From the NCBI GenBank assembly GCA_903923395.1, contig CAIXXM010000067.1:1-64000 (forward strand): a stretch of 64,000 bases of DNA, written 5' to 3'. Position 1 is the stretch's first letter. Each line of letters starts with the position of its first letter. This stretch comes from an uncultured Acidobacteriia bacterium (GTDB taxonomy: Bacteria; Acidobacteriota; Terriglobia; Bryobacterales; Bryobacteraceae). The notes beneath the pieces are model-generated. The model was given only the letters and a program-made list of their open reading frames with translations, was not told the origin of the DNA and did not search any database. This document shows positions 1 through 64,000 of this stretch, one piece after another. The translations under genes were made by a program, and so were the position numbers.

Positions 1-50
1 CTGAGCCAAGGGCATTCCGCAGCCGTCTGCATCGGGTTAAGATAGTGAGC

Positions 51-140
51 GGAGGAATGGGTGAGCGGTTTAAACCGGCAGTCTTGAAAACTGTTGGGGT
101 CGAAAGGCCCCCGGGGGTTCGAATCCCTCTTCCTCCGCCA
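51..140 (+). tRNA. tRNA-Ser (anticodon UGA)
   Basis: The 90-nt sequence folds as a class II tRNA. The 7-bp acceptor stem GGAGGAA/TTCCTCC (51-57 with 130-136) is followed by discriminator G and an encoded CCA (138-140). The anticodon stem GCAGT/ACTGT encloses the loop CTTGAAA, so the anticodon TGA lies at 85-87 and reads UCN serine codons. The long variable arm (GGGGTC...GGCCCCC region) is what serine tRNAs carry. The T loop contains GTTCGAATC. No second tRNA is adjacent. Confidence 0.96.
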
Positions 141-164
141 TATCTCAGCAGTCTCCAGTAATGC

Positions 165-1115
165 TTAGCGGAACTCACCGAAGCGGGCCTTCTCCGGCAC
201 CCAGCCTTCGGTGAGCACCTGGATGATCGTGGAGGGTCCCAGGTTCACCGGGTCCTCCCATGCCCGCAGCGCCCAGACTACTTTCCTTTCCGGCGTGATC
301 TCCAGGACTTGCGGCGGAGCCGTCGCGGGGTCGATCTTGCTGCTCCACATATTGACCCAGTTATTGACCAGTACATTCCCATTCTTGAGCTTCGCCGCCA
401 CTTGAAAGCCGCTGATCTTGTAATCGGGAATATCTTCCTGCCGCAGTTCCCAAACCGTTTCACCCTTTGAATTCACCTCGCGCACCAACTTCTTATTCGT
501 CGCGATGAGCGTATTGCCGTTGGGGAGCCGGGTCGCTGACCACGGGGACTCAATTGCATAACTCCAAACCTCCTTGCCCTTCGAGTCATATTCCACGACT
601 TTCTTGTTATCCATGTGGGCGATCAATATGGTCCCGGCGTCCGTCAAACGCGCATGGCGGAAGTGACCGTGAACAGGTTTCGGATTCCCCACAGCGAGAG
701 GAAACTCCCGCTCTGTTGCACCGGTCTTGATGTTGACCACACGGAGCAACGCCGGGTCACCGTTTTGGACCAACACGACGCGGTCTTTGCCAATGGGCTG
801 CGCGGTATGGACCTCCGTACCCGCCGGGGCATCGTAATGCCAGAGAACCTTCTTCTCCCTGGAGAGCAGCGTCACCCCATATTGGTGGGCAAACAGAACG
901 CTCCCATTCGAAAGCAACACGGCATCACTGATCTCACCCTTGCTGTTCGGATCTTTGTACTCCCAGACGACCTTGCCACCCCGCACGAGGAACATCCAGT
1001 GCTGCTTCTGTTCGCCGGCATAGAAGAAATCATGTTGCGCAAGACCCTTGCCTGGAAGGTCCTTCAAGCCGGTATCTTGCGCGAAGAAGGAAAGCAAAAA
1101 CAGCAGTGGCGTCAT
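165..1115 (-). CDS. secreted beta-propeller protein (PQQ/arylsulfotransferase-like repeats)
   Basis: The 316-residue protein starts with a short hydrophobic signal sequence (MTPLLFLLSFFAQ). It continues with repeated blade-like motifs such as GGKVVWEYKDP, KKVLWHYDAP, GKEVWSYAIESPW, GETVWELRQED and RKVVWALRAWEDP. This spacing of W/Y at blade ends is typical of PQQ-like and arylsulfotransferase-like beta-propellers. No catalytic residue could be assigned. A longer reading frame begins at 1178, but it would overlap the upstream peroxidase and push the signal peptide inside the protein, so the start at 1115 is preferred. The gene lies 16 bp downstream of the di-haem peroxidase gene on the same strand and is probably cotranscribed, suggesting a periplasmic role together with it. 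The fold call is moderately safe; the substrate is unknown. Confidence 0.8.
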   Translation of the reverse strand: MTPLLFLLSFFAQDTGLKDLPGKGLAQHDFFYAGEQKQHWMFLVRGGKVVWEYKDPNSKGEISDAVLLSNGSVLFAHQYGVTLLSREKKVLWHYDAPAGTEVHTAQPIGKDRVVLVQNGDPALLRVVNIKTGATEREFPLAVGNPKPVHGHFRHARLTDAGTILIAHMDNKKVVEYDSKGKEVWSYAIESPWSATRLPNGNTLIATNKKLVREVNSKGETVWELRQEDIPDYKISGFQVAAKLKNGNVLVNNWVNMWSSKIDPATAPPQVLEITPERKVVWALRAWEDPVNLGPSTIIQVLTEGWVPEKARFGEFR

Positions 1116-1131
1116 CACGGCACTTACTTTA

Positions 1132-2982
1132 TCAGGGAATGGTGCAGGCGTCCTGCATATGGTGTGCTCTGGAGCCATCTGATCCGGTGCCTGCGAGCAG
1201 TTCCTCGAAGGTCTGCAGGGGTACGGAGTTGCCCCCTCTGCCTACCGCTGGAATCCCCGCCCACTTATCGGAAGAACTTAGCGGGAATGAGCCATCCACC
1301 AGGCCGGTGCTGCCATTTGGAACGCATAACTCCGGATGATCAAAAGGCGCACGCTCATAACGGACCCGGTCATCCGACATCGCTTTCATCAGTGCAACCA
1401 GGGCCTGTTGATTGCCGGCGCTCAGATTCCGACGCTCAATTCCGTTGCCGACGCCGCCCTGCGGGAAGTCACCGCCGCGGCTGTAAAAGGCAACTACCTG
1501 TTCCAGTGTGGCCTGGCCGCCATTGTGGAAGTAGGGTCCTGTAAATTCCACGTTGCGGAGGCCGGGAGTCTTGAACAGTCCCTGCACTCCGGACGTGGCA
1601 GCGGCGTTCCGGATGACGGCTAGAGAGAGGGGATTGCCGAATCCGTCCAGTCCGCCGATGCCAGCGTCTTCAGAGATCGGCCGAACACCGGTTCGGAAGA
1701 ACCCTGTGTCGACACCGATACCGTTATTGCCGCCACGCCCGCCCACACCTGTCACTGTGCCGGCATTCAGAATGCCGGTATAAGTGGCCAGAGTAAGTTC
1801 CGGACCGGTATGACAGCTCATGCAATCACCATTCCCGGCGCCGTTATTAAAGGCTCGCAGGCCCTGTTGTTCCAGGGAACTGAGTGCACTGGTAACTCCC
1901 TGCTGAAAGCGGTCATAGGGGGAATCATCCGCAATCAGGGTCGATTCATAGGCCTGAATTGCCAAGCCCCAGAACAGCCCGAAGTTATATTCCGCGGCTG
2001 TATACTCATCCAGCGATTGCGGTGTTCCAGTATTTCCTGTCTCAATGCCGTTGACGTCCACTAACTGAATTGTGTTCCAGTAAGTTGGCTGAAAAGCAGC
2101 CTGGACGAGCGTGAGATAAGTGATTCCAGGGGCAAGTCCGCGGCCTTGCGGGTTGACATATTGCGCCAGAAGGCTGTCATCCGGCGCAACATTCTGCAGT
2201 GCCAGCGGTGTCAAGGCCAGCATCTTCTTCCCCATTTTGGGCCAGGTCTTGCCGGCATAAGCCATCTCCACGCCGCTGAGTGCCGGACCCACCGCCTGTG
2301 ACGCCAGGCTCGAATTCGTAATTGCCACCTGCTGCGGTTGGGCGTGACCGTTCACTACCGCAACCACATTGGCTCCTTTGTCAGAAGTGCCGAATGGCGT
2401 TGCTCCCGTGAAGATGTTACTGGCGCGGCCATCCCAGAAGTTGCGGTAGTTGAAGGCCGCGTTGATGACGGAGGGTGCGTTGCGTCCCGTGGCTTGCCGC
2501 GTATTCAGTCCGTTGGCGTTGAACAGCGGATCGGCCGTCTCCGTGGCATCTTCCCAAGGCAGGCCGGGCAGGATATCTTTGAAGATCCGGCGTAACATTC
2601 CCATGGAACCGGCGATGGCTGGAGAATCATTGACTACCCTTGAACCATTGTTTGTCGGGTCTGACAACTGGTGAAAAGGAAACTGCGCGGTGGAGAACGT
2701 GCTGTCGGGTGTAAATGATCCTGCCGGGCCGGAGAGTTGATTCTGAAGCCTGTGGTCCGCACCCGCATGGAAGTGGCAACTCGCACAGGCGGTGCGTCCA
2801 TCGCTTCCCGCCTGCATGTCCCAGAAGAGCGCTTTGCCCAATACGGCGAGAGTTTGCGTGTCCTGCACATACTGGCTAAGATTTCCCGGTTGGGGCACGG
2901 TGACGGTCTTCAATGAACGAAGATTTTGGGCGTCGAGAAATGGGGCTGCGCAAAGCAGCAAAACGGTGAAACGGTAAGTCAT
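1132..2982 (-). CDS. di-haem cytochrome c peroxidase family protein (CcpA/MauG-like)
   Basis: The 616-residue protein has a signal peptide (MTYRFTVLLLCAAPFLDAQ) and two haem c attachment motifs, CASCH in the N-terminal half and CMSCH in the C-terminal half. Near the C terminus is the family-typical segment KTPGLRNVEFTGPYFHNGG followed by TLEQVVAFYSRGGDFP. Members of this family are periplasmic; classical ones reduce H2O2 using cytochrome c electrons, while MauG-like members oxidise protein or small-molecule substrates. It is longer than the classical ~330-residue enzymes, with insertions between the haem domains, so the substrate is uncertain. The start at 2982 is preceded by an AGAGGG-like ribosome site; the frame extends 129 codons further upstream but that part resembles no protein. 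It leads an apparent two-gene operon with the beta-propeller protein and is divergent from the histidine kinase gene. Confidence 0.9.
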   Translation of the reverse strand: MTYRFTVLLLCAAPFLDAQNLRSLKTVTVPQPGNLSQYVQDTQTLAVLGKALFWDMQAGSDGRTACASCHFHAGADHRLQNQLSGPAGSFTPDSTFSTAQFPFHQLSDPTNNGSRVVNDSPAIAGSMGMLRRIFKDILPGLPWEDATETADPLFNANGLNTRQATGRNAPSVINAAFNYRNFWDGRASNIFTGATPFGTSDKGANVVAVVNGHAQPQQVAITNSSLASQAVGPALSGVEMAYAGKTWPKMGKKMLALTPLALQNVAPDDSLLAQYVNPQGRGLAPGITYLTLVQAAFQPTYWNTIQLVDVNGIETGNTGTPQSLDEYTAAEYNFGLFWGLAIQAYESTLIADDSPYDRFQQGVTSALSSLEQQGLRAFNNGAGNGDCMSCHTGPELTLATYTGILNAGTVTGVGGRGGNNGIGVDTGFFRTGVRPISEDAGIGGLDGFGNPLSLAVIRNAAATSGVQGLFKTPGLRNVEFTGPYFHNGGQATLEQVVAFYSRGGDFPQGGVGNGIERRNLSAGNQQALVALMKAMSDDRVRYERAPFDHPELCVPNGSTGLVDGSFPLSSSDKWAGIPAVGRGGNSVPLQTFEELLAGTGSDGSRAHHMQDACTIP

Positions 2983-3016
2983 GGAAGAATCCCTCTGCTG
3001 GTTAGAACACGCGGGG

Positions 3017-3045
3017 TTGACATTCGGGTGGTTAAGGAATGTTAT
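3017..3045 (+). promoter_or_regulatory. candidate sigma-70 promoter for the two-component genes
   Basis: A perfect TTGACA (3017-3022) is followed after 17 bp by TGTTAT (3040-3045), which matches 4 of 6 bases of TATAAT. It lies in the divergent intergenic region and would start transcription about 50 bp upstream of the histidine kinase ATG at 3106. This rests on sequence match only. Confidence 0.45.
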
Positions 3046-3105
3046 GGCCGTGCGCTGCCGCTGGATACCGCGCGAAGAGTGTTGTCTGATGTAAATAAGA
3101 CAACA

Positions 3106-4694
3106 ATGAGCAGGCAAGTGATTTTGGAATGGAGTCTGGCGGGTGTGATGGTGCTTCTCTGCGCCGGCATGACTGCGCTGCAATACCGCTGGACCGGAGA
3201 TCTTGCCAAGGCGGAGACGGCCCGCATCGCGGCCACCCTGGCGCAACAGGTTCCCCGTCTGGCCACTGAATTCGACTCTATTCTCGAAACGAACGCCGAA
3301 GCTTTGCAGCCCGAAGGTGATCTGGTTGCTGCGCAGGGTTGGCAGGCGGCATGTGCGGCCACCCTGCATAGATGGAATCAGAATCCCAAGGCGCGCCCGC
3401 TATTCCGCAGGGTTCTGGCCGTCGTTCCGAAAGACGACGACTTGGAACTGTTCGAACTTGGCTTATCCGGGAATGCGAGGCCCGCGGTTTGGCCCGGCGA
3501 ATGGAGCGCTCTGCACGCCAATCTTCTCACCATGTACCGCAGGCAGGGTTTTCCCCGCCGGATGATTGAAGGTGTTACTCCGGTGCTTGAGTTTCCTATC
3601 TTTCAGGAAGGCGGAAAGGAACACCGGGAACTGCTTTGGATCCTGCTGGAACTGGATACCTCCTACTTACAAAACCAGCTTCTGCCTGCACTAACAAAGC
3701 AATATCTGAACCCTGGTCCTGATGCGGAATATGACGTACGGCTGAACGCCACGGCGGGCCAGCCTGACGCCAACGCAACCGTTCTGAACTTCGAACGCAG
3801 AAACGAGAGCGAGGGCCGCTGGAACATGAGCGTTTACCGCCGCGGAGGCAGTCTGGATAGGGCCATTGCAGCCGCCCGCTGGAGGAACTTTGCCGCATCG
3901 GGTTTCCTGATCATCCTGATGGGGCTCGCCGGTTTCGCGCTCTTGCACTACACCCGAAGCAGCAGGCGGCTGGCGGAGATGCAATTCCAGTTTGTGGCGG
4001 GAGTTTCGCATGAATTCCGCACGCCTCTGACCGTGATCCGTGGTGCGGCCATAACTTACTGCACGGCGTGGTGAGTGATCCAAAGCACGTGGAGCGCTAT
4101 GCACGTGCGATCATCCGCCACGCTGATGACCTGGCGGAGATGATCGAGAACGTGCTCGCTGCCGCGGGTTCCGGCAAGCGAAAGCCAAAAGCGGAAGAGA
4201 CAGCGGTACCAGTGCTGGAAACAATCGACCGTGCGATTGATGCCGCGTCCGCCGAAATTGAGGCCTCCGGCTGTGAGGTGGATCTACAGATCGCTCCGGA
4301 TCTGCCACCGTTTTGGGGAGACCCCGCCGCCCTGCGCCGTGTGTTCCAGAATCTGGTCAGCAATGCAGCCCGCCATGGTGCGGAAGGCCGTTGGATCGGT
4401 GTCTCCGCGGCACTGGCTGGAGGGAAGCTGGAAGTCCGGGTTGCTGACCGTGGACCCGGCATCGATCCAGCCGAGGAGCCGTACCTGTTCGAGCCCTTTT
4501 GGCGTGGCGAGAGAGCCAAGCTCGACCGTGTCCGTGGCACCGGCCTTGGCCTCAGCCTGGTCAAAGAGATCGTTGAGGCACACGGAGGCAGTATTAGACT
4601 CGTGAATAGTACAGGGGAAGGCACGGTCTTTGCGGTCATTCTGCCCGCCGCCACATCCGATCAATGTGATGACTTTACGAATCCTGCTGGTTGA
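3106..4694 (+). pseudogene. sensor histidine kinase, split by a one-base frameshift at ~4049
   Basis: Two frames together make one histidine kinase. The 5' frame (3106-4074) encodes a membrane helix near residues 7-28, a ~240-residue extracytoplasmic region, a second helix (FLIILMGLAGFALLHY) and the H-box VAGVSHEFRTPLTVIRGAA, then runs into ITYCTAW and stops. The 3' frame, read back from 4068, gives HNLLHGVVSDPKHVERYARA and continues with the N-box (FQNLVSNAARHG), G1 (ADRGPGID), F-box and G2 (GTGLGLSLVKEIVEAHGG). Inserting one base near 4048-4050 restores AAHNLLHGVVSDP. This is either a recent inactivating deletion or a sequence error. A GTG at 4068 could start the C-terminal part alone, but it would lack the phospho-accepting His. 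It overlaps the response regulator by 26 bp, indicating coupling. No HAMP domain is seen. Confidence 0.88.
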
Positions 4695-5355
4695 AGATGA
4701 GCCCGATGTCGTTCTGGTGGTCACTGATCTTCTGCAAGCAGAGGGTTATCAAGTGGACCGCGCCGCGAACGGCGATGAAGGCATCCGCATGGGCCTTGAC
4801 CACCGGTATGACCTGATCCTGCTCGATGTCATGATGCCCGGCGCGGATGGCTTTACCGTTTGCCGGACGCTCCGCCAGCGCGGTTATGACGGAGCCATTC
4901 TGATGTTGACGGCCCGCGATCAGGCACGGGACAAGATTGAAGGTCTGCGCGGCGGCGCGGATGATTACCTGGCCAAGCCCTTCGACCCCGGCGAACTTTT
5001 GGCCCGCGTGGAAGCCTTGCTGCGGCGCACAGGTAAAGCGCAACTAACGCCGGTACAGCGCTTCGTTTTCGGTGCCGTGACCGCGGACTTTGTGTCAGGA
5101 GAGGTCTGGAAGGGCGGGGAACGCGTCAACCTGGCGCAGAAAGAACTGCTGCTGCTCCGCTGTCTGGTGGATCACCGGGGGCAGGTTTTGAGCCGCGAGC
5201 GACTGCTCAAGCTCGTCTGGTCACAACAGCCCTTCATTAAGCCAAGAACGGTGGATGTTCATGTTTCCTGGTTGCGGCAAAAGTTGGAGGATGACCCCGC
5301 TGATCCGAAATTCATCAGTACCGTGCGGGGGGAAGGCTATCGCTTTGAGCGCTGA
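4669..5355 (+). CDS. OmpR/PhoB-family response regulator
   Basis: The 228-residue protein has a receiver domain (residues ~3-118) with acidic pair E9/D10, phospho-acceptor D53 in LILLDVMMPG, T81 and K103 in YLAKPF. A winged-helix DNA-binding domain follows, ending in TVDVHVSWLRQKLEDDP...ISTVRGEGYRF, typical of OmpR/PhoB regulators. The start MTLRILLVEDE at 4669 is preferred over an upstream in-frame codon at 4630 because it begins directly at the receiver beta-strand. It overlaps the kinase reading frame by 26 bp. If the kinase is truly broken, this regulator lacks its cognate partner. Target genes are not evident. Confidence 0.95.
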   Translation: MTLRILLVEDEPDVVLVVTDLLQAEGYQVDRAANGDEGIRMGLDHRYDLILLDVMMPGADGFTVCRTLRQRGYDGAILMLTARDQARDKIEGLRGGADDYLAKPFDPGELLARVEALLRRTGKAQLTPVQRFVFGAVTADFVSGEVWKGGERVNLAQKELLLLRCLVDHRGQVLSRERLLKLVWSQQPFIKPRTVDVHVSWLRQKLEDDPADPKFISTVRGEGYRFER

Positions 5356-5371
5356 TCATTTCTGAGGAACC

Positions 5372-5399
5372 GCCGCACAACGGACGCCTTCGGGCCGCC
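5372..5399 (+). repeat. 28-bp exact repeat, intergenic copy
   Basis: These 28 bases are identical to 7135-7162 inside the Omp85/TamA-like gene. The core GGACGCC-TTCG-GGCCGCC is an imperfect hairpin with a TTCG loop. Here it sits between the convergent response regulator and PH-domain genes and is followed by more GC-rich inverted repeats. Confidence 0.85.
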
Positions 5400-5446
5400 G
5401 GAACGCTGTGGTTACTGATCGATGTTGCGGGCGCGGCCCTCGCGCC

Positions 5447-5474
5447 TGTGCGGCTTTTGACAAACCGCCGCACA
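5447..5474. terminator. bidirectional hairpin between convergent genes
   Basis: TGTGCGGC (5447-5454) pairs perfectly with GCCGCACA (5467-5474) around a 12-base loop. The same GCCGCACA octamer occurs at 5372-5379 and could pair alternatively. It lies between the stops at 5355 and 5505, so it could end both transcripts. There is no clear T-run after it on the + strand. Confidence 0.45.
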
Positions 5475-5504
5475 TACGCTGCGGTTGATCGGGATTGCCT
5501 GCGG

Positions 5505-5954
5505 CTACCGGCGTGCTGCAGCGAGAAACGCTTCGGGGTCGGCAACGCTGAGCAGGATTGAGTAATCCTCCGTCGTCGGAATATAGACGACGCTCGATTT
5601 ATCGGTCAATGCCAGCAGCGCTTTACTGCCATTCTTCAGGCGGAACCAGCCCGCGTTGTAGCCGGGCATCGCCGTCCCTACGGTCTTGTAGCTGGGTTTG
5701 AGAGCTGGTTCGTTTTGCAGGTCGACTTTGCGCGCTTCACTCCAGCGGATCTTTTCCGCAGGAATCTTCCGCGCGTAGATATCGCCTTTGATTTGCAGAC
5801 TGCCGCCGGCAAGAATGAACTCCGTGTTCTTCGCGGCCCGCAGTGAGAAACCCACCAGCAGCATACCTCCCAGCATCAGCAGAAACACCGGAATCATGAT
5901 CCAGTAAGCGGCGTTGCCTGTCGCGGGGATCATTGGAAAAACTTGCTCGCCCAT
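5505..5954 (-). CDS. membrane-anchored bacterial PH-domain protein
   Basis: The 149-residue protein has one or two N-terminal membrane helices (AAYWIMIPVFLLMLGGMLLVGFSL). A ~100-residue beta-rich domain follows (ILAGGSLQIKGDIYARKIPAEKIRWSEA... GWFRLKNGSKALLALTDKSSVVYIPT) that ends in an alpha helix, as in small bacterial PH-like domains. These domains often sense or scaffold at the envelope; no specific role is known to me. It begins 4 bp after the stop of the ThiF-like gene, so the two are probably one transcript. Assignment is by recalled motif pattern, not alignment. Confidence 0.65.
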   Translation of the reverse strand: MGEQVFPMIPATGNAAYWIMIPVFLLMLGGMLLVGFSLRAAKNTEFILAGGSLQIKGDIYARKIPAEKIRWSEARKVDLQNEPALKPSYKTVGTAMPGYNAGWFRLKNGSKALLALTDKSSVVYIPTTEDYSILLSVADPEAFLAAARR

Positions 5955-5958
5955 ATGT

Positions 5959-6972
5959 TCAGTTTCCTACAAAACGGGAGTACAAACTGCGGGCCACTGC
6001 CACATCGGTGGTTCCCTTCAAAATGGCGCGGCCATCCGCGAAGACCGTGATCTCATAGGGGTCCTGGATGAAGCGCAGCGCGAACTCGTTCTTGCGAACG
6101 GTCCCCAGTCCGGCGAGGCGCTGGGCGAGTTGTTCGAGATCCACACCGCGGGCCTTGTCGTGGATCTGCACCGCATTCCGGCCACAGAGACTGACAGGGA
6201 TGCGGCGCGCGCCTTCCAGATAAGGGAATGTCCGCAGTCCGCAGGCAGGGCACGCTGGGTCCTTCGCGGGAAGTTTTGTCTCGCGGATGCGGCCATCCCA
6301 AAGATCCACGGTGATGATGGAGCGGCGCACAGCATCCCGCTTTCCCGCCAGCACCTTCAGCGCCTCCATGGCCTGCAAGGACCCCACAACGCTGGTGAGC
6401 GGCCCGAGCACGCCAGCCGTTTCACAGGTTGGCTGGGCACCTCCCGGGGGCTCTGGAAACATGCAGCGGAAACAGGGCGTATCGCCGGGAAGGATGGGCA
6501 TGACCAGGCCATAGCTGCCTACGGCCGCACCGTAGATCCAGGCGGTGTTCTCCCGCACGCACCAGTCGTTGATCAGCATGCGGGTCTCAAAGTTGTCGGT
6601 GCCGTCCACAATGACGTCCGCGCCTTCGAACAGTTCCCCGATATTCTCCGGATTCAGGTCCGTCACCTGGGCCCCTATGGTGATGGAAGAATTTGCTTCC
6701 ACGAGATGCCGGCGGGCCGCTTCCGCTTTGGGCAGGGCTTCGTCGGCGTCGCGTTCCGTGTAGAGCATTTGGCGCTGCAGGTTACTGTGCTCCACGTAGT
6801 CACGGTCCAGCAGTAAAATCCGGCCTACTCCGGCGCGGGCCAGCAGTCCGGCATGAACTGTGCCGAGTGCTCCGCAGCCCACCACCACCGCACTGGCTTT
6901 CGCCAGGGCTGCCTGGCCATCTTCCCCGAACGGCGCAAATCTTGTTTGCCGACTGTAGCGTTCCTGTTGCAT
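5959..6972 (-). CDS. ThiF/MoeB/HesA-family E1-like adenylyltransferase
   Basis: The 337-residue protein opens with ERYSRQTRF, the usual start of ThiF/MoeB enzymes. It has the nucleotide-binding VVGCGALGT, the DRDYVEHSNLQRQ loop and DGTDNFETR. Zinc ligands are the cysteine pairs CFRC and CPAC, and the likely thioester/persulfide cysteine is in QPTCETAG. The family adenylates the C-terminal glycine of ubiquitin-like sulfur carriers (ThiS, MoaD) for thiamine or molybdopterin synthesis. A C-terminal extension of ~60 residues ends in RSLYSRFVGN. No sulfur carrier gene is nearby, so ThiF and MoeB cannot be separated here. It leads the operon with the PH-domain gene and is divergent from the Omp85 gene. 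Confidence 0.9.
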   Translation of the reverse strand: MQQERYSRQTRFAPFGEDGQAALAKASAVVVGCGALGTVHAGLLARAGVGRILLLDRDYVEHSNLQRQMLYTERDADEALPKAEAARRHLVEANSSITIGAQVTDLNPENIGELFEGADVIVDGTDNFETRMLINDWCVRENTAWIYGAAVGSYGLVMPILPGDTPCFRCMFPEPPGGAQPTCETAGVLGPLTSVVGSLQAMEALKVLAGKRDAVRRSIITVDLWDGRIRETKLPAKDPACPACGLRTFPYLEGARRIPVSLCGRNAVQIHDKARGVDLEQLAQRLAGLGTVRKNEFALRFIQDPYEITVFADGRAILKGTTDVAVARSLYSRFVGN

Positions 6973-7032
6973 ACAATACCCAGTCTTAGGTTAAGCATGA
7001 GCTTATCCGCGGCATCTTCAGCTAGGATTGGA

Positions 7033-10000
7033 ATGGTGCCGCGCCCTTTTGGATACAGCCTTGCCGGGTTACTGCTGCTGCTCTCCCTGATGCCCCCGCA
7101 CGCTTCCGGCCAGCCATCTTCCTTAAACCAACAAGCCGCACAACGGACGCCTTCGGGCCGCCTGGACGGCGCGAACGGCGGCCTGCGCGCTTTTGAGGGC
7201 AAGCCCGTGGTGAATGTCGCGTTTGACCCGCCGGAGCAGCCCATTGAGGGCCGCGAATTGTTTGAAATCATGCCCGTGAAGCGGGGCGAACTCTATTCGG
7301 CCCAGACCATCCGCGCGGCGGTGGAACGGCTCTACCGCAGCGGCCGCTACCGCGATATTGCCGTGGATGTGACCCCCGTCCCCGGCGGAGTTACTGTACT
7401 TTTCCAGACAAAACAGGCGTGGTTTATCGGCAAAGTCTTCCTTTCCGGCGCGCCGGGTGAGCCCCCGAACTCCGGGCAATTGGTGAATGCCTCCCGGCTG
7501 CTTCTCGGCCAGCCCTTTGATGAGTCGCTGCTTGCTCCGGCAATTGCGAATATGCAGAGGCTGCTGCGGCAAAACGGTTATTTTCACGCGGAGATTACGC
7601 ATCAGCTCGAATACCTGAACCGCTATCAGCAGGTCAATGTCAGATTCCAAATCGTGGCTCAAAAGCGGGCCCGGTATGACGAGCCGGAAGTCACCGGAGA
7701 TCTCAGCGTTCTCTCAGAAAAGCAAATCGTCAGCGCCACGCACTGGAAACGTTTTCTCCTGCCCGGTTTTCGCGGCATCACGCAAAACCGCACCCGCAGC
7801 GGCGTGGATAGTATCCGGTTAAAGTATGAGAATGCGAACCGCCTGCTCGCCACGGTGGCCCTGCGGGACATTGAGGATGAGACCAACGTTGACCCGAAGC
7901 ATCCCGCGGCCAAGCCCCGTCTCGTGGTAACTCCCGGGCCCAAGGTGGACATCACCGCGGTGGGCGCCAAGGTCAGCCGCCGCAAGATCAAACAGAATAT
8001 TCCAGTTTTCGAGGAACATACGATTGATCAGGATCTGCTGGCGGAGGGCGCCACCAATCTCCGCGATTACTTCCAGTCGCAGGGTTACTTCGAAGCCGAA
8101 GTGGAATTCAAAGAGCAGCAGATCCGGAATGGCAAGAGTGAGATCGTTTACCTGATCAATCTGGGCAGCCGTCACACCTTGATGAAGGTAGATATCCGGG
8201 GCAACAGTTACTTCAATGACAGGGCGATCCGCGAACGGCTCTTCCTCACGCCGAAGAGTTTTGAATTCCGCCGTGGCCGTTACAGTGAAGCGCTCCGGCG
8301 GCGGGATGAGGAAGATATCGCGGAACTCTACCGCTCCAACGGTTTCCGGGATGTAAATGTTACCTCGAATGTAGTGGACTCCGGCGGGAAGACAGAGACC
8401 CTCGCCGTGACTTTCCAGATCAAAGAAGGGCCACAATATACCGTTGCCTCTCTCGATGTGAGCGGCCCCACACCGGAGGCGCGCAAGAAACTGGAGCCTC
8501 TGCTGAGCCGGCTCAGTTCGCAGCCCGGCCAGCCCTTCAGTGAGTTCAGTGTTGCCGAAGACAGGGCGGCGATTCAGCAGTTCTATTACGAAAGCGGCTA
8601 TACCGGCGTCTCTTTCGAATGGGATTCCGTACCTGCCTCAAAACCCAATACCATCGACTTGAAATTTGTGATCACGGAAGGCCCGCAGCAGTTTGTGCGC
8701 GAAGTGGTTACCAGCGGCCTTGCCACCACGCGTCCGTCGATTGTGAACAAGCAGTTGATGTTAAATCCAGGAGACGCTCTTTCCCCGACTTACATGGCGG
8801 AGACACAGCGCCGGCTCTATGATCTGGGCATCTTTGCATCCGTGGATATGGCGGTGCAGAACCCGGACGGCGACACCACCCGGAAGTATGTTCTGTATGA
8901 GATGGAAGAAGCCAGCCGGTACTCCATCACTGGCGGTTTCGGTATTGAATTCGCCCGCATCGGCGGCAGCAGTGCGCTGAATGACTTCTCAGACCCTGGC
9001 GGCGCGACCGGCGTCAATGCCCGCGTGTCGCTCGATCTTAGCCGACTCAATTTTCTCGGGCTCGGACACACGGTCAGTTTGCGGACACGTTACTCGACGC
9101 TGCAGAAGCGCGCGCTGCTGAACTATGTCGCACCCCGTATCCAAGATAATCCTAATCTTGAGATGACCTTCTCTGTTCTTTACGATAATACGCACGACGT
9201 CCGCACCTTCCAATCCAAGCGCGAAGAGGGTTCCGTGCAGTTATCCCAGCGCAAGTCGAAATCCACCACCCTCTTCTACCGCTTCAATTACCGCAACGTG
9301 GGTGTTTCTGATCTGAAGATAGACCCTCTGCTGCTGCCGCGTTTGACGCAGACCGTGCGGGTTGGTATCTCGTCCTTTAACATCGTGCAGGACCGCCGCG
9401 ATGATCCCACTGACTCGCACAAAGGCGTTTACAACACTCTGGATGTTGGTCTCGCTTCCAAGATCTTCGGCTCGCAGACCAGTTTTGTGCGCCTGTTGGC
9501 CAGGAACGCCACTTATCACCGCCTGGGTGAGAAGTTTGTTCTCGCGCGGGAAACACAATTCGGATGGGCACCTGCCTTCAGTGTTTCCAGCAATGCTGAT
9601 CCCTCGGATGCCATTCCTCTACCGGAACGCTTCTTCGGAGGCGGCGGGAATACCTTGCGTGGGTTTCCTGAGAATCAGGCTGGCCCGCGCGACTTGCGGA
9701 CCGGCTTTCCTCTCGGAGGTTCCGCGCTCTTCTTCAACAACACGGAACTCCGCTTCCCCCTTTACGGGGCGAACGTGAATGGCGTTCTCTTCCACGACGC
9801 CGGTAACATCTATTCGAGCCTGGGGAACCTCACCTTCGGGGTGAAGCAACACGACGAGAGCAGTTTCAATTACATGGAGCATGCGGTGGGCTTCGGAATC
9901 CGTTTCCGAACTCCCGTGGGCCCTCTGCGCCTCGATCTGGCTTACAGCATCAACCCGCCGAAGTATAACGGCTTTGCGGGAAACTATGTACAGTTAGTGC

Positions 10001-10086
10001 AATGCTCTGCCGCGAATACCTGCCAGGCATCCCTGCAGCGCATTAGTCATTTCCAGTTCTTCTTCTCGATCGGGCAGGCCTTCTGA
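7033..10086 (+). CDS. Omp85-family outer-membrane protein (TamA/BamA-like), POTRA repeats plus beta-barrel
   Basis: The 1017-residue protein has a signal peptide (PRPFGYSLAGLLLLLSLMPPHASGQ). Several POTRA-like repeats follow, each with the pattern G-YF..R.I.ERL....G..YS.A, for example GNSYFNDRAIRERLFLTPKSF. A C-terminal 16-strand-type barrel contains QDRRDDPTDSHKGVYNTLDV and the signature PERFFGGGGNTLRGFPENQAGPRD. The last residues HFQFFFSIGQAF give the aromatic C-terminal signal of barrels. It would insert or translocate outer-membrane proteins. The start at 7033 has AGGA 6 bases upstream; 6997 is an alternative. Residues ~35-55, just after the signal peptide, are encoded by a repeat shared with 5372-5399. 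It overlaps the next gene by 1 bp (TGATG). Pairing with tamB suggests TamA rather than housekeeping BamA. Confidence 0.93.
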   Translation: MVPRPFGYSLAGLLLLLSLMPPHASGQPSSLNQQAAQRTPSGRLDGANGGLRAFEGKPVVNVAFDPPEQPIEGRELFEIMPVKRGELYSAQTIRAAVERLYRSGRYRDIAVDVTPVPGGVTVLFQTKQAWFIGKVFLSGAPGEPPNSGQLVNASRLLLGQPFDESLLAPAIANMQRLLRQNGYFHAEITHQLEYLNRYQQVNVRFQIVAQKRARYDEPEVTGDLSVLSEKQIVSATHWKRFLLPGFRGITQNRTRSGVDSIRLKYENANRLLATVALRDIEDETNVDPKHPAAKPRLVVTPGPKVDITAVGAKVSRRKIKQNIPVFEEHTIDQDLLAEGATNLRDYFQSQGYFEAEVEFKEQQIRNGKSEIVYLINLGSRHTLMKVDIRGNSYFNDRAIRERLFLTPKSFEFRRGRYSEALRRRDEEDIAELYRSNGFRDVNVTSNVVDSGGKTETLAVTFQIKEGPQYTVASLDVSGPTPEARKKLEPLLSRLSSQPGQPFSEFSVAEDRAAIQQFYYESGYTGVSFEWDSVPASKPNTIDLKFVITEGPQQFVREVVTSGLATTRPSIVNKQLMLNPGDALSPTYMAETQRRLYDLGIFASVDMAVQNPDGDTTRKYVLYEMEEASRYSITGGFGIEFARIGGSSALNDFSDPGGATGVNARVSLDLSRLNFLGLGHTVSLRTRYSTLQKRALLNYVAPRIQDNPNLEMTFSVLYDNTHDVRTFQSKREEGSVQLSQRKSKSTTLFYRFNYRNVGVSDLKIDPLLLPRLTQTVRVGISSFNIVQDRRDDPTDSHKGVYNTLDVGLASKIFGSQTSFVRLLARNATYHRLGEKFVLARETQFGWAPAFSVSSNADPSDAIPLPERFFGGGGNTLRGFPENQAGPRDLRTGFPLGGSALFFNNTELRFPLYGANVNGVLFHDAGNIYSSLGNLTFGVKQHDESSFNYMEHAVGFGIRFRTPVGPLRLDLAYSINPPKYNGFAGNYVQLVQCSAANTCQASLQRISHFQFFFSIGQAF
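7135..7162 (+). repeat. 28-bp exact repeat, intragenic copy in the Omp85 gene
   Basis: This is identical to 5372-5399 and read in frame, encoding roughly AAQRTPSGR immediately after the signal peptide. Weaker similarity between the two loci (GGCC...GCG-CTTTTGA) continues to about 7196, so the inserted unit may be ~60 bp. Confidence 0.85.
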
Positions 10087-10712
10087 TGATGTGGAGAATA
10101 CTCCCATGGCTGCTGGCGATTCCTTTGTGCGGCGAGATTGTCGACCGGGTCGCGGTGTCTTTTGGAACCGAAGTCATTACTGCCAGCGAACTCGATGAGC
10201 GCATCCGTCTGACGGCATTCCAGAACAGAACCACTCCAGTCTTCAATCCGGCCAACCGGAAGCAGGCGGCTGAGCAGCTTATTGACCAGCGCTTTGTGAT
10301 GCGGGAGATGCAGCTCGGCCATTATTCGGCACTGGCCGAAGCCGATGCCGCCGTCCTGCTGGCTAATTACGTCAAGGCCACTTATCCCCAGCCCGCGGAT
10401 TTCCCGAAGGCTCTGGCAGATGCCGGACTTAAGCCATCACAACTGCAAGCCGATCTCGCGCGTCAGGCGGATTTGTTGACCTTTCTCAATCTGCGCTTCC
10501 GGCCAGCGGTTCAGGTAACCGAAGAGGATATCCGGAAATATTACAGTGACCGCGTGGATCAAAAGACCGCGTACAATGACGTTCGCTCTGTCATTGAAGA
10601 AGCGCTGACTGCCGCCAGGGCGGATCAGGAACTGGATCTCTGGCTGAAGGATCAGCGCCGCAGAGTCAAGATCGAATATCATCCGGAAGCCTTTGGGGGG
10701 AAAGTACCTTGA
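10086..10712 (+). CDS. periplasmic SurA-N-like chaperone without a parvulin domain
   Basis: The 208-residue protein has an N-terminal signal (MMWRILPWLLAIPLCGE). It continues with IVDRVAVSFGTEVITASELDERIRLTAF and a helical region (RKQAAEQLIDQRFVMREMQ, FLNLRFRPAVQVTEEDIRKYY) that resembles the N-terminal domain of SurA/PpiC chaperones. The rotamase (parvulin) domain is absent: after TEEDIRKYYSDRV the chain goes straight to the closing helix VIEEALTAARADQELDLWLKDQRR. It sits between the Omp85 and TamB genes with a 1-bp overlap upstream and a 4-bp overlap downstream. It could therefore chaperone substrates in transit to the outer membrane. Function is inferred from fold similarity and position. 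Confidence 0.78.
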   Translation: MMWRILPWLLAIPLCGEIVDRVAVSFGTEVITASELDERIRLTAFQNRTTPVFNPANRKQAAEQLIDQRFVMREMQLGHYSALAEADAAVLLANYVKATYPQPADFPKALADAGLKPSQLQADLARQADLLTFLNLRFRPAVQVTEEDIRKYYSDRVDQKTAYNDVRSVIEEALTAARADQELDLWLKDQRRRVKIEYHPEAFGGKVP

Positions 10713-13700
10713 AGCTGAGCAGACCGGCAAAAGCAGGGTTGTTCGCGGCCAGCGCGCTGGTGCTGTTCATGCTCCTCGCGGGGATTGCGGGTATCGTGTT
10801 GCTCCGCAGTGAATGGCTGCGCGAGAACGTACGTACCCGTATCATCACGGAGTTGGAGAGGGCGACCGGCGGCCGTGTGGAACTCGGGGCCTTTGACTTC
10901 GACTGGGCTGCAAGGATGGCGGAAGTCAAGGGTCTGGTTATCCATGGCAAAGAACCTGCCGGAGATCCGCCGCTGCTCTCGATTGACCGCGTGGCACTGC
11001 AGTTCAAGATCCTCTCGCTGCTCCGGCAGGAATTCGATTTGACCGCTTTAGCGGTGGAGCACCCGCAGACCAGAGTCATTCTCTATCCCGATGGCAGCAC
11101 GAACGTTCCTGAGCCCAAGGTGAAGAAGCAGTCTTCCCGGCCTTTCGCAGAGACCATACTGGACCTGAAGATCGGTTCCTTTGTTCTAACCGGTGGAGAG
11201 GCCGTTGCTGAGACCCCGAAGGGGAGAAAGAAGTCCACCGGGTGGCAAACCAAGGCGCAGAATCTGGCGATTCATCTGGCATACGATGCAGCAGCACTCC
11301 GTTACTCAGGCGACTTACAACTCGCACCACTGCACTTTGATTCGAAGGAGACCGGCCCTATGGACTTCCGAATTCAAACGCAGATTGCGCTCGAAAAGAA
11401 CCGCCTGCTGGTCTCGAAGGCAGAAGTGAAGAGCAAACTCGCCGATGTGACGGTAACCAGCTTCGTGCTGGATAACTTCACAGACCCTGTGATGACCGGT
11501 GATCTCTACGCCAAGGCCTCTCTCTACGAGGTTGGGATTCTTGCGGGCTGGACAAGTCATCAGGCGGCGACCGCTATCCTGCGCGGCAAAGCGCGATTCG
11601 TATCTCTCAGTGACTACGAAGTTAGTGGAACCGTTCACAGTGATGCCGTTGATTTTGCGACAGGATCAAGACGCTTCCAGTTGAAAGGTGCCAGAGTCGA
11701 CTCACGCTTCAAAATGCTGGCCGATCATGTGGATTTGGACGGAATAAGAATTCAGTCCCTCGGTGGCACTGTTACCGGCAAGGGAGTTATCCGCGGCTGG
11801 GACGCGTTTCAGGCACAGGGGAAAGTGGAAGGGATCGGCGTAAGGAATGTTGCTGCGACTTTCACCCAATATGCACTCCCCTATGATGCCTCCGCTGCAG
11901 GCGATTACGAGGTGCACGGTGCTTTCTTCCATATTGGAGATACACAGGTCAGTGGCCGCTTTGAGTTAACCCCTGCTGCAAACAGTCCTGCAGTCACAGG
12001 CCTGGCAGGTCTGCAGTATAACGGCACCACCGGTGATCTGACCTTCGGCGAATCTTATGTCAGCTTCCCTCACACCCGAGTCGACCTGACCGGCGTGCTG
12101 GACAAGAAGCTAAGCGTCGATGCATTTTCGACGAATCCCGTGGACTTACTCCCCTTCTTTGGCATCACGACACTGCCGGTAAGTCTCAAGAACGGCTCCG
12201 CGACGTTTGTGGGCACTCTCCAGGGAGATACTCTGGACCCTGTTATCCACGGTCACCTTGAAGTACATAATCCCGTCTATAACGGGCAGATGGCAGACAG
12301 CGCGACGGCGGATGTGACCCTGGACCACGCGGGTGTCAAAGTTGCATCCGGACGTCTTGTGCACGGTAGCTTTTCCGCGCAGACGGAAGGCTCGCTCGCA
12401 TGGAAGGATTGGACACTGGACGATCACGGCCGTCTGGACGCGCGTATCCAAGCCAAGCAGGCAGATCTCGGACGCTTGATGGGTGTTTTGAATGCTGGCG
12501 ATTTGCCGCTAAAAGGCGCACTCGACGCCACTCTCCGTGTTGCAGGGGAGATGAGTAACCCGCGAATCACGGCCGATCTGCGTGCCAGTGCAGGCAGTTA
12601 TTCCGGTGAACCGTTCGACAGTATCACGGCCCATGTGGAATCCCCCACATCCAGCCAGCAAACTGCCCAGGGCGAAATTACTGCTGGTCTGCGGAACGCC
12701 AAGGTCAGTCTGCGTTATGACCACGCGGCCGATGCGCTGGTACCCGGCGCGCTCTCCATTCATGTCGAAACCAATCCTGTCACGCTCAGCCAGATTCAGA
12801 TGTTTCACGAGCAACTGCCATCTTTGACCGGCGATGCTGTGCTGCGTGCGGATGGCTCTGCGTCGGTTGTGCAGAATGCGAAGAAAGAAACCAGAATCCG
12901 CTTTTCCCGTTTGGATGGGGATTTGCAAGTCAATGGGATCGATCTCGCCGGCCGCAAGTTGGGCAGCTTACATGTGAGCGCGGTGACCCGCAATGACATC
13001 ATGACCGCCAAGCTGACCGCCAATGCGGCAGGTGCCAACATCTCCGGGGAGTCCACCATCCAGCTTGCCGGTGACTATAACATGCAGACCCGGATCGCTG
13101 CGTCCAGGATTGACTTAAATACTGTCTGGAATCTACTCAATCCCGAAACAGCAGCGGGGTCTTTTAACTTCGGTGGCAATGCTGAGGCAGCAGTAAACTT
13201 ATCTGGTCCGCTGACCAGGGTGGACGACGTTACTGGTTCTCTGGAGATTCCCAGGTTCGAACTGAAGCCTCTGCCCGCCGCCGGTACACCCCGGAACCTA
13301 CAGACCTTTGCTGTGAAAAATGCCGGAACCTTGCGCGCCAGGCTGTCGCAAGCTGTGATCCGTCTGGAAGATTTCCGCTTCGAAGCGCCTAACACCAACT
13401 TGGCACTCACCGGCAACATTGCCTTGCGGCAGGCCAATCCGCTGGACCTGCGGGCGCAGGGCAAGGTAGATCTGAAGATACTGGAAGGCTTCAGCACCGA
13501 CCTCGCCTCTGCCGGCGATCTGAATGTAAATGCTGCTATGCGCGGCACCTTTGACAGCCCCGATTTCTCAGGCCGCGCTCAACTGGCCGGTGGTGACTTC
13601 CACTTAGCCGACTTTTCTAACGGACTCACCAATGCCAATGGCCTGATTCTATTCAACGGGTCACGTGCCACCATCCAGAATCTTTCGGCGGAATCCGGCG

Positions 13701-14734
13701 GGGGCAAGGTTGACGCCACGGGCTTTATCGCTGTGATGAAGGGGATCTTAGCCTTCAATCTCGAAACCCATCTTTCCTCTGTCCGTGTCAGATATCCGGA
13801 AGGGGTAAGTACGGTCGCCGACGCCAATATCAAGGTCGCGGGGACCTCGCAGCGCAGCCAGGCATCTGGCCGCGTGTCGATCCGCAGGATGACGATCAAT
13901 CCGAAGTCTGAAGCTGGCGGCATCCTGGCGAAGTCCGTGGAACCCGTGCGGACTCCATCCGCAAGTAAGGGTTTGCTGGCGAATCTGAATCTTGACGTGC
14001 AGGTGGAGACGGCGCCGGATCTCGCCCTGCAGACCAACCTGGCGCAGACCTTGCAGGCGCAGGCCAACCTCCGCCTCAGCGGTACCGCTGTGAATCCAGC
14101 GCTGTTGGGCCGCGTCACTGTAACCGAAGGAGAAATTGTATTCTTCGGCAATAAATACACCATCACGCAGGGCACCGTATCGTTTTTTAATCCGGTCCGC
14201 GTGGAGCCGATTCTTAATGTGGATCTGGAAACCAAAGCCCGCGGCGTGCAGATTATCATCACAGTCTCGGGCCCCGTGGATAAGCCTTTGAACGTGACTT
14301 ACCGGTCTGATCCGCCCTTGCAGTTCTCTGACATTGTGGCGCTGCTCGCAACGGGCCGCTCCCCTACGGATCCATCCATCGCCCTGCGGGATTCCGGTGG
14401 CAACCAGAGCCTGCAGCAGATGGGGGCATCGGCGCTGCTCGGGCAGGCGATTGCGAATCCCGTGTCGGGCCGCTTACAACGCTTCTTCGGGGTAAGTAAG
14501 TTGAAGATTGATCCCCAGTTATCCGGCATCACCGGAAGTCCGCAGGCGCGTTTGACCATCGAGCAGCAGATTACTCCAGATATCCTGTTCACTTACATTA
14601 CGGATGTCTCCAGCACCAGCACGCAGTTAATCCGGGTGGAATGGGCGTTTGACAAAACCTGGTCAGCAATTCTCACACGGGAAGAAAACGGGTACGTAGG
14701 TCTGGACTTCGCGTATAAGAAGCGGTTCAAGTAA
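10709..14734 (+). CDS. tamB: TamB-like translocation and assembly module protein (DUF490 C-terminal domain)
   Basis: The 1341-residue protein has a single N-terminal membrane anchor (AGLFAASALVLFMLLAGIAGIVLL). A very long beta-rich, AsmA/TamB-like repeat body follows. The C terminus is the conserved TamB domain: GRVTVTEGEIVFFGNKYTITQGTVSFFNP, PLQFSDIVALLATGRSP and the final LTREENGYVGLDFAYKKRFK. TamB-type proteins bridge the periplasm and work with an Omp85 partner in envelope assembly or lipid transport. The start is TTG, preceded by a G-rich ribosome site and overlapping the upstream stop (TTGA). It ends 1 bp before the convergent mutM stop, so no terminator fits between them. Homology is clear from the C-terminal domain. 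Confidence 0.93.
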   Translation: MKLSRPAKAGLFAASALVLFMLLAGIAGIVLLRSEWLRENVRTRIITELERATGGRVELGAFDFDWAARMAEVKGLVIHGKEPAGDPPLLSIDRVALQFKILSLLRQEFDLTALAVEHPQTRVILYPDGSTNVPEPKVKKQSSRPFAETILDLKIGSFVLTGGEAVAETPKGRKKSTGWQTKAQNLAIHLAYDAAALRYSGDLQLAPLHFDSKETGPMDFRIQTQIALEKNRLLVSKAEVKSKLADVTVTSFVLDNFTDPVMTGDLYAKASLYEVGILAGWTSHQAATAILRGKARFVSLSDYEVSGTVHSDAVDFATGSRRFQLKGARVDSRFKMLADHVDLDGIRIQSLGGTVTGKGVIRGWDAFQAQGKVEGIGVRNVAATFTQYALPYDASAAGDYEVHGAFFHIGDTQVSGRFELTPAANSPAVTGLAGLQYNGTTGDLTFGESYVSFPHTRVDLTGVLDKKLSVDAFSTNPVDLLPFFGITTLPVSLKNGSATFVGTLQGDTLDPVIHGHLEVHNPVYNGQMADSATADVTLDHAGVKVASGRLVHGSFSAQTEGSLAWKDWTLDDHGRLDARIQAKQADLGRLMGVLNAGDLPLKGALDATLRVAGEMSNPRITADLRASAGSYSGEPFDSITAHVESPTSSQQTAQGEITAGLRNAKVSLRYDHAADALVPGALSIHVETNPVTLSQIQMFHEQLPSLTGDAVLRADGSASVVQNAKKETRIRFSRLDGDLQVNGIDLAGRKLGSLHVSAVTRNDIMTAKLTANAAGANISGESTIQLAGDYNMQTRIAASRIDLNTVWNLLNPETAAGSFNFGGNAEAAVNLSGPLTRVDDVTGSLEIPRFELKPLPAAGTPRNLQTFAVKNAGTLRARLSQAVIRLEDFRFEAPNTNLALTGNIALRQANPLDLRAQGKVDLKILEGFSTDLASAGDLNVNAAMRGTFDSPDFSGRAQLAGGDFHLADFSNGLTNANGLILFNGSRATIQNLSAESGGGKVDATGFIAVMKGILAFNLETHLSSVRVRYPEGVSTVADANIKVAGTSQRSQASGRVSIRRMTINPKSEAGGILAKSVEPVRTPSASKGLLANLNLDVQVETAPDLALQTNLAQTLQAQANLRLSGTAVNPALLGRVTVTEGEIVFFGNKYTITQGTVSFFNPVRVEPILNVDLETKARGVQIIITVSGPVDKPLNVTYRSDPPLQFSDIVALLATGRSPTDPSIALRDSGGNQSLQQMGASALLGQAIANPVSGRLQRFFGVSKLKIDPQLSGITGSPQARLTIEQQITPDILFTYITDVSSTSTQLIRVEWAFDKTWSAILTREENGYVGLDFAYKKRFK

Positions 14735-14735
14735 C

Positions 14736-15524
14736 TTACTTCTGGCAAACCCCGCAATAGTGCGTGCCGCGTTGCGCCAGGATGATCCGCTTCACGGGCA
14801 TGCCGCACGTGGTGCAAGGTTCCCCGTGCCGCTGATAGACCCTGTGGCTGTTCTGAAAATCTCCTTTGTTGCCATCAGCATCCACATAGTCTGACACCGA
14901 AGATCCCCGCGCAGCAATGGCTTCGGAGAGCACTTCCCGCATGGCATCGAAAATCTTCCGGATGCGGTCCTTGGCAAGCGATGCAGCTTTCCTGCGGGGC
15001 AAGACACCGGCACGGTGCAGTAACTCATCGGCATAGATATTCCCCACACCGCGCACCACGGCCTGATTCAACAACACCGCTTTGATCGGCGACTTCCGTT
15101 CTCTCACCCTGCGTGTGAACTCTTCCAGCGTAACTTCGAGTGGTTCGGGCCCCAGTGCCGCCACGCGCTCCGGCAGAGTTGCGCCATATTCGATCCGTCC
15201 GAATTGCCGGGGATCATCAAAGAGCAGCATGTTGTGCTCCAGAGTGAATAGCGCATGGGTCCATTTGGTCGGTTCCGGGTCAATCAGCAGGCGCCCGGTC
15301 ATGCCGAGGTGTACCGTCAGAACCCCGCGCTCCAATTGGATGGCGATGAACTTGCCGTGCCGCTTGATCCCTTCGATCTTCTGGCCGGTGACCGCCTCCA
15401 CGGTCGCCTGTGCTTCGCCCTTCAGAATCCGCAACTGCCGGAATTCGGCGTGTTGGATCCGTTGCCCCACTATCACCGGGGCAAGGCTTCGAACCACTGT
15501 TTCTACTTCGGGAAGTTCAGGCAT
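14736..15524 (-). CDS. mutM: formamidopyrimidine-DNA glycosylase (Fpg/MutM)
   Basis: The 262-residue protein starts PELPEVETVVRSL, with the catalytic N-terminal Pro2 and Glu3 exposed after Met removal. It has the lesion-recognition region, VRGVGNIYADELLHRAGVLP (helix-two-turn-helix) and a C-terminal zinc finger with four cysteines, CTTCGMPVKRIILAQRGTHYCGVCQ. It removes 8-oxoguanine and formamidopyrimidines and has AP-lyase activity. Length is normal for the family. It overlaps the upstream Rieske gene by 8 bp, so both are likely on one transcript. Confidence 0.96.
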   Translation of the reverse strand: MPELPEVETVVRSLAPVIVGQRIQHAEFRQLRILKGEAQATVEAVTGQKIEGIKRHGKFIAIQLERGVLTVHLGMTGRLLIDPEPTKWTHALFTLEHNMLLFDDPRQFGRIEYGATLPERVAALGPEPLEVTLEEFTRRVRERKSPIKAVLLNQAVVRGVGNIYADELLHRAGVLPRRKAASLAKDRIRKIFDAMREVLSEAIAARGSSVSDYVDADGNKGDFQNSHRVYQRHGEPCTTCGMPVKRIILAQRGTHYCGVCQK

Positions 15525-15828
15525 CAGGGGTATCCAGGTAGACGACGCCGTCTTCCACCTTCACGGGGAAGGCCGGCACGTGCAGTTTCGGATTGAAATC
15601 GCATTCGCCTGATTTCGAGTCAAAGCCCCACATGTGCCAGGGACAGAGGATCACGTCTCCATGCAGCGTACCTTGCCCCAGAGGGCCGCGGGCATGCGGA
15701 CACACCCCTGAAATCGCCCGGATCTCCCCCGCGACATTGCACACCGCGTAAAGATCATTCCCCCGGATCACCTCAATCACAGCCCCCGGGGGGACCTCAT
15801 TGACCGTTGCTGCTCTCCAAAATGCCAT
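15517..15828 (-). CDS. Rieske [2Fe-2S] ferredoxin-like protein
   Basis: The 103-residue protein has the two Rieske ligand boxes CPHARGPL and CPWHMWGF, giving the two Cys and two His cluster ligands. It lacks a signal or membrane helix, so it is a soluble cytoplasmic ferredoxin of the type that serves dioxygenases or acts as a NirD-like subunit. No oxygenase partner is near. It overlaps mutM by 8 bp and is divergent from the helicase gene, with 42 bp between starts. The electron acceptor is unknown. Confidence 0.92.
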   Translation of the reverse strand: MAFWRAATVNEVPPGAVIEVIRGNDLYAVCNVAGEIRAISGVCPHARGPLGQGTLHGDVILCPWHMWGFDSKSGECDFNPKLHVPAFPVKVEDGVVYLDTPDA

Positions 15829-15870
15829 CGCTTCCTAGAAGCATAGACGATGGTGCGAAAATTGTAATCA

Positions 15871-18555
15871 GTGGACTTTCTCTCTGGCCTGAACCCCCAA
15901 CAGCGCGAAGCAGTGGAAACAACCGAAGGTCCCGTGCTGATTCTGGCTGGCGCGGGCTCGGGCAAAACCCGCGTCATCACGCACCGGATCGCGCATCTGA
16001 TCACCGCCAGGCACGTGCCGCCGTCGTCTATTCTGTCGGTCACCTTCACGAACAAGGCCGCCGGAGAAATGCGGAACCGCATCGGCAACATCCTGGCCGG
16101 AGTCGGCATGAACGGGCAGCCCCTGCTCGCCACGTTCCACAGCTTCTGCGTGCGGTTGCTGCGGCGTGACGGCGATGCGCTGGCACCCATCCGTCCAGGC
16201 TTCTCCAAAACCTTTTCCATCTACGATGATGACGATCAGCTCGCCATCATCAAGGCTGCCTATAAGCGTATGGGCCTCGATGAGAAGGCCATGCCGTACC
16301 GCAACACGCTTTCCGCCATCAGCAGCGCGAAGAGCAACAAAGAAACCCCGCAGGACCTCTACAACCGCGCGACTGACCCCCGCGTCACCAAAATCGCCGC
16401 CGTTTTCGAAGAATACGAGACCGCTCTGCGCCAGGCCAATGCCCTCGACTTCGATGACCTGCTGCTCGAAACCGTCCGCCTGCTGTATCACGATGCCGAA
16501 ACGCGCGAGGCCTGGAACCGCCGTCTCAGCTACATCATGATCGATGAGTATCAGGACACCAACCGCTCGCAATACGAATTGATGCGCCTGCTCACCCAGC
16601 GCCACAGCAATGTCTGCGTTGTCGGTGATGAGGACCAGTCGATCTACAGCTGGCGCGGCGCGGATATCCGCAACATTCTTGATTTCGAGAAGGACTTCCC
16701 GCAGGCGAAGGTGATCCGTCTGGAGCAGAACTACCGCTCCACGAAAAATATTCTGGAAGCCGCCAGCGTCGTTGTGGCCAACAACAAAGAGCGCAAGGGA
16801 AAGTGGCTCTGGACCGATGCCGATGAGGGGGATGTCCTCACCATCTACCCGGCCTACGATTCCGAAAACGAAGCGCTGTTCATTGCTGACACTACGGAGA
16901 AGGTACTTCGCCAGCATCCCGAATACAAGGTGGCGATCCTTTACCGGACGAACTCACAATCCCGTCAGATTGAAGAAGCGCTCCGCCGCTATAACCGGGC
17001 TTATGTTGTGGTTGGCGGCACCAGCTATTACCAGCGCGCGGAAGTGAAGGATATCGTTGCGTACCTCAAGCTTGCGGTGCAGCAATCCGATTCCATCGCC
17101 CTGGCGCGGATCATCAATGTTCCCGCCCGCGGCATCGGCAAGACCACCGTGGAACAGGCCGACAAGTTCGCGAACGAGGGTGGCATCAGTCTCTGGGATG
17201 CGATCAACCACATGCTGGAGACAAACGCCTTTGGCACACGCGCGCACGCCGCGGTGAGAGTCTTCCGCGATCTGATTGTGGAACTTGCGGAGGCCGTGGA
17301 GCGCCTTCCGCTGAATGAAGCACTGGCCTTCATTGAGGAGCGCACTGGTTACCGGCGCATGCTGGAACAGGAAAACACTCCGGAATCCCAGGCGCGCCTC
17401 GAAAATCTCAACGAATTGATGAACGCCGCGGCGGAAGCGGTGGAGCGCGGCGAATCTGTCGCGGACTTCCTGGATCACGCGGCCCTGGTCGCCCAGACCG
17501 ATTCCATCGACGCAAATGCGCAGGTCACCCTGATGACCATCCACAATGCCAAGGGTTTGGAATTCCCGATGGTATTCCTCGCCGGCATGGAAGAAGGGCT
17601 CTTTCCGCACAGCAGGTCTATCAATAGTGAAGCCGCCATGGAAGAGGAGCGCCGCCTCTGCTACGTGGGTATGACGCGCGCGGAAAAGCGCCTCATCATG
17701 ACATGGGCGAAGTACCGGCGCCGTTTCGGGGGCGGGGAACAGGAGCGCACCATGGCCTCCCGCTTCCTGAAAGAAGTTCCGTCGAATCTTGTCATCAATA
17801 TGGGGGTGGATGAGGACGACGTTCCGAGCGTCGACCTCAGCAGTGAACGGCAATTCGTCCGGGACGAATCGCGCAAGAACCTCTACACGGGCAAAACGTA
17901 CAATTCACTCGAAAACATTTCTGCGTTCTTCAAGGAGCGCGGGATCAATACAACGCTGCGTCCCAGTTCGCCGCCGCCTGCGCAAAGAAGCGCCCCGCCT
18001 GCGATGCGGCCTCCGCAGGCCCCGGTTGCACCCCGGCAGACGGCGTTCACGCGTCCACCGGTTGCCCCGCCTGCCCCGCCGCAGGTCAGCGATGATCTGC
18101 CGCCCTGGGAAACGGGTCCATCAAAATCACCCACTCCGATTACGGCAGGACGCCCTGCCACACCCGTCGGCACTCGTCCGCCCGGACCCGCTCCGGTGCG
18201 CCCAATCGGACCACCTCCGGTCGTCAACAGGCCGCCGATGCCTCCCGCGCCGGTCCAAAAACCGCCCGTCCGGCCCGCCGGACAGCAAATGATTCGGCAG
18301 CCGGAGCAAACTGGGCTATTTGGAGATGCAAACAGCCTCTTCCCCCCTGTACAATCAAAGACAACGCTTCCCAAAGCGCCCCCGTCCCCGAAATCGCCTC
18401 CGCGAACAGGAACAGTGGTTGAACATCCGAAGTACGGCACTGGCACAATTGTTCGGCGGGAAGGCGAGGGAGATGACGCCAAAGTAGTCGTCATATTCCA
18501 GCGATACGGGATGAAGAAATTAGTGGAGAAATACGCCGGCTTGAAGAAGTCCTGA
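15871..18555 (+). CDS. ATP-dependent DNA helicase, PcrA/UvrD type
   Basis: The 894-residue protein is a superfamily 1A helicase. Motifs seen are LNPQQREAV (Q), GAGSGKTRV (Walker A), FTNKAAGEM (Ia), DEYQDTN (Walker B), VGDEDQSIYSWRGA (III), QNYRS (IV), MTIHNAKGLEF (V) and EEERRLCYVGMTRA (VI). After the core is a long Pro-rich linker (residues ~690-830). The C-terminal module HPKYGTGTIVRREGEGDDAKVVVIF...KKLVEKYAGLK matches the RNA-polymerase-binding tail of PcrA/UvrD. It would serve nucleotide excision repair and conflict resolution. The start is GTG at 15871 (DFLSGLNPQQ) with no strong ribosome site. The Pro-rich linker is longer than in typical PcrA. Confidence 0.95.
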   Translation: MDFLSGLNPQQREAVETTEGPVLILAGAGSGKTRVITHRIAHLITARHVPPSSILSVTFTNKAAGEMRNRIGNILAGVGMNGQPLLATFHSFCVRLLRRDGDALAPIRPGFSKTFSIYDDDDQLAIIKAAYKRMGLDEKAMPYRNTLSAISSAKSNKETPQDLYNRATDPRVTKIAAVFEEYETALRQANALDFDDLLLETVRLLYHDAETREAWNRRLSYIMIDEYQDTNRSQYELMRLLTQRHSNVCVVGDEDQSIYSWRGADIRNILDFEKDFPQAKVIRLEQNYRSTKNILEAASVVVANNKERKGKWLWTDADEGDVLTIYPAYDSENEALFIADTTEKVLRQHPEYKVAILYRTNSQSRQIEEALRRYNRAYVVVGGTSYYQRAEVKDIVAYLKLAVQQSDSIALARIINVPARGIGKTTVEQADKFANEGGISLWDAINHMLETNAFGTRAHAAVRVFRDLIVELAEAVERLPLNEALAFIEERTGYRRMLEQENTPESQARLENLNELMNAAAEAVERGESVADFLDHAALVAQTDSIDANAQVTLMTIHNAKGLEFPMVFLAGMEEGLFPHSRSINSEAAMEEERRLCYVGMTRAEKRLIMTWAKYRRRFGGGEQERTMASRFLKEVPSNLVINMGVDEDDVPSVDLSSERQFVRDESRKNLYTGKTYNSLENISAFFKERGINTTLRPSSPPPAQRSAPPAMRPPQAPVAPRQTAFTRPPVAPPAPPQVSDDLPPWETGPSKSPTPITAGRPATPVGTRPPGPAPVRPIGPPPVVNRPPMPPAPVQKPPVRPAGQQMIRQPEQTGLFGDANSLFPPVQSKTTLPKAPPSPKSPPRTGTVVEHPKYGTGTIVRREGEGDDAKVVVIFQRYGMKKLVEKYAGLKKS

Positions 18556-18588
18556 CCAATGCGGGGCGCCGGTGGGCACATTTTACAG

Positions 18589-18744
18589 ATGAATACGACG
18601 ACTCTTGAACCAACAGAACGCAAAGCAGCCAAGCGGGCAGCGCGGAAGAAAGCAGCGCCCAAGGCGGCGCGTCCTTCCAACGTGGCACGCGGCTCCATGA
18701 AGAAAAAGATCCGCAAGATGGCTCAGGGCACCCGGAAGCGCTAG
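18589..18744 (+). CDS. small highly basic Lys/Arg/Ala-rich protein
   Basis: The reading frame gives 51 residues, MNTTTLEPTERKAAKRAARK and so on, ending KKKIRKMAQGTRKR; about 40% are Lys or Arg. It is tucked between the helicase stop (18555) and the permease GTG, which follows its TAG directly, so it can be cotranscribed and coupled. Composition suggests nucleic-acid binding, like histone-H1-like or ribosome-associated small proteins, but no family is recognised. The ribosome site is weak. It could be a real small gene or a composition artefact; gene packing favours real. Confidence 0.55.
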   Translation: MNTTTLEPTERKAAKRAARKKAAPKAARPSNVARGSMKKKIRKMAQGTRKR

Positions 18745-20253
18745 GTGAAAGGGCTCCTTCGCACTCGCAGCATTGATGCGCTGATCGCCGCTTCGGAACT
18801 TCCGGAGAACAGGCTGCGCAAGACGCTCGGGCCTTGGAGCCTCACCGCTTTTGGTGTGGGAGCCGTCATCGGCTCCGGCATCTTCATTCTCACTGGCACG
18901 GCCGCCGCCGGTCAGACGCTGCAGTTTAAGTCCATCCTCAACGCCACTGTTCTGGACCTGATGATGCACGGGGGCGATGCCCTCTCGCTCAAGGGCCGTC
19001 TTGGCGCGGGGCCCGGCATCTCGCTGTCGTTTCTGGTGACGGCATTCGTGTGTAGTTTTGCAGCTCTCTGCTACGCGGAACTCGCCTCGATGATTCCCAT
19101 CGCTGGCAGTGCCTACACCTATGCCTACGCCACGCTGGGTGAAATCTTCGCCTGGATTATCGGCTGGGATCTCATTCTCGAATACGCTGTCTCGAATATG
19201 GCCGTCGCAGTGGGTTTTTCAAACTATTTGAATGACCTGCTCGACGGCGTTTTCCATTACCATCTCCCGGCGGTCATCGCGAAATCACCGATAGGTCCCG
19301 GCGGGGTCTACAGCGGAAGTGTGTTCAATCTCATGGCGCTGCTGGTCTTGCTGGTGCTGACGTGGGTGCTCGTGCGCGGTGTGCGGGAGAGTGCGCAGAC
19401 CAACAACATCATGGTGGTCGTGAAAATTGCGGCGATCCTGATCTTTGTGATCGGCGCGGCGCACGCGGTGAAGGTGGAGAACTGGCACCCCTTCCTGCCC
19501 AATGGCACCAGCGGCATGTTGACCGGCGCGGCGATTGTCTTTTTTACCTATATCGGGTTTGATTCGGTGTCGACGGCTGCGGAAGAGTGTAAGAACCCGC
19601 AGCGGGATATGCCCTTCGGCATCATCGCCACGCTCATTGTTTGTGCTCTGCTCTATATTTCCGTCGCCCTGGTGCTCACTGGCATTGCCAATTGGAAGAC
19701 GTTGAACTCTGACGCTCCGGTGGCCGATGCGTTGAAGGCTCTCGGGATGAACGGCATCCGCGGCTGGGTCAATGTTGGGGCGCTGGTCGGGATGATCTCG
19801 TCACTGCTGGTCTTCCAGTACGGCCAGGCGCGCGTTTGGTTCGCAATGTCGCGCGATGGTCTGCTGCCCAAGTTCTTCGCGCGCATTCACCCCAAGTTCC
19901 AAACGCCGCATGTCAGCACCTGGATTGCGGGCTTGTTCGTCGGTATTCCCGCTGGCATCTGGGATATCGACACTTTCGCCGATCTGTCCAACATCGGCAC
20001 CCTATTCGCCTTCATCATTGTCTCCGCTGGCGTTCTGGTGCTCCGCAAGACGGACCCCCACCGCAAGCGCGGCTTCCGTGTACCGTGGTCACCAGTGCTG
20101 CCAATTCTGTCGATAGTTTTCTGTCTGACCCTGATGCTGGCCCTGCCCCTCGAAACCTGGCTGCGGTTCTTCGTGTGGCTGGCGATTGGTCTGGTGATCT
20201 TCTTCACCTTTGGCAGGAAGAACAGCACGCTGCGGACGGACGAAGCAGTCTAA
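18745..20253 (+). CDS. APC-superfamily amino-acid permease (YfnA/CAT type)
   Basis: The 502-residue protein has about 12-14 hydrophobic helices. It opens with RTRSIDALIAASELPENRLRKTLGPWSLTAFGVGAVIGSGIF, typical of the cationic amino acid transporter branch; GVGAVIGSGIF is the substrate-binding TM1 loop and FFTYIGFDSVSTAAEE is TM6. It is an inner-membrane importer of amino acids, substrate unknown. An insertion of about 30 residues follows TM1 (GQTLQFKSILNATVLDLMMHGG). The GTG start abuts the upstream TAG. The last 18 codons and the stop are part of a 63-bp sequence repeated at 21065-21127. Confidence 0.93.
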   Translation: MKGLLRTRSIDALIAASELPENRLRKTLGPWSLTAFGVGAVIGSGIFILTGTAAAGQTLQFKSILNATVLDLMMHGGDALSLKGRLGAGPGISLSFLVTAFVCSFAALCYAELASMIPIAGSAYTYAYATLGEIFAWIIGWDLILEYAVSNMAVAVGFSNYLNDLLDGVFHYHLPAVIAKSPIGPGGVYSGSVFNLMALLVLLVLTWVLVRGVRESAQTNNIMVVVKIAAILIFVIGAAHAVKVENWHPFLPNGTSGMLTGAAIVFFTYIGFDSVSTAAEECKNPQRDMPFGIIATLIVCALLYISVALVLTGIANWKTLNSDAPVADALKALGMNGIRGWVNVGALVGMISSLLVFQYGQARVWFAMSRDGLLPKFFARIHPKFQTPHVSTWIAGLFVGIPAGIWDIDTFADLSNIGTLFAFIIVSAGVLVLRKTDPHRKRGFRVPWSPVLPILSIVFCLTLMLALPLETWLRFFVWLAIGLVIFFTFGRKNSTLRTDEAV

Positions 20254-20256
20254 TCT
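20194..20256 (+). repeat. 63-bp direct repeat, left copy (permease 3' end)
   Basis: This copy covers the last permease codons (VIFFTFGRKNSTLRTDEAV), the TAA stop and 3 bases beyond. It matches 21065-21127 with a single difference (C at 20229 region versus T in the right copy, within GAA-c/t-AGC). Confidence 0.95.
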
Positions 20257-20270
20257 ACGCGATTGAGTGT

Positions 20271-20681
20271 ATGACTCACCACGATCCCAACAACGACCAA
20301 TTGGGAATCGTTACCGCCTTTTTTGAGCGAATCTCACTCAAAAGTGGTCTGCATGCATTTGTGGCCGTGCTGCTCATGGCACTACTGATGATGGGTTTTG
20401 GCTGTAGTCTTTGGATGTGGGGCCCAGGCACGGCGGCCACCGTTGCCTCGATTTTGGTTTATGCTGGGATTGGAATCGTTGTCGCTGTCCTGTCGGTTGG
20501 CATGTATTGGGCCGTCGCCAACCCGGATATGCTTCGTTCCGAGGAACATGTCAAGACTCAGAGGGACCAGTTACTACGGGCGCAAGGGTATGGTTCATTG
20601 AATATGACGTCGATGAAGATTAATGAAAACCCACTTCTGGCACCAGTGCAGCCATCGGGCGCAGAGAAGGGAGAAGAGTAG
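20271..20681 (+). CDS. unrecognised small membrane protein in the inserted cassette
   Basis: The 136-residue protein has a short polar N terminus (MTHHDPNNDQLG) and two hydrophobic helices. These are near residues 28-50 (HAFVAVLLMALLMMGFGCSLWMW) and 55-80 (TVASILVYAGIGIVVAVLSVGMYW), followed by a charged cytoplasmic-type tail of ~50 residues. I recognise no family. The start ATG at 20271 is the first after the left repeat; a longer frame running back into the permease is a shadow. Its TAG is followed without a gap by the ATG of the next gene, so the two are translated as a pair. Base composition is lower in GC than its neighbours, which supports transfer. Confidence 0.7.
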   Translation: MTHHDPNNDQLGIVTAFFERISLKSGLHAFVAVLLMALLMMGFGCSLWMWGPGTAATVASILVYAGIGIVVAVLSVGMYWAVANPDMLRSEEHVKTQRDQLLRAQGYGSLNMTSMKINENPLLAPVQPSGAEKGEE

Positions 20682-21068
20682 ATGTACGCCCACACAGGAT
20701 TTAAAGTTTATTCCCTCACATTCAATGCCTTACAACTTAACGGCGTTCATCTATCTCAGTTTTTAGATGGTCGGCCAGAGGTTCGGAATTGGATCACCAT
20801 CTTTCCGGGTCAATTCCTGATTGTGTCGAACCACAACGCGGGTATGCTAACCGAGGTGCTTCGCGGATTCTTCGCTAGTGAACTCATGCTTTTGGCGGAA
20901 ATTCTTCCAGGAAACGCAACTGGCTGGATGCCACAGGCTATTTGGGACTTCATAAACAACCCCGCGCCATCGGGCTATGATTTTTCCAGTCGGCCAAATG
21001 GTTTGGCGTCGGTCTTTAACATTAACAAGCCAATCCCCCCTGCCAACTTGCTTTCGCCGCTGAAGTGA
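20682..21068 (+). CDS. unrecognised soluble protein, partner of the cassette membrane protein
   Basis: The 128-residue protein begins MYAHTGFKVYSLTFNALQLN and has no signal peptide or membrane helix. It is rich in aromatics and Asn/Pro, with the C-terminal stretch SRPNGLASVFNINKPIPPAN. No family is recognised. The ATG lies directly on the stop of the upstream gene and has GGAG within GAGAAGGGAGAAGAG just before it, a good ribosome site. Its TGA stop overlaps the first bases of the right 63-bp repeat, so the repeat supplies the stop codon. Pairing of a membrane protein with a soluble protein in a tiny transferred unit could be toxin-antitoxin, immunity or anti-phage, but nothing in the sequence decides this. 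Confidence 0.68.
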   Translation: MYAHTGFKVYSLTFNALQLNGVHLSQFLDGRPEVRNWITIFPGQFLIVSNHNAGMLTEVLRGFFASELMLLAEILPGNATGWMPQAIWDFINNPAPSGYDFSSRPNGLASVFNINKPIPPANLLSPLK

Positions 21069-21127
21069 TCTTCTTCACCTTTGGCAGGAAGAATAGCACG
21101 CTGCGGACGGACGAAGCAGTCTAATCT
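21065..21127 (+). repeat. 63-bp direct repeat, right copy
   Basis: This is a 62/63 match to 20194-20256. It is not read as permease here; it provides the stop of the second cassette gene and lies 6 bp before the S41 peptidase start. Confidence 0.95.
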
Positions 21128-21133
21128 GGTGTC

Positions 21134-22621
21134 TTGCGCACACTCTGCATTTCCTTCTTCCTCGCATTCGCGGCCCCGGCCCAGACGATTCCCGCGGCTG
21201 ATCTGCAGCAGGATCTCGTCATCCTCCGTCAAGCCTACGAAACACTGCACCCCGGACTCTACCGCTACAACACCAAACCGGAGATGGATGCGAAGTTTGC
21301 CGCTCTCGGCAAGCAATTCCAGAAGGACCTGACTCTCCGCGAGGCATACCTTGCCCTCTCCGTCTTCGCTGCGCAGGTGAAGTGCGGCCATACCTACGCC
21401 AACTTCTTCAACCAGACCAAGGCGGTGAAGACAGCCGTCCTGCAGGGACAGAACCGGGTGCCTTTCTATTTCCGCTGGCTCTATCGGACGATGGTCGTCA
21501 CCCGCGATTTCACAGTGGACCGCCAGGTTCCCCGCGGCACCGAGATCCTGTCCATCAACGGGGTCAAGACGCCCCAAATCCTCGCCCGCTTGATGACGAT
21601 CGCCCGCGCCGACGGTTCCAATGATGCGAAACGGATCGCTTCGCTGGAAGTCTTTGGCGACAGCCTTTATGAAACCTTCGACGTGTACTTCCCGCTGTTC
21701 TTTCCGCAGAAGTCGATGCGTCTGGCGATGACAGTCCGGCTCCCGGGTGAGAATCAGCCACGGAACATCACGGTGGAGGCGCTCACGTATGAACAGCGGA
21801 TCGCCCCGATCCAGGCACGGGAATCAGCGCGCAAAGGGGGAAGTGACGCCCAGTTTTATTGGAAGAAACTGGCCGATGGTTCCGCGGTTCTGACCATGCC
21901 GACCTGGGCGCTCTATGACAGCAAGTGGGATTGGAAGGCCTGGCTGAATGCCCGATTGGACGAACTGGCAGACAGCAAGGCCCCAGCGCTGATCATTGAT
22001 CTGCGGGGCAACGAGGGCGGCAACGATATCGGTAATGAGATTTTGAAGCGTCTGGTGAAAGAAGATTTGAAACTCTCGCAGGATCGCCGTTTGGTCCGGT
22101 ATCGCGAGACTCCTGCTGCTCTGAATACCTACCTCGATACCTGGGATCCGAGTTTCAAAAAATGGGGAGATGCCGCAGTGGATCTGGAGAAGCCCTGGCC
22201 CACTGCTCCCGGGGCCGTTCCCTATTTCCTGTTGAAGCGTTATGACGATTCGCCCGGGGGCGATGTGATTCACCCGGAAGGCAATCCCTTTCCCGGGAAG
22301 GTCTTTGTCTTGATCGATGCCAACAACAGTTCTGCAACCTTCCAGTTCGAAAGAATCGTGCAGCGCTACAAGCTTGGAACCCTCGTTGGTCAGCCCACTG
22401 GCGGCAATCAGCGCGGCATCAACGGCGGCGCGTTCTTTTTCCTGCGCTTGCCGAAATCAGGCCTTGAGATAGACCTACCGCTGATCGGCAGCTTTCCCAC
22501 GGAACCGCAACCCGACGCGGGTCTGACACCGGATGTCGCCGTCGTTCCGACGGTGCAGGATGTGGTCGATGGCAATGATGTCGAAATGGCGAAAGTGGTC
22601 TATCTCCTCGGAAAGAGATAG
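21134..22621 (+). CDS. secreted S41-family (C-terminal processing-like) peptidase
   Basis: The 495-residue protein has a signal peptide (RTLCISFFLAFAAPAQ) and an N-terminal helical domain. A PDZ-like segment (PRGTEILSINGVKTPQIL) and the S41 core follow, with LIIDLRGNEGGND and the nucleophile region VLIDANNSSATFQF (Ser in NSSATF), then PTGGNQRGINGG and the substrate-strand QPDAGLTPDVAVVPT. Such proteins are periplasmic serine peptidases with a Ser/Lys-type dyad or related triad; the exact substrate is unknown. TTG at 21134 is the first possible start because an in-frame TAA lies at 21122. The ribosome site is weak. It was probably directly downstream of the permease before the 871-bp cassette arrived. 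Confidence 0.88.
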   Translation: MRTLCISFFLAFAAPAQTIPAADLQQDLVILRQAYETLHPGLYRYNTKPEMDAKFAALGKQFQKDLTLREAYLALSVFAAQVKCGHTYANFFNQTKAVKTAVLQGQNRVPFYFRWLYRTMVVTRDFTVDRQVPRGTEILSINGVKTPQILARLMTIARADGSNDAKRIASLEVFGDSLYETFDVYFPLFFPQKSMRLAMTVRLPGENQPRNITVEALTYEQRIAPIQARESARKGGSDAQFYWKKLADGSAVLTMPTWALYDSKWDWKAWLNARLDELADSKAPALIIDLRGNEGGNDIGNEILKRLVKEDLKLSQDRRLVRYRETPAALNTYLDTWDPSFKKWGDAAVDLEKPWPTAPGAVPYFLLKRYDDSPGGDVIHPEGNPFPGKVFVLIDANNSSATFQFERIVQRYKLGTLVGQPTGGNQRGINGGAFFFLRLPKSGLEIDLPLIGSFPTEPQPDAGLTPDVAVVPTVQDVVDGNDVEMAKVVYLLGKR

Positions 22622-22989
22622 CGGATGACGACCAGCAGGATTCCAATGACACCTGCAGTGGTGGCTCCGATGATGGTTTGTACTGTGGCTGGCTCTAGGT
22701 AAAAGCCCCACAAGCGGAACCCTTGCAGGCCTACAAGGCCGATGATCGTGATGAGCCAAATGGCGACTAGTGCGAAAATCCGGTCCGAGTACGTCTTGCG
22801 CTGATCGGTGTCTTGGCGGTAGCTCTCGATATGGGCCATTTGTTGCTCGCGTTCCAAGTCGAGATATTCGTCTTCGAAGCCAGAATCCGGCTGACCGCTG
22901 ATCGGCCCCAGCGATTTTCTCTTCGCAAGGGCGAGTTCTTTGAACCTCTGTCGATTGACCAGTGGCTCGTTAGCCTGCCCGTCAGGCAG
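22600..22989 (-). CDS. small two-helix membrane protein, candidate PanT-type toxin
   Basis: The frame encodes about 129 residues if it starts at CTG 22989. That codon lies 7 bases after a perfect AAGGAG and overlaps the stop of the Panacea gene. Alternative starts are TTG at 22857 (85 residues) and ATG at 22839. The N-terminal half is charged (RFKELALAKRKS, LEREQQMAHIESYRQDTDQR). Two helices follow, FALVAIWLITIIGLVGLQGF and TIIGATTAGVIGILLVVIRYLF, ending in RR. Known Panacea systems encode varied toxins beside the antitoxin, including small membrane proteins, so a toxin role is inferred from position and topology. It overlaps the 3' end of the S41 gene by 22 bp on the opposite strand. Confidence 0.6.
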   Translation of the reverse strand: MPDGQANEPLVNRQRFKELALAKRKSLGPISGQPDSGFEDEYLDLEREQQMAHIESYRQDTDQRKTYSDRIFALVAIWLITIIGLVGLQGFRLWGFYLEPATVQTIIGATTAGVIGILLVVIRYLFPRR

Positions 22990-23482
22990 CGAACCACTCC
23001 TTTAGGCGGTCCTGGGGGATATTAATGCCTTTCCTGCCAGGATTTTGTTCCACGGTAACTGACCATGGCGTTCCCGGCCTGTGGGTGAGGTTGGAAAGTT
23101 GGACGGCCGAAAGATCACCGAACGACTCCCAGACGGCATCCAGCAAGTCCCTGGTTTCTTGATTCTCCTGGGCATTCGGGTAGCTATCGATGGATGGAGT
23201 AATGAAGCGGTACTTCAACCCATCCTCGAAGTGAACCACACGGGCCTTCTCCTTGATCCCGCCGCTGCCGTATTTCTTGAACTCGTGATAGATCGACGGG
23301 ATCACGGGACCATACGTCCAGGCTTGGATTTCTTCATCGATCAACGGACGGTTCAGTGCGGCCAGGCAGAAGCCGTGAGCGTTGTACACCAGCTTCTGCA
23401 GCTTCATCGGATTCAGGGTTTCGCCATCCATGGCCGCCCTGTCGATGAGGTAGTTGGCTATGGCTCTTGCATCGTATGCCAT
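22982..23482 (-). CDS. Panacea-domain protein (SocA/DUF4065), PanA-like antitoxin
   Basis: The 166-residue protein opens MAYDARAIANYLIDRA and has the family hallmarks NPMKLQKLVYNAHGFCLA and IQAWTYGPVIPSIYHEFKKYG. It closes with QLSNLTHRPGTPW. SocA and phage GepA-like proteins share this domain. It is known as a promiscuous antitoxin domain that neutralises unrelated toxins encoded next to it, and SocA itself acts as a ClpXP adaptor. Length is standard. Its 3' end overlaps the start region of the small membrane gene by a few bases, so the two are coupled. A cotranscribed pair next to a mobile cassette fits a toxin-antitoxin locus. Confidence 0.88.
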   Translation of the reverse strand: MAYDARAIANYLIDRAAMDGETLNPMKLQKLVYNAHGFCLAALNRPLIDEEIQAWTYGPVIPSIYHEFKKYGSGGIKEKARVVHFEDGLKYRFITPSIDSYPNAQENQETRDLLDAVWESFGDLSAVQLSNLTHRPGTPWSVTVEQNPGRKGINIPQDRLKEWFAA

Positions 23483-23533
23483 GCCTTTATGCTCCCACGC
23501 AGTAAAGAGAAACGCAAAAGTTACACTTGCCCC

Positions 23534-23851
23534 TCACTCCTTCGGCATCGACTCTGCCGCCAGAATCTCCACCGCATTCCCCGCAGGGTCATCCACATAG
23601 CAGCTGCGTGTCCCATCCCGGTGCAGTTTCAACTCGCCGTACTTTTCTGCTTCCGGACTCACAAACCCGATATGCGCCGGGTGCTGGCTGGGAATCACCA
23701 GCGCCAGCCGGATGTTGGCGAAGCCCAGCAGTGCCCAGGTGTCGTCCTGATACTTGATCTCACACTGGAACGTGGCGCGGTACCAATCCACCGCGGTCTT
23801 AATGTCAGTGACGGGGATGGCGACGTGGTCAATCGAATCGAGGGGACTCAT
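23534..23851 (-). CDS. VOC-superfamily (glyoxalase-like) protein
   Basis: The 105-residue protein starts SPLDSIDHVAIPVTDIKTAVDWYRATF and ends SCYVDDPAGNAVEILA, the paired beta-alpha-beta-beta-beta pattern of the vicinal oxygen chelate fold. Possible metal ligands are His in DHVAI and Glu in VEILA. One such domain makes half of a dimer active site. Substrate unknown (lyase, dioxygenase or resistance-type members share the fold). It lies 23 bp downstream of the MBL-hydrolase gene on the same strand and may share its transcript. Confidence 0.85.
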   Translation of the reverse strand: MSPLDSIDHVAIPVTDIKTAVDWYRATFQCEIKYQDDTWALLGFANIRLALVIPSQHPAHIGFVSPEAEKYGELKLHRDGTRSCYVDDPAGNAVEILAAESMPKE

Positions 23852-23874
23852 ACCCCTATTCTGATGCAGTCCGG

Positions 23875-24702
23875 CTATAGATCGATGGAACAGCCTTCAT
23901 AAGCGGCAATCGTGTTTTCCCAAACCCTCGACGCATCCCAGGCGATGTTGTACATCGTGTCGTCGTCGTGCTCTGGATCGTGATGGAACAGAACGAGTTG
24001 CTTCGCCCCGGCATCCTTCGCCACGCGCGTCGCGTTTTCCCAAGTGCTGTGTCCCCAGCCGCGGTGCGTCTCATACTCCGCTGGTGTGTACTGGGAATCG
24101 CAAATCAAAATGTCCGCACCGGCAGCGTAATCCCGGAGGGTCGCATCCAGGTTTTCGTTGCCGTGTTCGTAGTCCGTGGCATAGACGATAACGGCACCGT
24201 CCGCCTCAATCCGATACCCGGCCGCACCTTGCGGATGATGTAGCGGAAACGCGTGGATCTTCAAATTGCCCACCGTCACCACTTCGTTCTCTTCAATCTC
24301 ATTGAAGTCACGCTTGGAAGAGACCTGGCTGAAGCTCACCGGGAAGTACGGTTGCGCCATCTGGCCTTCCAGCGTCTCAATCAACGGCAAGGCCTTCTTG
24401 GAGGAATGGAACGCCACGCGGTTCTTGGGTCCGTAAAGCGGGGCGAAGAAGGGAATGCCCTGAATGTGATCCCAATGGAAGTGGGTGAGGAAGATCTTGA
24501 CGTCGATGGGCGCGCCGGCAGCTTCCTGCAGCAGTTGCTGGCCGAGGTTCCGGATCCCGCTGCCCGCATCAAAGATGACCGATTCGCCGGTGGACGTCCG
24601 AACTTCCACGCAGGACGTGTTGCCGCCGCATTTCAAATTCGAAATGACCGGCGTGGGCGTCGACCCGCGAACTCCCCAGAATTTGAGTTGGGCTCTCGGC
24701 AT
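23875..24702 (-). CDS. MBL-fold metallohydrolase, possible cyclic-nucleotide phosphodiesterase
   Basis: The 275-residue protein has the metallo-beta-lactamase metal site THFHWDHIQGIPF (HxHxDH). It also has later ligands in FPLHHPQGAAGYRI, VYATDYEH and LFHHDPEHDDD. It begins LKFWGVRGSTPTP and has NTSCVEVRTSTGESVIFDAGSGIRNLG, a pattern shared with PhnP/RNase Z-like and class II cAMP phosphodiesterase-like hydrolases. No signal peptide, so cytoplasmic. It starts 8 bp after the caspase gene with AGGA 6 bases upstream of the ATG, so it is the last core gene of the cyclase-caspase operon. The hydrolysed bond is not known; a role in degrading the cyclase product is inference from context. Confidence 0.88.
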   Translation of the reverse strand: MPRAQLKFWGVRGSTPTPVISNLKCGGNTSCVEVRTSTGESVIFDAGSGIRNLGQQLLQEAAGAPIDVKIFLTHFHWDHIQGIPFFAPLYGPKNRVAFHSSKKALPLIETLEGQMAQPYFPVSFSQVSSKRDFNEIEENEVVTVGNLKIHAFPLHHPQGAAGYRIEADGAVIVYATDYEHGNENLDATLRDYAAGADILICDSQYTPAEYETHRGWGHSTWENATRVAKDAGAKQLVLFHHDPEHDDDTMYNIAWDASRVWENTIAAYEGCSIDL

Positions 24703-24709
24703 TCGCTTC

Positions 24710-27499
24710 CTAGAACGAAATCTTCTTTCTCAGGCGGTTCTTGCCAGACTTTTCGATCTCCAACTCCATCGCTCTACTATACGCGTCCCGTGCTGCCTGG
24801 GTATTATTGCGCACTTTTTCCGCATCGCCGAGTTGTTCCCAGAGCTGTGCATTCTGGGCGTCCAGCTTGGTGCACTCACGAAGTTGCTCCACCGCGGCGT
24901 CCATCTGCTGGTTCTTTGCATACTGCCCGGCCAGTGCCACCCTGGCCGCTACATACTGCGGTTTCGCCTCCACGACCTTCACATATTCAGCGATGGAAGC
25001 CGCCGTCTCCCCGCGCTTGGCGTAGAACTCAGCCAGGCTCAACCGGGAAGGCAGATAATCCGGTTGTGTGGTGAGGTTCTGCTTCCAAAGGTCCGCAGCT
25101 TCTGCCTGCCGGTCTTTCGTTCCGGCCAGCAGCAGAGCGTAGTTGTGGCGCGCGGCGAGCAGATTCGGATTCTTGGCCAGCGCCTGTTTGTAGAGCTTCT
25201 CTGCTTCCGCCGTCTTGCTCTCGGCCGCCTTGAGTGAACCCATCGCATTCAACGGTTCCGCGGAATCCGGAGCCAGTTCAATGGCCTTCTTGTAGTTGGC
25301 TTCCGCTTCACGCCGCTGATTCAACCGCTGATACACCAGGCCCAGGTTGTAGGGCAGATAGGCGAACTGCGGCGTAATCTTCATCGCCTGTTGATAGGCG
25401 CGGATCGTGCCCTGGTAATCACCAGATTCCTGATATGCCAGTGCCAGATTATGCAGCGGGTAAGACCAGTTCGGAGCGCGGCGCACAGCATCGCGGAAGG
25501 CCGGAATCGCCTTGGTGAAATCGGCCTGCTCCAGGTACGCGATGCCAAGCGCGTTGTACCCGTAAGCCTCGCCCGGGTCAATCCGCACGGACTGTTCCAA
25601 CAAATCCTGCGCATTGGCATAGGTCTTGTCGAAGAGTTGCGCACGGCCTTTGAAGAAGGCATCCCGGCCTTGCAGATACAAAGACTCCGGGGTCAAACGC
25701 ATGGCGGCTTCCATGTACCGGGAGCCAAGGTCGAATTCGGATTTGCCCTGCGGGGCTTGATCTCCCGCCAGATACTTCAGCAGCACCTGTTGGGCCTGAT
25801 CTTCCAGAGCCACGCGCAGATAGTTCTCCTGCAGAAAGACCTGCTGCGGACTCAGTTCCCGGCGCAGCTTCTCAAGAATCGGGAAGGCCGACCCGGTTTC
25901 ATCCGGCAGCAAACGCTTCGCGCGGATCGCCGCCTGGAATTGATCCACATCAGCCTGCGCTTCAGACGACAGAGCTTGTGCGGCACTCTGCGCGGCGAGG
26001 AAGAGCGGGCCGCCATTGCGGGAGTCAAACATCACGGGAAAGTGAGCCAGTTCGATGCCCGGCTTGCTGAGATCGGCGAGCTTGGTCGCGTTTTCCATGT
26101 TGCCGAAATCGCGGGCGTGCTGTTTGTTGTCAGTCAGTTTGCGGACGGAATCCGTCACGTAATCGATGAGTTCCCCGGCGCTGACGAAGCGGTCATCGTC
26201 GCGGTCGGCATTGCCTTGCAGGCCTTTCAGGACGGAGTAAGTGAACGCACCATGACCGCCACCGAACTGCGGACCTTCAATGGAAACTTCCTTGGGGCGT
26301 GCTGCCATCAGGCCCAGAATTTCTCCCGTTGCTTCGCCAAGAGCGGCAACCGCATTCGACAGGCTGGCTGTCTTGAGGCTGCCAATAGTGGCAGCGCGGC
26401 AAACATCCGCCATCAGAACGACGCGGCCTACCTTGGACAACTCCTGTTCCACGAGGGTCTGAATTTCCGCCATGGGAACGGCGGTGGAGGAAAGGTCCTG
26501 CGGGTCACTGTCATTGGTGAGGATGTAGGCACCGCGGCTGTCGACCGTGCCATGCCCTGCGAGGAAGATGAAGACCGTATCCTTCTTGCCCGCGCGGTTC
26601 TTGAGGAAGGTTTGGAAGCCATTGCGGATCGCTGCAGTGGTGGCCATTTCATCCGTGAGCACCAACATCTGGTCCGCGGGAACACCGCCGCCGCGTCCAC
26701 TGGCGAGGTGCTTCGAGAAAGCCAGAGCATCGGAATGCGCGTAGTGCAGCCAAAGATCCTGTGGCAGTTTCTGGTATTTCGAGATACCCACGAGCAGAGC
26801 ATAAGTCTTCGCATCCGGCGCAATCTCGGCCGACTTCAATGCGGCTTGCACCGCGAGATCTTCTTCAAGCTCGAAGATGCGGCCGCGGACCCAGACGGCG
26901 TCGGCCCACTGGGCGGCTACTTTCCGGTACGCGGCGAGGGCGTTCGGTTCCAGCTTCTTTTTTTCGAAGAGAGCGGCTTTGGCCACCAGCGCGGAGGTAT
27001 CGTTCGGATCGGCATTGATCTGGGCCTGGATGGGGGCAAGCTCGGCGCGAACATCAGCGGGCAGTGCATCGTCCGCGATCACATCGCCTTCCGGCTTGGC
27101 GAGGCCGCGGGTCATGCTGACCCCGTAGTGCTGCTGGCTGGCGACGGCGACGCGGACCAATTGCGGCAGGAAGCAGGCGTTGACGGGCTTGGGCGGGGCG
27201 AGTTTGCCGGTCTTGAGCTTCAGGATTTTCGCATCGAGACTGACTTCACCGTTGGGATCCAAAGTCTGGGAGGTCTTGGACGGGCAGTAGAGAAAGCTCG
27301 CGGGCGCGGCACCGGAACGCAGCACGTCGCCGGAGAAGAGGATATCTCCCGATTTCGCGGCCAGCGGCGTTTCCGTATTCGCGCGCAACACTTTGCCGCC
27401 GCCGGGATTCAGCACCAGGCCGACGGGTTCTTCCTTGGGCTGCTCCGCGCAGAGGATTCCCGCAGCGGCAACGGCCAGCATGAAAACACGCAATTTCAA
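24710..27499 (-). CDS. secreted caspase-like (C14) peptidase with FecR-like N-domain and TPR repeats
   Basis: The 929-residue protein has a signal peptide (MKLRVFMLAVAAAGILCA). Residues ~25-115 resemble a FecR-like beta domain (GDILFSGDVLRSGAAPASFLYCP). Residues ~230-430 form a caspase-type domain with YALLVGISKYQ, catalytic His in FIFLAGHGTVDSRG and catalytic Cys in VVLMADVCRAA. Residues ~610-929 are a run of TPR units (for example LHNLALAYQESGDYQGTIRAYQQAMKITPQFAYLPYNLGLVYQ). Bacterial caspase homologues (metacaspase/orthocaspase-like) cleave proteins in signalling or death programmes. The start overlaps the cyclase stop by 4 bp, so coupling is strong. The export signal puts the protease outside the cytoplasm, apart from the cyclase product. 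Confidence 0.9.
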   Translation of the reverse strand: MKLRVFMLAVAAAGILCAEQPKEEPVGLVLNPGGGKVLRANTETPLAAKSGDILFSGDVLRSGAAPASFLYCPSKTSQTLDPNGEVSLDAKILKLKTGKLAPPKPVNACFLPQLVRVAVASQQHYGVSMTRGLAKPEGDVIADDALPADVRAELAPIQAQINADPNDTSALVAKAALFEKKKLEPNALAAYRKVAAQWADAVWVRGRIFELEEDLAVQAALKSAEIAPDAKTYALLVGISKYQKLPQDLWLHYAHSDALAFSKHLASGRGGGVPADQMLVLTDEMATTAAIRNGFQTFLKNRAGKKDTVFIFLAGHGTVDSRGAYILTNDSDPQDLSSTAVPMAEIQTLVEQELSKVGRVVLMADVCRAATIGSLKTASLSNAVAALGEATGEILGLMAARPKEVSIEGPQFGGGHGAFTYSVLKGLQGNADRDDDRFVSAGELIDYVTDSVRKLTDNKQHARDFGNMENATKLADLSKPGIELAHFPVMFDSRNGGPLFLAAQSAAQALSSEAQADVDQFQAAIRAKRLLPDETGSAFPILEKLRRELSPQQVFLQENYLRVALEDQAQQVLLKYLAGDQAPQGKSEFDLGSRYMEAAMRLTPESLYLQGRDAFFKGRAQLFDKTYANAQDLLEQSVRIDPGEAYGYNALGIAYLEQADFTKAIPAFRDAVRRAPNWSYPLHNLALAYQESGDYQGTIRAYQQAMKITPQFAYLPYNLGLVYQRLNQRREAEANYKKAIELAPDSAEPLNAMGSLKAAESKTAEAEKLYKQALAKNPNLLAARHNYALLLAGTKDRQAEAADLWKQNLTTQPDYLPSRLSLAEFYAKRGETAASIAEYVKVVEAKPQYVAARVALAGQYAKNQQMDAAVEQLRECTKLDAQNAQLWEQLGDAEKVRNNTQAARDAYSRAMELEIEKSGKNRLRKKISF

Positions 27500-29361
27500 T
27501 TCACTACCTCTTCCAAATTGGACGGCTGCACCTTGACTTCGACCAGAGACCGGACGGTATAGAGCTTCATTGGCACCGTTTTTCCCCGCACAGGCACTTC
27601 GCCCAAGTAGTGTGTGTCAATCGCGCCGCCAATCATTTCACGTGTCTCTTCACTGAGCAGCAATTTCGTCTTGTTTTCTTTGTTCAGACTCTCCAGACGG
27701 GAGGCAAGGTTCACGGTATCGCCCAGAACGGTGAATTCCATCTTGTCTTCACTGCCAACGTTGCCGATGACGACCTCCCCGGAATGGAGGCCGGCACCGG
27801 TCTTGAATTCGCCCACCGGGATACTGACCATTTCCGCGGCGCACTCTGTGGCGCGGCGCGCGTGATCGCCCGGTGCGGCTTGCTCATCGTCATCAGAGAA
27901 TACCGCCAAAATGCCATCGCCAATGAACTTGTTGACGTGACCGTGATAGCGGACAATGATGCCGACCATCTCTTTCATATAGACATTGAGCAGGTCGACG
28001 ACGACGGCGGGGTCTTTGGATTCGCAGAAGGCCGTGAAGCCGCGGATGTCCGTGAAGAGAATGGTCACCTTTTGACGCTTGCCGGTGAGGCCGATCTTTT
28101 GGGTCTGTTCGAGTGACGTGGCCACCTGCTTGCCGACGAAGAGGGCGACCGCAGAACGGAAGAAGCTGCTCTTCCGCTCCGCCGTGGCGATGCGGTAGAC
28201 GATGGCCCCGAAGAGCGCCGCTGAGTAATCGATCAGAATCTCTGAAGTGGAAAGCAGCCAACCTGTGCGAAACAGGACGTGTGTCGCAGCGACGACCACG
28301 GCAAACAGTATGCCGGACCAGATCACGGACGGGGTGACTCCCAACAGCGCGACAATCCCGACGCAGGCGATTGCCGTGAGCAGCAATGCTGCAAATCGAA
28401 CCCAATCGGGAACTGGCTGCAGATAGGAACCGTCGAGCAGCGTCTGCAGCGTATTCGCGTGGATCTCCACCCCGGGCGTCTGCCATTCATTGCCGGCGAA
28501 GAACGTAAAGAACGGGGTGGAGTAACGGTCGGTCTTGTTGTCCGGACCCAGCAGAACCGCCTTGCCTTTGACCCATTTCTCCAGTTGGGCCTTGTTCCCG
28601 GCGCGGTAGGCGTTGATGAAATCCACCATGGAGATGCGGGGGAAGGTTCCGGCCGGTCCGGCGAAGTTGATGGTGAGGTCGTTTTCGGCACCAAGCGGGA
28701 CCTTCTTCCCTTGGAAATACAGCCCGCCGCCTTTGAACTGCGCTTCCTGATTGAGGAAGCGTTCGGCGGTCCGAAGCGCCATGCCGCGGGTGAGATTTTC
28801 TGCCGGCGCTCCCTTATCGGGGAGTTCAATCAATTCCTGGCGGCGGATGAAGTCGTCCTGATCTGTGGTCAGATTCGCGAAGGCATTCATGCCCATCGCG
28901 GCGGCCAGCATGTTCAGCGGCACGGCGAAGAGCGTTGTTTTCTCCTGTTCCGTTGTGCCGGGGACAAAGGCACAGACCACGGGCATGGTCTGGTTGGCTT
29001 CCGTGACGGCACCGGCGAGCAGGGAATCATTCTCCGGTTCCCAGCGTGTGACAGGAATCTGGAAGGTGACATCGAGCGTGAGCACCTTCGCGCCGCCCAA
29101 AGCCGCACCCCGGATCGCGTCTGCGTAATAAGGATGCCAGAACGAATAGAGTTCGGGGAAGCTGTTCAGGGTCTTTTGGTCGATGCCGATGAGTACGATG
29201 TCGTGCGTTGGTTGCTTGCCACGCAAAACGAAGTGGGCGTCCCGGGCTTTCAGGTGCAGCAACTGGACGAAGCGCAGGTTGTCGAGGCTGAGCGTGAGCA
29301 GCGTGCTGCCGAGCGCGAGAGCGCTGCAAATGGCCGTCTTTTTCCAATTCCGCGCGAGCAT
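27496..29361 (-). CDS. CHASE2-domain class III adenylate cyclase
   Basis: The 621-residue protein has an N-terminal helix and a CHASE2 extracytoplasmic sensor (residues ~30-320; DIVLIGIDQKTLNSFPELYSF, GAKVLTLDVTFQ, AVLLGPDNKTDRY). About three membrane helices follow at ~330-400, then a class III cyclase domain at ~430-600. Metal-binding Asp residues are in TILFTDIRGFTAF and NKFIGDGILAVF. The Lys of NKF and Asp of LGDTVNLASRLE are the adenine-specifying pair, and the Asn and Arg of that last motif are the transition-state residues, so it should be an active ATP cyclase. CHASE2-cyclases respond to unknown external cues. It is the first gene of an operon with the caspase and MBL proteins. Confidence 0.94.
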   Translation of the reverse strand: MLARNWKKTAICSALALGSTLLTLSLDNLRFVQLLHLKARDAHFVLRGKQPTHDIVLIGIDQKTLNSFPELYSFWHPYYADAIRGAALGGAKVLTLDVTFQIPVTRWEPENDSLLAGAVTEANQTMPVVCAFVPGTTEQEKTTLFAVPLNMLAAAMGMNAFANLTTDQDDFIRRQELIELPDKGAPAENLTRGMALRTAERFLNQEAQFKGGGLYFQGKKVPLGAENDLTINFAGPAGTFPRISMVDFINAYRAGNKAQLEKWVKGKAVLLGPDNKTDRYSTPFFTFFAGNEWQTPGVEIHANTLQTLLDGSYLQPVPDWVRFAALLLTAIACVGIVALLGVTPSVIWSGILFAVVVAATHVLFRTGWLLSTSEILIDYSAALFGAIVYRIATAERKSSFFRSAVALFVGKQVATSLEQTQKIGLTGKRQKVTILFTDIRGFTAFCESKDPAVVVDLLNVYMKEMVGIIVRYHGHVNKFIGDGILAVFSDDDEQAAPGDHARRATECAAEMVSIPVGEFKTGAGLHSGEVVIGNVGSEDKMEFTVLGDTVNLASRLESLNKENKTKLLLSEETREMIGGAIDTHYLGEVPVRGKTVPMKLYTVRSLVEVKVQPSNLEEVVN

Positions 29362-29817
29362 GACGTACCCTCGAATCTTACTGCATGTAAGCTACCGCTT
29401 CTGTACTGCGTGCGGGACCTGCTCTGAGAAATGCCGGGGCCATTCTCCTACTTACCTCCTGCTGTGGCAACCCGGCGACGCCTGAAAGTGTCGCGGACAC
29501 TGCGCCGTCCGACGCGACATGGACCGGCCTGCGACGAAACTTGCCTGGGCCGCGAGGGACAACGGTCATGAGCGTCGGGAACGCTTCGAACAACTCCCGC
29601 AAATACAGGGCCCTGTGTTTGCGCCGTGCCGGACGATGATAGGTCATTTGGGCATTAGATTGCCTGGTCCGGTGGCAGAGCTCGCGCGCCGAATGCCGCG
29701 CCGGTTGAATGCCGGCGCAGATTGTGGATACCTATTTCTGGTGAAGTTTACAGCAGCCAAATCCAAAGGCCTCCTGTCACAAAGCGGCTCTCCAGTACAC
29801 TCAATGGGACGGGCAAC
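29362..29817. other. 456-bp divergent intergenic region
   Basis: This region lies between the divergent cyclase and TonB-receptor genes. Short frames here (for example 29378-29647 on the - strand) look random and have no family features. A hairpin TGTCGCG...CGCGACA with inner GAC/GTC pairs spans 29489-29519. Promoters for both operons must lie here; none stands out well enough to place. Confidence 0.6.
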
Positions 29818-32800
29818 ATGCTGCAGCAGCTTCGAATTCCGCTCCTCCTTTTGCTCGCTGGCGTAAGTCTGCGGGCGCAGACCACCCAGGGCCTGATCTC
29901 CGGGCGGATTCTCAATTCCGTCACTGGACGGCCTGTCGCGGGTGCGGTCATCACTTATTCCACGGCAACTCTGGTGGCTTCCGGGAAGTTCCAGAGCGAT
30001 GCGGCAGGGTATTACTTTCTGCCACTGCTCTCCGCGGGACTCTACAACATCCGGGTGGCGGCTCAGACGTATCAGGCCGCAGAAGTGCAGCGGATTGAAC
30101 TGCCTGTGGCCGGACGCATTCAGCTGGATGTGAAGTTGCGTCCACTGAATGATGTTTGGGAAACCGGCCAATTCCGCAGTGTCTTCCTGCCGGGCACCAA
30201 AACCATAGTGACGTTTTACGGGCCGGACGTGGATTCAAGCCGGTCGGGCTCCTTTGAAGCGCTGCGCGGGCAGAAGGGCACGCTCGATACTTCGGCGTCC
30301 TATGTCATCGATAGTGGCCAGTTGGATTCTCTGCCCATCGCGGGCCGGGATGTTTACACGAACCTTGTCAGTCTGCCGAATGTCACTGCCGACGGCGGAA
30401 CTTCCCGCGGGCTGGGTCTGAGCGTGGCCGGGCAGAGGCCTTCGGCTTCGAACTACCTGCTCGATGGCGTGGAGAACAACAACTACCTGGTGACAGGGCC
30501 GCTCAGTCCGGTGGCTCCGGAGGCGGTGCAGGAATATCGCATTTCGACGAATAACTACTCCGCGGAATACGGCCGGACGAGCGGCTTCATCGCCAATGCC
30601 GTGACGCGCGCGGGTTCGAAGGAATATCACGGGACGGCTTACGGCTATCTCAAGAACGATGGTTTCAACGCGGCAAACTTTGCCGATAACGCCGCCAGCT
30701 TGGGCCGTCGCCCGGTCAAGGAGTACCAGTTCGGGTATCAGGCCGGTGGCCCGGTGACTCCGAAGGGCGATCTGCGGAACCGGTTGTTCTTCTCGAGTGC
30801 CTTCGATCAACTGGTCAGCCACAGTGCTTTGGATCCGCAGACCTACGCGGTGCCGGCGACCAACTTTGTTTCGGCGTTCAATCTGCCCACCACACGTCTG
30901 GCCCGCCAGTTGCTGGAACAATATCCGGCTCCGGCGGTACAGTCGAATGACCTTGTCGCTGGCTACACGGCGGCGCAACCCGTTGTCGTGGACCGGGCCA
31001 CCTTATTAGAGCGTGGCGATTACACCACCCGCGACGGCAGCAACCGCTTTCTGGCGCGTCTGGCAGTGAACAAGCTCACTGAGCCCGATTTCATCTGGAG
31101 CCCTTACAAGGACTTCACCTCTGGCCTGCATCAAGACACCTATGCCGGTGCCGCGAATTGGATGCGAACCTGGACGCCCCGTCTCACCAGCGAATTGAAG
31201 TTCAGCTACTCGGACGACACACTCTACTGGGACCGCGCGCATCCTGAGGTACCCACCCTTTCGTCAGGCGATGGCACCGTGCTGCCGGGGAGCCCCGCTT
31301 TTTATGCGTATCGCAATCACAACCGCATTGCCGAGACCATATTCAGCACGGTTTGGACACAGAACCGCCACATCGTCTCCGCGGGTGCCGGGCTCTTGCT
31401 GCGGAATAATGACGGCTATCTCACCGCCGGACGCGACGGCGAGTACATATTCTCCGGCGTGACGGCTTTCGCGTTTGACCGCCCGCAATACTTCCTTGCC
31501 ACGGTGGACCGGCTGGCATCCACCCCGGCGCAGCCGAACTTCAACCGCAGCTATTCGTATCCGGAGACCTATCTTTTCGCGCAGGATAGCTGGCGCCTGA
31601 CCAACCGTCTCACTTTGAACCTCGGCATACGCTATGAGTTGTACGGCACCCCCACCAACACCGGTTCCGCGAAAGACGCGCTGCTGGCCCTTGGCTCCGG
31701 CACAAACTTCACTTCCAGGCTCGCTTCTGCCACACTCGTCCGTCCGGCGGCTGGCGACCAATCCTTATATAACGCCGACCATGGCGACTGGGCTGGGCGG
31801 TTCGGTTTTTCATGGGACCCGAACGGGAGCGGCAAGACAGTGCTCCGTGGTGGTTACGGCATGTTCTATGACCGTCCCTTCGATAATCTCTGGCAGAATC
31901 TGCGGAATAACGGGATCGCTCTGCCGCTCTACAGCGTGACAGCCAGCAGCACCAACTACCTTGCGCCCGTTTCGCAGGCGCTGTCGCTCTATGCGAAACA
32001 ATCGCAAAGCTCCAGCTTTCCTTCGCTCACACTGGTCGACCCGAATCTCAAGAATGGCTACGCGCAGAGCTTCTTTCTCGGCGTGCAGCGGCAACTCACC
32101 GGGAGCTTGTCGGTCGAAATCACCGGGACCGGTTCGCTGGGCAGGCGTCTGATTACGACAGATCTCGTGAACCGGCAGTTCACAACGACTAACGGCACGG
32201 GGCGTCCCAATGAATCTCTGCCGGATGTTGGGTACCGCTCCAGTCAAGGCAGTTCGGACTACTTCGCGCTGAGCACCCGGGTGCGTTACCAGTGGCGTAC
32301 GGTCACTGTACAGGGAGTCTATACATGGAGTCACTCCCTGGATAATCAGAGCGATCCCCTGACTGGCGATTTCTTCGATCTGAATTTCACGACCATCAGT
32401 TCCGGCAGTGGAAATACACTGCGCTCCGCCTTCACGCAGCAGTACAACAGTTCGGGGGACCGGGCGAACTCGGACTTTGACCAAAGACACAACCTGTTCC
32501 TCTGGGGGACGTGGGAGTCACCCTGGCGCAGGATCTGGTCGAAGGGCTGGCAACTCTCCGGGTTGGCGGCCTTCCGCAGCGGCTTTCCCTACAGTGTGGA
32601 GAGTATCGTCACCAGTGCGCCGCAGTTCGGAGCGGGGCAGATCCAGAACCAGAGAGCGGATCTGGTGAGTGCGAGCGCGTTCTACAGCAAGCCCATCCCG
32701 GCTGCTGGAGGACAGTACGTCTTGAACCCGGCGGCGTTCGCTTTCCCCGCCAGTGACAGTATTCCGGGCACTTCCGGGCGGAATGCCTTCCGTGGACCGG

Positions 32801-33060
32801 GTTTGTACAGCATGGATCTCGCGGTGAGCCGCAGCTTTTCTCTCGCCCGTTGGCGCGAGGGAATGTCCTGGTCACTGCGGGCGGACGCGTTCAACCTTCT
32901 CAATCACGCGAACTTGAACAATCCGGATAATCTTTTTGGTTCGGCCACTTTTGGATTGGAAACCTACGGCCGGCAGGGCAAAGCCTCTGGTTTTCCAGCA
33001 GTTGCGCCGCTGAATGAGACGGCAAGACAGGTCCAAATCTCATTTCGGGTTCACTTTTAA
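29818..33060 (+). CDS. Oar-like TonB-dependent receptor with carboxypeptidase-regulatory N-domain
   Basis: The 1080-residue protein has a signal peptide (MLQQLRIPLLLLLAGVSLRAQ). A carboxypeptidase-regulatory-like domain follows (GLISGRILNSVTGRPVAGAVITYST...AGYYFLPLLSAGLYNIRV). The plug domain has DSLPIAGRDVYTNLVSLPNVT and SNYLLDGVENNNYLV. A long barrel follows with NRLTLNLGIRYELYGTPTN and WDPNGSGKTVLRGGYGMFYDR, ending QVQISFRVHF, an aromatic C-terminal barrel signal. Members sit in the outer membrane and import or bind large ligands; Oar-type proteins are abundant in Acidobacteria. The start at 29818 is chosen for the signal peptide and the upstream GGGACGGG. Ligand unknown. It stands alone upstream of the PEP-CTERM gene (100-bp gap). 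Confidence 0.93.
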   Translation: MLQQLRIPLLLLLAGVSLRAQTTQGLISGRILNSVTGRPVAGAVITYSTATLVASGKFQSDAAGYYFLPLLSAGLYNIRVAAQTYQAAEVQRIELPVAGRIQLDVKLRPLNDVWETGQFRSVFLPGTKTIVTFYGPDVDSSRSGSFEALRGQKGTLDTSASYVIDSGQLDSLPIAGRDVYTNLVSLPNVTADGGTSRGLGLSVAGQRPSASNYLLDGVENNNYLVTGPLSPVAPEAVQEYRISTNNYSAEYGRTSGFIANAVTRAGSKEYHGTAYGYLKNDGFNAANFADNAASLGRRPVKEYQFGYQAGGPVTPKGDLRNRLFFSSAFDQLVSHSALDPQTYAVPATNFVSAFNLPTTRLARQLLEQYPAPAVQSNDLVAGYTAAQPVVVDRATLLERGDYTTRDGSNRFLARLAVNKLTEPDFIWSPYKDFTSGLHQDTYAGAANWMRTWTPRLTSELKFSYSDDTLYWDRAHPEVPTLSSGDGTVLPGSPAFYAYRNHNRIAETIFSTVWTQNRHIVSAGAGLLLRNNDGYLTAGRDGEYIFSGVTAFAFDRPQYFLATVDRLASTPAQPNFNRSYSYPETYLFAQDSWRLTNRLTLNLGIRYELYGTPTNTGSAKDALLALGSGTNFTSRLASATLVRPAAGDQSLYNADHGDWAGRFGFSWDPNGSGKTVLRGGYGMFYDRPFDNLWQNLRNNGIALPLYSVTASSTNYLAPVSQALSLYAKQSQSSSFPSLTLVDPNLKNGYAQSFFLGVQRQLTGSLSVEITGTGSLGRRLITTDLVNRQFTTTNGTGRPNESLPDVGYRSSQGSSDYFALSTRVRYQWRTVTVQGVYTWSHSLDNQSDPLTGDFFDLNFTTISSGSGNTLRSAFTQQYNSSGDRANSDFDQRHNLFLWGTWESPWRRIWSKGWQLSGLAAFRSGFPYSVESIVTSAPQFGAGQIQNQRADLVSASAFYSKPIPAAGGQYVLNPAAFAFPASDSIPGTSGRNAFRGPGLYSMDLAVSRSFSLARWREGMSWSLRADAFNLLNHANLNNPDNLFGSATFGLETYGRQGKASGFPAVAPLNETARQVQISFRVHF

Positions 33061-33126
33061 ACCAAACTATAACCATCAGTAGTATTTTTCTGGAAGAAAT
33101 TGATGTTATGCTTGTAACGTTTGAGG

Positions 33127-33151
33127 AGTCCGTAGCACCTAGTGGCGGACT
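33127..33151 (+). promoter_or_regulatory. leader hairpin just upstream of the PEP-CTERM gene
   Basis: AGTCCG (33127-33132) pairs with CGGACT (33146-33151), with inner CAC/GTG pairs around a CTA loop. A GAGG lies immediately 5' of the stem (33123-33126), and the ATG is 9 bases after it. Unfolded, GAGG is too far (34 bases) to serve the ATG; folded, it is about 9 bases away. Confidence 0.5.
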
Positions 33152-33160
33152 GATACGTTC

Positions 33161-34099
33161 ATGTTGCGTTTGCATACTACAATTCGCGTTTGTTTTCTGC
33201 TCGCAGCCCTCCAGGGTCTGGCGCATGCCGATTCGTTTAGCTGGGTAGACCCCGGCACCAAGATTGCCGGTGCCAGTTCGGGTGACCTCACTCCAGTGAA
33301 TCTGGGAATCAGCTTCCAGCTCTTTGGGAACACGTACACTTCAGCTACTGTGTCCGCGCAAGGCTACCTCGCCTTCACCGGCAATCAGACGCCTTCAGAA
33401 TTGAGCGTTCTGGAGACTGCTGAGGCCACCGATGCGAACATGGCCCACAGCGATGTGGTTCGTATTGCACCGGGTTGGTGGAACACGGAAGTTATTGACC
33501 AAAACCCAACAGACGCAGCAGCGGGAATCTTTCTGAACACCGGTACGGTGGGTCAGACGGTCATCACCTGGGTCAACATGGGTTACTACATTCCCCCGTC
33601 GCTTGCGTCGGGTGCTGTCTACCCTGCGCCCGATGAACTGTCCACATTCCAAGTTGTTCTTCGCTCGGATGGTTCGGTGACCTTCAACTACAAAGAGCTG
33701 AACGTTCTAAATCCGGCCAACGGGCATGACAACTCCCTCGACAGTTCTCCGCAGTTGATCATGGGCATCGGCAACAACGACGGCAGTACTCCGTACAGCT
33801 CCGCGAACCTCACGGCGGCCGCCCTCGGTCAGGCCACCTTCACCACTTGTGAGTTTTCCAACTGTGAGTCAACGGTGTATCAAACCATCGCCAATCCGAT
33901 CTACGCGGGGGGCAACGGGGTCCAGCTTCAAAGCCAGACCATCACGTTTAACCAGATTGGTCAAAACGGCTGGTACGTCTCGAGCGGTGGAGTACAGCCG
34001 ACCTCAGACGTCTCTGCCCCTGAGCCCGCAACATTCGAATTATTGCTCGCTTTTGTCTCCGTGGGTGTAATTTTCCGCCGCAAACTGACACACTGTTAG
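33161..34099 (+). CDS. PEP-CTERM sorting-signal surface protein, nidogen-like beta domain
   Basis: The 312-residue protein has a signal peptide (LHTTIRVCFLLAALQGLAHA). The beta-rich body includes VNLGISFQLFGNTYTSATVSAQGYLAFTG and FQVVLRSDGSVTFNYKEL, similar to nidogen-type extracellular domains. The C terminus is a PEP-CTERM signal: APEPATFELLLAFVSVGVIF followed by RRKLTHC. Such proteins are processed by exosortase EpsH/XrtA-type enzymes and displayed or released with exopolysaccharide. No exosortase is in the window. It ends 4 bp before the giant Ig-repeat gene, so both are probably cotranscribed. Confidence 0.9.
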   Translation: MLRLHTTIRVCFLLAALQGLAHADSFSWVDPGTKIAGASSGDLTPVNLGISFQLFGNTYTSATVSAQGYLAFTGNQTPSELSVLETAEATDANMAHSDVVRIAPGWWNTEVIDQNPTDAAAGIFLNTGTVGQTVITWVNMGYYIPPSLASGAVYPAPDELSTFQVVLRSDGSVTFNYKELNVLNPANGHDNSLDSSPQLIMGIGNNDGSTPYSSANLTAAALGQATFTTCEFSNCESTVYQTIANPIYAGGNGVQLQSQTITFNQIGQNGWYVSSGGVQPTSDVSAPEPATFELLLAFVSVGVIFRRKLTHC

Positions 34100-34103
34100 T
34101 CAG

Positions 34104-37100
34104 GTGAACCGTAAAATACAGATCCTTAGTCTGCTGGCGGGATTACTCGCCGCAGCCCCCGCGTTTGCAGACCTTCGGCTCATTCCCAGCTACATGCAGG
34201 GAACCGTCGGTAGTAACGTAGGCAATATTCTCATTCAAGCCTTCCCGGCGGCTTCAGGTACCTATGTTTTCTCGGCGGACCTGAGTGGCTACGGCTTGGT
34301 CATGTCTTCCGCTGGCGTCATCACGGGAACGCCCACCGTCCCGACGAATGGCCTGGTGACCGTGCCTGTGTCGATTACCGATACCGGCAACACAAGTGGT
34401 GCGCCGCAAACCGTCAATCTGGGAGTCATCATTTCCCCGTTGCCGCTCGCGATTACGACTTCTTCGCTGCCCTCGGGTATTTCGGGCAAAGGGTTCACGT
34501 CCGCAGTCTCGATGGCTGCCACGGGCGGCTTTCAACCATACACGTGGAGCGTGGTGCTTGGGTCGCTCAACGGACTCTCACTGGGGAGCAATGGGACCTT
34601 CAGCGGCACTTTCAACGCTGTTTCCTCCGCGACGACTGTTTCCGCCACCATTCAGGTCTCTGATTCGGTTTCCACCGTTTACCGCCAAGCCTACAATTTC
34701 ACCCTCTATCCACTGCTCCAAATCACCGCGCCGTCGTCTCTTGGTTTTGCGGTTGCGGGGAAGCCAGTTGCGCCCATCACGGCAGTAGCCACCGGTTCTA
34801 CGGGAACCCCCTCCTGGTCGGCGACAGGGTTGCCGAATGGGATCAGCATCAGTTCCTCAACGGGTGTGATCAGTGGCACCCCGCTCTCTGCGTCGCTTTC
34901 CAACACCGCCACGATTACCGTGACCGATCCGGTCTCCGGGCAAACGGCGTCAACGCAGCTTTCCCTGCCGGTCTACCCTGTACTCACGCTGAATGGTCCC
35001 GCGAGCTTTGGTCCTGCGGTGATTAACAAGCCCTTCGGTCCCGTGCAGGTTGCCGCGACTGGCGGTTCGGGCAGCTTTACGTACTCAGCTACGGGTCTGC
35101 CGTCTGGTCTTACTATCAGCCCCACGACTGGCATCATCAATGGCACTCCCGTTGGTTCGGCAGGTTCCTCTCAAGTCACACTCACCGTGACCGATGCCAC
35201 TTCAAACCAGTCCGTCAGTTCGGCACAGCTTCCCTTGCAGGTCTACCCGGCACTGCAGATGAATTCTCCAAGTTCGCTGCCTGCTTCCGTGGTCAATAAG
35301 GCTTATTCGGTCACTTCATTCAGCGCGACCGGTGGTTCCGGCAGTTATACGTGGTCCGCCACAGGCTTGCCCAGCGGCATTGTCATCAGTTCGACTACCG
35401 GTGCCATCGCCGGAACGCCGCTAGCGGCCAGCACGGGTTCGGTCACCGTGACGGTCGCTGATTCCACGTCCGGCCAGACAGTGTCTTCGTCCCCGCTGAC
35501 ACTGACGGTTTACCCGACGCTCACCATACAGAGTCCGACAAGCTTTGGTCCCGCGGTTCTGGGACAGAGTTTCGGTCCAGTGCAGGTTGTGGCGACGGGC
35601 GGCTCGGGAACTTACAGCTATTCCGCCACGGGTCTTCCGTTCGGCGTTTCGATAGGCAGTTCCACCGGGTCCATCAGCGGAACCCCCGGCAGCACAGCAG
35701 GCCCCTCATCGGTCACCATCACGGTCTCGGACCCCACTTCCGGACAGACCGTCACTACCCCGATCATTATTTTGCGGGTCTACACCGCTTTGAATCTGAG
35801 TGCACCGGCTTCTCTGCCGCCAGCTGTGCAGAACCAAACCTATTCGGTAACTTCGTTCGGCTCCACGGGCGGATCTGGGACCTATGCGTGGTCGGCCACT
35901 GGTCTTCCGTCGGGATTGTCGATAAACCCCGCGACCGGTGCTATCACTGGCACTCCCACCGCTACTGGCAGTTCCGCGATTGTAGTCACGGTGCAGGATT
36001 CCACCTCCGGCCAAAGCGCCTCTTCCGTATCGCTGCCCTTGACCGTCTATTCCGTTGTCACGATTACGGCCCCTGCCAGTTTCGGACCCGCCGTGCTTGG
36101 CCAGTCCTTTGGACCTGTTTCGGTTCTAGCGACGGGTGGCTCTGGAACGTACACTTACTCCGCCACCGGCCTTCCCCAGGGGCTTTCGATCAATTCGAGC
36201 GGAGTGATCAGCGGGACGCCGAATGGCTCCGCGGGCACCAGCACAGTGGCGGTCACGGTGAACGATCCCACTTCTGGCCAAACGGTCAACAAATCCAACC
36301 TGTCCCTCACGGTCTACACCCAAATCTCACTGTCGGGTCCAGCGGTTCTGCCGTTCGGTATCATCGGGCGCACGTACTCCGGCACCAGCTTGACTGCGGG
36401 TGGCGGCTCGGGAACCTATAGCTGGTCCCTGACCGGATCCACTTATGGACTGAGCATCAACAGCTCCGGCCAGGTTAGCGGGACGGTGAGCGGATCTGCC
36501 GGTGCAACCACCCTCACGGTAGCGCTGCAGGACGCGACTTCCGGGCAGTCCACCAGCAAGGCCTTCCCGATTACGCTTTATACGTACCCGTCGATTACCG
36601 GGCCGTCTTCTCTCCCGGTCGGGATCACAGGGAAGTCCTACCAGGGAGCTGTTGCTTCCGCCTCGGGTGGGAGCGGAGTTTACGTTTGGGGTCAGACCGG
36701 CTTGCCCGCAGGCCTTTCCATCAGCAATGGCGGTCTCATTTCCGGTAATGTGACCGCCTCACCCGGAAGCTATCCGGTGACGATCACACTCACTGACTCC
36801 ACCCTGTCTGTGAGCGCCACCCGCAACCTTACCGCGCAGGTCTATTCACCGGTTTCCATCACAGGGCCATCGTCTCTCCCAGCGGGCACCTACGGTGCCA
36901 CGTATTCGGTCACGATCCAGGCTGCGGGTGGATCTGGCTTCTACACTTGGGCGGCCTCCGGCTTGCCCGGGATGAGCATTTCGAGTGCCGGTGTCATCAG
37001 CGGAACGCCGAATGCGGGCGGAACCTTCCCGGTCAGTGTCACGGTGGCTGACGAAATTTCCGGGCAGAGCTCCACGCAAAATTACACGTTGACTGTCGGG

Positions 37101-40100
37101 TACAGTTCCCTGACGATTACCAGCAAAACCAGCCTGGGAACGGTGCCAGTAAACAGCACTGTCGCTTACTCACTGACCGCGACCGGCGGTCTGAGCGGTT
37201 ATTCCTGGAAGCCGTCTGGCAATCTCCCCAGCGGGCTGAGTCTCAGCGCAGCCGGCCAGCTGAGCGGCGTGCCAAATGCGCCTGGCAACTACACCTTCGG
37301 TGTTGCGGTGACGGATTCTGAACCGCAGCCGGTGACTCTCTCCACCAACCTGAATCTTGGGGTGGTGGGCTTCACCAGCGCACTCACGCTGCCAGCAGGA
37401 AGCACCGTGGCAACCTATGCCTTTACGCTCGCGGCCGCGGGCGGCAATGGTGCATACACTTTCACAGCGCCCTCCGGTGTTCCGGCTGGGTTGACGTTAT
37501 CGGCCAGCGGACTCCTGGCGGGCCAGCCGAAAAATGCGGGCAGCTTTAGCTTCCCCGTTTCTCTTTCGGATAGCTCTGGAGTGCAGACTTCCGCGACGTT
37601 CTCTCTCACTGTTGCGGCTCCCGCGCCGGTGAGGATTTTCACCACTTCACCGCTGACGGCGGCAACGGTCAACGTGCCCTATTCGCTGGCTTTGACTGCC
37701 ACGGGTGGCAATGCGCCTTACTCGTGGTCTGTGACTGCCGGGACCTTGCCCGCAGGCCTGAGTCTTTCCTCCAGTGGCAATCTCTCCGGTACACCCACAA
37801 CAGCCGGACCGTTCTCATTCACGGTTACAGCGACAGACGGCTCGGGTGCCAGCGCCTCCGCACCGTTCAGCTTGACTGTTGCACCGGTGCAACTCCAGTT
37901 CACGAACGCTAACCTGCCTTCAGGCATTGTGAATGCGGATTATCCGCAGCAGTTGCTGAGTGCCGCGGGGGGGATCGGGCAGATCACCTACACTCTGGTG
38001 TCAGGTGCCTTGCCGGATGGTCTGAGTCTCACGGCAGACGGGTCGATCACCGGTGTGCCCAAGACCGCCACGACTTATACTTTTGGCATACAGGCTGCCG
38101 ACAGCGCAGGTACGAAGGTCACCGGGAACTTCACGATCCTGGTCCGCCCTGCCTCGACGGATCTAATCCTATCTTCCAGCGTCCTGAATTTCTCGTTGAG
38201 CTCCGGGGCAGTTACTCTGCCGGATGCTCAATATGTGACTGTGAAGTCCAGTGCGAATCAATTGTCGTATGCGGTTTCCGGCGGTGCACCCTGGCTGGCG
38301 GTGAATGCAGGCAGCGGTACCACGCCGAGTTCGCTCCAATTCACTCTGACATCGGCTGCACTGGCGCTGACCAACTCGCCTGCGCCAGCCACTGTGACTG
38401 TGACCTGCAATACCGGGAGCTGTTCCGGCAGTGCGCAGCAGATCGCCGTCTCGCTCAACATTACGATTCCTCCGCCGCAGCTTACCCTCGTGTCGGACCG
38501 TCTTTCTTTCTCCTCTGACCCCGCTGCCTTGCAAGCCGCAACGCAAAACTTGCAGCTCAGAAACACCGGCGGCGGCACGATCGCGGTCAACGCCGCAGTG
38601 TGCAATGCGACTTGGTGTACCGCTGGAGCTTCCTCTGGTTCCATCACGGCAGGTGCAACACTCTCTATTCCGGTGACCGCGAACCCCGCAGGGCTTTCTG
38701 CCGGCTACTACCGCACGACTGTGGATCTTTCCACGTCAGCCGGCACGGCTTCGGTGCCTGTCACGCTCCTGATTGCCAGCGGTGGAACGATTCTTCTCGC
38801 ACCCTCCGGGTCGCAGTTCGTGATGCCCGCGGGTGGCCAGCCCGGCAACCCTAACGGCTCTTTCCTGATTGCCGTCAGTGGCCAAAGTTCCGTCTCCTGG
38901 ACGGCTGCCGTGCAACCGGGCGCGAACTGGTTGCAATTGAATTCCAGCAGCGGGACAGCGACGGCTGCAACGGCATCGTCCGTAGGCTTCACCATTACTG
39001 CGGCAGCTGCTTCACTCAATCCGCAGGCTTATTACGGCACGATCCGCGTGACGTCCGCAGGGGCGGTCAATTCCCCGGTGGATTATCAGGTTGTCTTGAA
39101 TGTGCTGGCCTCCAACGCGCCGGTGAACCCTGACCCGCAACCTGCCGGTATTCTGTTCCTGACCAGCGTCGGCTCTACGCCCTCGCCGCAGGGGATTACT
39201 GTGTACGCTGGCTCGGGTAACACCGGATCGATTTCCTATCAAGCCTCGGCAAACACCAACTCCGGCGGGTCCTGGTTGCAGGTTTCTCCGGCCAATGGGT
39301 CTACTTCCGCAGCCAACCCTGCTACCACGCAGTTGACGGTGAGCACCGTCGGCCTGACTCCTGGCGTGTATACGGGTGGCGTGAGCTATTCGCTGAGTGG
39401 TGCCGGTGTACGAACGGTGAACGTGACGTTGGTGGTGCAGCCAGTGCTTTCCACGCCCGTACCGGCTGCCGGGCTTCACACGGCCACGCCGCTGGCCGGT
39501 GGTGCTTGCGCCCCCACGACGCTGGCTCCCACGCAGACCGGACTCGTCAATAACTTCTCCGCACCCACTTCCTGGCCGACGCCGCTCGCGGTCCGGCTCT
39601 ACAACGATTGTGGCGTGCCGGTCACCAATGGTCAGATCACGGTGACGTTCTCGAATGGTGATCCGCCCCTCGCCATGCCTCTGGTGGATGGCAACACGGC
39701 GCTCTATTCCGCCACGTGGACACCCAGGAACACGTCTTCGCAGGTCGCTGTCACGGCCAAGGCCACCGCACCGGGCTTGCAGCCTGCGTCGGCGGCAATT
39801 ACCGGAGCGGTGACGCCCAACAAGGCGCCGATTCTCGCGAAGAACGGCACGCTGCACATCTTCTATCCCCAGGTGGGCGGGGCTTTGGCTCCAGGCAATG
39901 TGGTGCAGATTTACGGCACCAACCTGTCCGCACAGACGACGACCCCTGCCAGCATCCCCCTGCCGACCAATGCAGGTGGCACGAGCGTGATCATCGGCGG
40001 CATCGAAACTCCGCTGTTCTATGTAGGACCCACGCAGATTGACGCGATGATCCCCTATGAATTGACGCCCGGCAAGCAGTACCAGGTGATTGTTAGTGCG

Positions 40101-40523
40101 AATGGTGCATTGACCACGCCAGATTCCATCACGCTTTCGAACACTGCGCCGGGTCTGGCAGCCTTCGCCGACGGCACCATCATCGCGCAGCATGGCGATG
40201 GTTCGCTCGTCTCGGCGACTGCCCCCGCGGCACCGGGTGAATATCTGGTGATGTATTCGTCGGGGCTGGGTCTCACCAATGGCTCCGTGGTTACCGGGGC
40301 AGCTTCGCCCTCCAGTCCGCTGGCCACACCCGTGAATCCGGTCAAGGTCACGATTGATGGCGCATCTGCAAACGTCGCCTTCGCCGGACTGACGCCTGGC
40401 CTGGTGGGTCTGTATCAGATCAACTTTCAAGTGCCTTCGAATGCCAGAACGGGAACGCTGCCTATGGTTGTGACCCAGAATGGCGCACAGGCGAATGCCA
40501 CTTCGCTCCCTGTGAGCAAGTAG
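34104..40523 (+). CDS. giant secreted Ig-repeat protein with C-terminal TIGR03437 domain
   Basis: The 2139-residue protein has a signal peptide (KIQILSLLAGLLAAAPAFA). About 14-15 immunoglobulin-like (He_PIG-type) repeats of 85-90 residues cover residues ~110-1340, each with ATGGSGTYSWSATGLPxGLSI...GVISGTP...VTVxDxTSGQ. Repeats near 35001-36340 alternate two subtypes. Residues ~1350-1800 look like BACON/choice-of-anchor modules (PWLAVNAGSGTTP, NWLQLNSSSGTATA, SWLQVSPANGSTSA). Residues ~1905-2139 form a TIGR03437 domain (LAPGNVVQIYGTNLS, PLFYVGPTQIDAMIPYEL, GLVGLYQINFQVPSNA). This suggests an adhesin or structural surface protein; the ligand is unknown. The GTG start at 34104 is 4 bp after the PEP-CTERM stop. 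Confidence 0.92.
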   Translation: MNRKIQILSLLAGLLAAAPAFADLRLIPSYMQGTVGSNVGNILIQAFPAASGTYVFSADLSGYGLVMSSAGVITGTPTVPTNGLVTVPVSITDTGNTSGAPQTVNLGVIISPLPLAITTSSLPSGISGKGFTSAVSMAATGGFQPYTWSVVLGSLNGLSLGSNGTFSGTFNAVSSATTVSATIQVSDSVSTVYRQAYNFTLYPLLQITAPSSLGFAVAGKPVAPITAVATGSTGTPSWSATGLPNGISISSSTGVISGTPLSASLSNTATITVTDPVSGQTASTQLSLPVYPVLTLNGPASFGPAVINKPFGPVQVAATGGSGSFTYSATGLPSGLTISPTTGIINGTPVGSAGSSQVTLTVTDATSNQSVSSAQLPLQVYPALQMNSPSSLPASVVNKAYSVTSFSATGGSGSYTWSATGLPSGIVISSTTGAIAGTPLAASTGSVTVTVADSTSGQTVSSSPLTLTVYPTLTIQSPTSFGPAVLGQSFGPVQVVATGGSGTYSYSATGLPFGVSIGSSTGSISGTPGSTAGPSSVTITVSDPTSGQTVTTPIIILRVYTALNLSAPASLPPAVQNQTYSVTSFGSTGGSGTYAWSATGLPSGLSINPATGAITGTPTATGSSAIVVTVQDSTSGQSASSVSLPLTVYSVVTITAPASFGPAVLGQSFGPVSVLATGGSGTYTYSATGLPQGLSINSSGVISGTPNGSAGTSTVAVTVNDPTSGQTVNKSNLSLTVYTQISLSGPAVLPFGIIGRTYSGTSLTAGGGSGTYSWSLTGSTYGLSINSSGQVSGTVSGSAGATTLTVALQDATSGQSTSKAFPITLYTYPSITGPSSLPVGITGKSYQGAVASASGGSGVYVWGQTGLPAGLSISNGGLISGNVTASPGSYPVTITLTDSTLSVSATRNLTAQVYSPVSITGPSSLPAGTYGATYSVTIQAAGGSGFYTWAASGLPGMSISSAGVISGTPNAGGTFPVSVTVADEISGQSSTQNYTLTVGYSSLTITSKTSLGTVPVNSTVAYSLTATGGLSGYSWKPSGNLPSGLSLSAAGQLSGVPNAPGNYTFGVAVTDSEPQPVTLSTNLNLGVVGFTSALTLPAGSTVATYAFTLAAAGGNGAYTFTAPSGVPAGLTLSASGLLAGQPKNAGSFSFPVSLSDSSGVQTSATFSLTVAAPAPVRIFTTSPLTAATVNVPYSLALTATGGNAPYSWSVTAGTLPAGLSLSSSGNLSGTPTTAGPFSFTVTATDGSGASASAPFSLTVAPVQLQFTNANLPSGIVNADYPQQLLSAAGGIGQITYTLVSGALPDGLSLTADGSITGVPKTATTYTFGIQAADSAGTKVTGNFTILVRPASTDLILSSSVLNFSLSSGAVTLPDAQYVTVKSSANQLSYAVSGGAPWLAVNAGSGTTPSSLQFTLTSAALALTNSPAPATVTVTCNTGSCSGSAQQIAVSLNITIPPPQLTLVSDRLSFSSDPAALQAATQNLQLRNTGGGTIAVNAAVCNATWCTAGASSGSITAGATLSIPVTANPAGLSAGYYRTTVDLSTSAGTASVPVTLLIASGGTILLAPSGSQFVMPAGGQPGNPNGSFLIAVSGQSSVSWTAAVQPGANWLQLNSSSGTATAATASSVGFTITAAAASLNPQAYYGTIRVTSAGAVNSPVDYQVVLNVLASNAPVNPDPQPAGILFLTSVGSTPSPQGITVYAGSGNTGSISYQASANTNSGGSWLQVSPANGSTSAANPATTQLTVSTVGLTPGVYTGGVSYSLSGAGVRTVNVTLVVQPVLSTPVPAAGLHTATPLAGGACAPTTLAPTQTGLVNNFSAPTSWPTPLAVRLYNDCGVPVTNGQITVTFSNGDPPLAMPLVDGNTALYSATWTPRNTSSQVAVTAKATAPGLQPASAAITGAVTPNKAPILAKNGTLHIFYPQVGGALAPGNVVQIYGTNLSAQTTTPASIPLPTNAGGTSVIIGGIETPLFYVGPTQIDAMIPYELTPGKQYQVIVSANGALTTPDSITLSNTAPGLAAFADGTIIAQHGDGSLVSATAPAAPGEYLVMYSSGLGLTNGSVVTGAASPSSPLATPVNPVKVTIDGASANVAFAGLTPGLVGLYQINFQVPSNARTGTLPMVVTQNGAQANATSLPVSK
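35001..36340 (+). repeat. higher-order tandem repeat, period 537 bp, inside the giant gene
   Basis: Subtype A (xSFGPAVxxxxFGPV) starts at 35001, 35538 and 36075, and subtype B (SSLPxxVxNxxYSVTSF) at 35271 and 35808. Both have a spacing of exactly 537 bp (179 codons). The DNA is diverged between copies but alignable, showing duplication of a two-domain block. The end coordinate is approximate. Confidence 0.85.
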
Positions 40524-40531
40524 AAATACAG

Positions 40532-40556
40532 CCGGGACTTGCGTACTGGCTCCCGG
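40532..40556 (+). terminator. candidate terminator hairpin after the giant gene
   Basis: CCGGGA (40532-40537) pairs with TCCCGG (40551-40556) around a 13-base loop, 9 bp after the stop. There is no T-run, so any termination would be weak or factor-dependent. Confidence 0.4.
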
Positions 40557-40628
40557 TCCATAGATAATGCGAGTACCTCTGGGACCCGTGTGTCAATCTA
40601 GTGATGCACGGAGTCATCTCTTTTTCGC

Positions 40629-42959
40629 ATGATCGGGACCACCATTTCGCGTTATGACATCCTCGAAAAGCTTGGGGAAGGCGGGATGGGTGTTGTCTAT
40701 AAGGCCAAGGACCAGCAGCTGGGGCGCTTCGTCGCCGTCAAGGTTCTGCTTGCTCCTCCCGGCGAGAATTCCGAAAAACGGGCACGCTTTATTCAGGAGG
40801 CCCGCGCGGCTTCCGCACTGAATCACCCCAATATCATCACGGTTTATGAAATTGTGCCGATGCCGAATGGCGAGTGTATTGCCATGGAATTCGTGCGCGG
40901 CGTCAACCTGCAGGATCAAATTGCGGGCCGCAAGCTCACCCAGATGGACGCCCTCAAGACGGCCATGCAGGTTGCCGATGCTCTCTATGCGGCGCATAAC
41001 ATCGGGATCGTCCACCGGGATTTGAAACCCGCGAACGTCATGGTGACGCCGGAGGGTCTGGCCAAGGTGCTGGATTTCGGTCTTGCCAAACTGGCGGGGG
41101 ATAGTGGCCTTGTCGATCTGAGCCAGTCCGACCGCACGCAGTCGATCCAACTGGATGCACGCCCCAAGACAGCCGAGGGTGCGATCATCGGCACCGTTGC
41201 CTACATGTCGCCGGAGCAGGCCCAGGGCAAGCCGGTGGACTGGCGCAGCGATATCTTCTCGTTCGGCTCTCTGCTGTATGAGCTTTTCACCGGGGAGAAG
41301 GCTTTCCACGGCGATTCCGGACTATCCACGCTGGCCGCAGTGCTGCGGGATCATCCCAAGGACTTTTCGACTCTGGGTATTCACGCTCTGGAAGTGCAGG
41401 ACATCGTCCGCCGTTGCATGAAGAAAGACCCGGACCAGCGGTATCAATCCATGCTGGACGTGAAGAACGATCTGGAAGCGGTGTACTACGCCAACCGCTC
41501 CGGCATCATGCAGATGGCTTCCGGCATATTCAAAGCGGCAGTCCAGAAAGCGACGCCTTCCATTGCCGTGCTTCCGTTTCTGAACATGAGCTCAGACAAG
41601 GAAAACGAATACTTCAGCGACGGGCTGGCCGAGGAAATCATCAACGCCCTCACGCGTCTGGAGAACCTGCGCGTGGCTGCCCGCACTTCGGCGTTTGCGT
41701 TCCGCGGCACGCAGGATGATGTCCGCAAGATCGGCGAGACGTTGAATGTGGCCAGTGTGCTGGAAGGCAGCGTCAGAAAATCAGGCAACCGTGTCCGGAT
41801 CAGTGTCCAGTTGATCAGCGTGGCGGATGGCAACAATCTCTGGTCCGAGCGGTTTGACCGCGAAATGACAGACGTGTTTGAGATTCAGGATGAGATCTCC
41901 GCCGCCATTGTGGGAACGTTGAAGGTCCGGTTTGCCAGCCAGTCGGGTTCCGGCACAGAACCCCCGAAGGGCCAGGTGCCGCTGGTCAAGCGTTATACCG
42001 AAAACCTGGATGCATACAACCTGTACCTGAAGGGCCGCTTCGAGTTGTACAAGATGACCCGCGAAGGGCTGGATGCTTCGAAGCACCTCTTCGAGCAGGC
42101 CATTGCGCTGGATCCGAATTACGCGCTGGCGCATGATGGGCTGGCTTACTGCTGGTATTCCGAGGGCTTTCTGGGTTTTGTGGCGCCGAAAGAGGCCATG
42201 CCCAAAGCCAAGCAGGCTGTGCGCAAGGCAATTGAACTGGATGAATCCGTGGCGGAAGCGCACGCGACGCTCGGTGTTATCCATGCGCTCTATGACTGGG
42301 ATTGGGTGGGTGCCGAGCGCGAAATGATGCGGTCGATTGAACTCAATGGTTCTTCGCCTGTGTCCCGTGATGTCTACGCCTTCTACTTCCTGCGCCCCGT
42401 GGGCCGGATTGACGAAGCGATTGCAGAAACCCAGAACGCGCTCTCGCTGGACCCCCTTTCGATTCTCTTCCGCGTGCATCTGGGCTTCCTGTTTTACCTG
42501 CAGCAAAACTATGACCGGGCCATCGCGCAGTTCCGCAAAGTGCTGGAGATGAATCCGAACTACTATCTGGCCTACGCCATGATGGGACCGTCTTACACCC
42601 AGACCTGCCGGTTCGATGAAGCACTGGAAGCCTACTCGAAAGCCCGTGCTGCCGATGCGGACAGCAAGTTCGTTGCTTCACTCGAAGCCACAACCCTCGC
42701 AGTGGCAGGACGCAGGCAGGAAGCTCTCGCGATGCTGGCGCAGATCAACAATCGCGCGGCTGCGGAATACATCTCTCCGGTCAGCATTGCGTACATCTAT
42801 ACCGCCCTCGGCGACCGCGACACGGCATTTGATTACCTGGACCGCGCAATACAGGACCGTGATCCCAATATTCTGGGTTTGAAGTCGAATCCCGTCTTCG
42901 ATGGCCTGCGCAATGAAGAGCGCTACCGGGCTTTGTTGCGGAAAATGCAATTGGAATAA
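40629..42959 (+). CDS. Ser/Thr protein kinase fused to TolB-like and TPR modules
   Basis: The 776-residue protein has a Hanks-type kinase at residues ~7-280: GEGGMGVVYKA glycine loop, VAVKVL lysine, HRDLKPANVMV catalytic loop, DFGLAKL and YMSPEQAQGKPVDWRSDIFSFG. Residues ~310-450 match the TolB-like N-domain seen in adenylate-cyclase-like regulators (PSIAVLPFLNMSSDKENEYFSDGLAEEIINALTRL, VASVLEGSVRKSGNRVRISVQL). TPR repeats fill ~470-776. No membrane helix is evident between kinase and TolB modules, unlike PknB-type sensors, so the enzyme looks cytoplasmic. It lies 31 bp upstream of lolA and the pilus-like operon and could regulate that machine by phosphorylation (inference). Confidence 0.93.
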   Translation: MIGTTISRYDILEKLGEGGMGVVYKAKDQQLGRFVAVKVLLAPPGENSEKRARFIQEARAASALNHPNIITVYEIVPMPNGECIAMEFVRGVNLQDQIAGRKLTQMDALKTAMQVADALYAAHNIGIVHRDLKPANVMVTPEGLAKVLDFGLAKLAGDSGLVDLSQSDRTQSIQLDARPKTAEGAIIGTVAYMSPEQAQGKPVDWRSDIFSFGSLLYELFTGEKAFHGDSGLSTLAAVLRDHPKDFSTLGIHALEVQDIVRRCMKKDPDQRYQSMLDVKNDLEAVYYANRSGIMQMASGIFKAAVQKATPSIAVLPFLNMSSDKENEYFSDGLAEEIINALTRLENLRVAARTSAFAFRGTQDDVRKIGETLNVASVLEGSVRKSGNRVRISVQLISVADGNNLWSERFDREMTDVFEIQDEISAAIVGTLKVRFASQSGSGTEPPKGQVPLVKRYTENLDAYNLYLKGRFELYKMTREGLDASKHLFEQAIALDPNYALAHDGLAYCWYSEGFLGFVAPKEAMPKAKQAVRKAIELDESVAEAHATLGVIHALYDWDWVGAEREMMRSIELNGSSPVSRDVYAFYFLRPVGRIDEAIAETQNALSLDPLSILFRVHLGFLFYLQQNYDRAIAQFRKVLEMNPNYYLAYAMMGPSYTQTCRFDEALEAYSKARAADADSKFVASLEATTLAVAGRRQEALAMLAQINNRAAAEYISPVSIAYIYTALGDRDTAFDYLDRAIQDRDPNILGLKSNPVFDGLRNEERYRALLRKMQLE

Positions 42960-42990
42960 ACGGTTCGGGCTGTTTCGCCGTCAAGAGTAT

Positions 42991-43626
42991 GTGACCCGGC
43001 TTTGGGCGGTATGCATTTTCGCGGCGGTGCCAGTCCTGGCGGCGGATAACCGCCTGTCTTCCTTGCTGGGCAGCATTGAAGAGCGATATAACCACGCCAA
43101 GTCCCTGCGGCTTGAGTTTGTGCAGACTTACGCCGGGGCCAGGAGTCCGGCGCAAAAGGAATCCGGCACTATTTGGCTCATGAAGCCTGGCCGGATGCGC
43201 TGGGAGTACGAGCGTCCCTCCGGGAAGCTCTTCCTCTCTGACGGCAAAAACGTTTATCTCTACACCCCACAGGACCACCGCGCGACCAGGAGCAAGCTCA
43301 AAGAGAGCGATGACATGCGGGCCCCGCTGGCCTTCCTGCTGGGCAAATTGAACTTCCAGAAGGAGTTCCGCTCCTTCGAGTCGCGCGCCGAAAACGGCGG
43401 CACGTGGATTGTCGCGCTTCCGAAATCTGAAAATCTCGCGTACACCAAGGTCGAATTCTTTGCGTTGCCGACTGGTGAAATCCGGCTGGTTCGCGTCACC
43501 GGGCAGGATCAGTCCCGCCTCGAATTCCAGTTCTCCGGTGAACGCATGAATGTCCCGGTGAAGCCGGACGAGTTTGTCTTTCATCCACCCGCAGGCGTGG
43601 AAGTGGTTGCCGGAGTGGAGCCGTAG
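42991..43626 (+). CDS. LolA-like outer-membrane lipoprotein carrier
   Basis: The 211-residue protein has a signal (VTRLWAVCIFAAVPVLA) and the LolA fold pattern: HAKSLRLEFVQTYAGARSPAQKESGTIWLMKPGRMRWEYERPSGKLFLSDGKNVYLYTPQ, then a long beta sheet (TKVEFFALPTGEIRLVRVTGQDQSRLEFQFSGERMNVPVKPDEFVFHPPAGVEVV). LolA ferries lipoproteins from the LolCDE complex to the outer membrane. The start is taken as GTG 42991, with AAGAG just upstream; the frame opens 30 codons earlier inside the kinase gene. The stop is 2 bp before the pilC-like ATG, so it is in the secretion operon. Confidence 0.88.
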   Translation: MTRLWAVCIFAAVPVLAADNRLSSLLGSIEERYNHAKSLRLEFVQTYAGARSPAQKESGTIWLMKPGRMRWEYERPSGKLFLSDGKNVYLYTPQDHRATRSKLKESDDMRAPLAFLLGKLNFQKEFRSFESRAENGGTWIVALPKSENLAYTKVEFFALPTGEIRLVRVTGQDQSRLEFQFSGERMNVPVKPDEFVFHPPAGVEVVAGVEP

Positions 43627-43628
43627 CC

Positions 43629-44837
43629 ATGGCGGAATTCGTACTCAAATACGCGGATACGCGCGGGGAAGTCCGTGAGCAGGTGACGCAGGGCGCTACT
43701 GAGCAGGAGATCCGCGACCGCTACACCAAGCAGGGGTTTCTGGTTTACTCTGTGAAGCCCAAGGGCGGCTTCGCGCTGACCAGTGAGATCCGCATCGGCG
43801 GCAACAAGCTCAATCTCGAAAAGTTCCTGATCTTCAACCAGCAGTTCGTCACGCTGATCCGCGCGGGGCTGCCTATTTTGAAATCGCTGGACCTGCTGGC
43901 CGACCGGCTGACGGACGCCAAACTCACCCCTCACATCAACGCCGTGCGTGAAGAAGTGAAACGCGGCGTGCTGCTTTCCGAAGCCTTCCGGATGCAGGGC
44001 GTCTTCCCGAAGATCTACATCACTTCCGTGATGGCGGGTGAGAAATCAGGCAGTCTGGTGGAAGTGCTGGAGCGCTACATCACCTATCAGAAGCTCTCGC
44101 TTTCCGTGAAGAAGAAGGTGATCTCGTCATTGATCTATCCTTCGCTGCTGATCGTAATCGTGGTGCTGGTGATGGTGTTTCTTGTCACCTATGTGGTGCC
44201 CAGTTTTGCTTCGCTCTACGAAAGCATGAATGCTGTACTGCCGGCGATCACGGTCTATCTCATCGCGATCGGCACCACCGCGAAGGGCTATGTCCTGCTG
44301 GGTGCGGCTGCTCTGGCCGGGTTTGGCGTACTGTTCTATTTTTGGTCCCGGAGTGAATCGGCGCAGGAGAAGATTGACCGGGTCAAGATCAAGCTGCCGG
44401 TCTTTGGCAGTATCTGGATCAAGTACCAGGTGGCACAGTTCTCCCGTGTATTGAGTACGCTGCTCACTGGCGGCATCCCGCTCGTACAAGGTCTCGACAC
44501 GGCCGCCGATTCCCTCGGCACACCACTGCTGCGGAAGACCCTCGAAAAAGCCGGCAAGATGGTGCGGGAAGGCCAGACTCTGTCGAGTTCCATCGCCGCC
44601 ACGGGCATCTTCCCGCCGCTTTCGGTCGATATGATTGAGGTCGGCGAGTCGACTGGTGCTTTGCCGCAGATGCTTACCAGCGTGGCGGAGTTTTATGAGG
44701 ATGACGTCAACACCCAGATGACGGCTGTGCTGGCGCTCATTGAACCGGCCATCATGATCTTCATGGGGATCTTTGTGGCATTCGTACTGATCGCACTTTA
44801 CCTGCCGATTTTCTCGCTGGCGGATTCCATCCACTAA
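43629..44837 (+). CDS. type II secretion/type IV pilus inner-membrane platform protein (GspF/PilC)
   Basis: The 402-residue protein has the N-terminal cytoplasmic helix bundle (LEKFLIFNQQFVTLIRAGLPILKSLDLLAD), repeated as SRVLSTLLTGGIPLVQGLDTAAD. Each copy is followed by GVLLSEAFRMQGVFP or GQTLSSSIAATGIFPPLSVDMIEVGESTGALPQML. Three membrane helices follow the family layout (VIVVLVMVFLVTYVVPSF and others). It forms the inner-membrane platform on which the ATPase acts. It starts 2 bp after lolA and ends 4 bp before the ATPase gene. GspF and PilC cannot be separated by sequence alone here. Confidence 0.95.
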   Translation: MAEFVLKYADTRGEVREQVTQGATEQEIRDRYTKQGFLVYSVKPKGGFALTSEIRIGGNKLNLEKFLIFNQQFVTLIRAGLPILKSLDLLADRLTDAKLTPHINAVREEVKRGVLLSEAFRMQGVFPKIYITSVMAGEKSGSLVEVLERYITYQKLSLSVKKKVISSLIYPSLLIVIVVLVMVFLVTYVVPSFASLYESMNAVLPAITVYLIAIGTTAKGYVLLGAAALAGFGVLFYFWSRSESAQEKIDRVKIKLPVFGSIWIKYQVAQFSRVLSTLLTGGIPLVQGLDTAADSLGTPLLRKTLEKAGKMVREGQTLSSSIAATGIFPPLSVDMIEVGESTGALPQMLTSVAEFYEDDVNTQMTAVLALIEPAIMIFMGIFVAFVLIALYLPIFSLADSIH

Positions 44838-44841
44838 ACCT

Positions 44842-46470
44842 ATGGCCACTACTGTCAATCCATTCACGAGCACGCTGGCACCCTCCGCCGACGCCGCGCA
44901 GGCCATGGCGATGGCGGCCCGCTACCGGTGCGACTATATCGATCTTCGCGATCATTCCATCGAGCATGATCTATTCCGCAGCGTGCCCGTGGAGTTGATG
45001 TTCCGTTATAACTTTGTGCCGTTGCGTTTACAGAACGGCACGATGGAGATCGCGCTTGCCGATCCGCGCAACCTCGCCACGATAGACGAACTGAGTCTGC
45101 TGCTGCACAAGCGCCTCCGCGTCAAGGTGGCCACGGCTTCGCAGATTGCGGATCTGTTGAAGAAGACAGAGCAATCGCAGCGCGTGCTGGAAGAAGTGAC
45201 CGAAGGCTTTGCGCTCGATGTTATCGGCGACGAAGAGAACGCCGACGAAACGCTTTCCATTGACCGGCTTGCCTCCGTGGATAGTGACATCGCGCCGGTG
45301 ATCAAGCTGGTGGATACCACGATCTTCAACGCCCTGGAGCGCCGCGCCAGTGATATTCACGTGGAGTCGCGCGATCAGGAAGTCGTCATCAAATACCGCA
45401 TTGACGGTGTGCTCCACTACGCCATGCCGCCTATCGCGAAGGACTGGCACACTACCATCATTTCGCGCGTGAAAGTCATGAGCGAACTAGATATCGCTGA
45501 GCGCCGTGTCCCGCAGGATGGCCGTTTCCGCGTACGCTACAAGGGCCGCCTCATTGATTTCCGCGTCTCCATCATGCCCACGATCCATGGCGAAGATGCC
45601 GTGCTTCGTGTGCTCGACAAAGAGTCCATGAGTGAGAAGTTTCAGAAGCTCTCGCTCGATGTGGTGGGCTTCGGGGAAGCGGATCTCGCGAAGTTCCGCC
45701 GGTATATCGCTGAGCCGTATGGCATGGTGCTGGTCACAGGGCCCACGGGGTCCGGCAAAACCACCACGCTCTACGCAGCGCTGAGTGAGATCAAGAACGA
45801 TGAAGACAAGATCATCACCATTGAAGACCCGGTGGAATACCAGCTCAAGGGCATTACGCAGATCCCTGTGAATGAAAAGAAGGGCCTGACGTTCGCGCGC
45901 GGACTGCGTTCGATATTGCGGCATGACCCGGATAAGATCATGGTGGGTGAAATCCGTGACCAGGAGACAGCGCAGATCGCGATCAACTCCGCGCTGACCG
46001 GTCACCTGGTGTTTACCACGGTCCACGCGAATAATGTGGTGGACGTGCTAGGGCGCTTCCTCAACATGGGAGTGGAGGCGTATAACTTCGTCTCGGCTTT
46101 GAACTGTATTCTGGCGCAGCGCCTGGTGCGAATTCTCTGTGACCATTGCAAGCGCCCGGTGCAGTATCCCGATGAGATGTTTGTGGAAAGCGGCCTGGAC
46201 CCGGAGGAGTGGCGCAACCTTACCATTTACGAAGGCGTGGGCTGCTTCGAGTGCGGCGGTACTGGCTTCCGCGGCCGTACCGCGATTCATGAGCTGCTTG
46301 ATCTGAGTGACCGCATCCGGGAACTGATTCTCGACCGCCGCCCGAGCTCCGAGATCAAGCGGCTGGCCCGGGAAGAAGGCATGACGTTCCTGCGGGAATC
46401 AGCGGTGGACAAGGTCCGGCGCGGTATTACGACGCTGAAGGAAATCAACAAGGTGACATTCATCGAATGA
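44842..46470 (+). CDS. secretion/pilus assembly ATPase (GspE/PilB)
   Basis: The 542-residue protein has an N1-type MshEN domain at residues ~20-120 (VPVELMFRYNFVPLRLQNGTMEIALADPRN). The ATPase core has GPTGSGKTTTLYAAL (Walker A), ITIEDPVEYQLKGITQI (Asp box), GLRSILRHDPDKIMVGEIRD (Walker B) and TGHLVFTTVHAN (His box). A tetra-Cys zinc site is formed by CDHCKRP and CFECGGTG. It powers pseudopilus or pilus extension. Full length and all motifs intact. It overlaps the next gene by 4 bp. Confidence 0.96.
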   Translation: MATTVNPFTSTLAPSADAAQAMAMAARYRCDYIDLRDHSIEHDLFRSVPVELMFRYNFVPLRLQNGTMEIALADPRNLATIDELSLLLHKRLRVKVATASQIADLLKKTEQSQRVLEEVTEGFALDVIGDEENADETLSIDRLASVDSDIAPVIKLVDTTIFNALERRASDIHVESRDQEVVIKYRIDGVLHYAMPPIAKDWHTTIISRVKVMSELDIAERRVPQDGRFRVRYKGRLIDFRVSIMPTIHGEDAVLRVLDKESMSEKFQKLSLDVVGFGEADLAKFRRYIAEPYGMVLVTGPTGSGKTTTLYAALSEIKNDEDKIITIEDPVEYQLKGITQIPVNEKKGLTFARGLRSILRHDPDKIMVGEIRDQETAQIAINSALTGHLVFTTVHANNVVDVLGRFLNMGVEAYNFVSALNCILAQRLVRILCDHCKRPVQYPDEMFVESGLDPEEWRNLTIYEGVGCFECGGTGFRGRTAIHELLDLSDRIRELILDRRPSSEIKRLAREEGMTFLRESAVDKVRRGITTLKEINKVTFIE

Positions 46471-47345
46471 GTTTCGCGGACCGTTTGAAAGCATTATTGG
46501 AAGATCCGCCACCGGAGTTCGTCTTTGAGATCGGCGCGGAGGGAATCGCGATGGCGCGCACCGATGCGCCGGGCGCGATTCAATTCGCCGCTCTGCAGGC
46601 CGGCGTGCTGGAACCGGGCTACGGGGCAGGGAACATCAAAGACCTGGAGTCCTTCAGCGAAGTGGTCCGCAAGCTTGTACCCGCGGGGCTTCGAGGGCGG
46701 CGCACGGCAGCCTTGATTCTGCCGGACAGCAGCGTCCGGGTAACGATTCTGGATTTTGAGAGCATGCCGGAGAAGGAAGAAGAACGCCGGTCTCTCATCC
46801 GCTTCCGGTTGCGCAAGAGCCTGCCGTTTGATCTGGATTCGAGTATGCTCTCGTATTCGATGGTGGGTCCGAAGCGTGTGCTGGCGGCCGTCGCGACCAT
46901 GGAAACCATTGCCCACTATGAAGAGCCGTTCCGCAATGCTGGATTGCAGCCTGGCCTGGTGACGGTGTCATCTCTGGCCATGCTGGATCTGGTGCCGGCG
47001 AAGACCTCTGCGGTGATTGCAAAGCTGGGCGCGGGCGTGTTGACAGTCTGTGTGGTGCAGCCCGATGGCATTCTACTGATGCGCTCACTGGACCTGGAAA
47101 CCAACACGACGGACCCGCTGGATGAGATCTCAAACGATCTGTATCCCACGCTGGCCTATGTGGAAGACCACACCGGCAAGCGGCCGGAAAAGCTCTGGAT
47201 CGCCGGTTTTGGGGAAGACTCCGCGGCAGCAGCGACGCGGCTTGCCGTTGAGCTGGAACTCCCTGTGGAGGTTCTCCCGCACCGCCACGCTGGTCTGGCG
47301 GGTTATCTGTCCTCCCTGCCGGGAAAGGTGAAGGCCGCGGCATGA
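46467..47345 (+). CDS. PilM/GspL-like actin-fold assembly protein
   Basis: The 292-residue protein has an actin-like layout: FVFEIGAEGIAMAR near the N terminus, the switch region TAALILPDSSVRVTILDFESMPEKEEER, and LIRFRLRKSLPFDLD, the typical PilM segment. There is no membrane helix. It would be the cytoplasmic PilM-like cap that binds the PilN N-terminal tail. It is shorter than PilM of Thermus or Myxococcus (~370 residues). ATGA overlaps link it to both neighbours. Confidence 0.85.
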   Translation: MSFADRLKALLEDPPPEFVFEIGAEGIAMARTDAPGAIQFAALQAGVLEPGYGAGNIKDLESFSEVVRKLVPAGLRGRRTAALILPDSSVRVTILDFESMPEKEEERRSLIRFRLRKSLPFDLDSSMLSYSMVGPKRVLAAVATMETIAHYEEPFRNAGLQPGLVTVSSLAMLDLVPAKTSAVIAKLGAGVLTVCVVQPDGILLMRSLDLETNTTDPLDEISNDLYPTLAYVEDHTGKRPEKLWIAGFGEDSAAAATRLAVELELPVEVLPHRHAGLAGYLSSLPGKVKAAA

Positions 47346-47908
47346 GAATCCAAATCAATCTGGCCCGCGAGCCGTTCCGTAAAGACCGCCCGGTGCTCAT
47401 CGGCTCAGCCGTGGTGGCAGCTCTTCTGTTCGGGACGCTCGCGCTGCTGTTGTCGCTGGCTATCGTGGACCGCCAGGCGTCCAGAGAGACGGCCCTCGAG
47501 TTGGCGAAGATTACCAGGCAGCAGGGGCGCGTGCGCGCGGAGCAGGCGAAGATCGACGGTGCTTTGCGGCAGCAGGGCAACACCGATGTACTGGACCGCA
47601 GTGTCTTCCTGAACGCCTTGATCTTCCGCAAGGCCATTAGCTGGACCCGTATCTTCGCGGATCTCGAAAAGGTGATGCCCGCGCAGGTTCGTGTGGTGAC
47701 CATCCGCCCGCAGGTCAACGCACGCAATCAAATCACGCTGGATATGACGGTGGCGGCCGAGAATCCGGAGCCAGTTCTGGGGCTGATCGCGAAACTGGAG
47801 ACAACGGATGTGTTTGGGTCCACGTCAGTGAGTGTGATTACTCCTCCTTCGCAGAGTGATCCTGTTTACCGCTACCGAATCATGGTGACTTATGCCCAGA
47901 AGCTTTAA
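47342..47908 (+). CDS. PilN-like inner-membrane assembly protein
   Basis: The 188-residue protein begins MRIQINLAREPFRKDR, the conserved INLAxxPF PilM-binding motif of PilN. One membrane helix (VLIGSAVVAALLFGTLALLLSLAIV), a coiled-coil stretch and a ferredoxin-like domain follow (AISWTRIFADLEKVMPAQVRVVTIRPQ). It joins PilM and PilO in the alignment complex. It starts in a 4-bp overlap with pilM, and its end overlaps the pilO frame. Confidence 0.9.
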   Translation: MRIQINLAREPFRKDRPVLIGSAVVAALLFGTLALLLSLAIVDRQASRETALELAKITRQQGRVRAEQAKIDGALRQQGNTDVLDRSVFLNALIFRKAISWTRIFADLEKVMPAQVRVVTIRPQVNARNQITLDMTVAAENPEPVLGLIAKLETTDVFGSTSVSVITPPSQSDPVYRYRIMVTYAQKL

Positions 47909-48494
47909 CATGCCGGCGGTGAACTTCGGCGCGCTGCGGGAACCGCGCGTGATGGTGAGGGCGATCCTCGGGCTGTTGTTGGGCCTGAATCTGGTGGCGG
48001 CGGCCTTCGCATTCCATCTCTTCGGTACCTCCACGGAGCAGATGATTCGTGATCTGGAAGGCACCCGCGCGCAGCTTGCGGCGGAGACGGCCAAGCTAAC
48101 CCGCAGCCGGCTGCTGGCAGGCAAGGTGGAAACAGGCCGCGAAGAGGGTGGTAAGTTCCTGGCAAGTTACATGAGCAGCCGGAAGACCACTTACTCCACG
48201 GTCATCGGCGAGATTACTGACCTGTCAAAGCAGGCCGGCATGAAGATGAAAGAGGCAAATATCGCGCCTCTGGATCCGATTGATGGCAGCGCTGATATCG
48301 ACATGATGACGATCTCTGTGAACTTTGAGGGCACTTATCCGCAACTGGTCAAGCTGGTGAACTTGATGGACCGTTCGAAGCGCTTTCTGATTATTGAAAG
48401 TCTCACTGCCGCGCCGCAACCGAACGGCAATGTTATCAATGTCGCGATCAAATTGAATACGTTCGTGAAAGACGATCCGGGTGGTTTGTCATGA
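47892..48494 (+). CDS. PilO-like inner-membrane assembly protein
   Basis: The 200-residue protein has an N-terminal helix (VMVRAILGLLLGLNLVAAAFAFHLFG), a coiled coil (TEQMIRDLEGTRAQLAAETAKLTRSR) and a ferredoxin-like domain (TISVNFEGTYPQLVKLVNLMDRSKRFLIIESL). The size and layout match PilO. The listed start overlaps pilN by 17 bp; ATG at 47910, one base after the pilN stop, is an equally good start. It overlaps the next gene by 4 bp. Confidence 0.85.
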   Translation: MPRSFNMPAVNFGALREPRVMVRAILGLLLGLNLVAAAFAFHLFGTSTEQMIRDLEGTRAQLAAETAKLTRSRLLAGKVETGREEGGKFLASYMSSRKTTYSTVIGEITDLSKQAGMKMKEANIAPLDPIDGSADIDMMTISVNFEGTYPQLVKLVNLMDRSKRFLIIESLTAAPQPNGNVINVAIKLNTFVKDDPGGLS

Positions 48495-49204
48495 AGCTTG
48501 GGGCAGAACCGAAGAAGGTGGCAGCCCTCGTGGGCTTGATCGTGATCGCAGGGATTGTCTACTGGTACAACAGCAGCGATGAGCCGGCGCCCAAAGCGGC
48601 TGCGCCCCGTCCAGTTGCTGTGGTGCCTGCCGTGAATGCTGTCACTCCCGTGCTTGCTGATCCAGGTGCCGCCGACCGCAAGCGGGTCACCGTGGCCGGG
48701 ACCAGTGGCGAGTTCAAGCCGATGATCGGCCCGAAGCGCGGTGAGCCGCGCCAGCCACCGGAGAAGATTGATCCCACGCTGCGTTTGGACTTACTCGCCA
48801 AGGTGCAGAATGTGCAACCCGAGGGCAGCATGCGGAATTTATTTGCGTTCGGCGCGGCACAGCCTGCCGTGACTGCGGCAATGCCGCAAATGCCGAAGAA
48901 CGTCGGTAAGATCGCGGTGGGTCCAGCGGGCCCTCCGCCGCCAGTGATGGGACCGCAACCTACACCGGGTCCGCCGCCTCCACCGACCATTAACCTGAAG
49001 TATTACGGGTATAAGATTTCCAAGGTGAATGGCAACCGGATTGCTTTCCTGCTGGATGGCGAAGATATTATTCTTGCTGCTGAGAATGACATGGTGAAGC
49101 AACGCTACCGGATCGTCAAGATTGAGAACGGCAAGATCACTGTGGAAGATACACAGTTCAAGCGCTCACAGACATTACCTTTGCAGGAAGAAGTGATTGG
49201 ATGA
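48491..49204 (+). CDS. PilP/GspC-like periplasmic connector protein
   Basis: The 237-residue protein has one N-terminal membrane helix (VAALVGLIVIAGIVYWY), Pro/Ala-rich linkers and a small C-terminal beta domain. That domain is NLKYYGYKISKVNGNRIAFLLDGEDIILAAENDMVKQRYRIVKIENGKITVEDTQFKRSQTLPL and resembles the homology region of PilP/GspC that docks to the secretin. The name is inferred from position after M-N-O genes and this domain. A lipobox is absent, so it differs from lipoprotein PilP and looks more like GspC. It overlaps the next gene by 4 bp. Confidence 0.75.
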   Translation: MKLGAEPKKVAALVGLIVIAGIVYWYNSSDEPAPKAAAPRPVAVVPAVNAVTPVLADPGAADRKRVTVAGTSGEFKPMIGPKRGEPRQPPEKIDPTLRLDLLAKVQNVQPEGSMRNLFAFGAAQPAVTAAMPQMPKNVGKIAVGPAGPPPPVMGPQPTPGPPPPPTINLKYYGYKISKVNGNRIAFLLDGEDIILAAENDMVKQRYRIVKIENGKITVEDTQFKRSQTLPLQEEVIG

Positions 49205-50262
49205 AGAAGAATCCACGCTCGGGTTACGCTGTCCTGCTGATCTTCTGCATGGCTGCGGTTGTGGCAATTGGCCTCTATTCACGGCTGCCCCGCGTTGCCT
49301 TCGAGGCGCAGCGTGACAAAGAGGAGTTGCTGGTGGACCGTGGGCAGCAGTTCTCGCGTGCTGTCGCTCTGTATGTCCGGAAGTTCAAGCGTTTTCCCGC
49401 CACAATGGAAGCTCTGGAAGATACGAATGGCCAGCGCTTCCTCCGCCACCGTTATAAGGATCCATTGACGGGCAAGGATGAGTGGCGTGTCATTCACGTT
49501 GGTCCGAACGGTGTATTTACTGACTCACTGGTCTATAAGAAGAAAGACGACAAGGGCGAGCAGAACACCAATACTTACATTGCCGACTTTGGTGCTCCCG
49601 GTGCCAGTGCCAATAACCCGAACGCGGGAGTGAATCTTGCCATGCGGACGAGGCCGAGCGATGGACCCGGCGCGCCAGGCACAGGTGATCCCAATAACCC
49701 GCCAGCACCTGTGGACCCGAACAACCCCGCTCCGGTGCTGCCTCCGGGCATGGGCGTGCAGGGTCGGCAGGGAAGTCTGTTGCCCGGCCAGCCAGGGCCC
49801 GCCGTAACTTCGGCCACCGCGGGCAATACGCAATACGCAACAACGCCGGGGGCGAATGGAAACACCCCTAGTCCTTTCGGTGGACAACAACCCGGCACCA
49901 CCGGCGCGGCTTCGGATATGATCCGCAATCTGCTAACTTCCCCCCGGCCTGGCGGGGCGAATGGCATCGGGACGCCAGTCGCGCAACAACCCACGCAGAC
50001 GACCATCGATGGAGGCATTGCCGGAATTGCGTCCAAGGTGGAGCGCGAAGGCATCAAGGTCTTCAACGAGCGCACCGCTTATAACGAGTGGGAGTTCGTT
50101 TACGACCTGTCGAAGGACCCGGCGATGGCCAATGGTGGCGGTGCCGCGGCTGGGCAGCAACGCACCGGACAGAATGGCCAACCGGCGCAGGTTGGGAATG
50201 GCTTGACGCCGGTGTCAGTTATTCCGGGTCAGCCGGTTCCTGTGGTTCCGCCGAAACAGTAG
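49201..50262 (+). CDS. pseudopilin-like protein without Glu+5, long low-complexity tail
   Basis: The 353-residue protein has a basic leader and a hydrophobic helix (KKNPRSGYAVLLIFCMAAVVAIGLYSRLPR). If prepilin peptidase cuts after the Gly in SGY, the +5 residue is Leu, not Glu, as in GspK-type minor pseudopilins. The region RGQQFSRAVALYVRKFKRFPATMEALEDTNGQRFLRHRYKDPLTGKDEW is common in type II secretion-like proteins of this phylum. Residues ~130-300 are a Pro/Gly/Asn/Gln-rich tail. It is the last gene of the operon and overlaps the convergent rsmD gene by 44 bp. The pseudopilin call is moderately firm. Confidence 0.75.
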   Translation: MKKNPRSGYAVLLIFCMAAVVAIGLYSRLPRVAFEAQRDKEELLVDRGQQFSRAVALYVRKFKRFPATMEALEDTNGQRFLRHRYKDPLTGKDEWRVIHVGPNGVFTDSLVYKKKDDKGEQNTNTYIADFGAPGASANNPNAGVNLAMRTRPSDGPGAPGTGDPNNPPAPVDPNNPAPVLPPGMGVQGRQGSLLPGQPGPAVTSATAGNTQYATTPGANGNTPSPFGGQQPGTTGAASDMIRNLLTSPRPGGANGIGTPVAQQPTQTTIDGGIAGIASKVEREGIKVFNERTAYNEWEFVYDLSKDPAMANGGGAAAGQQRTGQNGQPAQVGNGLTPVSVIPGQPVPVVPPKQ

Positions 50263-50791
50263 CAGCAGCGGCGCGGTAGAAGCTGAGCGCATTATCGCCC
50301 TGCTTCACCACCCGCACCTTCTTCAATTCCCCGCATTCATCCGGGGGCGTGAAGAACTTTGAATGCTGCACCACGATGAGCTTTGGCGGCTTGCGTTCCA
50401 GGGCGTCGAAAGCCGCCTGATACTCCCGCTCCTTATCGAAGGGCGGATCAAGAAAGACGATGTCCGCTTGATTCGTTGCCAGCAGTAATGACGCCAGGCC
50501 CTGCACCACGCGGGCCTTGGGGCCAATCTTGAGGCTGCGCAGGTTTTCCTGGATCACGAACATCGCCGACTTGTTCTTCTCAATGAACAGGCAATGACGC
50601 GCGCCACGGCTGATGGCTTCAATGCCCACCGCCCCAGTTCCGGCAAAGGCATCAATGAAAGTAGTGCCTTCGATCTCCGGATTCAGAATGTTGAACAGAG
50701 TCTCACGCAGACGGTCAGACGTGGGGCGGGTATCCAAACCCTCCACGGAAATCAGTTTTCTCGAACGGAACTCACCCGCAATGACGCGCAT
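50219..50791 (-). CDS. rsmD: 16S rRNA (guanine966-N2)-methyltransferase
   Basis: The 190-residue protein has MRVIAGEFRSRKL, the RPTSDRLRETLFNIL motif, SAM-binding FIDAFAGTGAVGIEAISRGA and the catalytic FLDPPF motif. RsmD methylates G966 in 16S rRNA during 30S assembly. Length is normal. Its last ~14 codons overlap the 3' end of the pseudopilin gene tail-to-tail. The C-terminal AAAATVSAEPQEPADPE is low-complexity and may be a consequence of that overlap. Confidence 0.95.
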   Translation of the reverse strand: MRVIAGEFRSRKLISVEGLDTRPTSDRLRETLFNILNPEIEGTTFIDAFAGTGAVGIEAISRGARHCLFIEKNKSAMFVIQENLRSLKIGPKARVVQGLASLLLATNQADIVFLDPPFDKEREYQAAFDALERKPPKLIVVQHSKFFTPPDECGELKKVRVVKQGDNALSFYRAAAATVSAEPQEPADPE

Positions 50792-50827
50792 CTCTTCAGG
50801 GTACCTGCCAAAGGTGCCCGCGCCCGC

Positions 50828-52432
50828 TTAACCGTTCAGCGTCCAGCCATTGCGGTAGGTGCGCTTCAGGTAAGCATTCGCCTCAGCGGAGTTCGTGATG
50901 CGTCCTGCGACGGGGTCGTAATCCAGCTTTTTGCCGATTCTGTGCGCGATCAGGCCCAGTAACATCATTTCGATCATGGAGCCCGAGTAATCGAAATCGC
51001 AGTGTGTCTTGCTGCTGGTGCCGTGCGTTACGCCGTTGTATTTGCCTTTGCAGGCATCCAGCCATTCCTGTTGGAAGACATCCGCACCGCCGGTGACGCG
51101 GCCTTCGCTGTTTGCGGCAATGATTCCGTTGATCGCCGTATTCGGCAGACCAATCGCTGCGGGCACCTTGCCATTGAGGAATTGGACTTCCGGGAAGCCA
51201 TTCGGTCCAGGCGTAGCATTGGGATTCGCCGTGAAACCGGGAGGCAGCGCGGGTGGTGTGGCGGGCCGGGGCGGTTGGGGCGCGGCAGGGCGGGGAGCAG
51301 TCTGGGTTCGCTGCCCTGTACCGCCAATCAAAGGCAGCACCTGGTCGGCACTGCGGCGCTTGTAATAAGTCAGATCGCCATCATCATTGCTCGGGATGAT
51401 AATCCGCGAAGTAAAGTCTGCGAAGATAGAGCCCTTGGTTCCTTCAAACAGCGCGCCGTTCGCGGCTTTTGAAACATCGACATAACCCTTGGGATTTGGC
51501 GGATACAAACCGCCCTGATACCAAACCACCTGGACGGGTCCGCGCCAGGAGTTCGCCGGATGATCGAAAGTTACTTTCAACTGGACAGGGCAGATATCCG
51601 GGTTGAACTTATCGGTCACTTTCTGGTCGACTTCAATGCCTGTGGGTGCGCCGCAATCAATGGCATTCCAGAGCAGATCCATCGTATGGGCACCCATGTC
51701 ACCGATCTGGCCCACGCCGAAGTCGCGGTACATGTTCCAGAACAGGCAGTTCAAGCCCGCTGAACCGCCGAAGTATTGCGGACTGTACGGATGATACGGC
51801 GATGGTCCGATCCACTGCTCGTAATGCAAACCGGCAGGGGGTTGACCTTCCGCCACGGGATAGCCAGGCCGCGGCAGTTTGCGCGAATCCCAGCCGTGGA
51901 TGGTCTTCAACTCCCCAATCGCGCCGTCCAGAATTAATTCGCGGATACGTTCGAAGTTAGGATACGCATGCCGCTGCGTTCCGTGCTGCGTGGCGATCTT
52001 CGTCTTATTCTTGAGGTAATTCGCGCGCACGGTGCGAACTTCCTCCACCGAGATACCCAGGGGCTTCTCGCAGTAGACATGCATGCCGCGGTTAATGGCC
52101 CAGTTGGCGATGAAGGCATGCTGGTGATCCGCTGTGCAGATCACCACTGCCTCGATATCTTTCTGGTCCATCATCTTGCGCCAGTCCCAGTAGGTTTTGG
52201 CCTTCGGGAAAGCGGCCTGGGCTTCCTGCGTGCGCAGGTCATTTACGTCGCAGAGCGCGACAACATTCTCATTGCGGAGAACGTTGTAGTGGGCGGTGCC
52301 GCGTCCCCACACGCCCACCAGGGCGACGTTCAGCTTGTTACTTGGAGCGTTCTGCCCCAGCATGGTTCCGCTCTTGAGGATAGTGATGCCGGCGGCGGAG
52401 GCGGCGGATTTCAACAAGTCACGGCGCTGCAT
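50828..52432 (-). CDS. Tat-exported Gfo/Idh/MocA-family oxidoreductase
   Basis: The 534-residue protein has a twin-arginine leader (MQRRDLLKSAASAAGITILKSG). A Rossmann domain follows (LNVALVGVWGRGTAHYNVLRNENVVALCDVN), then CTADHQHAFIANWAINRGMHVYCEKPLGISVEE, where EKP is the conserved family lysine motif. A C-terminal beta domain follows with a Pro/Ala-rich insertion (~residues 375-400). NAD(P)-dependent family members oxidise sugars or related compounds; exported Acidobacterial paralogues are common and mostly uncharacterised. It is 7 bp downstream of the dienelactone hydrolase gene, probably one operon. Confidence 0.92.
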   Translation of the reverse strand: MQRRDLLKSAASAAGITILKSGTMLGQNAPSNKLNVALVGVWGRGTAHYNVLRNENVVALCDVNDLRTQEAQAAFPKAKTYWDWRKMMDQKDIEAVVICTADHQHAFIANWAINRGMHVYCEKPLGISVEEVRTVRANYLKNKTKIATQHGTQRHAYPNFERIRELILDGAIGELKTIHGWDSRKLPRPGYPVAEGQPPAGLHYEQWIGPSPYHPYSPQYFGGSAGLNCLFWNMYRDFGVGQIGDMGAHTMDLLWNAIDCGAPTGIEVDQKVTDKFNPDICPVQLKVTFDHPANSWRGPVQVVWYQGGLYPPNPKGYVDVSKAANGALFEGTKGSIFADFTSRIIIPSNDDGDLTYYKRRSADQVLPLIGGTGQRTQTAPRPAAPQPPRPATPPALPPGFTANPNATPGPNGFPEVQFLNGKVPAAIGLPNTAINGIIAANSEGRVTGGADVFQQEWLDACKGKYNGVTHGTSSKTHCDFDYSGSMIEMMLLGLIAHRIGKKLDYDPVAGRITNSAEANAYLKRTYRNGWTLNG

Positions 52433-52439
52433 GGGTAAG

Positions 52440-53348
52440 TTAGCCTTTCACGTATTTTCCGAACAGGGCAAGAGTGCGCTCCCAGGCAAGTGTTGCCGCG
52501 GCTTTGTCATAGCGGGGAGTCGTGTCATTGTGGAAACCGTGGTTCACGCCGTCATAGATATAGACGTTGTAAGTGACCTTGGCTGCCTTAAGTGCTTCTT
52601 CAAAAGCAGGGATGCCGCCATTGATGCGTGTATCGAGACCGGCGTAGTGCAACGCCAGCGGGGCTTTGATCTTCGCGGCATCTTCTGCTTTGGGCTGGGC
52701 TCCGTAGAACGGTGCCGCGGCAGCAAGGTCCGCGCCCAGGCGTACAGCGAGATTGTTGGAAACGCCACCACCGAAACAGAAGCCCACCGCACCAAGCTTG
52801 CCCGTGGAGAGGGGATGCTTCTTCAACCACATTGCCGCGGCCACGAAATCTTCCGCCATCTTGTTGCGGTCCACCTTGCCGAATGCCGCCCCGCCTTTTT
52901 CGTCGTCACCAGGATAGCCGCCGACGCTGGTGAGGCCGTCCGGAGCGAAGGCGAGATAGCCTTCCGTGCCGAGCCGCCGCGCCACGTCTTCGATATAAGG
53001 ATTCAGGCCGCGATTTTCATGGACCACGATGACGGCGGGCAGCTTACCCGTCGCATTCACCGGGCGCGCCAGATAGCCTTTGATGCTGCCGTTGCCTTGC
53101 GGAGAATCCACGGTCTCATAGCCGACCTTCAGTCGCTTGTCGTCTTTGGGGATTTGTTCGGCCCACGCATAGTTCGGACGGAGGGCTTCAAACAGCGCGG
53201 CCACCGTCATGGTGCCGGTAGCAAAGCGGGCAGCGCGGTCGAAGAACTCGCGGCGGCCGATGTCGCCATGGACGTACAGGTCGAACAGATCAAGCAATTC
53301 CTGGGGAAACTCTTTGGCAGACTTACGTTCGGGGATGTGATTTTCCAT
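52440..53348 (-). CDS. dienelactone hydrolase-family protein
   Basis: The 302-residue alpha/beta-hydrolase has the Cys-nucleophile elbow [31 protein letters not shown] and the histidine region [20 protein letters not shown]. The catalytic Cys-Asp-His set of dienelactone hydrolases is therefore visible. An N-terminal region of ~60 residues ([24 protein letters not shown]) resembles a degenerate twin-arginine-type leader and lengthens it over the ~235-residue enzyme. Substrate is unknown. It is divergent from the second TonB receptor and cotranscribed with the Gfo/Idh gene. Confidence 0.9.
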
Positions 53349-53514
53349 ACAACTCGGCTCCGTGTGATTTTACAGGATTTCTCGGGCAAGCGTAACACAA
53401 TCAGATATCCGGCGCATTGCGTAAACTTTCTCACTTCTGCTGCCCAATCTTTTAGATAAACTGGACGATAGTTCCTTCGAGGGCAGGGCAGCGTATTGCC
53501 CGGATTGAGGTCTC

Positions 53515-56500
53515 ATGTTCCGCCAAACTTTATCCCGTCTTACCGTGCTGGCCGCTGTACTTGCCGCCGCCGCATTTTCCCAGGAGTTTCGCGGCACCAT
53601 CAGCGGTTTGATCACTGATCCTTCCGGTGCACCCGTCACGGGTGCGAAGATCGCGGCGACCGGTGTGGAAACCGGCGCGAAGGCTGAGGCTGAGTCCGAT
53701 GCCACCGGCCACTATTCGCTCCCCTTCCTGCTGCCTGGCGATTACAACATTACGGTGAAGAGCGCAGGGTTTAAGGAATTCGTGAGCAAGGGGATTCACC
53801 TGGGCGCCGGTGAACATCCGGATATCAATGCGCAGTTGCAGGTGGGCGACGCGACGCAGAGCATTGAAGTGAAGTCGGAAGCTCCTTTGGTGAACAGTGA
53901 GAATGCCTCCGTCGGCCAGGCGATCACGACGAAAGAGGTGGAGGATTTACCGCTGAACGGTGGGTCGGCCATGCAATTGGCGCAGCTTGCGATCGGCGTG
54001 ATTCCGAGTCCTTTCAACAGTTCGTCCACTGTGGTGCAGCCTTATGATTCCTCGAACAGCTTCAGCATTGGCGGCACGCCGACACAGACCAGCGAAGTGT
54101 TGCTGGATGGTGCACCCAATGCATCCTGGGATATGCGGTCGGCCTTCACGCCGCCGCGGTCTGCGGTGCAGGAAGTGCGGGTCAAGGCTTTCGATTCCGA
54201 CGTTGCTTTCGGTCACACCGGCGGCGGAACTATCAACATGATTCTGAAGAGCGGAGGCAATGCCGTTCACGGCACGATGTATGAGAACAACCAGCCCTCC
54301 AACATGACGGCGAACAATTTCTTCAACAACCGGAACAATCTTGGCAATCCGGTGACACATTACAACCTGTTCGGCGTATCTGCGGGTGGTCCGGTGTGGG
54401 TGCCGAAGCTTTATGATGGCAGGAATAAGCTGTTCTGGTTTGTCGCCTGGGAAGGCGCTCTCAACAGCCAGCCGAATAATAACTTCCTCAGCGTGCCCAC
54501 GCCAGAAGAGAAGACAGGCAATTTCGGCCTGATCCTGTCGGCAGACAAGACGCAGTTGTATGACCCTTACTCCGCAACGCAAACAGGCAGCACTATCAAC
54601 CGGGTGGCTTATCCGAACAATGTTATTCCGGCGAGTGAGTTGAACCCCATCGCTGTCAAGTACATGCAGTTCTATCCGAATCCGAACGTCACGAGCGGCA
54701 CGGTGAACTTCAAGCCGGATGGTTACAACAATTACGGCAACAATGCCACCAGCACCAATAACTACTACAGTCAGCTGGGCCGGCTGGACTACAACCTCAA
54801 TGAGAAGAACCGGCTGTTTTTCGACGTCCGGCACAACACGCTGTTTGCGACAAAGAATAACTACTTCCAGAACCTTTCCACTGGAACTATTACGAACCGC
54901 GAGAATTGGGGCGCCAGTCTGGATGAGGTCTATATCGCCAACCCAACGAACATCTTCAATATCCGCGTCAACTTCACCGCGCTGAATGAGAACAGCTCTG
55001 ATCCGAGTGCGGGTGTGAATCCAACAAGCTATGGGTTCCCGGCTTACATGGCCTCCAACTCCCAGCGCCTCGCCCTGCCTTATATGTATTTCAGCACCAG
55101 TACTCTGGAGGGCAGCCTGGGTACCAATAGCGCAGCGAACCGGCCCTCGCAATCGACGGCTATCTTTGCCAGCTGGACTCATGTTCTGGGCAGTCACACT
55201 CTGAAAGCAGGAACGGACCTGCGGCAGTACCGCTTGAGCACGATCACTTATGCGGCCTCATCCGGCAGTTTCAACTTCGGTGGGAATACGTGGGTCAGAG
55301 CCTCCTCAAGTTCGTCTTCCACTGTGGCACAGGGTCAGGATCTTGCGTCCTTCCTGCTTGGACTCCCCTACCAGGGCTTCTATGATCTGAACACCTTCGG
55401 GAGTTGGTATTCATACTACGCCTCCGGCTTCCTGCAGGATGACTGGCGGGCCGCGCACAACGTGACTGTCAACATCGGCATCCGCTATGACCATGACGGT
55501 CCCTATCATGAAAAATATGGCCGTACGGTGAATGGCTTCGATACGAATACGCCGAGCCCGCTCGCTGCCTCGGCGATTGCGGCTTATAACAAGGCCCCGG
55601 CCCCACTGATTCCTGCCGGAACATTCGCTGTGCCCGGCGGTTTGACTTACCCATCAAGCGGCGACACCGCTGTCTACCAGAACACATCCCATCTGGTGAG
55701 CCCGCGTGTTGGCGTCGCATGGACTCCAGACCGCTTTCATGGCAAGACAGTAGTCCGCGCCGGTTTCGGAATGTTTGTCGCGCCCATAACGATTGCCTAT
55801 CTCGCGCAGAACGGTAACTACTCCTCGAATCCTCTGATCGATCAGGAAGGCTTCTCGCAGGAAACCAGCATGACGGTGACTTCAAACAACTATCTGAAGC
55901 CCGGCCCGGCTACACTGAGTGATCCCTTCCCCACTGGAATCCTTCAGCCAGCGGGAAAGAGCGGCGGACTGTCCACGTTTGTCGGGCAGAACATCAGTTT
56001 CTTGAATCCGGAAATGAAGAGCCCTTACAGCCTGCGGTGGAATTTCGGCTTCCAGCACACGCTGTCATCGAATACTCTGCTCGAAGTGCTGTATATCGGG
56101 AACCATTCGGTTCACACTCCCGTGAATCTTACCCAGCTAAACGGTATCCCACGGCAATATCTCAGCACGGCGACAACACGGGATGCTGCTTTGATTGCGA
56201 CGCTCAATGGCTCCACGGCAAATCCGTTCAATGGCCTGATTCTAAGTGGTACGCCCTCCGGCGCCACGACATCGGTGGCGCAGCTCCTGGCTAAGTATCC
56301 GCAATATCCTCTGGGTTACACGAATGGTGGTTTCAGTGGCAGCGGCGGCGTCCTGGAACAGAATCTCAACGTCGGCAGCAGTTACTTCCACAGTTTGAAT
56401 ATCCGCCTCATGAAACGGCTTTCGGGCGGCGTCACGATTACGGGGAACTATATCTGGTCGCGCCTGATGGAACAGAACACGTGGCTCAACGATACGGATT

Positions 56501-57075
56501 ACCGCCCGGAAAAACGCGTTTCCCCGTTTGACCACACGCACCGCGGAGTCATTGCGGTGAGTTATACATTACCCTTCGGCAAGGGGCAGCGCTTCAATAT
56601 TCAAAACCGAATCGCGAATATCGTGGCTGGAGGCTGGCTGGTCAATGGAATCTATACCAGGCAGACAGGAGCGCCGATGGCCTGGATTGGCAGTAGTTCC
56701 ACGACCATCGGCGACTATGTATACAACGGACAGCCTCTCAATTACAACCCGCGCAAGGTAGACGGAACTGCCTTCAATACAGGTGCTTTCGATACCGCGA
56801 CGGCCGACCAGTTCGCTTATCACGTGCGGACCTTTGGGACGACCTTCTCCAGCATCCGCGGAGATGGAACCAATGAGTTGAACGCCTCGCTGCTGAAGCG
56901 TATCTCACTTGGAGAGAAGCGCTCATTCCAATTGCGCTTCGAAGCATTTAACGTGATGAATCATCCGACGTTCTCCTTCCCGAATGTGGCTGCTACAACT
57001 TCGGGTTTCGGGTTCATTACTTCCCAATCCAACCGGTCACGCAGCATCCAGGTCGGGGCGCAGTTGAGTTTTTAA
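53515..57075 (+). CDS. Oar-like TonB-dependent receptor, upstream of the polygalacturonase
   Basis: The 1186-residue protein has a signal peptide (TLSRLTVLAAVLAAAAFSQ). A carboxypeptidase-regulatory domain follows (FRGTISGLITDPSGAPVTGAKIAATG), then a plug with VEDLPLNGGSAMQLAQLAIGV and EVLLDGAPNASWDMRSAF, and a long barrel. It ends SIQVGAQLSF, an aromatic C-terminal barrel signal. It resembles the 29818 receptor in layout but not in detail. The 2-bp gap to the GH28 gene implies one transcript, so it may take up pectin-derived oligosaccharides. The 166-bp leader contains GGGCA/TGCCC, a small hairpin near 53482-53499. Confidence 0.93.
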   Translation: MFRQTLSRLTVLAAVLAAAAFSQEFRGTISGLITDPSGAPVTGAKIAATGVETGAKAEAESDATGHYSLPFLLPGDYNITVKSAGFKEFVSKGIHLGAGEHPDINAQLQVGDATQSIEVKSEAPLVNSENASVGQAITTKEVEDLPLNGGSAMQLAQLAIGVIPSPFNSSSTVVQPYDSSNSFSIGGTPTQTSEVLLDGAPNASWDMRSAFTPPRSAVQEVRVKAFDSDVAFGHTGGGTINMILKSGGNAVHGTMYENNQPSNMTANNFFNNRNNLGNPVTHYNLFGVSAGGPVWVPKLYDGRNKLFWFVAWEGALNSQPNNNFLSVPTPEEKTGNFGLILSADKTQLYDPYSATQTGSTINRVAYPNNVIPASELNPIAVKYMQFYPNPNVTSGTVNFKPDGYNNYGNNATSTNNYYSQLGRLDYNLNEKNRLFFDVRHNTLFATKNNYFQNLSTGTITNRENWGASLDEVYIANPTNIFNIRVNFTALNENSSDPSAGVNPTSYGFPAYMASNSQRLALPYMYFSTSTLEGSLGTNSAANRPSQSTAIFASWTHVLGSHTLKAGTDLRQYRLSTITYAASSGSFNFGGNTWVRASSSSSSTVAQGQDLASFLLGLPYQGFYDLNTFGSWYSYYASGFLQDDWRAAHNVTVNIGIRYDHDGPYHEKYGRTVNGFDTNTPSPLAASAIAAYNKAPAPLIPAGTFAVPGGLTYPSSGDTAVYQNTSHLVSPRVGVAWTPDRFHGKTVVRAGFGMFVAPITIAYLAQNGNYSSNPLIDQEGFSQETSMTVTSNNYLKPGPATLSDPFPTGILQPAGKSGGLSTFVGQNISFLNPEMKSPYSLRWNFGFQHTLSSNTLLEVLYIGNHSVHTPVNLTQLNGIPRQYLSTATTRDAALIATLNGSTANPFNGLILSGTPSGATTSVAQLLAKYPQYPLGYTNGGFSGSGGVLEQNLNVGSSYFHSLNIRLMKRLSGGVTITGNYIWSRLMEQNTWLNDTDYRPEKRVSPFDHTHRGVIAVSYTLPFGKGQRFNIQNRIANIVAGGWLVNGIYTRQTGAPMAWIGSSSTTIGDYVYNGQPLNYNPRKVDGTAFNTGAFDTATADQFAYHVRTFGTTFSSIRGDGTNELNASLLKRISLGEKRSFQLRFEAFNVMNHPTFSFPNVAATTSGFGFITSQSNRSRSIQVGAQLSF

Positions 57076-57077
57076 GA

Positions 57078-59531
57078 ATGATTCGCTTTCCGTTCAGTCT
57101 TGCCATTCTCCTGTGCGCCGGGTCTCTGTGCGCGCAGGACCTCCGGATGGTAACTGAGCCATCACTGCCACAGCCCTGCACTGTCCTGACGGCGCAGTTG
57201 ACGTCCACCGCTCCCAATGGACTGGATCCTGCCAGTGAATCATTGCTGGATACGCCACGCATCCAGGCCGCTCTCAACGGATGTACGCCTGGCCAGGCGG
57301 TGAAACTGTCCACGGGGGCGGGCGGTGCGAATGCCTTTCTCACAGGCGCACTCAAGCTGCCCAAGGGGATCACGCTGCTTATTGACACCGGCGTCACGCT
57401 GTATGCCTCGCGCAATCCCAGGGATTTTGATGCGGACCAAACGAAGTCATGCGGCACGATTACTGCTGCTGGTACAGGTTGCCTTCCCATCCTGACTGCG
57501 ACATCCGCCGATGGCTCGGGGATCATGGGTTATGGAACCATTGACGGCCGCGGGCACTTACCCATGCTGGCAGGTGCCAATGCTGGTACCAGTTGGTGGG
57601 ATCTCGCGCGTGCTGCGCAAGCCGGCGGAAATCAGAATAATCCGCGCATGCTGGTGTTGACCAAGACGAATGGGTTCACCCTGTATAAGGTCACGCTGAA
57701 GAACTCACCTATGTTCCATGTTTCCATGGACGCCTGCCAGAACGTGACTTTCTGGGGGATCAAGATCATTGCGCCATTTGATGCCCGAAACACGGATGGT
57801 ATTGATCCTGGTTATTCCAGCAACGTCAGTATCGTGAACTCTTATATCAGTGAAGGTGATGATAATGTCGCTGTCGGTGGCAGCACCAGCCCGGGGGCTT
57901 CCAACATCACAGTCCTGAATAACCATTTCGGAGATGGCCACGGAGCCTCCATCGGCAGTTATACACAAGCGGGCGTGAGTAATGTGTTGTTCAGTAATAT
58001 CACGTTTTCAGGTGATGCAGCGAATTCCAATCAGGCTGGCTTGCATATCAAGAGCGACATTAGCAGAGGGGGAGTTGTCCAGAACATCACTTATGCCAAC
58101 GTCTGTATGAAGAACGTGCGCGATCCGATTCTGCTCGATCCGTTTTACACTGCCGGCGCCAAGGGCACACTTGTCCCACAGTTTGTAAATATTACGGCGC
58201 AGAACATTCACGCCGTTACGGAGGGAAGAATCCAGATTGCAGGGCATGATGCGTCCGTTCCGGCTTCTATCGTATTGAATAACTTCGTGGTCGACGGAGT
58301 GAAGCAATCTGACGTGACTACCAGTTTTAGTACTTACACGCTTGGCCCTGGTCCGGTCAATTTCGCGGGATTCTTGCAGGGAACCGGGGTTAACGTGACG
58401 AACGGCATTGCAACGCAGGCTGCTCCACTGGCCTGTCCCGCGGATGCCTTCTCTCCGGTTGCGGGGGAACTAATTCCCGGTACGCTTACCACGGCCGTGA
58501 ACGTGCAAATCTTCCCGTACAAAGAAATCCCTCTCGCGACCTACGAGACGAACCTGAAGACAAATCCCGCGGCGACGCTCGACCTTACCGCTCCAGGTGG
58601 AACGGTCTCTGTCTACGATGGCGCAACGTCGATTGCAACGGCTCCTGTCACTCATGCGGGGCTCATGACTATTCCTGTCAGCGGGCTGACCGACGGCGTG
58701 CACACGATAGAGGCAATCTATTCCGGTGATGGGACTTATGCGCCGCTCCGGCTTGGCAGTTATTCACTTACTGTGGGTGCGCCCATTGCAGGAACACCGG
58801 TGATCGCGGGAATCACGAACGCCGCGAGTTTCACTCCCGGTACGGCGCCATACGGCATCGCGCAAGGTTCCTATTTCGCGATCTTCGGAGATAGCCTGGG
58901 TCCGGTCTCCGGTTTGAAGGTAGCTGCTTTACCGATTCCAACTACACTGGCAAACACGCGGGTCGTAATCACGTCCGGCGGACAGACGTTTGCAGCCTAT
59001 CTTGTCTATGTCTCGAAGACACAGATCAATGCGATTCTTCCTTCCACGGTTCCATTGGGAATCGCCAGGCTGACCGTGATTGCTGGAGGAGTAACAAGTG
59101 CTCCGGTACCGTTCAATGTGACGGCAACGCAGGTGGGGTTGTTTTCGTACCTAAACTCCGCGATTGCGCAAAATGTGAACAGCCCCACGGATTACCCGCT
59201 GAATGGCCCCGCCACGCCGGCAAAGCCAGGGCAGATTATGTTACTTTGGGCGACCGGCATGGGGGCGCTCGGTGGACCTGATGATGTTGCGCCCGGCACC
59301 AATGCAGCCGATATGGTGAATGTCCCCGTGAGTATCCTGGTCGGTGGCCTTCCAGCGCAGCGGCTCTACGCGGGACGGCAGTCTGAGGCAGCGGGTGTGG
59401 ACGTGATCTATTTCACGGTGCCCGCGGGCGTCACAAGCGGTTGTCAGGTGCCGGTACAAATCGTCGCGGGTGGCCAACCGGCCAACGCCGCGACGATTGC
59501 GATTACTGCTGACGGTTCTTCCTGTAAGTAG
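57078..59531 (+). CDS. secreted GH28 polygalacturonase with C-terminal TIGR03437 domain
   Basis: The 817-residue protein has a signal peptide (FPFSLAILLCAGSLCAQ). The right-handed beta-helix of glycoside hydrolase family 28 covers residues ~50-430. Its catalytic motifs are NTDGID, EGDDNVAV (Asp pair), GDGHGASIGS and HIKS, which are the NTD, DD, GHG and RIK-equivalents. An Ig-like Big_3-type segment (DGATSIATAPVTHAGLMTIPVSGLTDGVHTIEAIYSGDGTY) follows. Residues ~575-810 form TIGR03437 (GSYFAIFGDSLGPVSG, VSKTQINAILPSTVPLG, LLWATGMGALGGP). It should hydrolyse polygalacturonate. The C-terminal domain may tether it to the cell surface, but its function is not known. It lies 2 bp after the TonB receptor. 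Confidence 0.93.
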   Translation: MIRFPFSLAILLCAGSLCAQDLRMVTEPSLPQPCTVLTAQLTSTAPNGLDPASESLLDTPRIQAALNGCTPGQAVKLSTGAGGANAFLTGALKLPKGITLLIDTGVTLYASRNPRDFDADQTKSCGTITAAGTGCLPILTATSADGSGIMGYGTIDGRGHLPMLAGANAGTSWWDLARAAQAGGNQNNPRMLVLTKTNGFTLYKVTLKNSPMFHVSMDACQNVTFWGIKIIAPFDARNTDGIDPGYSSNVSIVNSYISEGDDNVAVGGSTSPGASNITVLNNHFGDGHGASIGSYTQAGVSNVLFSNITFSGDAANSNQAGLHIKSDISRGGVVQNITYANVCMKNVRDPILLDPFYTAGAKGTLVPQFVNITAQNIHAVTEGRIQIAGHDASVPASIVLNNFVVDGVKQSDVTTSFSTYTLGPGPVNFAGFLQGTGVNVTNGIATQAAPLACPADAFSPVAGELIPGTLTTAVNVQIFPYKEIPLATYETNLKTNPAATLDLTAPGGTVSVYDGATSIATAPVTHAGLMTIPVSGLTDGVHTIEAIYSGDGTYAPLRLGSYSLTVGAPIAGTPVIAGITNAASFTPGTAPYGIAQGSYFAIFGDSLGPVSGLKVAALPIPTTLANTRVVITSGGQTFAAYLVYVSKTQINAILPSTVPLGIARLTVIAGGVTSAPVPFNVTATQVGLFSYLNSAIAQNVNSPTDYPLNGPATPAKPGQIMLLWATGMGALGGPDDVAPGTNAADMVNVPVSILVGGLPAQRLYAGRQSEAAGVDVIYFTVPAGVTSGCQVPVQIVAGGQPANAATIAITADGSSCK

Positions 59532-59533
59532 CG

Positions 59534-61180
59534 TTACTTCTTGGGTCCAAACTGATAGGGGGCATCCGGCTTGAACCTGGGCCGCGTGTTTCCTTGCGCG
59601 ACGTTGTAGCCAACATCGAAGATCACCTGCAAGTCCTCTACAGCACCAGTGAGATCCCAATCCGCCTTCGGCTCATCGGTGGTCTTGTGATAGTCATTCC
59701 GGATGTACTCATCACGCTTTTGCACGCCATAACCCGCGGGCTTGCCGATATGTTCGATGCCGGGACTGGTTTCGAGGGAGGGAACACCACCTTTGGCGAA
59801 CTCCAGGTGGTCAGAACGGAAGTAAAAGCCTTCCGCCGGGTCGGTATCTCCGGTGACTACGCGGCCTTGCCGTTTTGCTGCGGCAATGGTTAAGTCATCG
59901 AGTGTCGAATTACCCAGCCCGACAATACTGATATCCTTTGTCCGGCCCCATCCCCAGTTACTGAAGTAATCGAGATTAATATTCGCCAGCGTATCCTTCA
60001 AAGGATAGAGCGGATGCTGCACGTAATACTTCGCGCCGAGCAAACCTTTCTCCTCAGCAGTGGGGAAGAGAAACAGGACACTGCGCTTTGGAGCGGGCGA
60101 TAACGAGGTAAATGCATGTGCCAGTTCCAGCACGCCGGCTGTGCCTGCTGCGTTATCACTCGCACCATGATAGATCCGGTCGCCATCGGTGCCCAGATGA
60201 TCCCAGTGGCCCGAATAGATCACGTACTCATTCTTGAGTTTCGCGTCACTGCCTTCCAGTTTGGCGATTACATTGTCAGAATCGACTTCCCGCAGTGTAT
60301 TCGCCAGATGCATCGTTGCGGTTGCTTTCAGAGCCATGCCTTTGAAGCCCGGTTTGACGGCGGCGGCTTTGACCGCGTCCAGATCCAGTCCGCTGGCAGC
60401 AAAGAGTTCCCGCGCTTTCTCCATGCCAAGCTGTACCTGCGCGCCGATGCGTTCCGTGGCGGTTTTGTCCCGCAGCACCATGACTTCGCGTGGAGCATTC
60501 TGTGCCAGGCGCGCCACATTGTTCGTGCCGTTGCGCGGGGTGAAGAGGATCATCACCGCAACCGCTCCGTGCGCGTAAGCTGTTTCGTACTTGGTCGCGG
60601 GGCGGCCATAGTACGAGAGTGCATCGCCGAGAAACATCTTCGGGTCCAGCTTCGCAGGATCTTTGGGGTCCGGCACGGGCGGATCGCCGCCCAGCAGGAC
60701 TACAGTCTTGCCCTTGACGTCCAGCCCTTTGTAATCGTCCCAGTGGAACTCCGGTGCCACGACTCCATAGCCCGCAAACACAACCGGCGAATTCTTGATG
60801 TCGATCTCCGGCTTGGGCATTTGTGAAGAGGCAAGATAGTCCTGCCGCGGAGTAAGTGGCCATGCTTTTCCATCCACGGTCATACTTACTTCGCCCTGTG
60901 ACCGGATCCCCCAGAGCGTGACCTTCTGGACATAAGTGCCGTCCGGGTTGCCAGGTTTCAGGCCCAACTTCTTACATTGGTCGATGAGATAGGCGACGGT
61001 CTTCTCTTCGCCGGGTGATCCGGGGCCACGTCCACCAAATTCATCAGATGCCAGGATACGGATGTGAGACAGTATTCCGGCGGGCGTAATGACTTTGGAC
61101 GCTTTCTCAGGAGCGGCTGCAGCAATGAGATAGAAAGGGAGTGCCGAAAGGATGACGGCACAGAACTGCGCTTTTTGCAT
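59534..61180 (-). CDS. secreted M28-family zinc aminopeptidase
   Basis: The 548-residue protein has a signal (QFCAVILSALPFYLIAAAA). A PA-domain insertion (AHGAVAVMILFTPRNGTN) is followed by the M28 core, with metal ligands in YSGHWDHLG (His), YHGASDNAAGTAG (Asp), FPTAEEKGLLGAKYY (Glu pair), FYFRSDHLEFAK (Asp) and NDYHKTTDE (His). It acts as a periplasmic or outer-surface aminopeptidase. The ATG at 61180 is chosen because it begins the signal peptide; a TTG 10 codons upstream is the alternative and would overlap the HEAT gene. Probably cotranscribed with the HEAT-repeat gene. Confidence 0.93.
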   Translation of the reverse strand: MQKAQFCAVILSALPFYLIAAAAPEKASKVITPAGILSHIRILASDEFGGRGPGSPGEEKTVAYLIDQCKKLGLKPGNPDGTYVQKVTLWGIRSQGEVSMTVDGKAWPLTPRQDYLASSQMPKPEIDIKNSPVVFAGYGVVAPEFHWDDYKGLDVKGKTVVLLGGDPPVPDPKDPAKLDPKMFLGDALSYYGRPATKYETAYAHGAVAVMILFTPRNGTNNVARLAQNAPREVMVLRDKTATERIGAQVQLGMEKARELFAASGLDLDAVKAAAVKPGFKGMALKATATMHLANTLREVDSDNVIAKLEGSDAKLKNEYVIYSGHWDHLGTDGDRIYHGASDNAAGTAGVLELAHAFTSLSPAPKRSVLFLFPTAEEKGLLGAKYYVQHPLYPLKDTLANINLDYFSNWGWGRTKDISIVGLGNSTLDDLTIAAAKRQGRVVTGDTDPAEGFYFRSDHLEFAKGGVPSLETSPGIEHIGKPAGYGVQKRDEYIRNDYHKTTDEPKADWDLTGAVEDLQVIFDVGYNVAQGNTRPRFKPDAPYQFGPKK

Positions 61181-61199
61181 TCCACCAAAATAGCAGCGT

Positions 61200-62456
61200 C
61201 TATACTCCAAGCCTTGCTTTCAATGAGCGAAGTGCACGAAGGCCTTCGGCGGCGACATCCTTGTCATTATCCCGGCTCATCTTGTCCAGATAGGGAACGC
61301 TTGCTGCATCTCCGCTGGCGGCCAGTACTTTCGACAACTGGATCTTCTCATCACGCGTGCCCTGCTCCAGAGGCATGTAGAGTGCGGCGCGAACTTCCTG
61401 CTTCCTGGCGGCTTCTTCCAGATAGGCCTGCGCGATATTGCGGAAAGTGGCGGAGTTCAGCGTGTTCACCAGGTATTGCAGCGGATTGGCTTCCCCCATC
61501 TGCAGTTTGCCCTCCATTACCAGTGCGAAGGCAGCGGCCAGGCGCGGGGCCATCTTTGTCTCTTCCTGCCAGAACTTTTCGAGTGCCGGTTCATCGCCCC
61601 GGTTCGCCACGCGGCCCAAACCCTCTGCCGCGATCGCGCGAAGCTTTTCTTCTTTGGCTCCCAGATAGCGTGAGAGCAGCGAGCGGTCTACTTCTTCCGG
61701 CATAAAGGCGATGGACGCCAGAGCTGCGCGCTCCGACTTGGCATTTCTGGGGCTCTGCACAATACCGCGCAAGGTCGGCAGGGCATCTTTCGCGCGCAAC
61801 AGGCCCGCCGTTTCGAGCGCTGCCGCCTGTACGCGGTCATCCAGGTCCCGCAGCAGGTAAACGACTTTAGGGCCCGCCTGCGGGTCACGAATCTTCTGGA
61901 GCGCGATCAGCGCTTCAAACATGACGTCATTGTCTTTGGACTTCAGCGCATCAATCACGTCCGGCACCGCGGCCTGGCCCCGCAGGATACCCACTGCCCG
62001 GCATGCATTGGCACGGGAATCCATGCCAGCGCCTCCCCGTGCCAATTGGCCCAGTGCGGTAATGACGTCCGGTCGGACCATAACGAAGCTGTCTATGATT
62101 TGCTCATTCTCCGTGAACTTGCCTTTGATGCTGCTTCCCACGCGGTGAAGTGTCGAACCAATCCCTGTCTTCACATACCCGGGCAGGTAAAAATTCACCA
62201 AACCGTCGGTCGCCCGGATCTGCACTTCGGCGTCAGAATCCCTGGTCGCTTGAATCAGCGGCGCAATCGAGTCCTTGCCCCCGAGCAGGGTCAACTGCCG
62301 CACAGCTTCCACTCTCACCGCGAGGTCCTGGCTTTGCAGCGCGGAGGTGAGGACCGGGATGCCCTGGGAGCCCTGCCTAGCCGCGTTCTTTACGTCTTTC
62401 AAGGTTTGGGAAAAGAGAATCTGGGCGAAAAGAATACCGGCGACGACGAAACGCAT
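61200..62456 (-). CDS. secreted HEAT-repeat protein
   Basis: The 418-residue protein has a signal peptide (MRFVVAGILFAQILFSQ). Regular helical HEAT units follow: QDLAVRVEAVRQLTLLGGKDSIAPLIQATRDSDAEVQIRATDGLV, AAVPDVIDALKSKDNDVMFEALIALQKIRDP and LDDRVQAAALETAGLLRAKDALPTL. HEAT arrays are scaffolds; PBS-lyase-type repeats share this pattern. No enzyme site is seen. It sits 19 bp upstream of the M28 peptidase gene, suggesting a shared operon in the periplasm. Confidence 0.88.
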   Translation of the reverse strand: MRFVVAGILFAQILFSQTLKDVKNAARQGSQGIPVLTSALQSQDLAVRVEAVRQLTLLGGKDSIAPLIQATRDSDAEVQIRATDGLVNFYLPGYVKTGIGSTLHRVGSSIKGKFTENEQIIDSFVMVRPDVITALGQLARGGAGMDSRANACRAVGILRGQAAVPDVIDALKSKDNDVMFEALIALQKIRDPQAGPKVVYLLRDLDDRVQAAALETAGLLRAKDALPTLRGIVQSPRNAKSERAALASIAFMPEEVDRSLLSRYLGAKEEKLRAIAAEGLGRVANRGDEPALEKFWQEETKMAPRLAAAFALVMEGKLQMGEANPLQYLVNTLNSATFRNIAQAYLEEAARKQEVRAALYMPLEQGTRDEKIQLSKVLAASGDAASVPYLDKMSRDNDKDVAAEGLRALRSLKARLGV

Positions 62457-62502
62457 ACCTGATTATCGCCTCTTTGATCCAGCAGCTCCAAGCCCGCAAG
62501 AC

Positions 62503-62525
62503 AGTACTAGAACTTTTCCAGTACT
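62503..62525 (+). promoter_or_regulatory. paired AGTACT palindromes upstream of a PEP-CTERM gene
   Basis: Two AGTACT hexamers lie at 62503-62508 and 62520-62525, each preceded by C, 17 bp start to start. The spacing could fit an operator, but no regulator is known for it. Confidence 0.3.
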
Positions 62526-62567
62526 TTTGGATGCAGCAAATTGCTAACGTTGTGATCAAAGAAGCAA

Positions 62568-63353
62568 ATGAAAAACGTTGTAGCAATTGCGGTTTGTTTT
62601 CTGGGTCTCGCGAGTGTGTCGCAGGCCGGAACTGTCTTTGTCGGGTATAAGGACACCGCTGGCCCGGCAGTTGACTATGACTACAACGATTTGGTTTTCT
62701 CTCTGACGAGCAACACGCTCCAGTTAAGCGCATTCGGTTTCTGGGAGTTCAAGCCTTCGCTCAACCCCGACCCGTATAACGCCGCAAATGCGGGATTGCA
62801 GGGAACTCCTTTTTGGAACAATACTTCTTCGGACGGAGCCAAAGAAGGCATCGGCTGGTGCATCTACGGCGGTGGTAACTGCAACGCAGGTGTCGGCCTC
62901 GATCCAACTGCCGAATATTTGACCTCAGACCCCAACAGCCCTTTCGGATCAGTCAACAATGTGACCTTCTCCTCCTCAGGCGATGTTGGAGCTTCCATCA
63001 CGCTGAAGATCTCTGACGACAACAGTCTGGTGGGGTGGTATAACCTGTCAGATCCGTCTACCGTGTACTGGCTCAACTCAGTTGATAAGCCGCTGGTGAC
63101 GACAACCTTTGACCCTGCTGGTCAATTTGGATTGGTTGTGTCGAATGTGACTTCCGGCAACACCTTCTACTCCCAAACTTCCGCTGGAGGCACGCAAGAT
63201 CAGGTTTCGCACTTCGCCTTCTTCGCAGACCAAAGCGGCCTTCCTCAGGTGAACGCAGTGATTACACCGACTCCCGAACCTGCCTCCGGTCTACTCGGAC
63301 TGATTCCCGTCGCCCTGCTGGGTTGGAAGCTCCGCCGCAATAAGCGCGCCTAA
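62568..63353 (+). CDS. PEP-CTERM protein, DUF4114-like
   Basis: The 261-residue protein has a signal peptide (KNVVAIAVCFLGLASVSQA). The beta-rich body starts GTVFVGYKDTAGPAVDYDYNDLVFSL, a calcium-box-like DYDYNDLVF segment typical of DUF4114-type PEP-CTERM proteins. The C-terminal sorting signal is PTPEPASGLLGLIPVALLGW then KLRRNKRA. It should be exported and processed by an exosortase. The ribosome site AAAGAAG precedes the ATG at 62568. It is convergent with mqnD across a strong hairpin. Confidence 0.9.
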   Translation: MKNVVAIAVCFLGLASVSQAGTVFVGYKDTAGPAVDYDYNDLVFSLTSNTLQLSAFGFWEFKPSLNPDPYNAANAGLQGTPFWNNTSSDGAKEGIGWCIYGGGNCNAGVGLDPTAEYLTSDPNSPFGSVNNVTFSSSGDVGASITLKISDDNSLVGWYNLSDPSTVYWLNSVDKPLVTTTFDPAGQFGLVVSNVTSGNTFYSQTSAGGTQDQVSHFAFFADQSGLPQVNAVITPTPEPASGLLGLIPVALLGWKLRRNKRA

Positions 63354-63377
63354 GTCCCGTTCAAAAGATTTTGAAGT

Positions 63378-63404
63378 CGCCGGACGGAATGTATCCGTCC
63401 GGCG
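63378..63404. terminator. perfect 11-bp bidirectional terminator hairpin
   Basis: CGCCGGACGGA (63378-63388) pairs perfectly with TCCGTCCGGCG (63394-63404) around the loop ATGTA. It lies between the convergent stops at 63353 and 63419. On the - strand it is followed by a T/A-rich run (ACTTCAAAATCTTTTG); the + side lacks a T-run. Confidence 0.75.
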
Positions 63405-63418
63405 GCACGTTCGAAGCT

Positions 63419-64000
63419 CTACCCTACAAACTCTACTTCGGTCCGGTGCGGGATTACCCCAGCCTCAAAACCCTTATCCAGGAGCAACTGCACCGCTTTC
63501 GGGATCAGTTCACCGGCATCCACAGTGTAGTGATTCACGTACATCCCAACAAACTTCTCAGCCAGCCGGGGCTCCATGTCGCGGGCGAACTGCAGGGCGT
63601 ATTCAAGCGCTTCCGCATGATTGTCCAGAGCGTATTGAATACTGTCCCGCATCATGCGGCAGCATTCGGTTTTCACATCATCAGGCAGCGAGCGCAATAG
63701 TGCATTGCCGCCCAATGGCAGGGGCAGTGCATAGGTCTCTTTCCACCATTTGCCCATGTCCAGGATCTTATGAAAGCCAACTTTGTTGTAGGTGAGTTGG
63801 GCTTCGTGAATAATCAGCCCGACATCGGCAAGTCCGCTCTGCACGGTTTCCAGGATTTTATCGAACGGAACCACGACCGCTTCAAAATCCGGCTCAAAAA
63901 TCCGCAAGGAGAGATAGGCGGTTGTCATGAGTCCAGGGATTGCGATCCGTTTGCCTTTGACTTCCTCAGGCTCCATGGGATGTGCGGAAACCAGCATCGG
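63419..64000 (-). CDS. mqnD: 1,4-dihydroxy-6-naphthoate synthase (MqnD), N-terminus beyond the window
   Basis: About 193 C-terminal residues are present and the frame is open to the window edge. Features of MqnD are RIAIPGLMTTAYLSLRIF, SGLADVGLIIHEAQLTYNKVGF, LDMGKWWKETYALPLPLGGNALL and a C-terminal helix with VNHYTVDAGELIPKAVQLLLDKGF. MqnD is the last known enzyme of the first half of the futalosine menaquinone pathway, converting cyclic dehypoxanthinylfutalosine to 1,4-dihydroxy-6-naphthoate. The family is normally ~270-290 residues, so about 80-90 residues are missing upstream. MqnA is related, but the LPLGGN and WWKETY motifs favour MqnD. Confidence 0.88.
   Translation of the reverse strand, partial: PMLVSAHPMEPEEVKGKRIAIPGLMTTAYLSLRIFEPDFEAVVVPFDKILETVQSGLADVGLIIHEAQLTYNKVGFHKILDMGKWWKETYALPLPLGGNALLRSLPDDVKTECCRMMRDSIQYALDNHAEALEYALQFARDMEPRLAEKFVGMYVNHYTVDAGELIPKAVQLLLDKGFEAGVIPHRTEVEFVG

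What the first reader, a model, noticed from the sequence alone, without database searches (positions are those of the whole stretch)
23875..29361. Operon of CHASE2-adenylate cyclase, secreted FecR/caspase/TPR protein and MBL hydrolase
The three genes overlap by 4 bp or are 8 bp apart, so they form one unit. They combine a sensor-cyclase with all catalytic residues, a caspase-type protease with His and Cys, and an HxHxDH hydrolase resembling class II cyclic-nucleotide phosphodiesterases. Synthesis, output and removal of a signal could therefore be encoded together. The caspase carries an export signal, which puts it on the other side of the membrane from cAMP. The sensor therefore probably regulates expression or localisation, or CHASE2 reads caspase products. 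CHASE2-FecR co-occurrence is known from other bacteria; this full set I have not seen described.
Basis: partly seen in the sequence, partly recalled or inferred. Interest (0 to 1): 0.72.

Follow-up and report, generated by a model that had tools for sequence, protein, structure and literature searches.

The report
Membrane cyclase, exported caspase, signal-hydrolase operon
Three neighbouring genes in an uncultured Acidobacteriota bacterium appear to form an envelope-sensing cyclic-AMP circuit: a membrane sensor that makes the signal, an exported caspase-like protease that probably feeds the sensor, and an enzyme that probably destroys the signal.

Summary
The genes are real, tightly packed and fixed in the genus: caspase and MBL lie -1 to 7 bp apart in 18 of 19 genomes; all three share a contig in 14 of 19. 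The host is of the Bryobacterales (Acidobacteriota). The strict trio is limited to this genus; elsewhere in the family MBL sits apart.

MBL is linked to CHASE2-cyclases beyond the genus. In four other Acidobacteriota genomes the operon reads M48 protease, CHASE2-cyclase, MBL, cNMP-binding channel. A cyclic-nucleotide phosphodiesterase is the best reading, unproven. The caspase is exported with its His/Cys pair conserved. Its "FecR" domain is only FecR-like.

An Oar-type outer-membrane barrel lies within 1.3 kb of the cyclase or abuts a caspase in 12 of 19 genus genomes. And 27 of 39 CHASE2-cyclase loci from a phylum-wide sample carry an adjacent M48 protease (16) or FecR protein (11).

CHASE2-cyclase/PDE/FecR/TPR clusters are published for Campylobacterota, so this is a caspase-bearing variant of a known kind.

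The parts
27496..29361 (-). CHASE2-class III adenylate cyclase, 621 aa: CHASE2 sensor, membrane segments, cyclase domain
   Evidence: Pfam CHASE2 2.1e-31 and Guanylate_cyc 1.4e-22; catalytic residues conserved; K540/T544 as an adenylate-type pair is recalled; hydrophobic segments at 324-342 and 352-370
24710..27499 (-). Exported FecR-like / caspase (C14) / TPR protein, 929 aa; His316 and Cys367
   Evidence: Pfam Peptidase_C14 1.1e-10 and TPRs; dyad conserved in 32 of 34; signal-peptide-like N-terminus; FecR-like by hhalign, probability 94.3, 45 columns
23875..24702 (-). MBL-fold metallohydrolase, 275 aa, no export signal seen; probable cyclic-nucleotide phosphodiesterase
29818..33060 (+). Oar-type TonB-dependent outer-membrane protein (CarboxypepD_reg + Plug + OMP_b-brl_4), divergent from the cyclase; the listed ORF starts at 29722, likely start 29818
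   Evidence: Pfam on the ORF from 29722; close homologue beside caspase or cyclase genes in 20 genomes
23534..23851 (-). VOC/glyoxalase-fold protein, 105 aa, 23 bp after MBL; optional fourth gene
   Evidence: Pfam Glyoxalase 9e-7; within 30 bp of MBL in 5 of 18 genus loci
40629..42959 (+). Ser/Thr kinase with TPR tail that often follows the TonB-dependent gene in the genus; membership in the system uncertain
   Evidence: Pfam Pkinase 3e-46; next to the same TonB-dependent gene in L095, L103, L173, L176, L178, L187

Best explanation
This is an envelope-to-cytoplasm cAMP signalling module. The periplasmic FecR-like/caspase/TPR protein sits next to the CHASE2 sensor and controls it, most likely by cutting or holding a periplasmic or outer-membrane partner. 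[quoted passage not shown] The cytosolic MBL enzyme hydrolyses cAMP and resets the signal. The Oar-type outer-membrane barrel encoded beside it is the likely outer end of the chain. Shown by sequence: the genes, their conserved order in the genus, intact catalytic residues, and an export-signal-like N-terminus on the caspase. Inferred from gene context: MBL as phosphodiesterase, caspase as input partner. Guessed by analogy: the outer-membrane barrel as receptor.
For: Operon fixed in the genus. In other Acidobacteriota the order CHASE2-cyclase, MBL, cNMP-binding protein recurs with gaps of -4 to 20 bp in G170, G209, G260, G268; the last gene is an MscS channel by Pfam in three of them and was found by the cNMP model alone in G170. 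MBL within 2 kb of a cyclase or cNMP-binding gene in 11 of 74 non-trio loci, including Afipia, other Alphaproteobacteria and Chloroflexi. MBL and CHASE2 co-occur (27 of 36 MBL genomes against 35 of 163 others) and lie within about 8 kb in 9 of 26 genomes with both besides the window's own. Adjacent M48 protease (16) or FecR protein (11) at 39 CHASE2-cyclase loci. Published precedents: Campylobacterota cluster; S. meliloti CHASE2 cyclases activated through outer-membrane barrel NsrA.
Against: No enzyme activity is shown for any of the three. MBL is as close to RNase Z as to PDEs by sequence and fold and far below the cut-off of the cyclic-nucleotide PDE model (73.9 against 400 bits). 63 of 74 non-trio MBL loci show no cyclase or cNMP gene within 2 kb. 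In G044, G051 and G052 the cyclase-caspase pair has no MBL beside it. Cyclase without caspase next door: G033 (FecR-like only) and G056; FecR-like caspases without a cyclase: G038, G049, G061 and second copies in G004, G044, G051. 12 of 39 CHASE2-cyclase loci have neither M48 nor FecR by my models, and MBL is beside none of the last 20. G004 has Ala for the caspase Cys. In S. meliloti a FecR and a TPR protein under Clr control were not needed for perception. A narrow model finds no cNMP receptor in the window.
Confidence: 0.5

Rival explanations
1. The caspase is an effector that is only co-expressed: a secreted or periplasmic protease whose genes are coupled to a cAMP sensor for regulation, possibly exported through the Oar-type barrel as PopC is in Myxococcus. 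It neither senses nor touches CHASE2.
For: The Oar-type barrel gene follows stand-alone exported caspase genes at -1 to 10 bp in G003, G007, G015, G016, loci without a cyclase. Oar is required for PopC protease secretion (PMC6434023 passages).
Against: Overlap of 4 or 8 bp with the cyclase gene in most genus genomes, the FecR-like and TPR parts, and M48 or FecR genes in the same place in other clades (27 of 39 loci) point to a partner of the sensor.
Confidence: 0.25
2. MBL is not a phosphodiesterase of cAMP but a nuclease or other hydrolase regulated by second messengers; it is an output of the module.
Against: Between its two RNase Z matches it has about 45 residues fewer than RNase Z (that this stretch is the tRNA-binding arm is recalled). 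It sits beside cyclases and cNMP-binding proteins; similar structures also include YhfI, Apyc1 and yeast PDE1.
Confidence: 0.22
3. An anti-phage cyclic-nucleotide system (Pycsar-like cyclase with a caspase effector).
For: PADLOC Pycsar cyclase models hit the cyclase (best 3e-25) and a caspase model hits the protease (1e-18).
Against: Those cyclase matches cover the general class III domain. The caspase has an export signal, away from the nucleotide. The operon is conserved at a fixed order in the genus, unlike patchy defence genes; neighbours include type II secretion and LolA genes. A phosphodiesterase fits poorly with abortive defence.
Confidence: 0.03

Closest known systems
Campylobacterota CHASE2-adenylate cyclase cluster (PMC9239204; section 9 read, other parts by passages)
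   Same: CHASE2 cyclase together with a phosphodiesterase, a FecR-domain protein and a TPR protein
   Different: No caspase mentioned in the section; FecR and TPR are separate proteins there; the kind of PDE is not given in the main text
Sinorhizobium meliloti CyaD1/CyaD2/CyaK with outer-membrane barrel NsrA (PMC13001267, PMC7529298; passages)
   Same: CHASE2 cyclases that answer an outside signal through an outer-membrane beta-barrel and raise cAMP
   Different: No caspase or MBL in the passages seen; relatedness of NsrA to the barrel here was not tested; the original NsrA paper is not held
Burkholderiales CHASE2-histidine kinase with LysM-FecR protein (PMC5192318; passages)
   Same: CHASE2 sensor gene beside an exported FecR-domain protein
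   Different: Output is a two-component system, not cAMP; no protease in the passages seen
Atypical class II PDEs Rv1339, YhfI, CpdA (PMC9293780; passages)
   Same: MBL fold, PF12706, [T/S]HxHxDH motif; YhfI 6kns is Foldseek rank 2
   Different: Distant: 17-19% identity to YhfI; far below the PDE model cut-off; activity untested
Oar of Myxococcus xanthus and PopC secretion (PMC6434023; passages)
   Same: TonB-dependent barrel with CarboxypepD_reg and plug, linked to an exported protease
   Different: [quoted passage not shown] here the protease is a caspase with one
Prokaryotic caspase homologues (PMC3501461; passages)
   Same: Caspases with TPR; Lactamase B among common enzymes of metacaspase operons; one caspase-CHASE2 fusion in Trichodesmium
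   Different: In that fusion the caspase domain is predicted cytoplasmic; the word FecR does not occur in the main text

Membership tests
CHASE2-type class III adenylate cyclase | CHASE2 domain before membrane segments and a class III catalytic domain with metal Asps, adenine K/T, transition-state N/R | tested here: met
   (names of the residue roles are recalled)
CHASE2-type class III adenylate cyclase | makes cAMP | not testable with these tools
   residue pair only; no assay
Caspase-like peptidase (C14) | C14 domain above cut-off with His/Cys dyad | tested here: met
   42.1 bits against 21.4; dyad in 32 of 34 ORFs
Caspase-like peptidase (C14) | catalytic fold and dyad geometry | tested here: inconclusive
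   AF2 model poor, pLDDT 63.9, residues 364-508 under 50
FecR domain (PF04773) | Pfam FecR match | tested here: not met
   no FecR match at E up to 1 in the window N-terminus or 8 homologues (for three TPR-rich ones only the best 25 families were shown); called FecR-like only, on a 45-column profile match at probability 94.3
Atypical class II PDE (Rv1339/YhfI/CpdA) | MBL fold with [T/S]HxHxDH motif | tested here: met
   THFHWDH
Atypical class II PDE (Rv1339/YhfI/CpdA) | score above the curated family model NF041851 | tested here: not met
   73.9 bits against 400; so not filed as a member, only as working like one
Ribonuclease Z | curated model score and the stretch between the two conserved halves | tested here: not met
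   93 bits against 293; 15 query residues face 60 chain residues between the two matches
Oar-type TonB-dependent transporter | CarboxypepD_reg plus Plug plus barrel, no STN | tested here: met
   E up to 0.01: four families, STN not among them; barrel by OMP_b-brl_4
Campylobacterota CHASE2-cyclase/PDE/FecR/TPR cluster | four functions encoded together | tested here: inconclusive
   cyclase and TPR present; FecR-like and PDE-like only by inference
Pycsar defence | nucleotide-activated cytosolic effector beside the cyclase | tested here: not met
   no cNMP-binding domain in the window by a narrow model; caspase with export signal

The most novel reading that the evidence does not exclude
CHASE2 cyclases of Acidobacteriota read envelope proteolysis. 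An exported protease (caspase here, M48 in other clades, FecR-TPR where no protease is beside it) is the partner of the CHASE2 domain, and in Bryobacterales an Oar-type outer-membrane barrel, the caspase and the cyclase form one outer-membrane-to-cAMP chain that the MBL enzyme resets. The window protein would join the two usual partner kinds, FecR-like and protease, in a single polypeptide.
Probability: 0.22. Interest if true: 0.82.

Novelty: new variant of a known kind. Interest (0 to 1): 0.6.

Why it matters
What CHASE2 domains sense is largely unknown (one paper read here says so for its own case, PMC5192318 passages). If exported proteases sit upstream of CHASE2-cyclases, the question becomes testable: delete or inactivate the protease and measure cAMP. 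It would also give bacterial caspases a periplasmic signalling role distinct from cell death, and give the widespread RNase Z-like MBL proteins of this group a function.

Tried and rejected
Rejected: Pycsar or other defence (caspase with export signal, genus-wide conservation, generic cyclase hits). Rejected: tRNA-processing RNase Z for the MBL protein (shorter middle part, low score). Rejected: Pfam-grade FecR domain. Corrected on the way: G042 looked like cyclase plus FecR-like without caspase, but contig C10 ends inside that ORF and contig C55 ends inside a caspase gene, so it is most likely one locus with the order of L208 cut by a contig end (an inference).

Led nowhere: AF2 of the caspase (9 sequences, pLDDT 63.9). 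VIA-align library not available. CRP-type site search gave 21 matches against 22.5 expected and none between 29362 and 29817. Of the proteins beside the CHASE2-cyclases that lack M48 and FecR, four were given to Pfam: two had no match, one FlgT_N, one DUF928.

Weakened by a wider sample: in the first 19 CHASE2-cyclase loci all 19 had M48 or FecR beside them. 12 of these came, picked by hand from the high-scoring part without sight of their neighbours; 7 came and had been chosen because MBL and CHASE2 lay near each other. The M48 and FecR models were built from members of that set. In 20 further cyclase loci (from 40 CHASE2 loci) only 8 had one (3 M48, 5 FecR); 12 had neither, 8 of them from one family and several on short contigs. 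MBL stood beside none of those 20. The rule is therefore a tendency, 27 of 39. Five CHASE2-cyclases of other orders of the class (L122-L125, L129) are not in that count: four have a FecR-like gene within 1 kb, one on the other strand; L125 ends at its contig edge.

The probabilities treat genomes as independent, which they are not. The tree needs 16 changes of the label 'MBL within 3.1 kb of a cyclase, CHASE2 or cNMP gene', at least 11 forced by well-supported branches; four genus rows count as unlinked only because of contig ends, and gain and loss cannot be told apart (FastTree only).
Full report
WHAT IS THERE. The three minus-strand genes are as described: cyclase 27496-29361, caspase/TPR 24710-27499, MBL 23875-24702. 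Domains are confirmed by Pfam. The cyclase has the class III catalytic residues with a K/T adenine pair, conserved in its homologues (residue roles recalled). The caspase has His316 and Cys367, conserved in 32 of 34 caspase-domain ORFs; one genus member (L097, genome G004) has Ala for Cys and one ORF is truncated. A signal-peptide-like stretch begins 29 of 33 caspase ORFs, stand-alone caspases of 270-310 aa included (hydrophobicity only, no SignalP here). The six fully conserved MBL metal ligands are invariant in 49 sequences from several phyla, and H240/H241 nearly so. The MBL protein has no export signal by the same measure.

THE HOST. The window lies in a 6.15-Mb assembly.

HOW FAR THE OPERON IS CONSERVED. 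In 19 genomes of the genus, caspase and MBL genes adjoin on one contig in 18 (window plus 17; gaps -1 to 3 bp, 7 in the window). The nineteenth, G004, has a contig that ends inside the caspase gene, and no MBL match better than 4e-5 in its assembly. Cyclase and caspase adjoin in 17 of 19; in G013 and G016 they are split by contig ends. All three share a contig in 14 of 19, or 15 if G017 is counted, where only the cyclase tail is on that contig. Outside the genus the cyclase still precedes the FecR-like/caspase/TPR gene in G041, G044, G051, G052 and L208, but MBL is elsewhere in G044, G051 and G052. There are exceptions both ways: the cyclase of G033 has a FecR-like gene without caspase and that of G056 neither next door, while G038, G049, G061 and second copies in G004, G044 and G051 are FecR-like caspases without a cyclase. 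In L208, and by inference in G042, MBL lies 1.6 kb from the caspase gene on the other strand, next to an NDH2-like oxidoreductase that carries a cNMP-binding domain. So the strict trio is a property of one genus.

In 199 Acidobacteriota genomes, 62 have CHASE2 and 36 have this MBL at E up to 1e-40; 27 have both. Read from those two tables, MBL lies within about 2 kb on the same strand in G170, G209, G214, G260 and G268, besides the window's own operon, and within about 8 kb in G131, G190, G217 and G235. In G170, G209, G260 and G268 the operon reads M48 protease, CHASE2-cyclase, MBL, cNMP-binding protein, with cyclase-MBL gaps of -4 to 9 bp. M48 is by Pfam in G170, G209 and G260 and by my model in G268; the last gene is an MscS channel by Pfam in G209, G260 and G268 and by the cNMP model in G170. 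An enzyme encoded between a cyclase and a cyclic-nucleotide receptor is most simply a cyclic-nucleotide phosphodiesterase. On a FastTree of 137 MBL sequences the linked label needs 16 changes, at least 11 forced by supported branches, against 28.3 in shuffles; the link has been made or lost repeatedly.

WHAT THE CASPASE PROTEIN MAY DO. I examined 39 CHASE2-cyclase loci from the phylum-wide sample. An M48 peptidase gene adjoins on the same strand in 16, a FecR (usually FecR-TPR) gene in 11, neither in 12, never both within 2 kb. The nine M48 N-termini that I looked at carry a lipobox-like or signal-peptide-like start (by eye). The first 19 loci were all positive but served to build the models, and 7 of them had been picked for MBL nearness; of the 20 fetched afterwards 8 were positive, and 8 of the 12 negatives belong to one family. 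In Bryobacterales the same place holds a single protein with a FecR-like N-terminus, a caspase and TPRs. Caspase genes with export-like starts also flank CHASE2 genes in two other genomes (L337 a cyclase; L340 a CHASE2 protein without cyclase). I read this as a partner or input role for the caspase, upstream of cAMP, and not as an output. The FecR-like label rests on one profile match and on weak DUF7354 matches in homologues, a model that also touches the FecR region of true FecR-TPR proteins.

THE OUTER-MEMBRANE GENE. A divergent gene at 29818-33060 encodes an Oar-type TonB-dependent barrel. Its best match lies within 1.3 kb of the cyclase in 8 of 19 genus genomes (the window among them; in three a small ORF may lie between), abuts a stand-alone caspase in 4, and is near neither in 7: G001, G004, G005, G006, G008, G011, G012. 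Outside the genus such genes lie beside caspase or cyclase genes in G038, G042, G044, G051, G052, G081 and L208, and a fragment at a contig end in G061; G004 has a second such pair. Not so in G030 and G063. It overlaps the caspase gene by 4 bp in G044 and G038. These genomes hold many paralogues of this barrel (187 first-look candidates in the window's genome, 12 scored), so the link is unlikely by chance (independence and a rough density assumed). Two published precedents point different ways: NsrA, an outer-membrane barrel through which S. meliloti CHASE2 cyclases are activated (passages of PMC13001267 and PMC7529298), and Oar, required for secretion of the protease PopC (passages of PMC6434023).

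COMPARISON WITH PRINT. The nearest published system is the Campylobacterota cluster of CHASE2-cyclase, phosphodiesterase, FecR protein and TPR protein (PMC9239204, section 9 read). Searches for CHASE2 with FecR and caspase and CHASE2 with M48 found 0 papers in the held open-licence library; CHASE2 with FecR found 3, of which I saw passages and, of PMC9239204, that section. Three further searches listed nothing nearer; I saw their listings only. Most subscription papers are not in that library. The rhizobial FecR and TPR proteins under Clr control are not needed for perception (passages of PMC5498481), which speaks against assuming an input role for every FecR or TPR partner.

VERDICT. A real operon, conserved in its genus; a caspase-bearing variant of the known CHASE2-cyclase/PDE/FecR/TPR arrangement. 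Phosphodiesterase for MBL is likely (about 0.75), caspase as input partner is plausible (about 0.55), the outer-membrane barrel as receptor is open.

Noticed in passing
L301:6200-7993 (genome G270): A protein with an N-terminal TIR domain and a CHASE2 domain (TIR_2 1e-14, CHASE2 1e-16): a CHASE2 sensor joined to a possible NADase or signalling domain.
   Followed up: no
L340 (genome G173) 580-12074: A CHASE2 gene without cyclase stands among three genes with caspase-model matches: one Pfam C14 protein and two long WD40 proteins in which Pfam's best 25 families were all propellers.
   Followed up: partly
L208:6347-7939 and L144:6973-8580: NDH2-type NADH dehydrogenase with a C-terminal cNMP-binding domain, adjoining MBL: a respiratory enzyme that may be gated by a cyclic nucleotide.
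   Followed up: no
L147, L152, L172, L226, weakly L138 (PilZ); L154, L155, L266 (receiver): Relatives of the MBL protein fused to PilZ or response-regulator receiver domains, suggesting regulated hydrolases.
   Followed up: partly
L097:3134-4960 (genome G004): Caspase of the operon with Ala in place of the catalytic Cys; the contig ends inside this gene.
   Followed up: partly
window 34104-40523 with 33161-34099: A 2139-aa protein with 13 putative Ig (He_PIG) stretches after a protein with sub-cut-off NIDO and PEP-CTERM matches; both follow the TonB-dependent gene in L174 and L175 too.
   Followed up: no
window 22982-23482: SocA/Panacea antitoxin-like protein, 392 bp from the MBL gene; no homologue found in the other genus loci fetched.
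   Followed up: no
L212: A metagenome record titled Bordetella parapertussis has the contig length of G042:C55 and carries Bryobacterales-type genes; the title looks like a mislabel.
   Followed up: no
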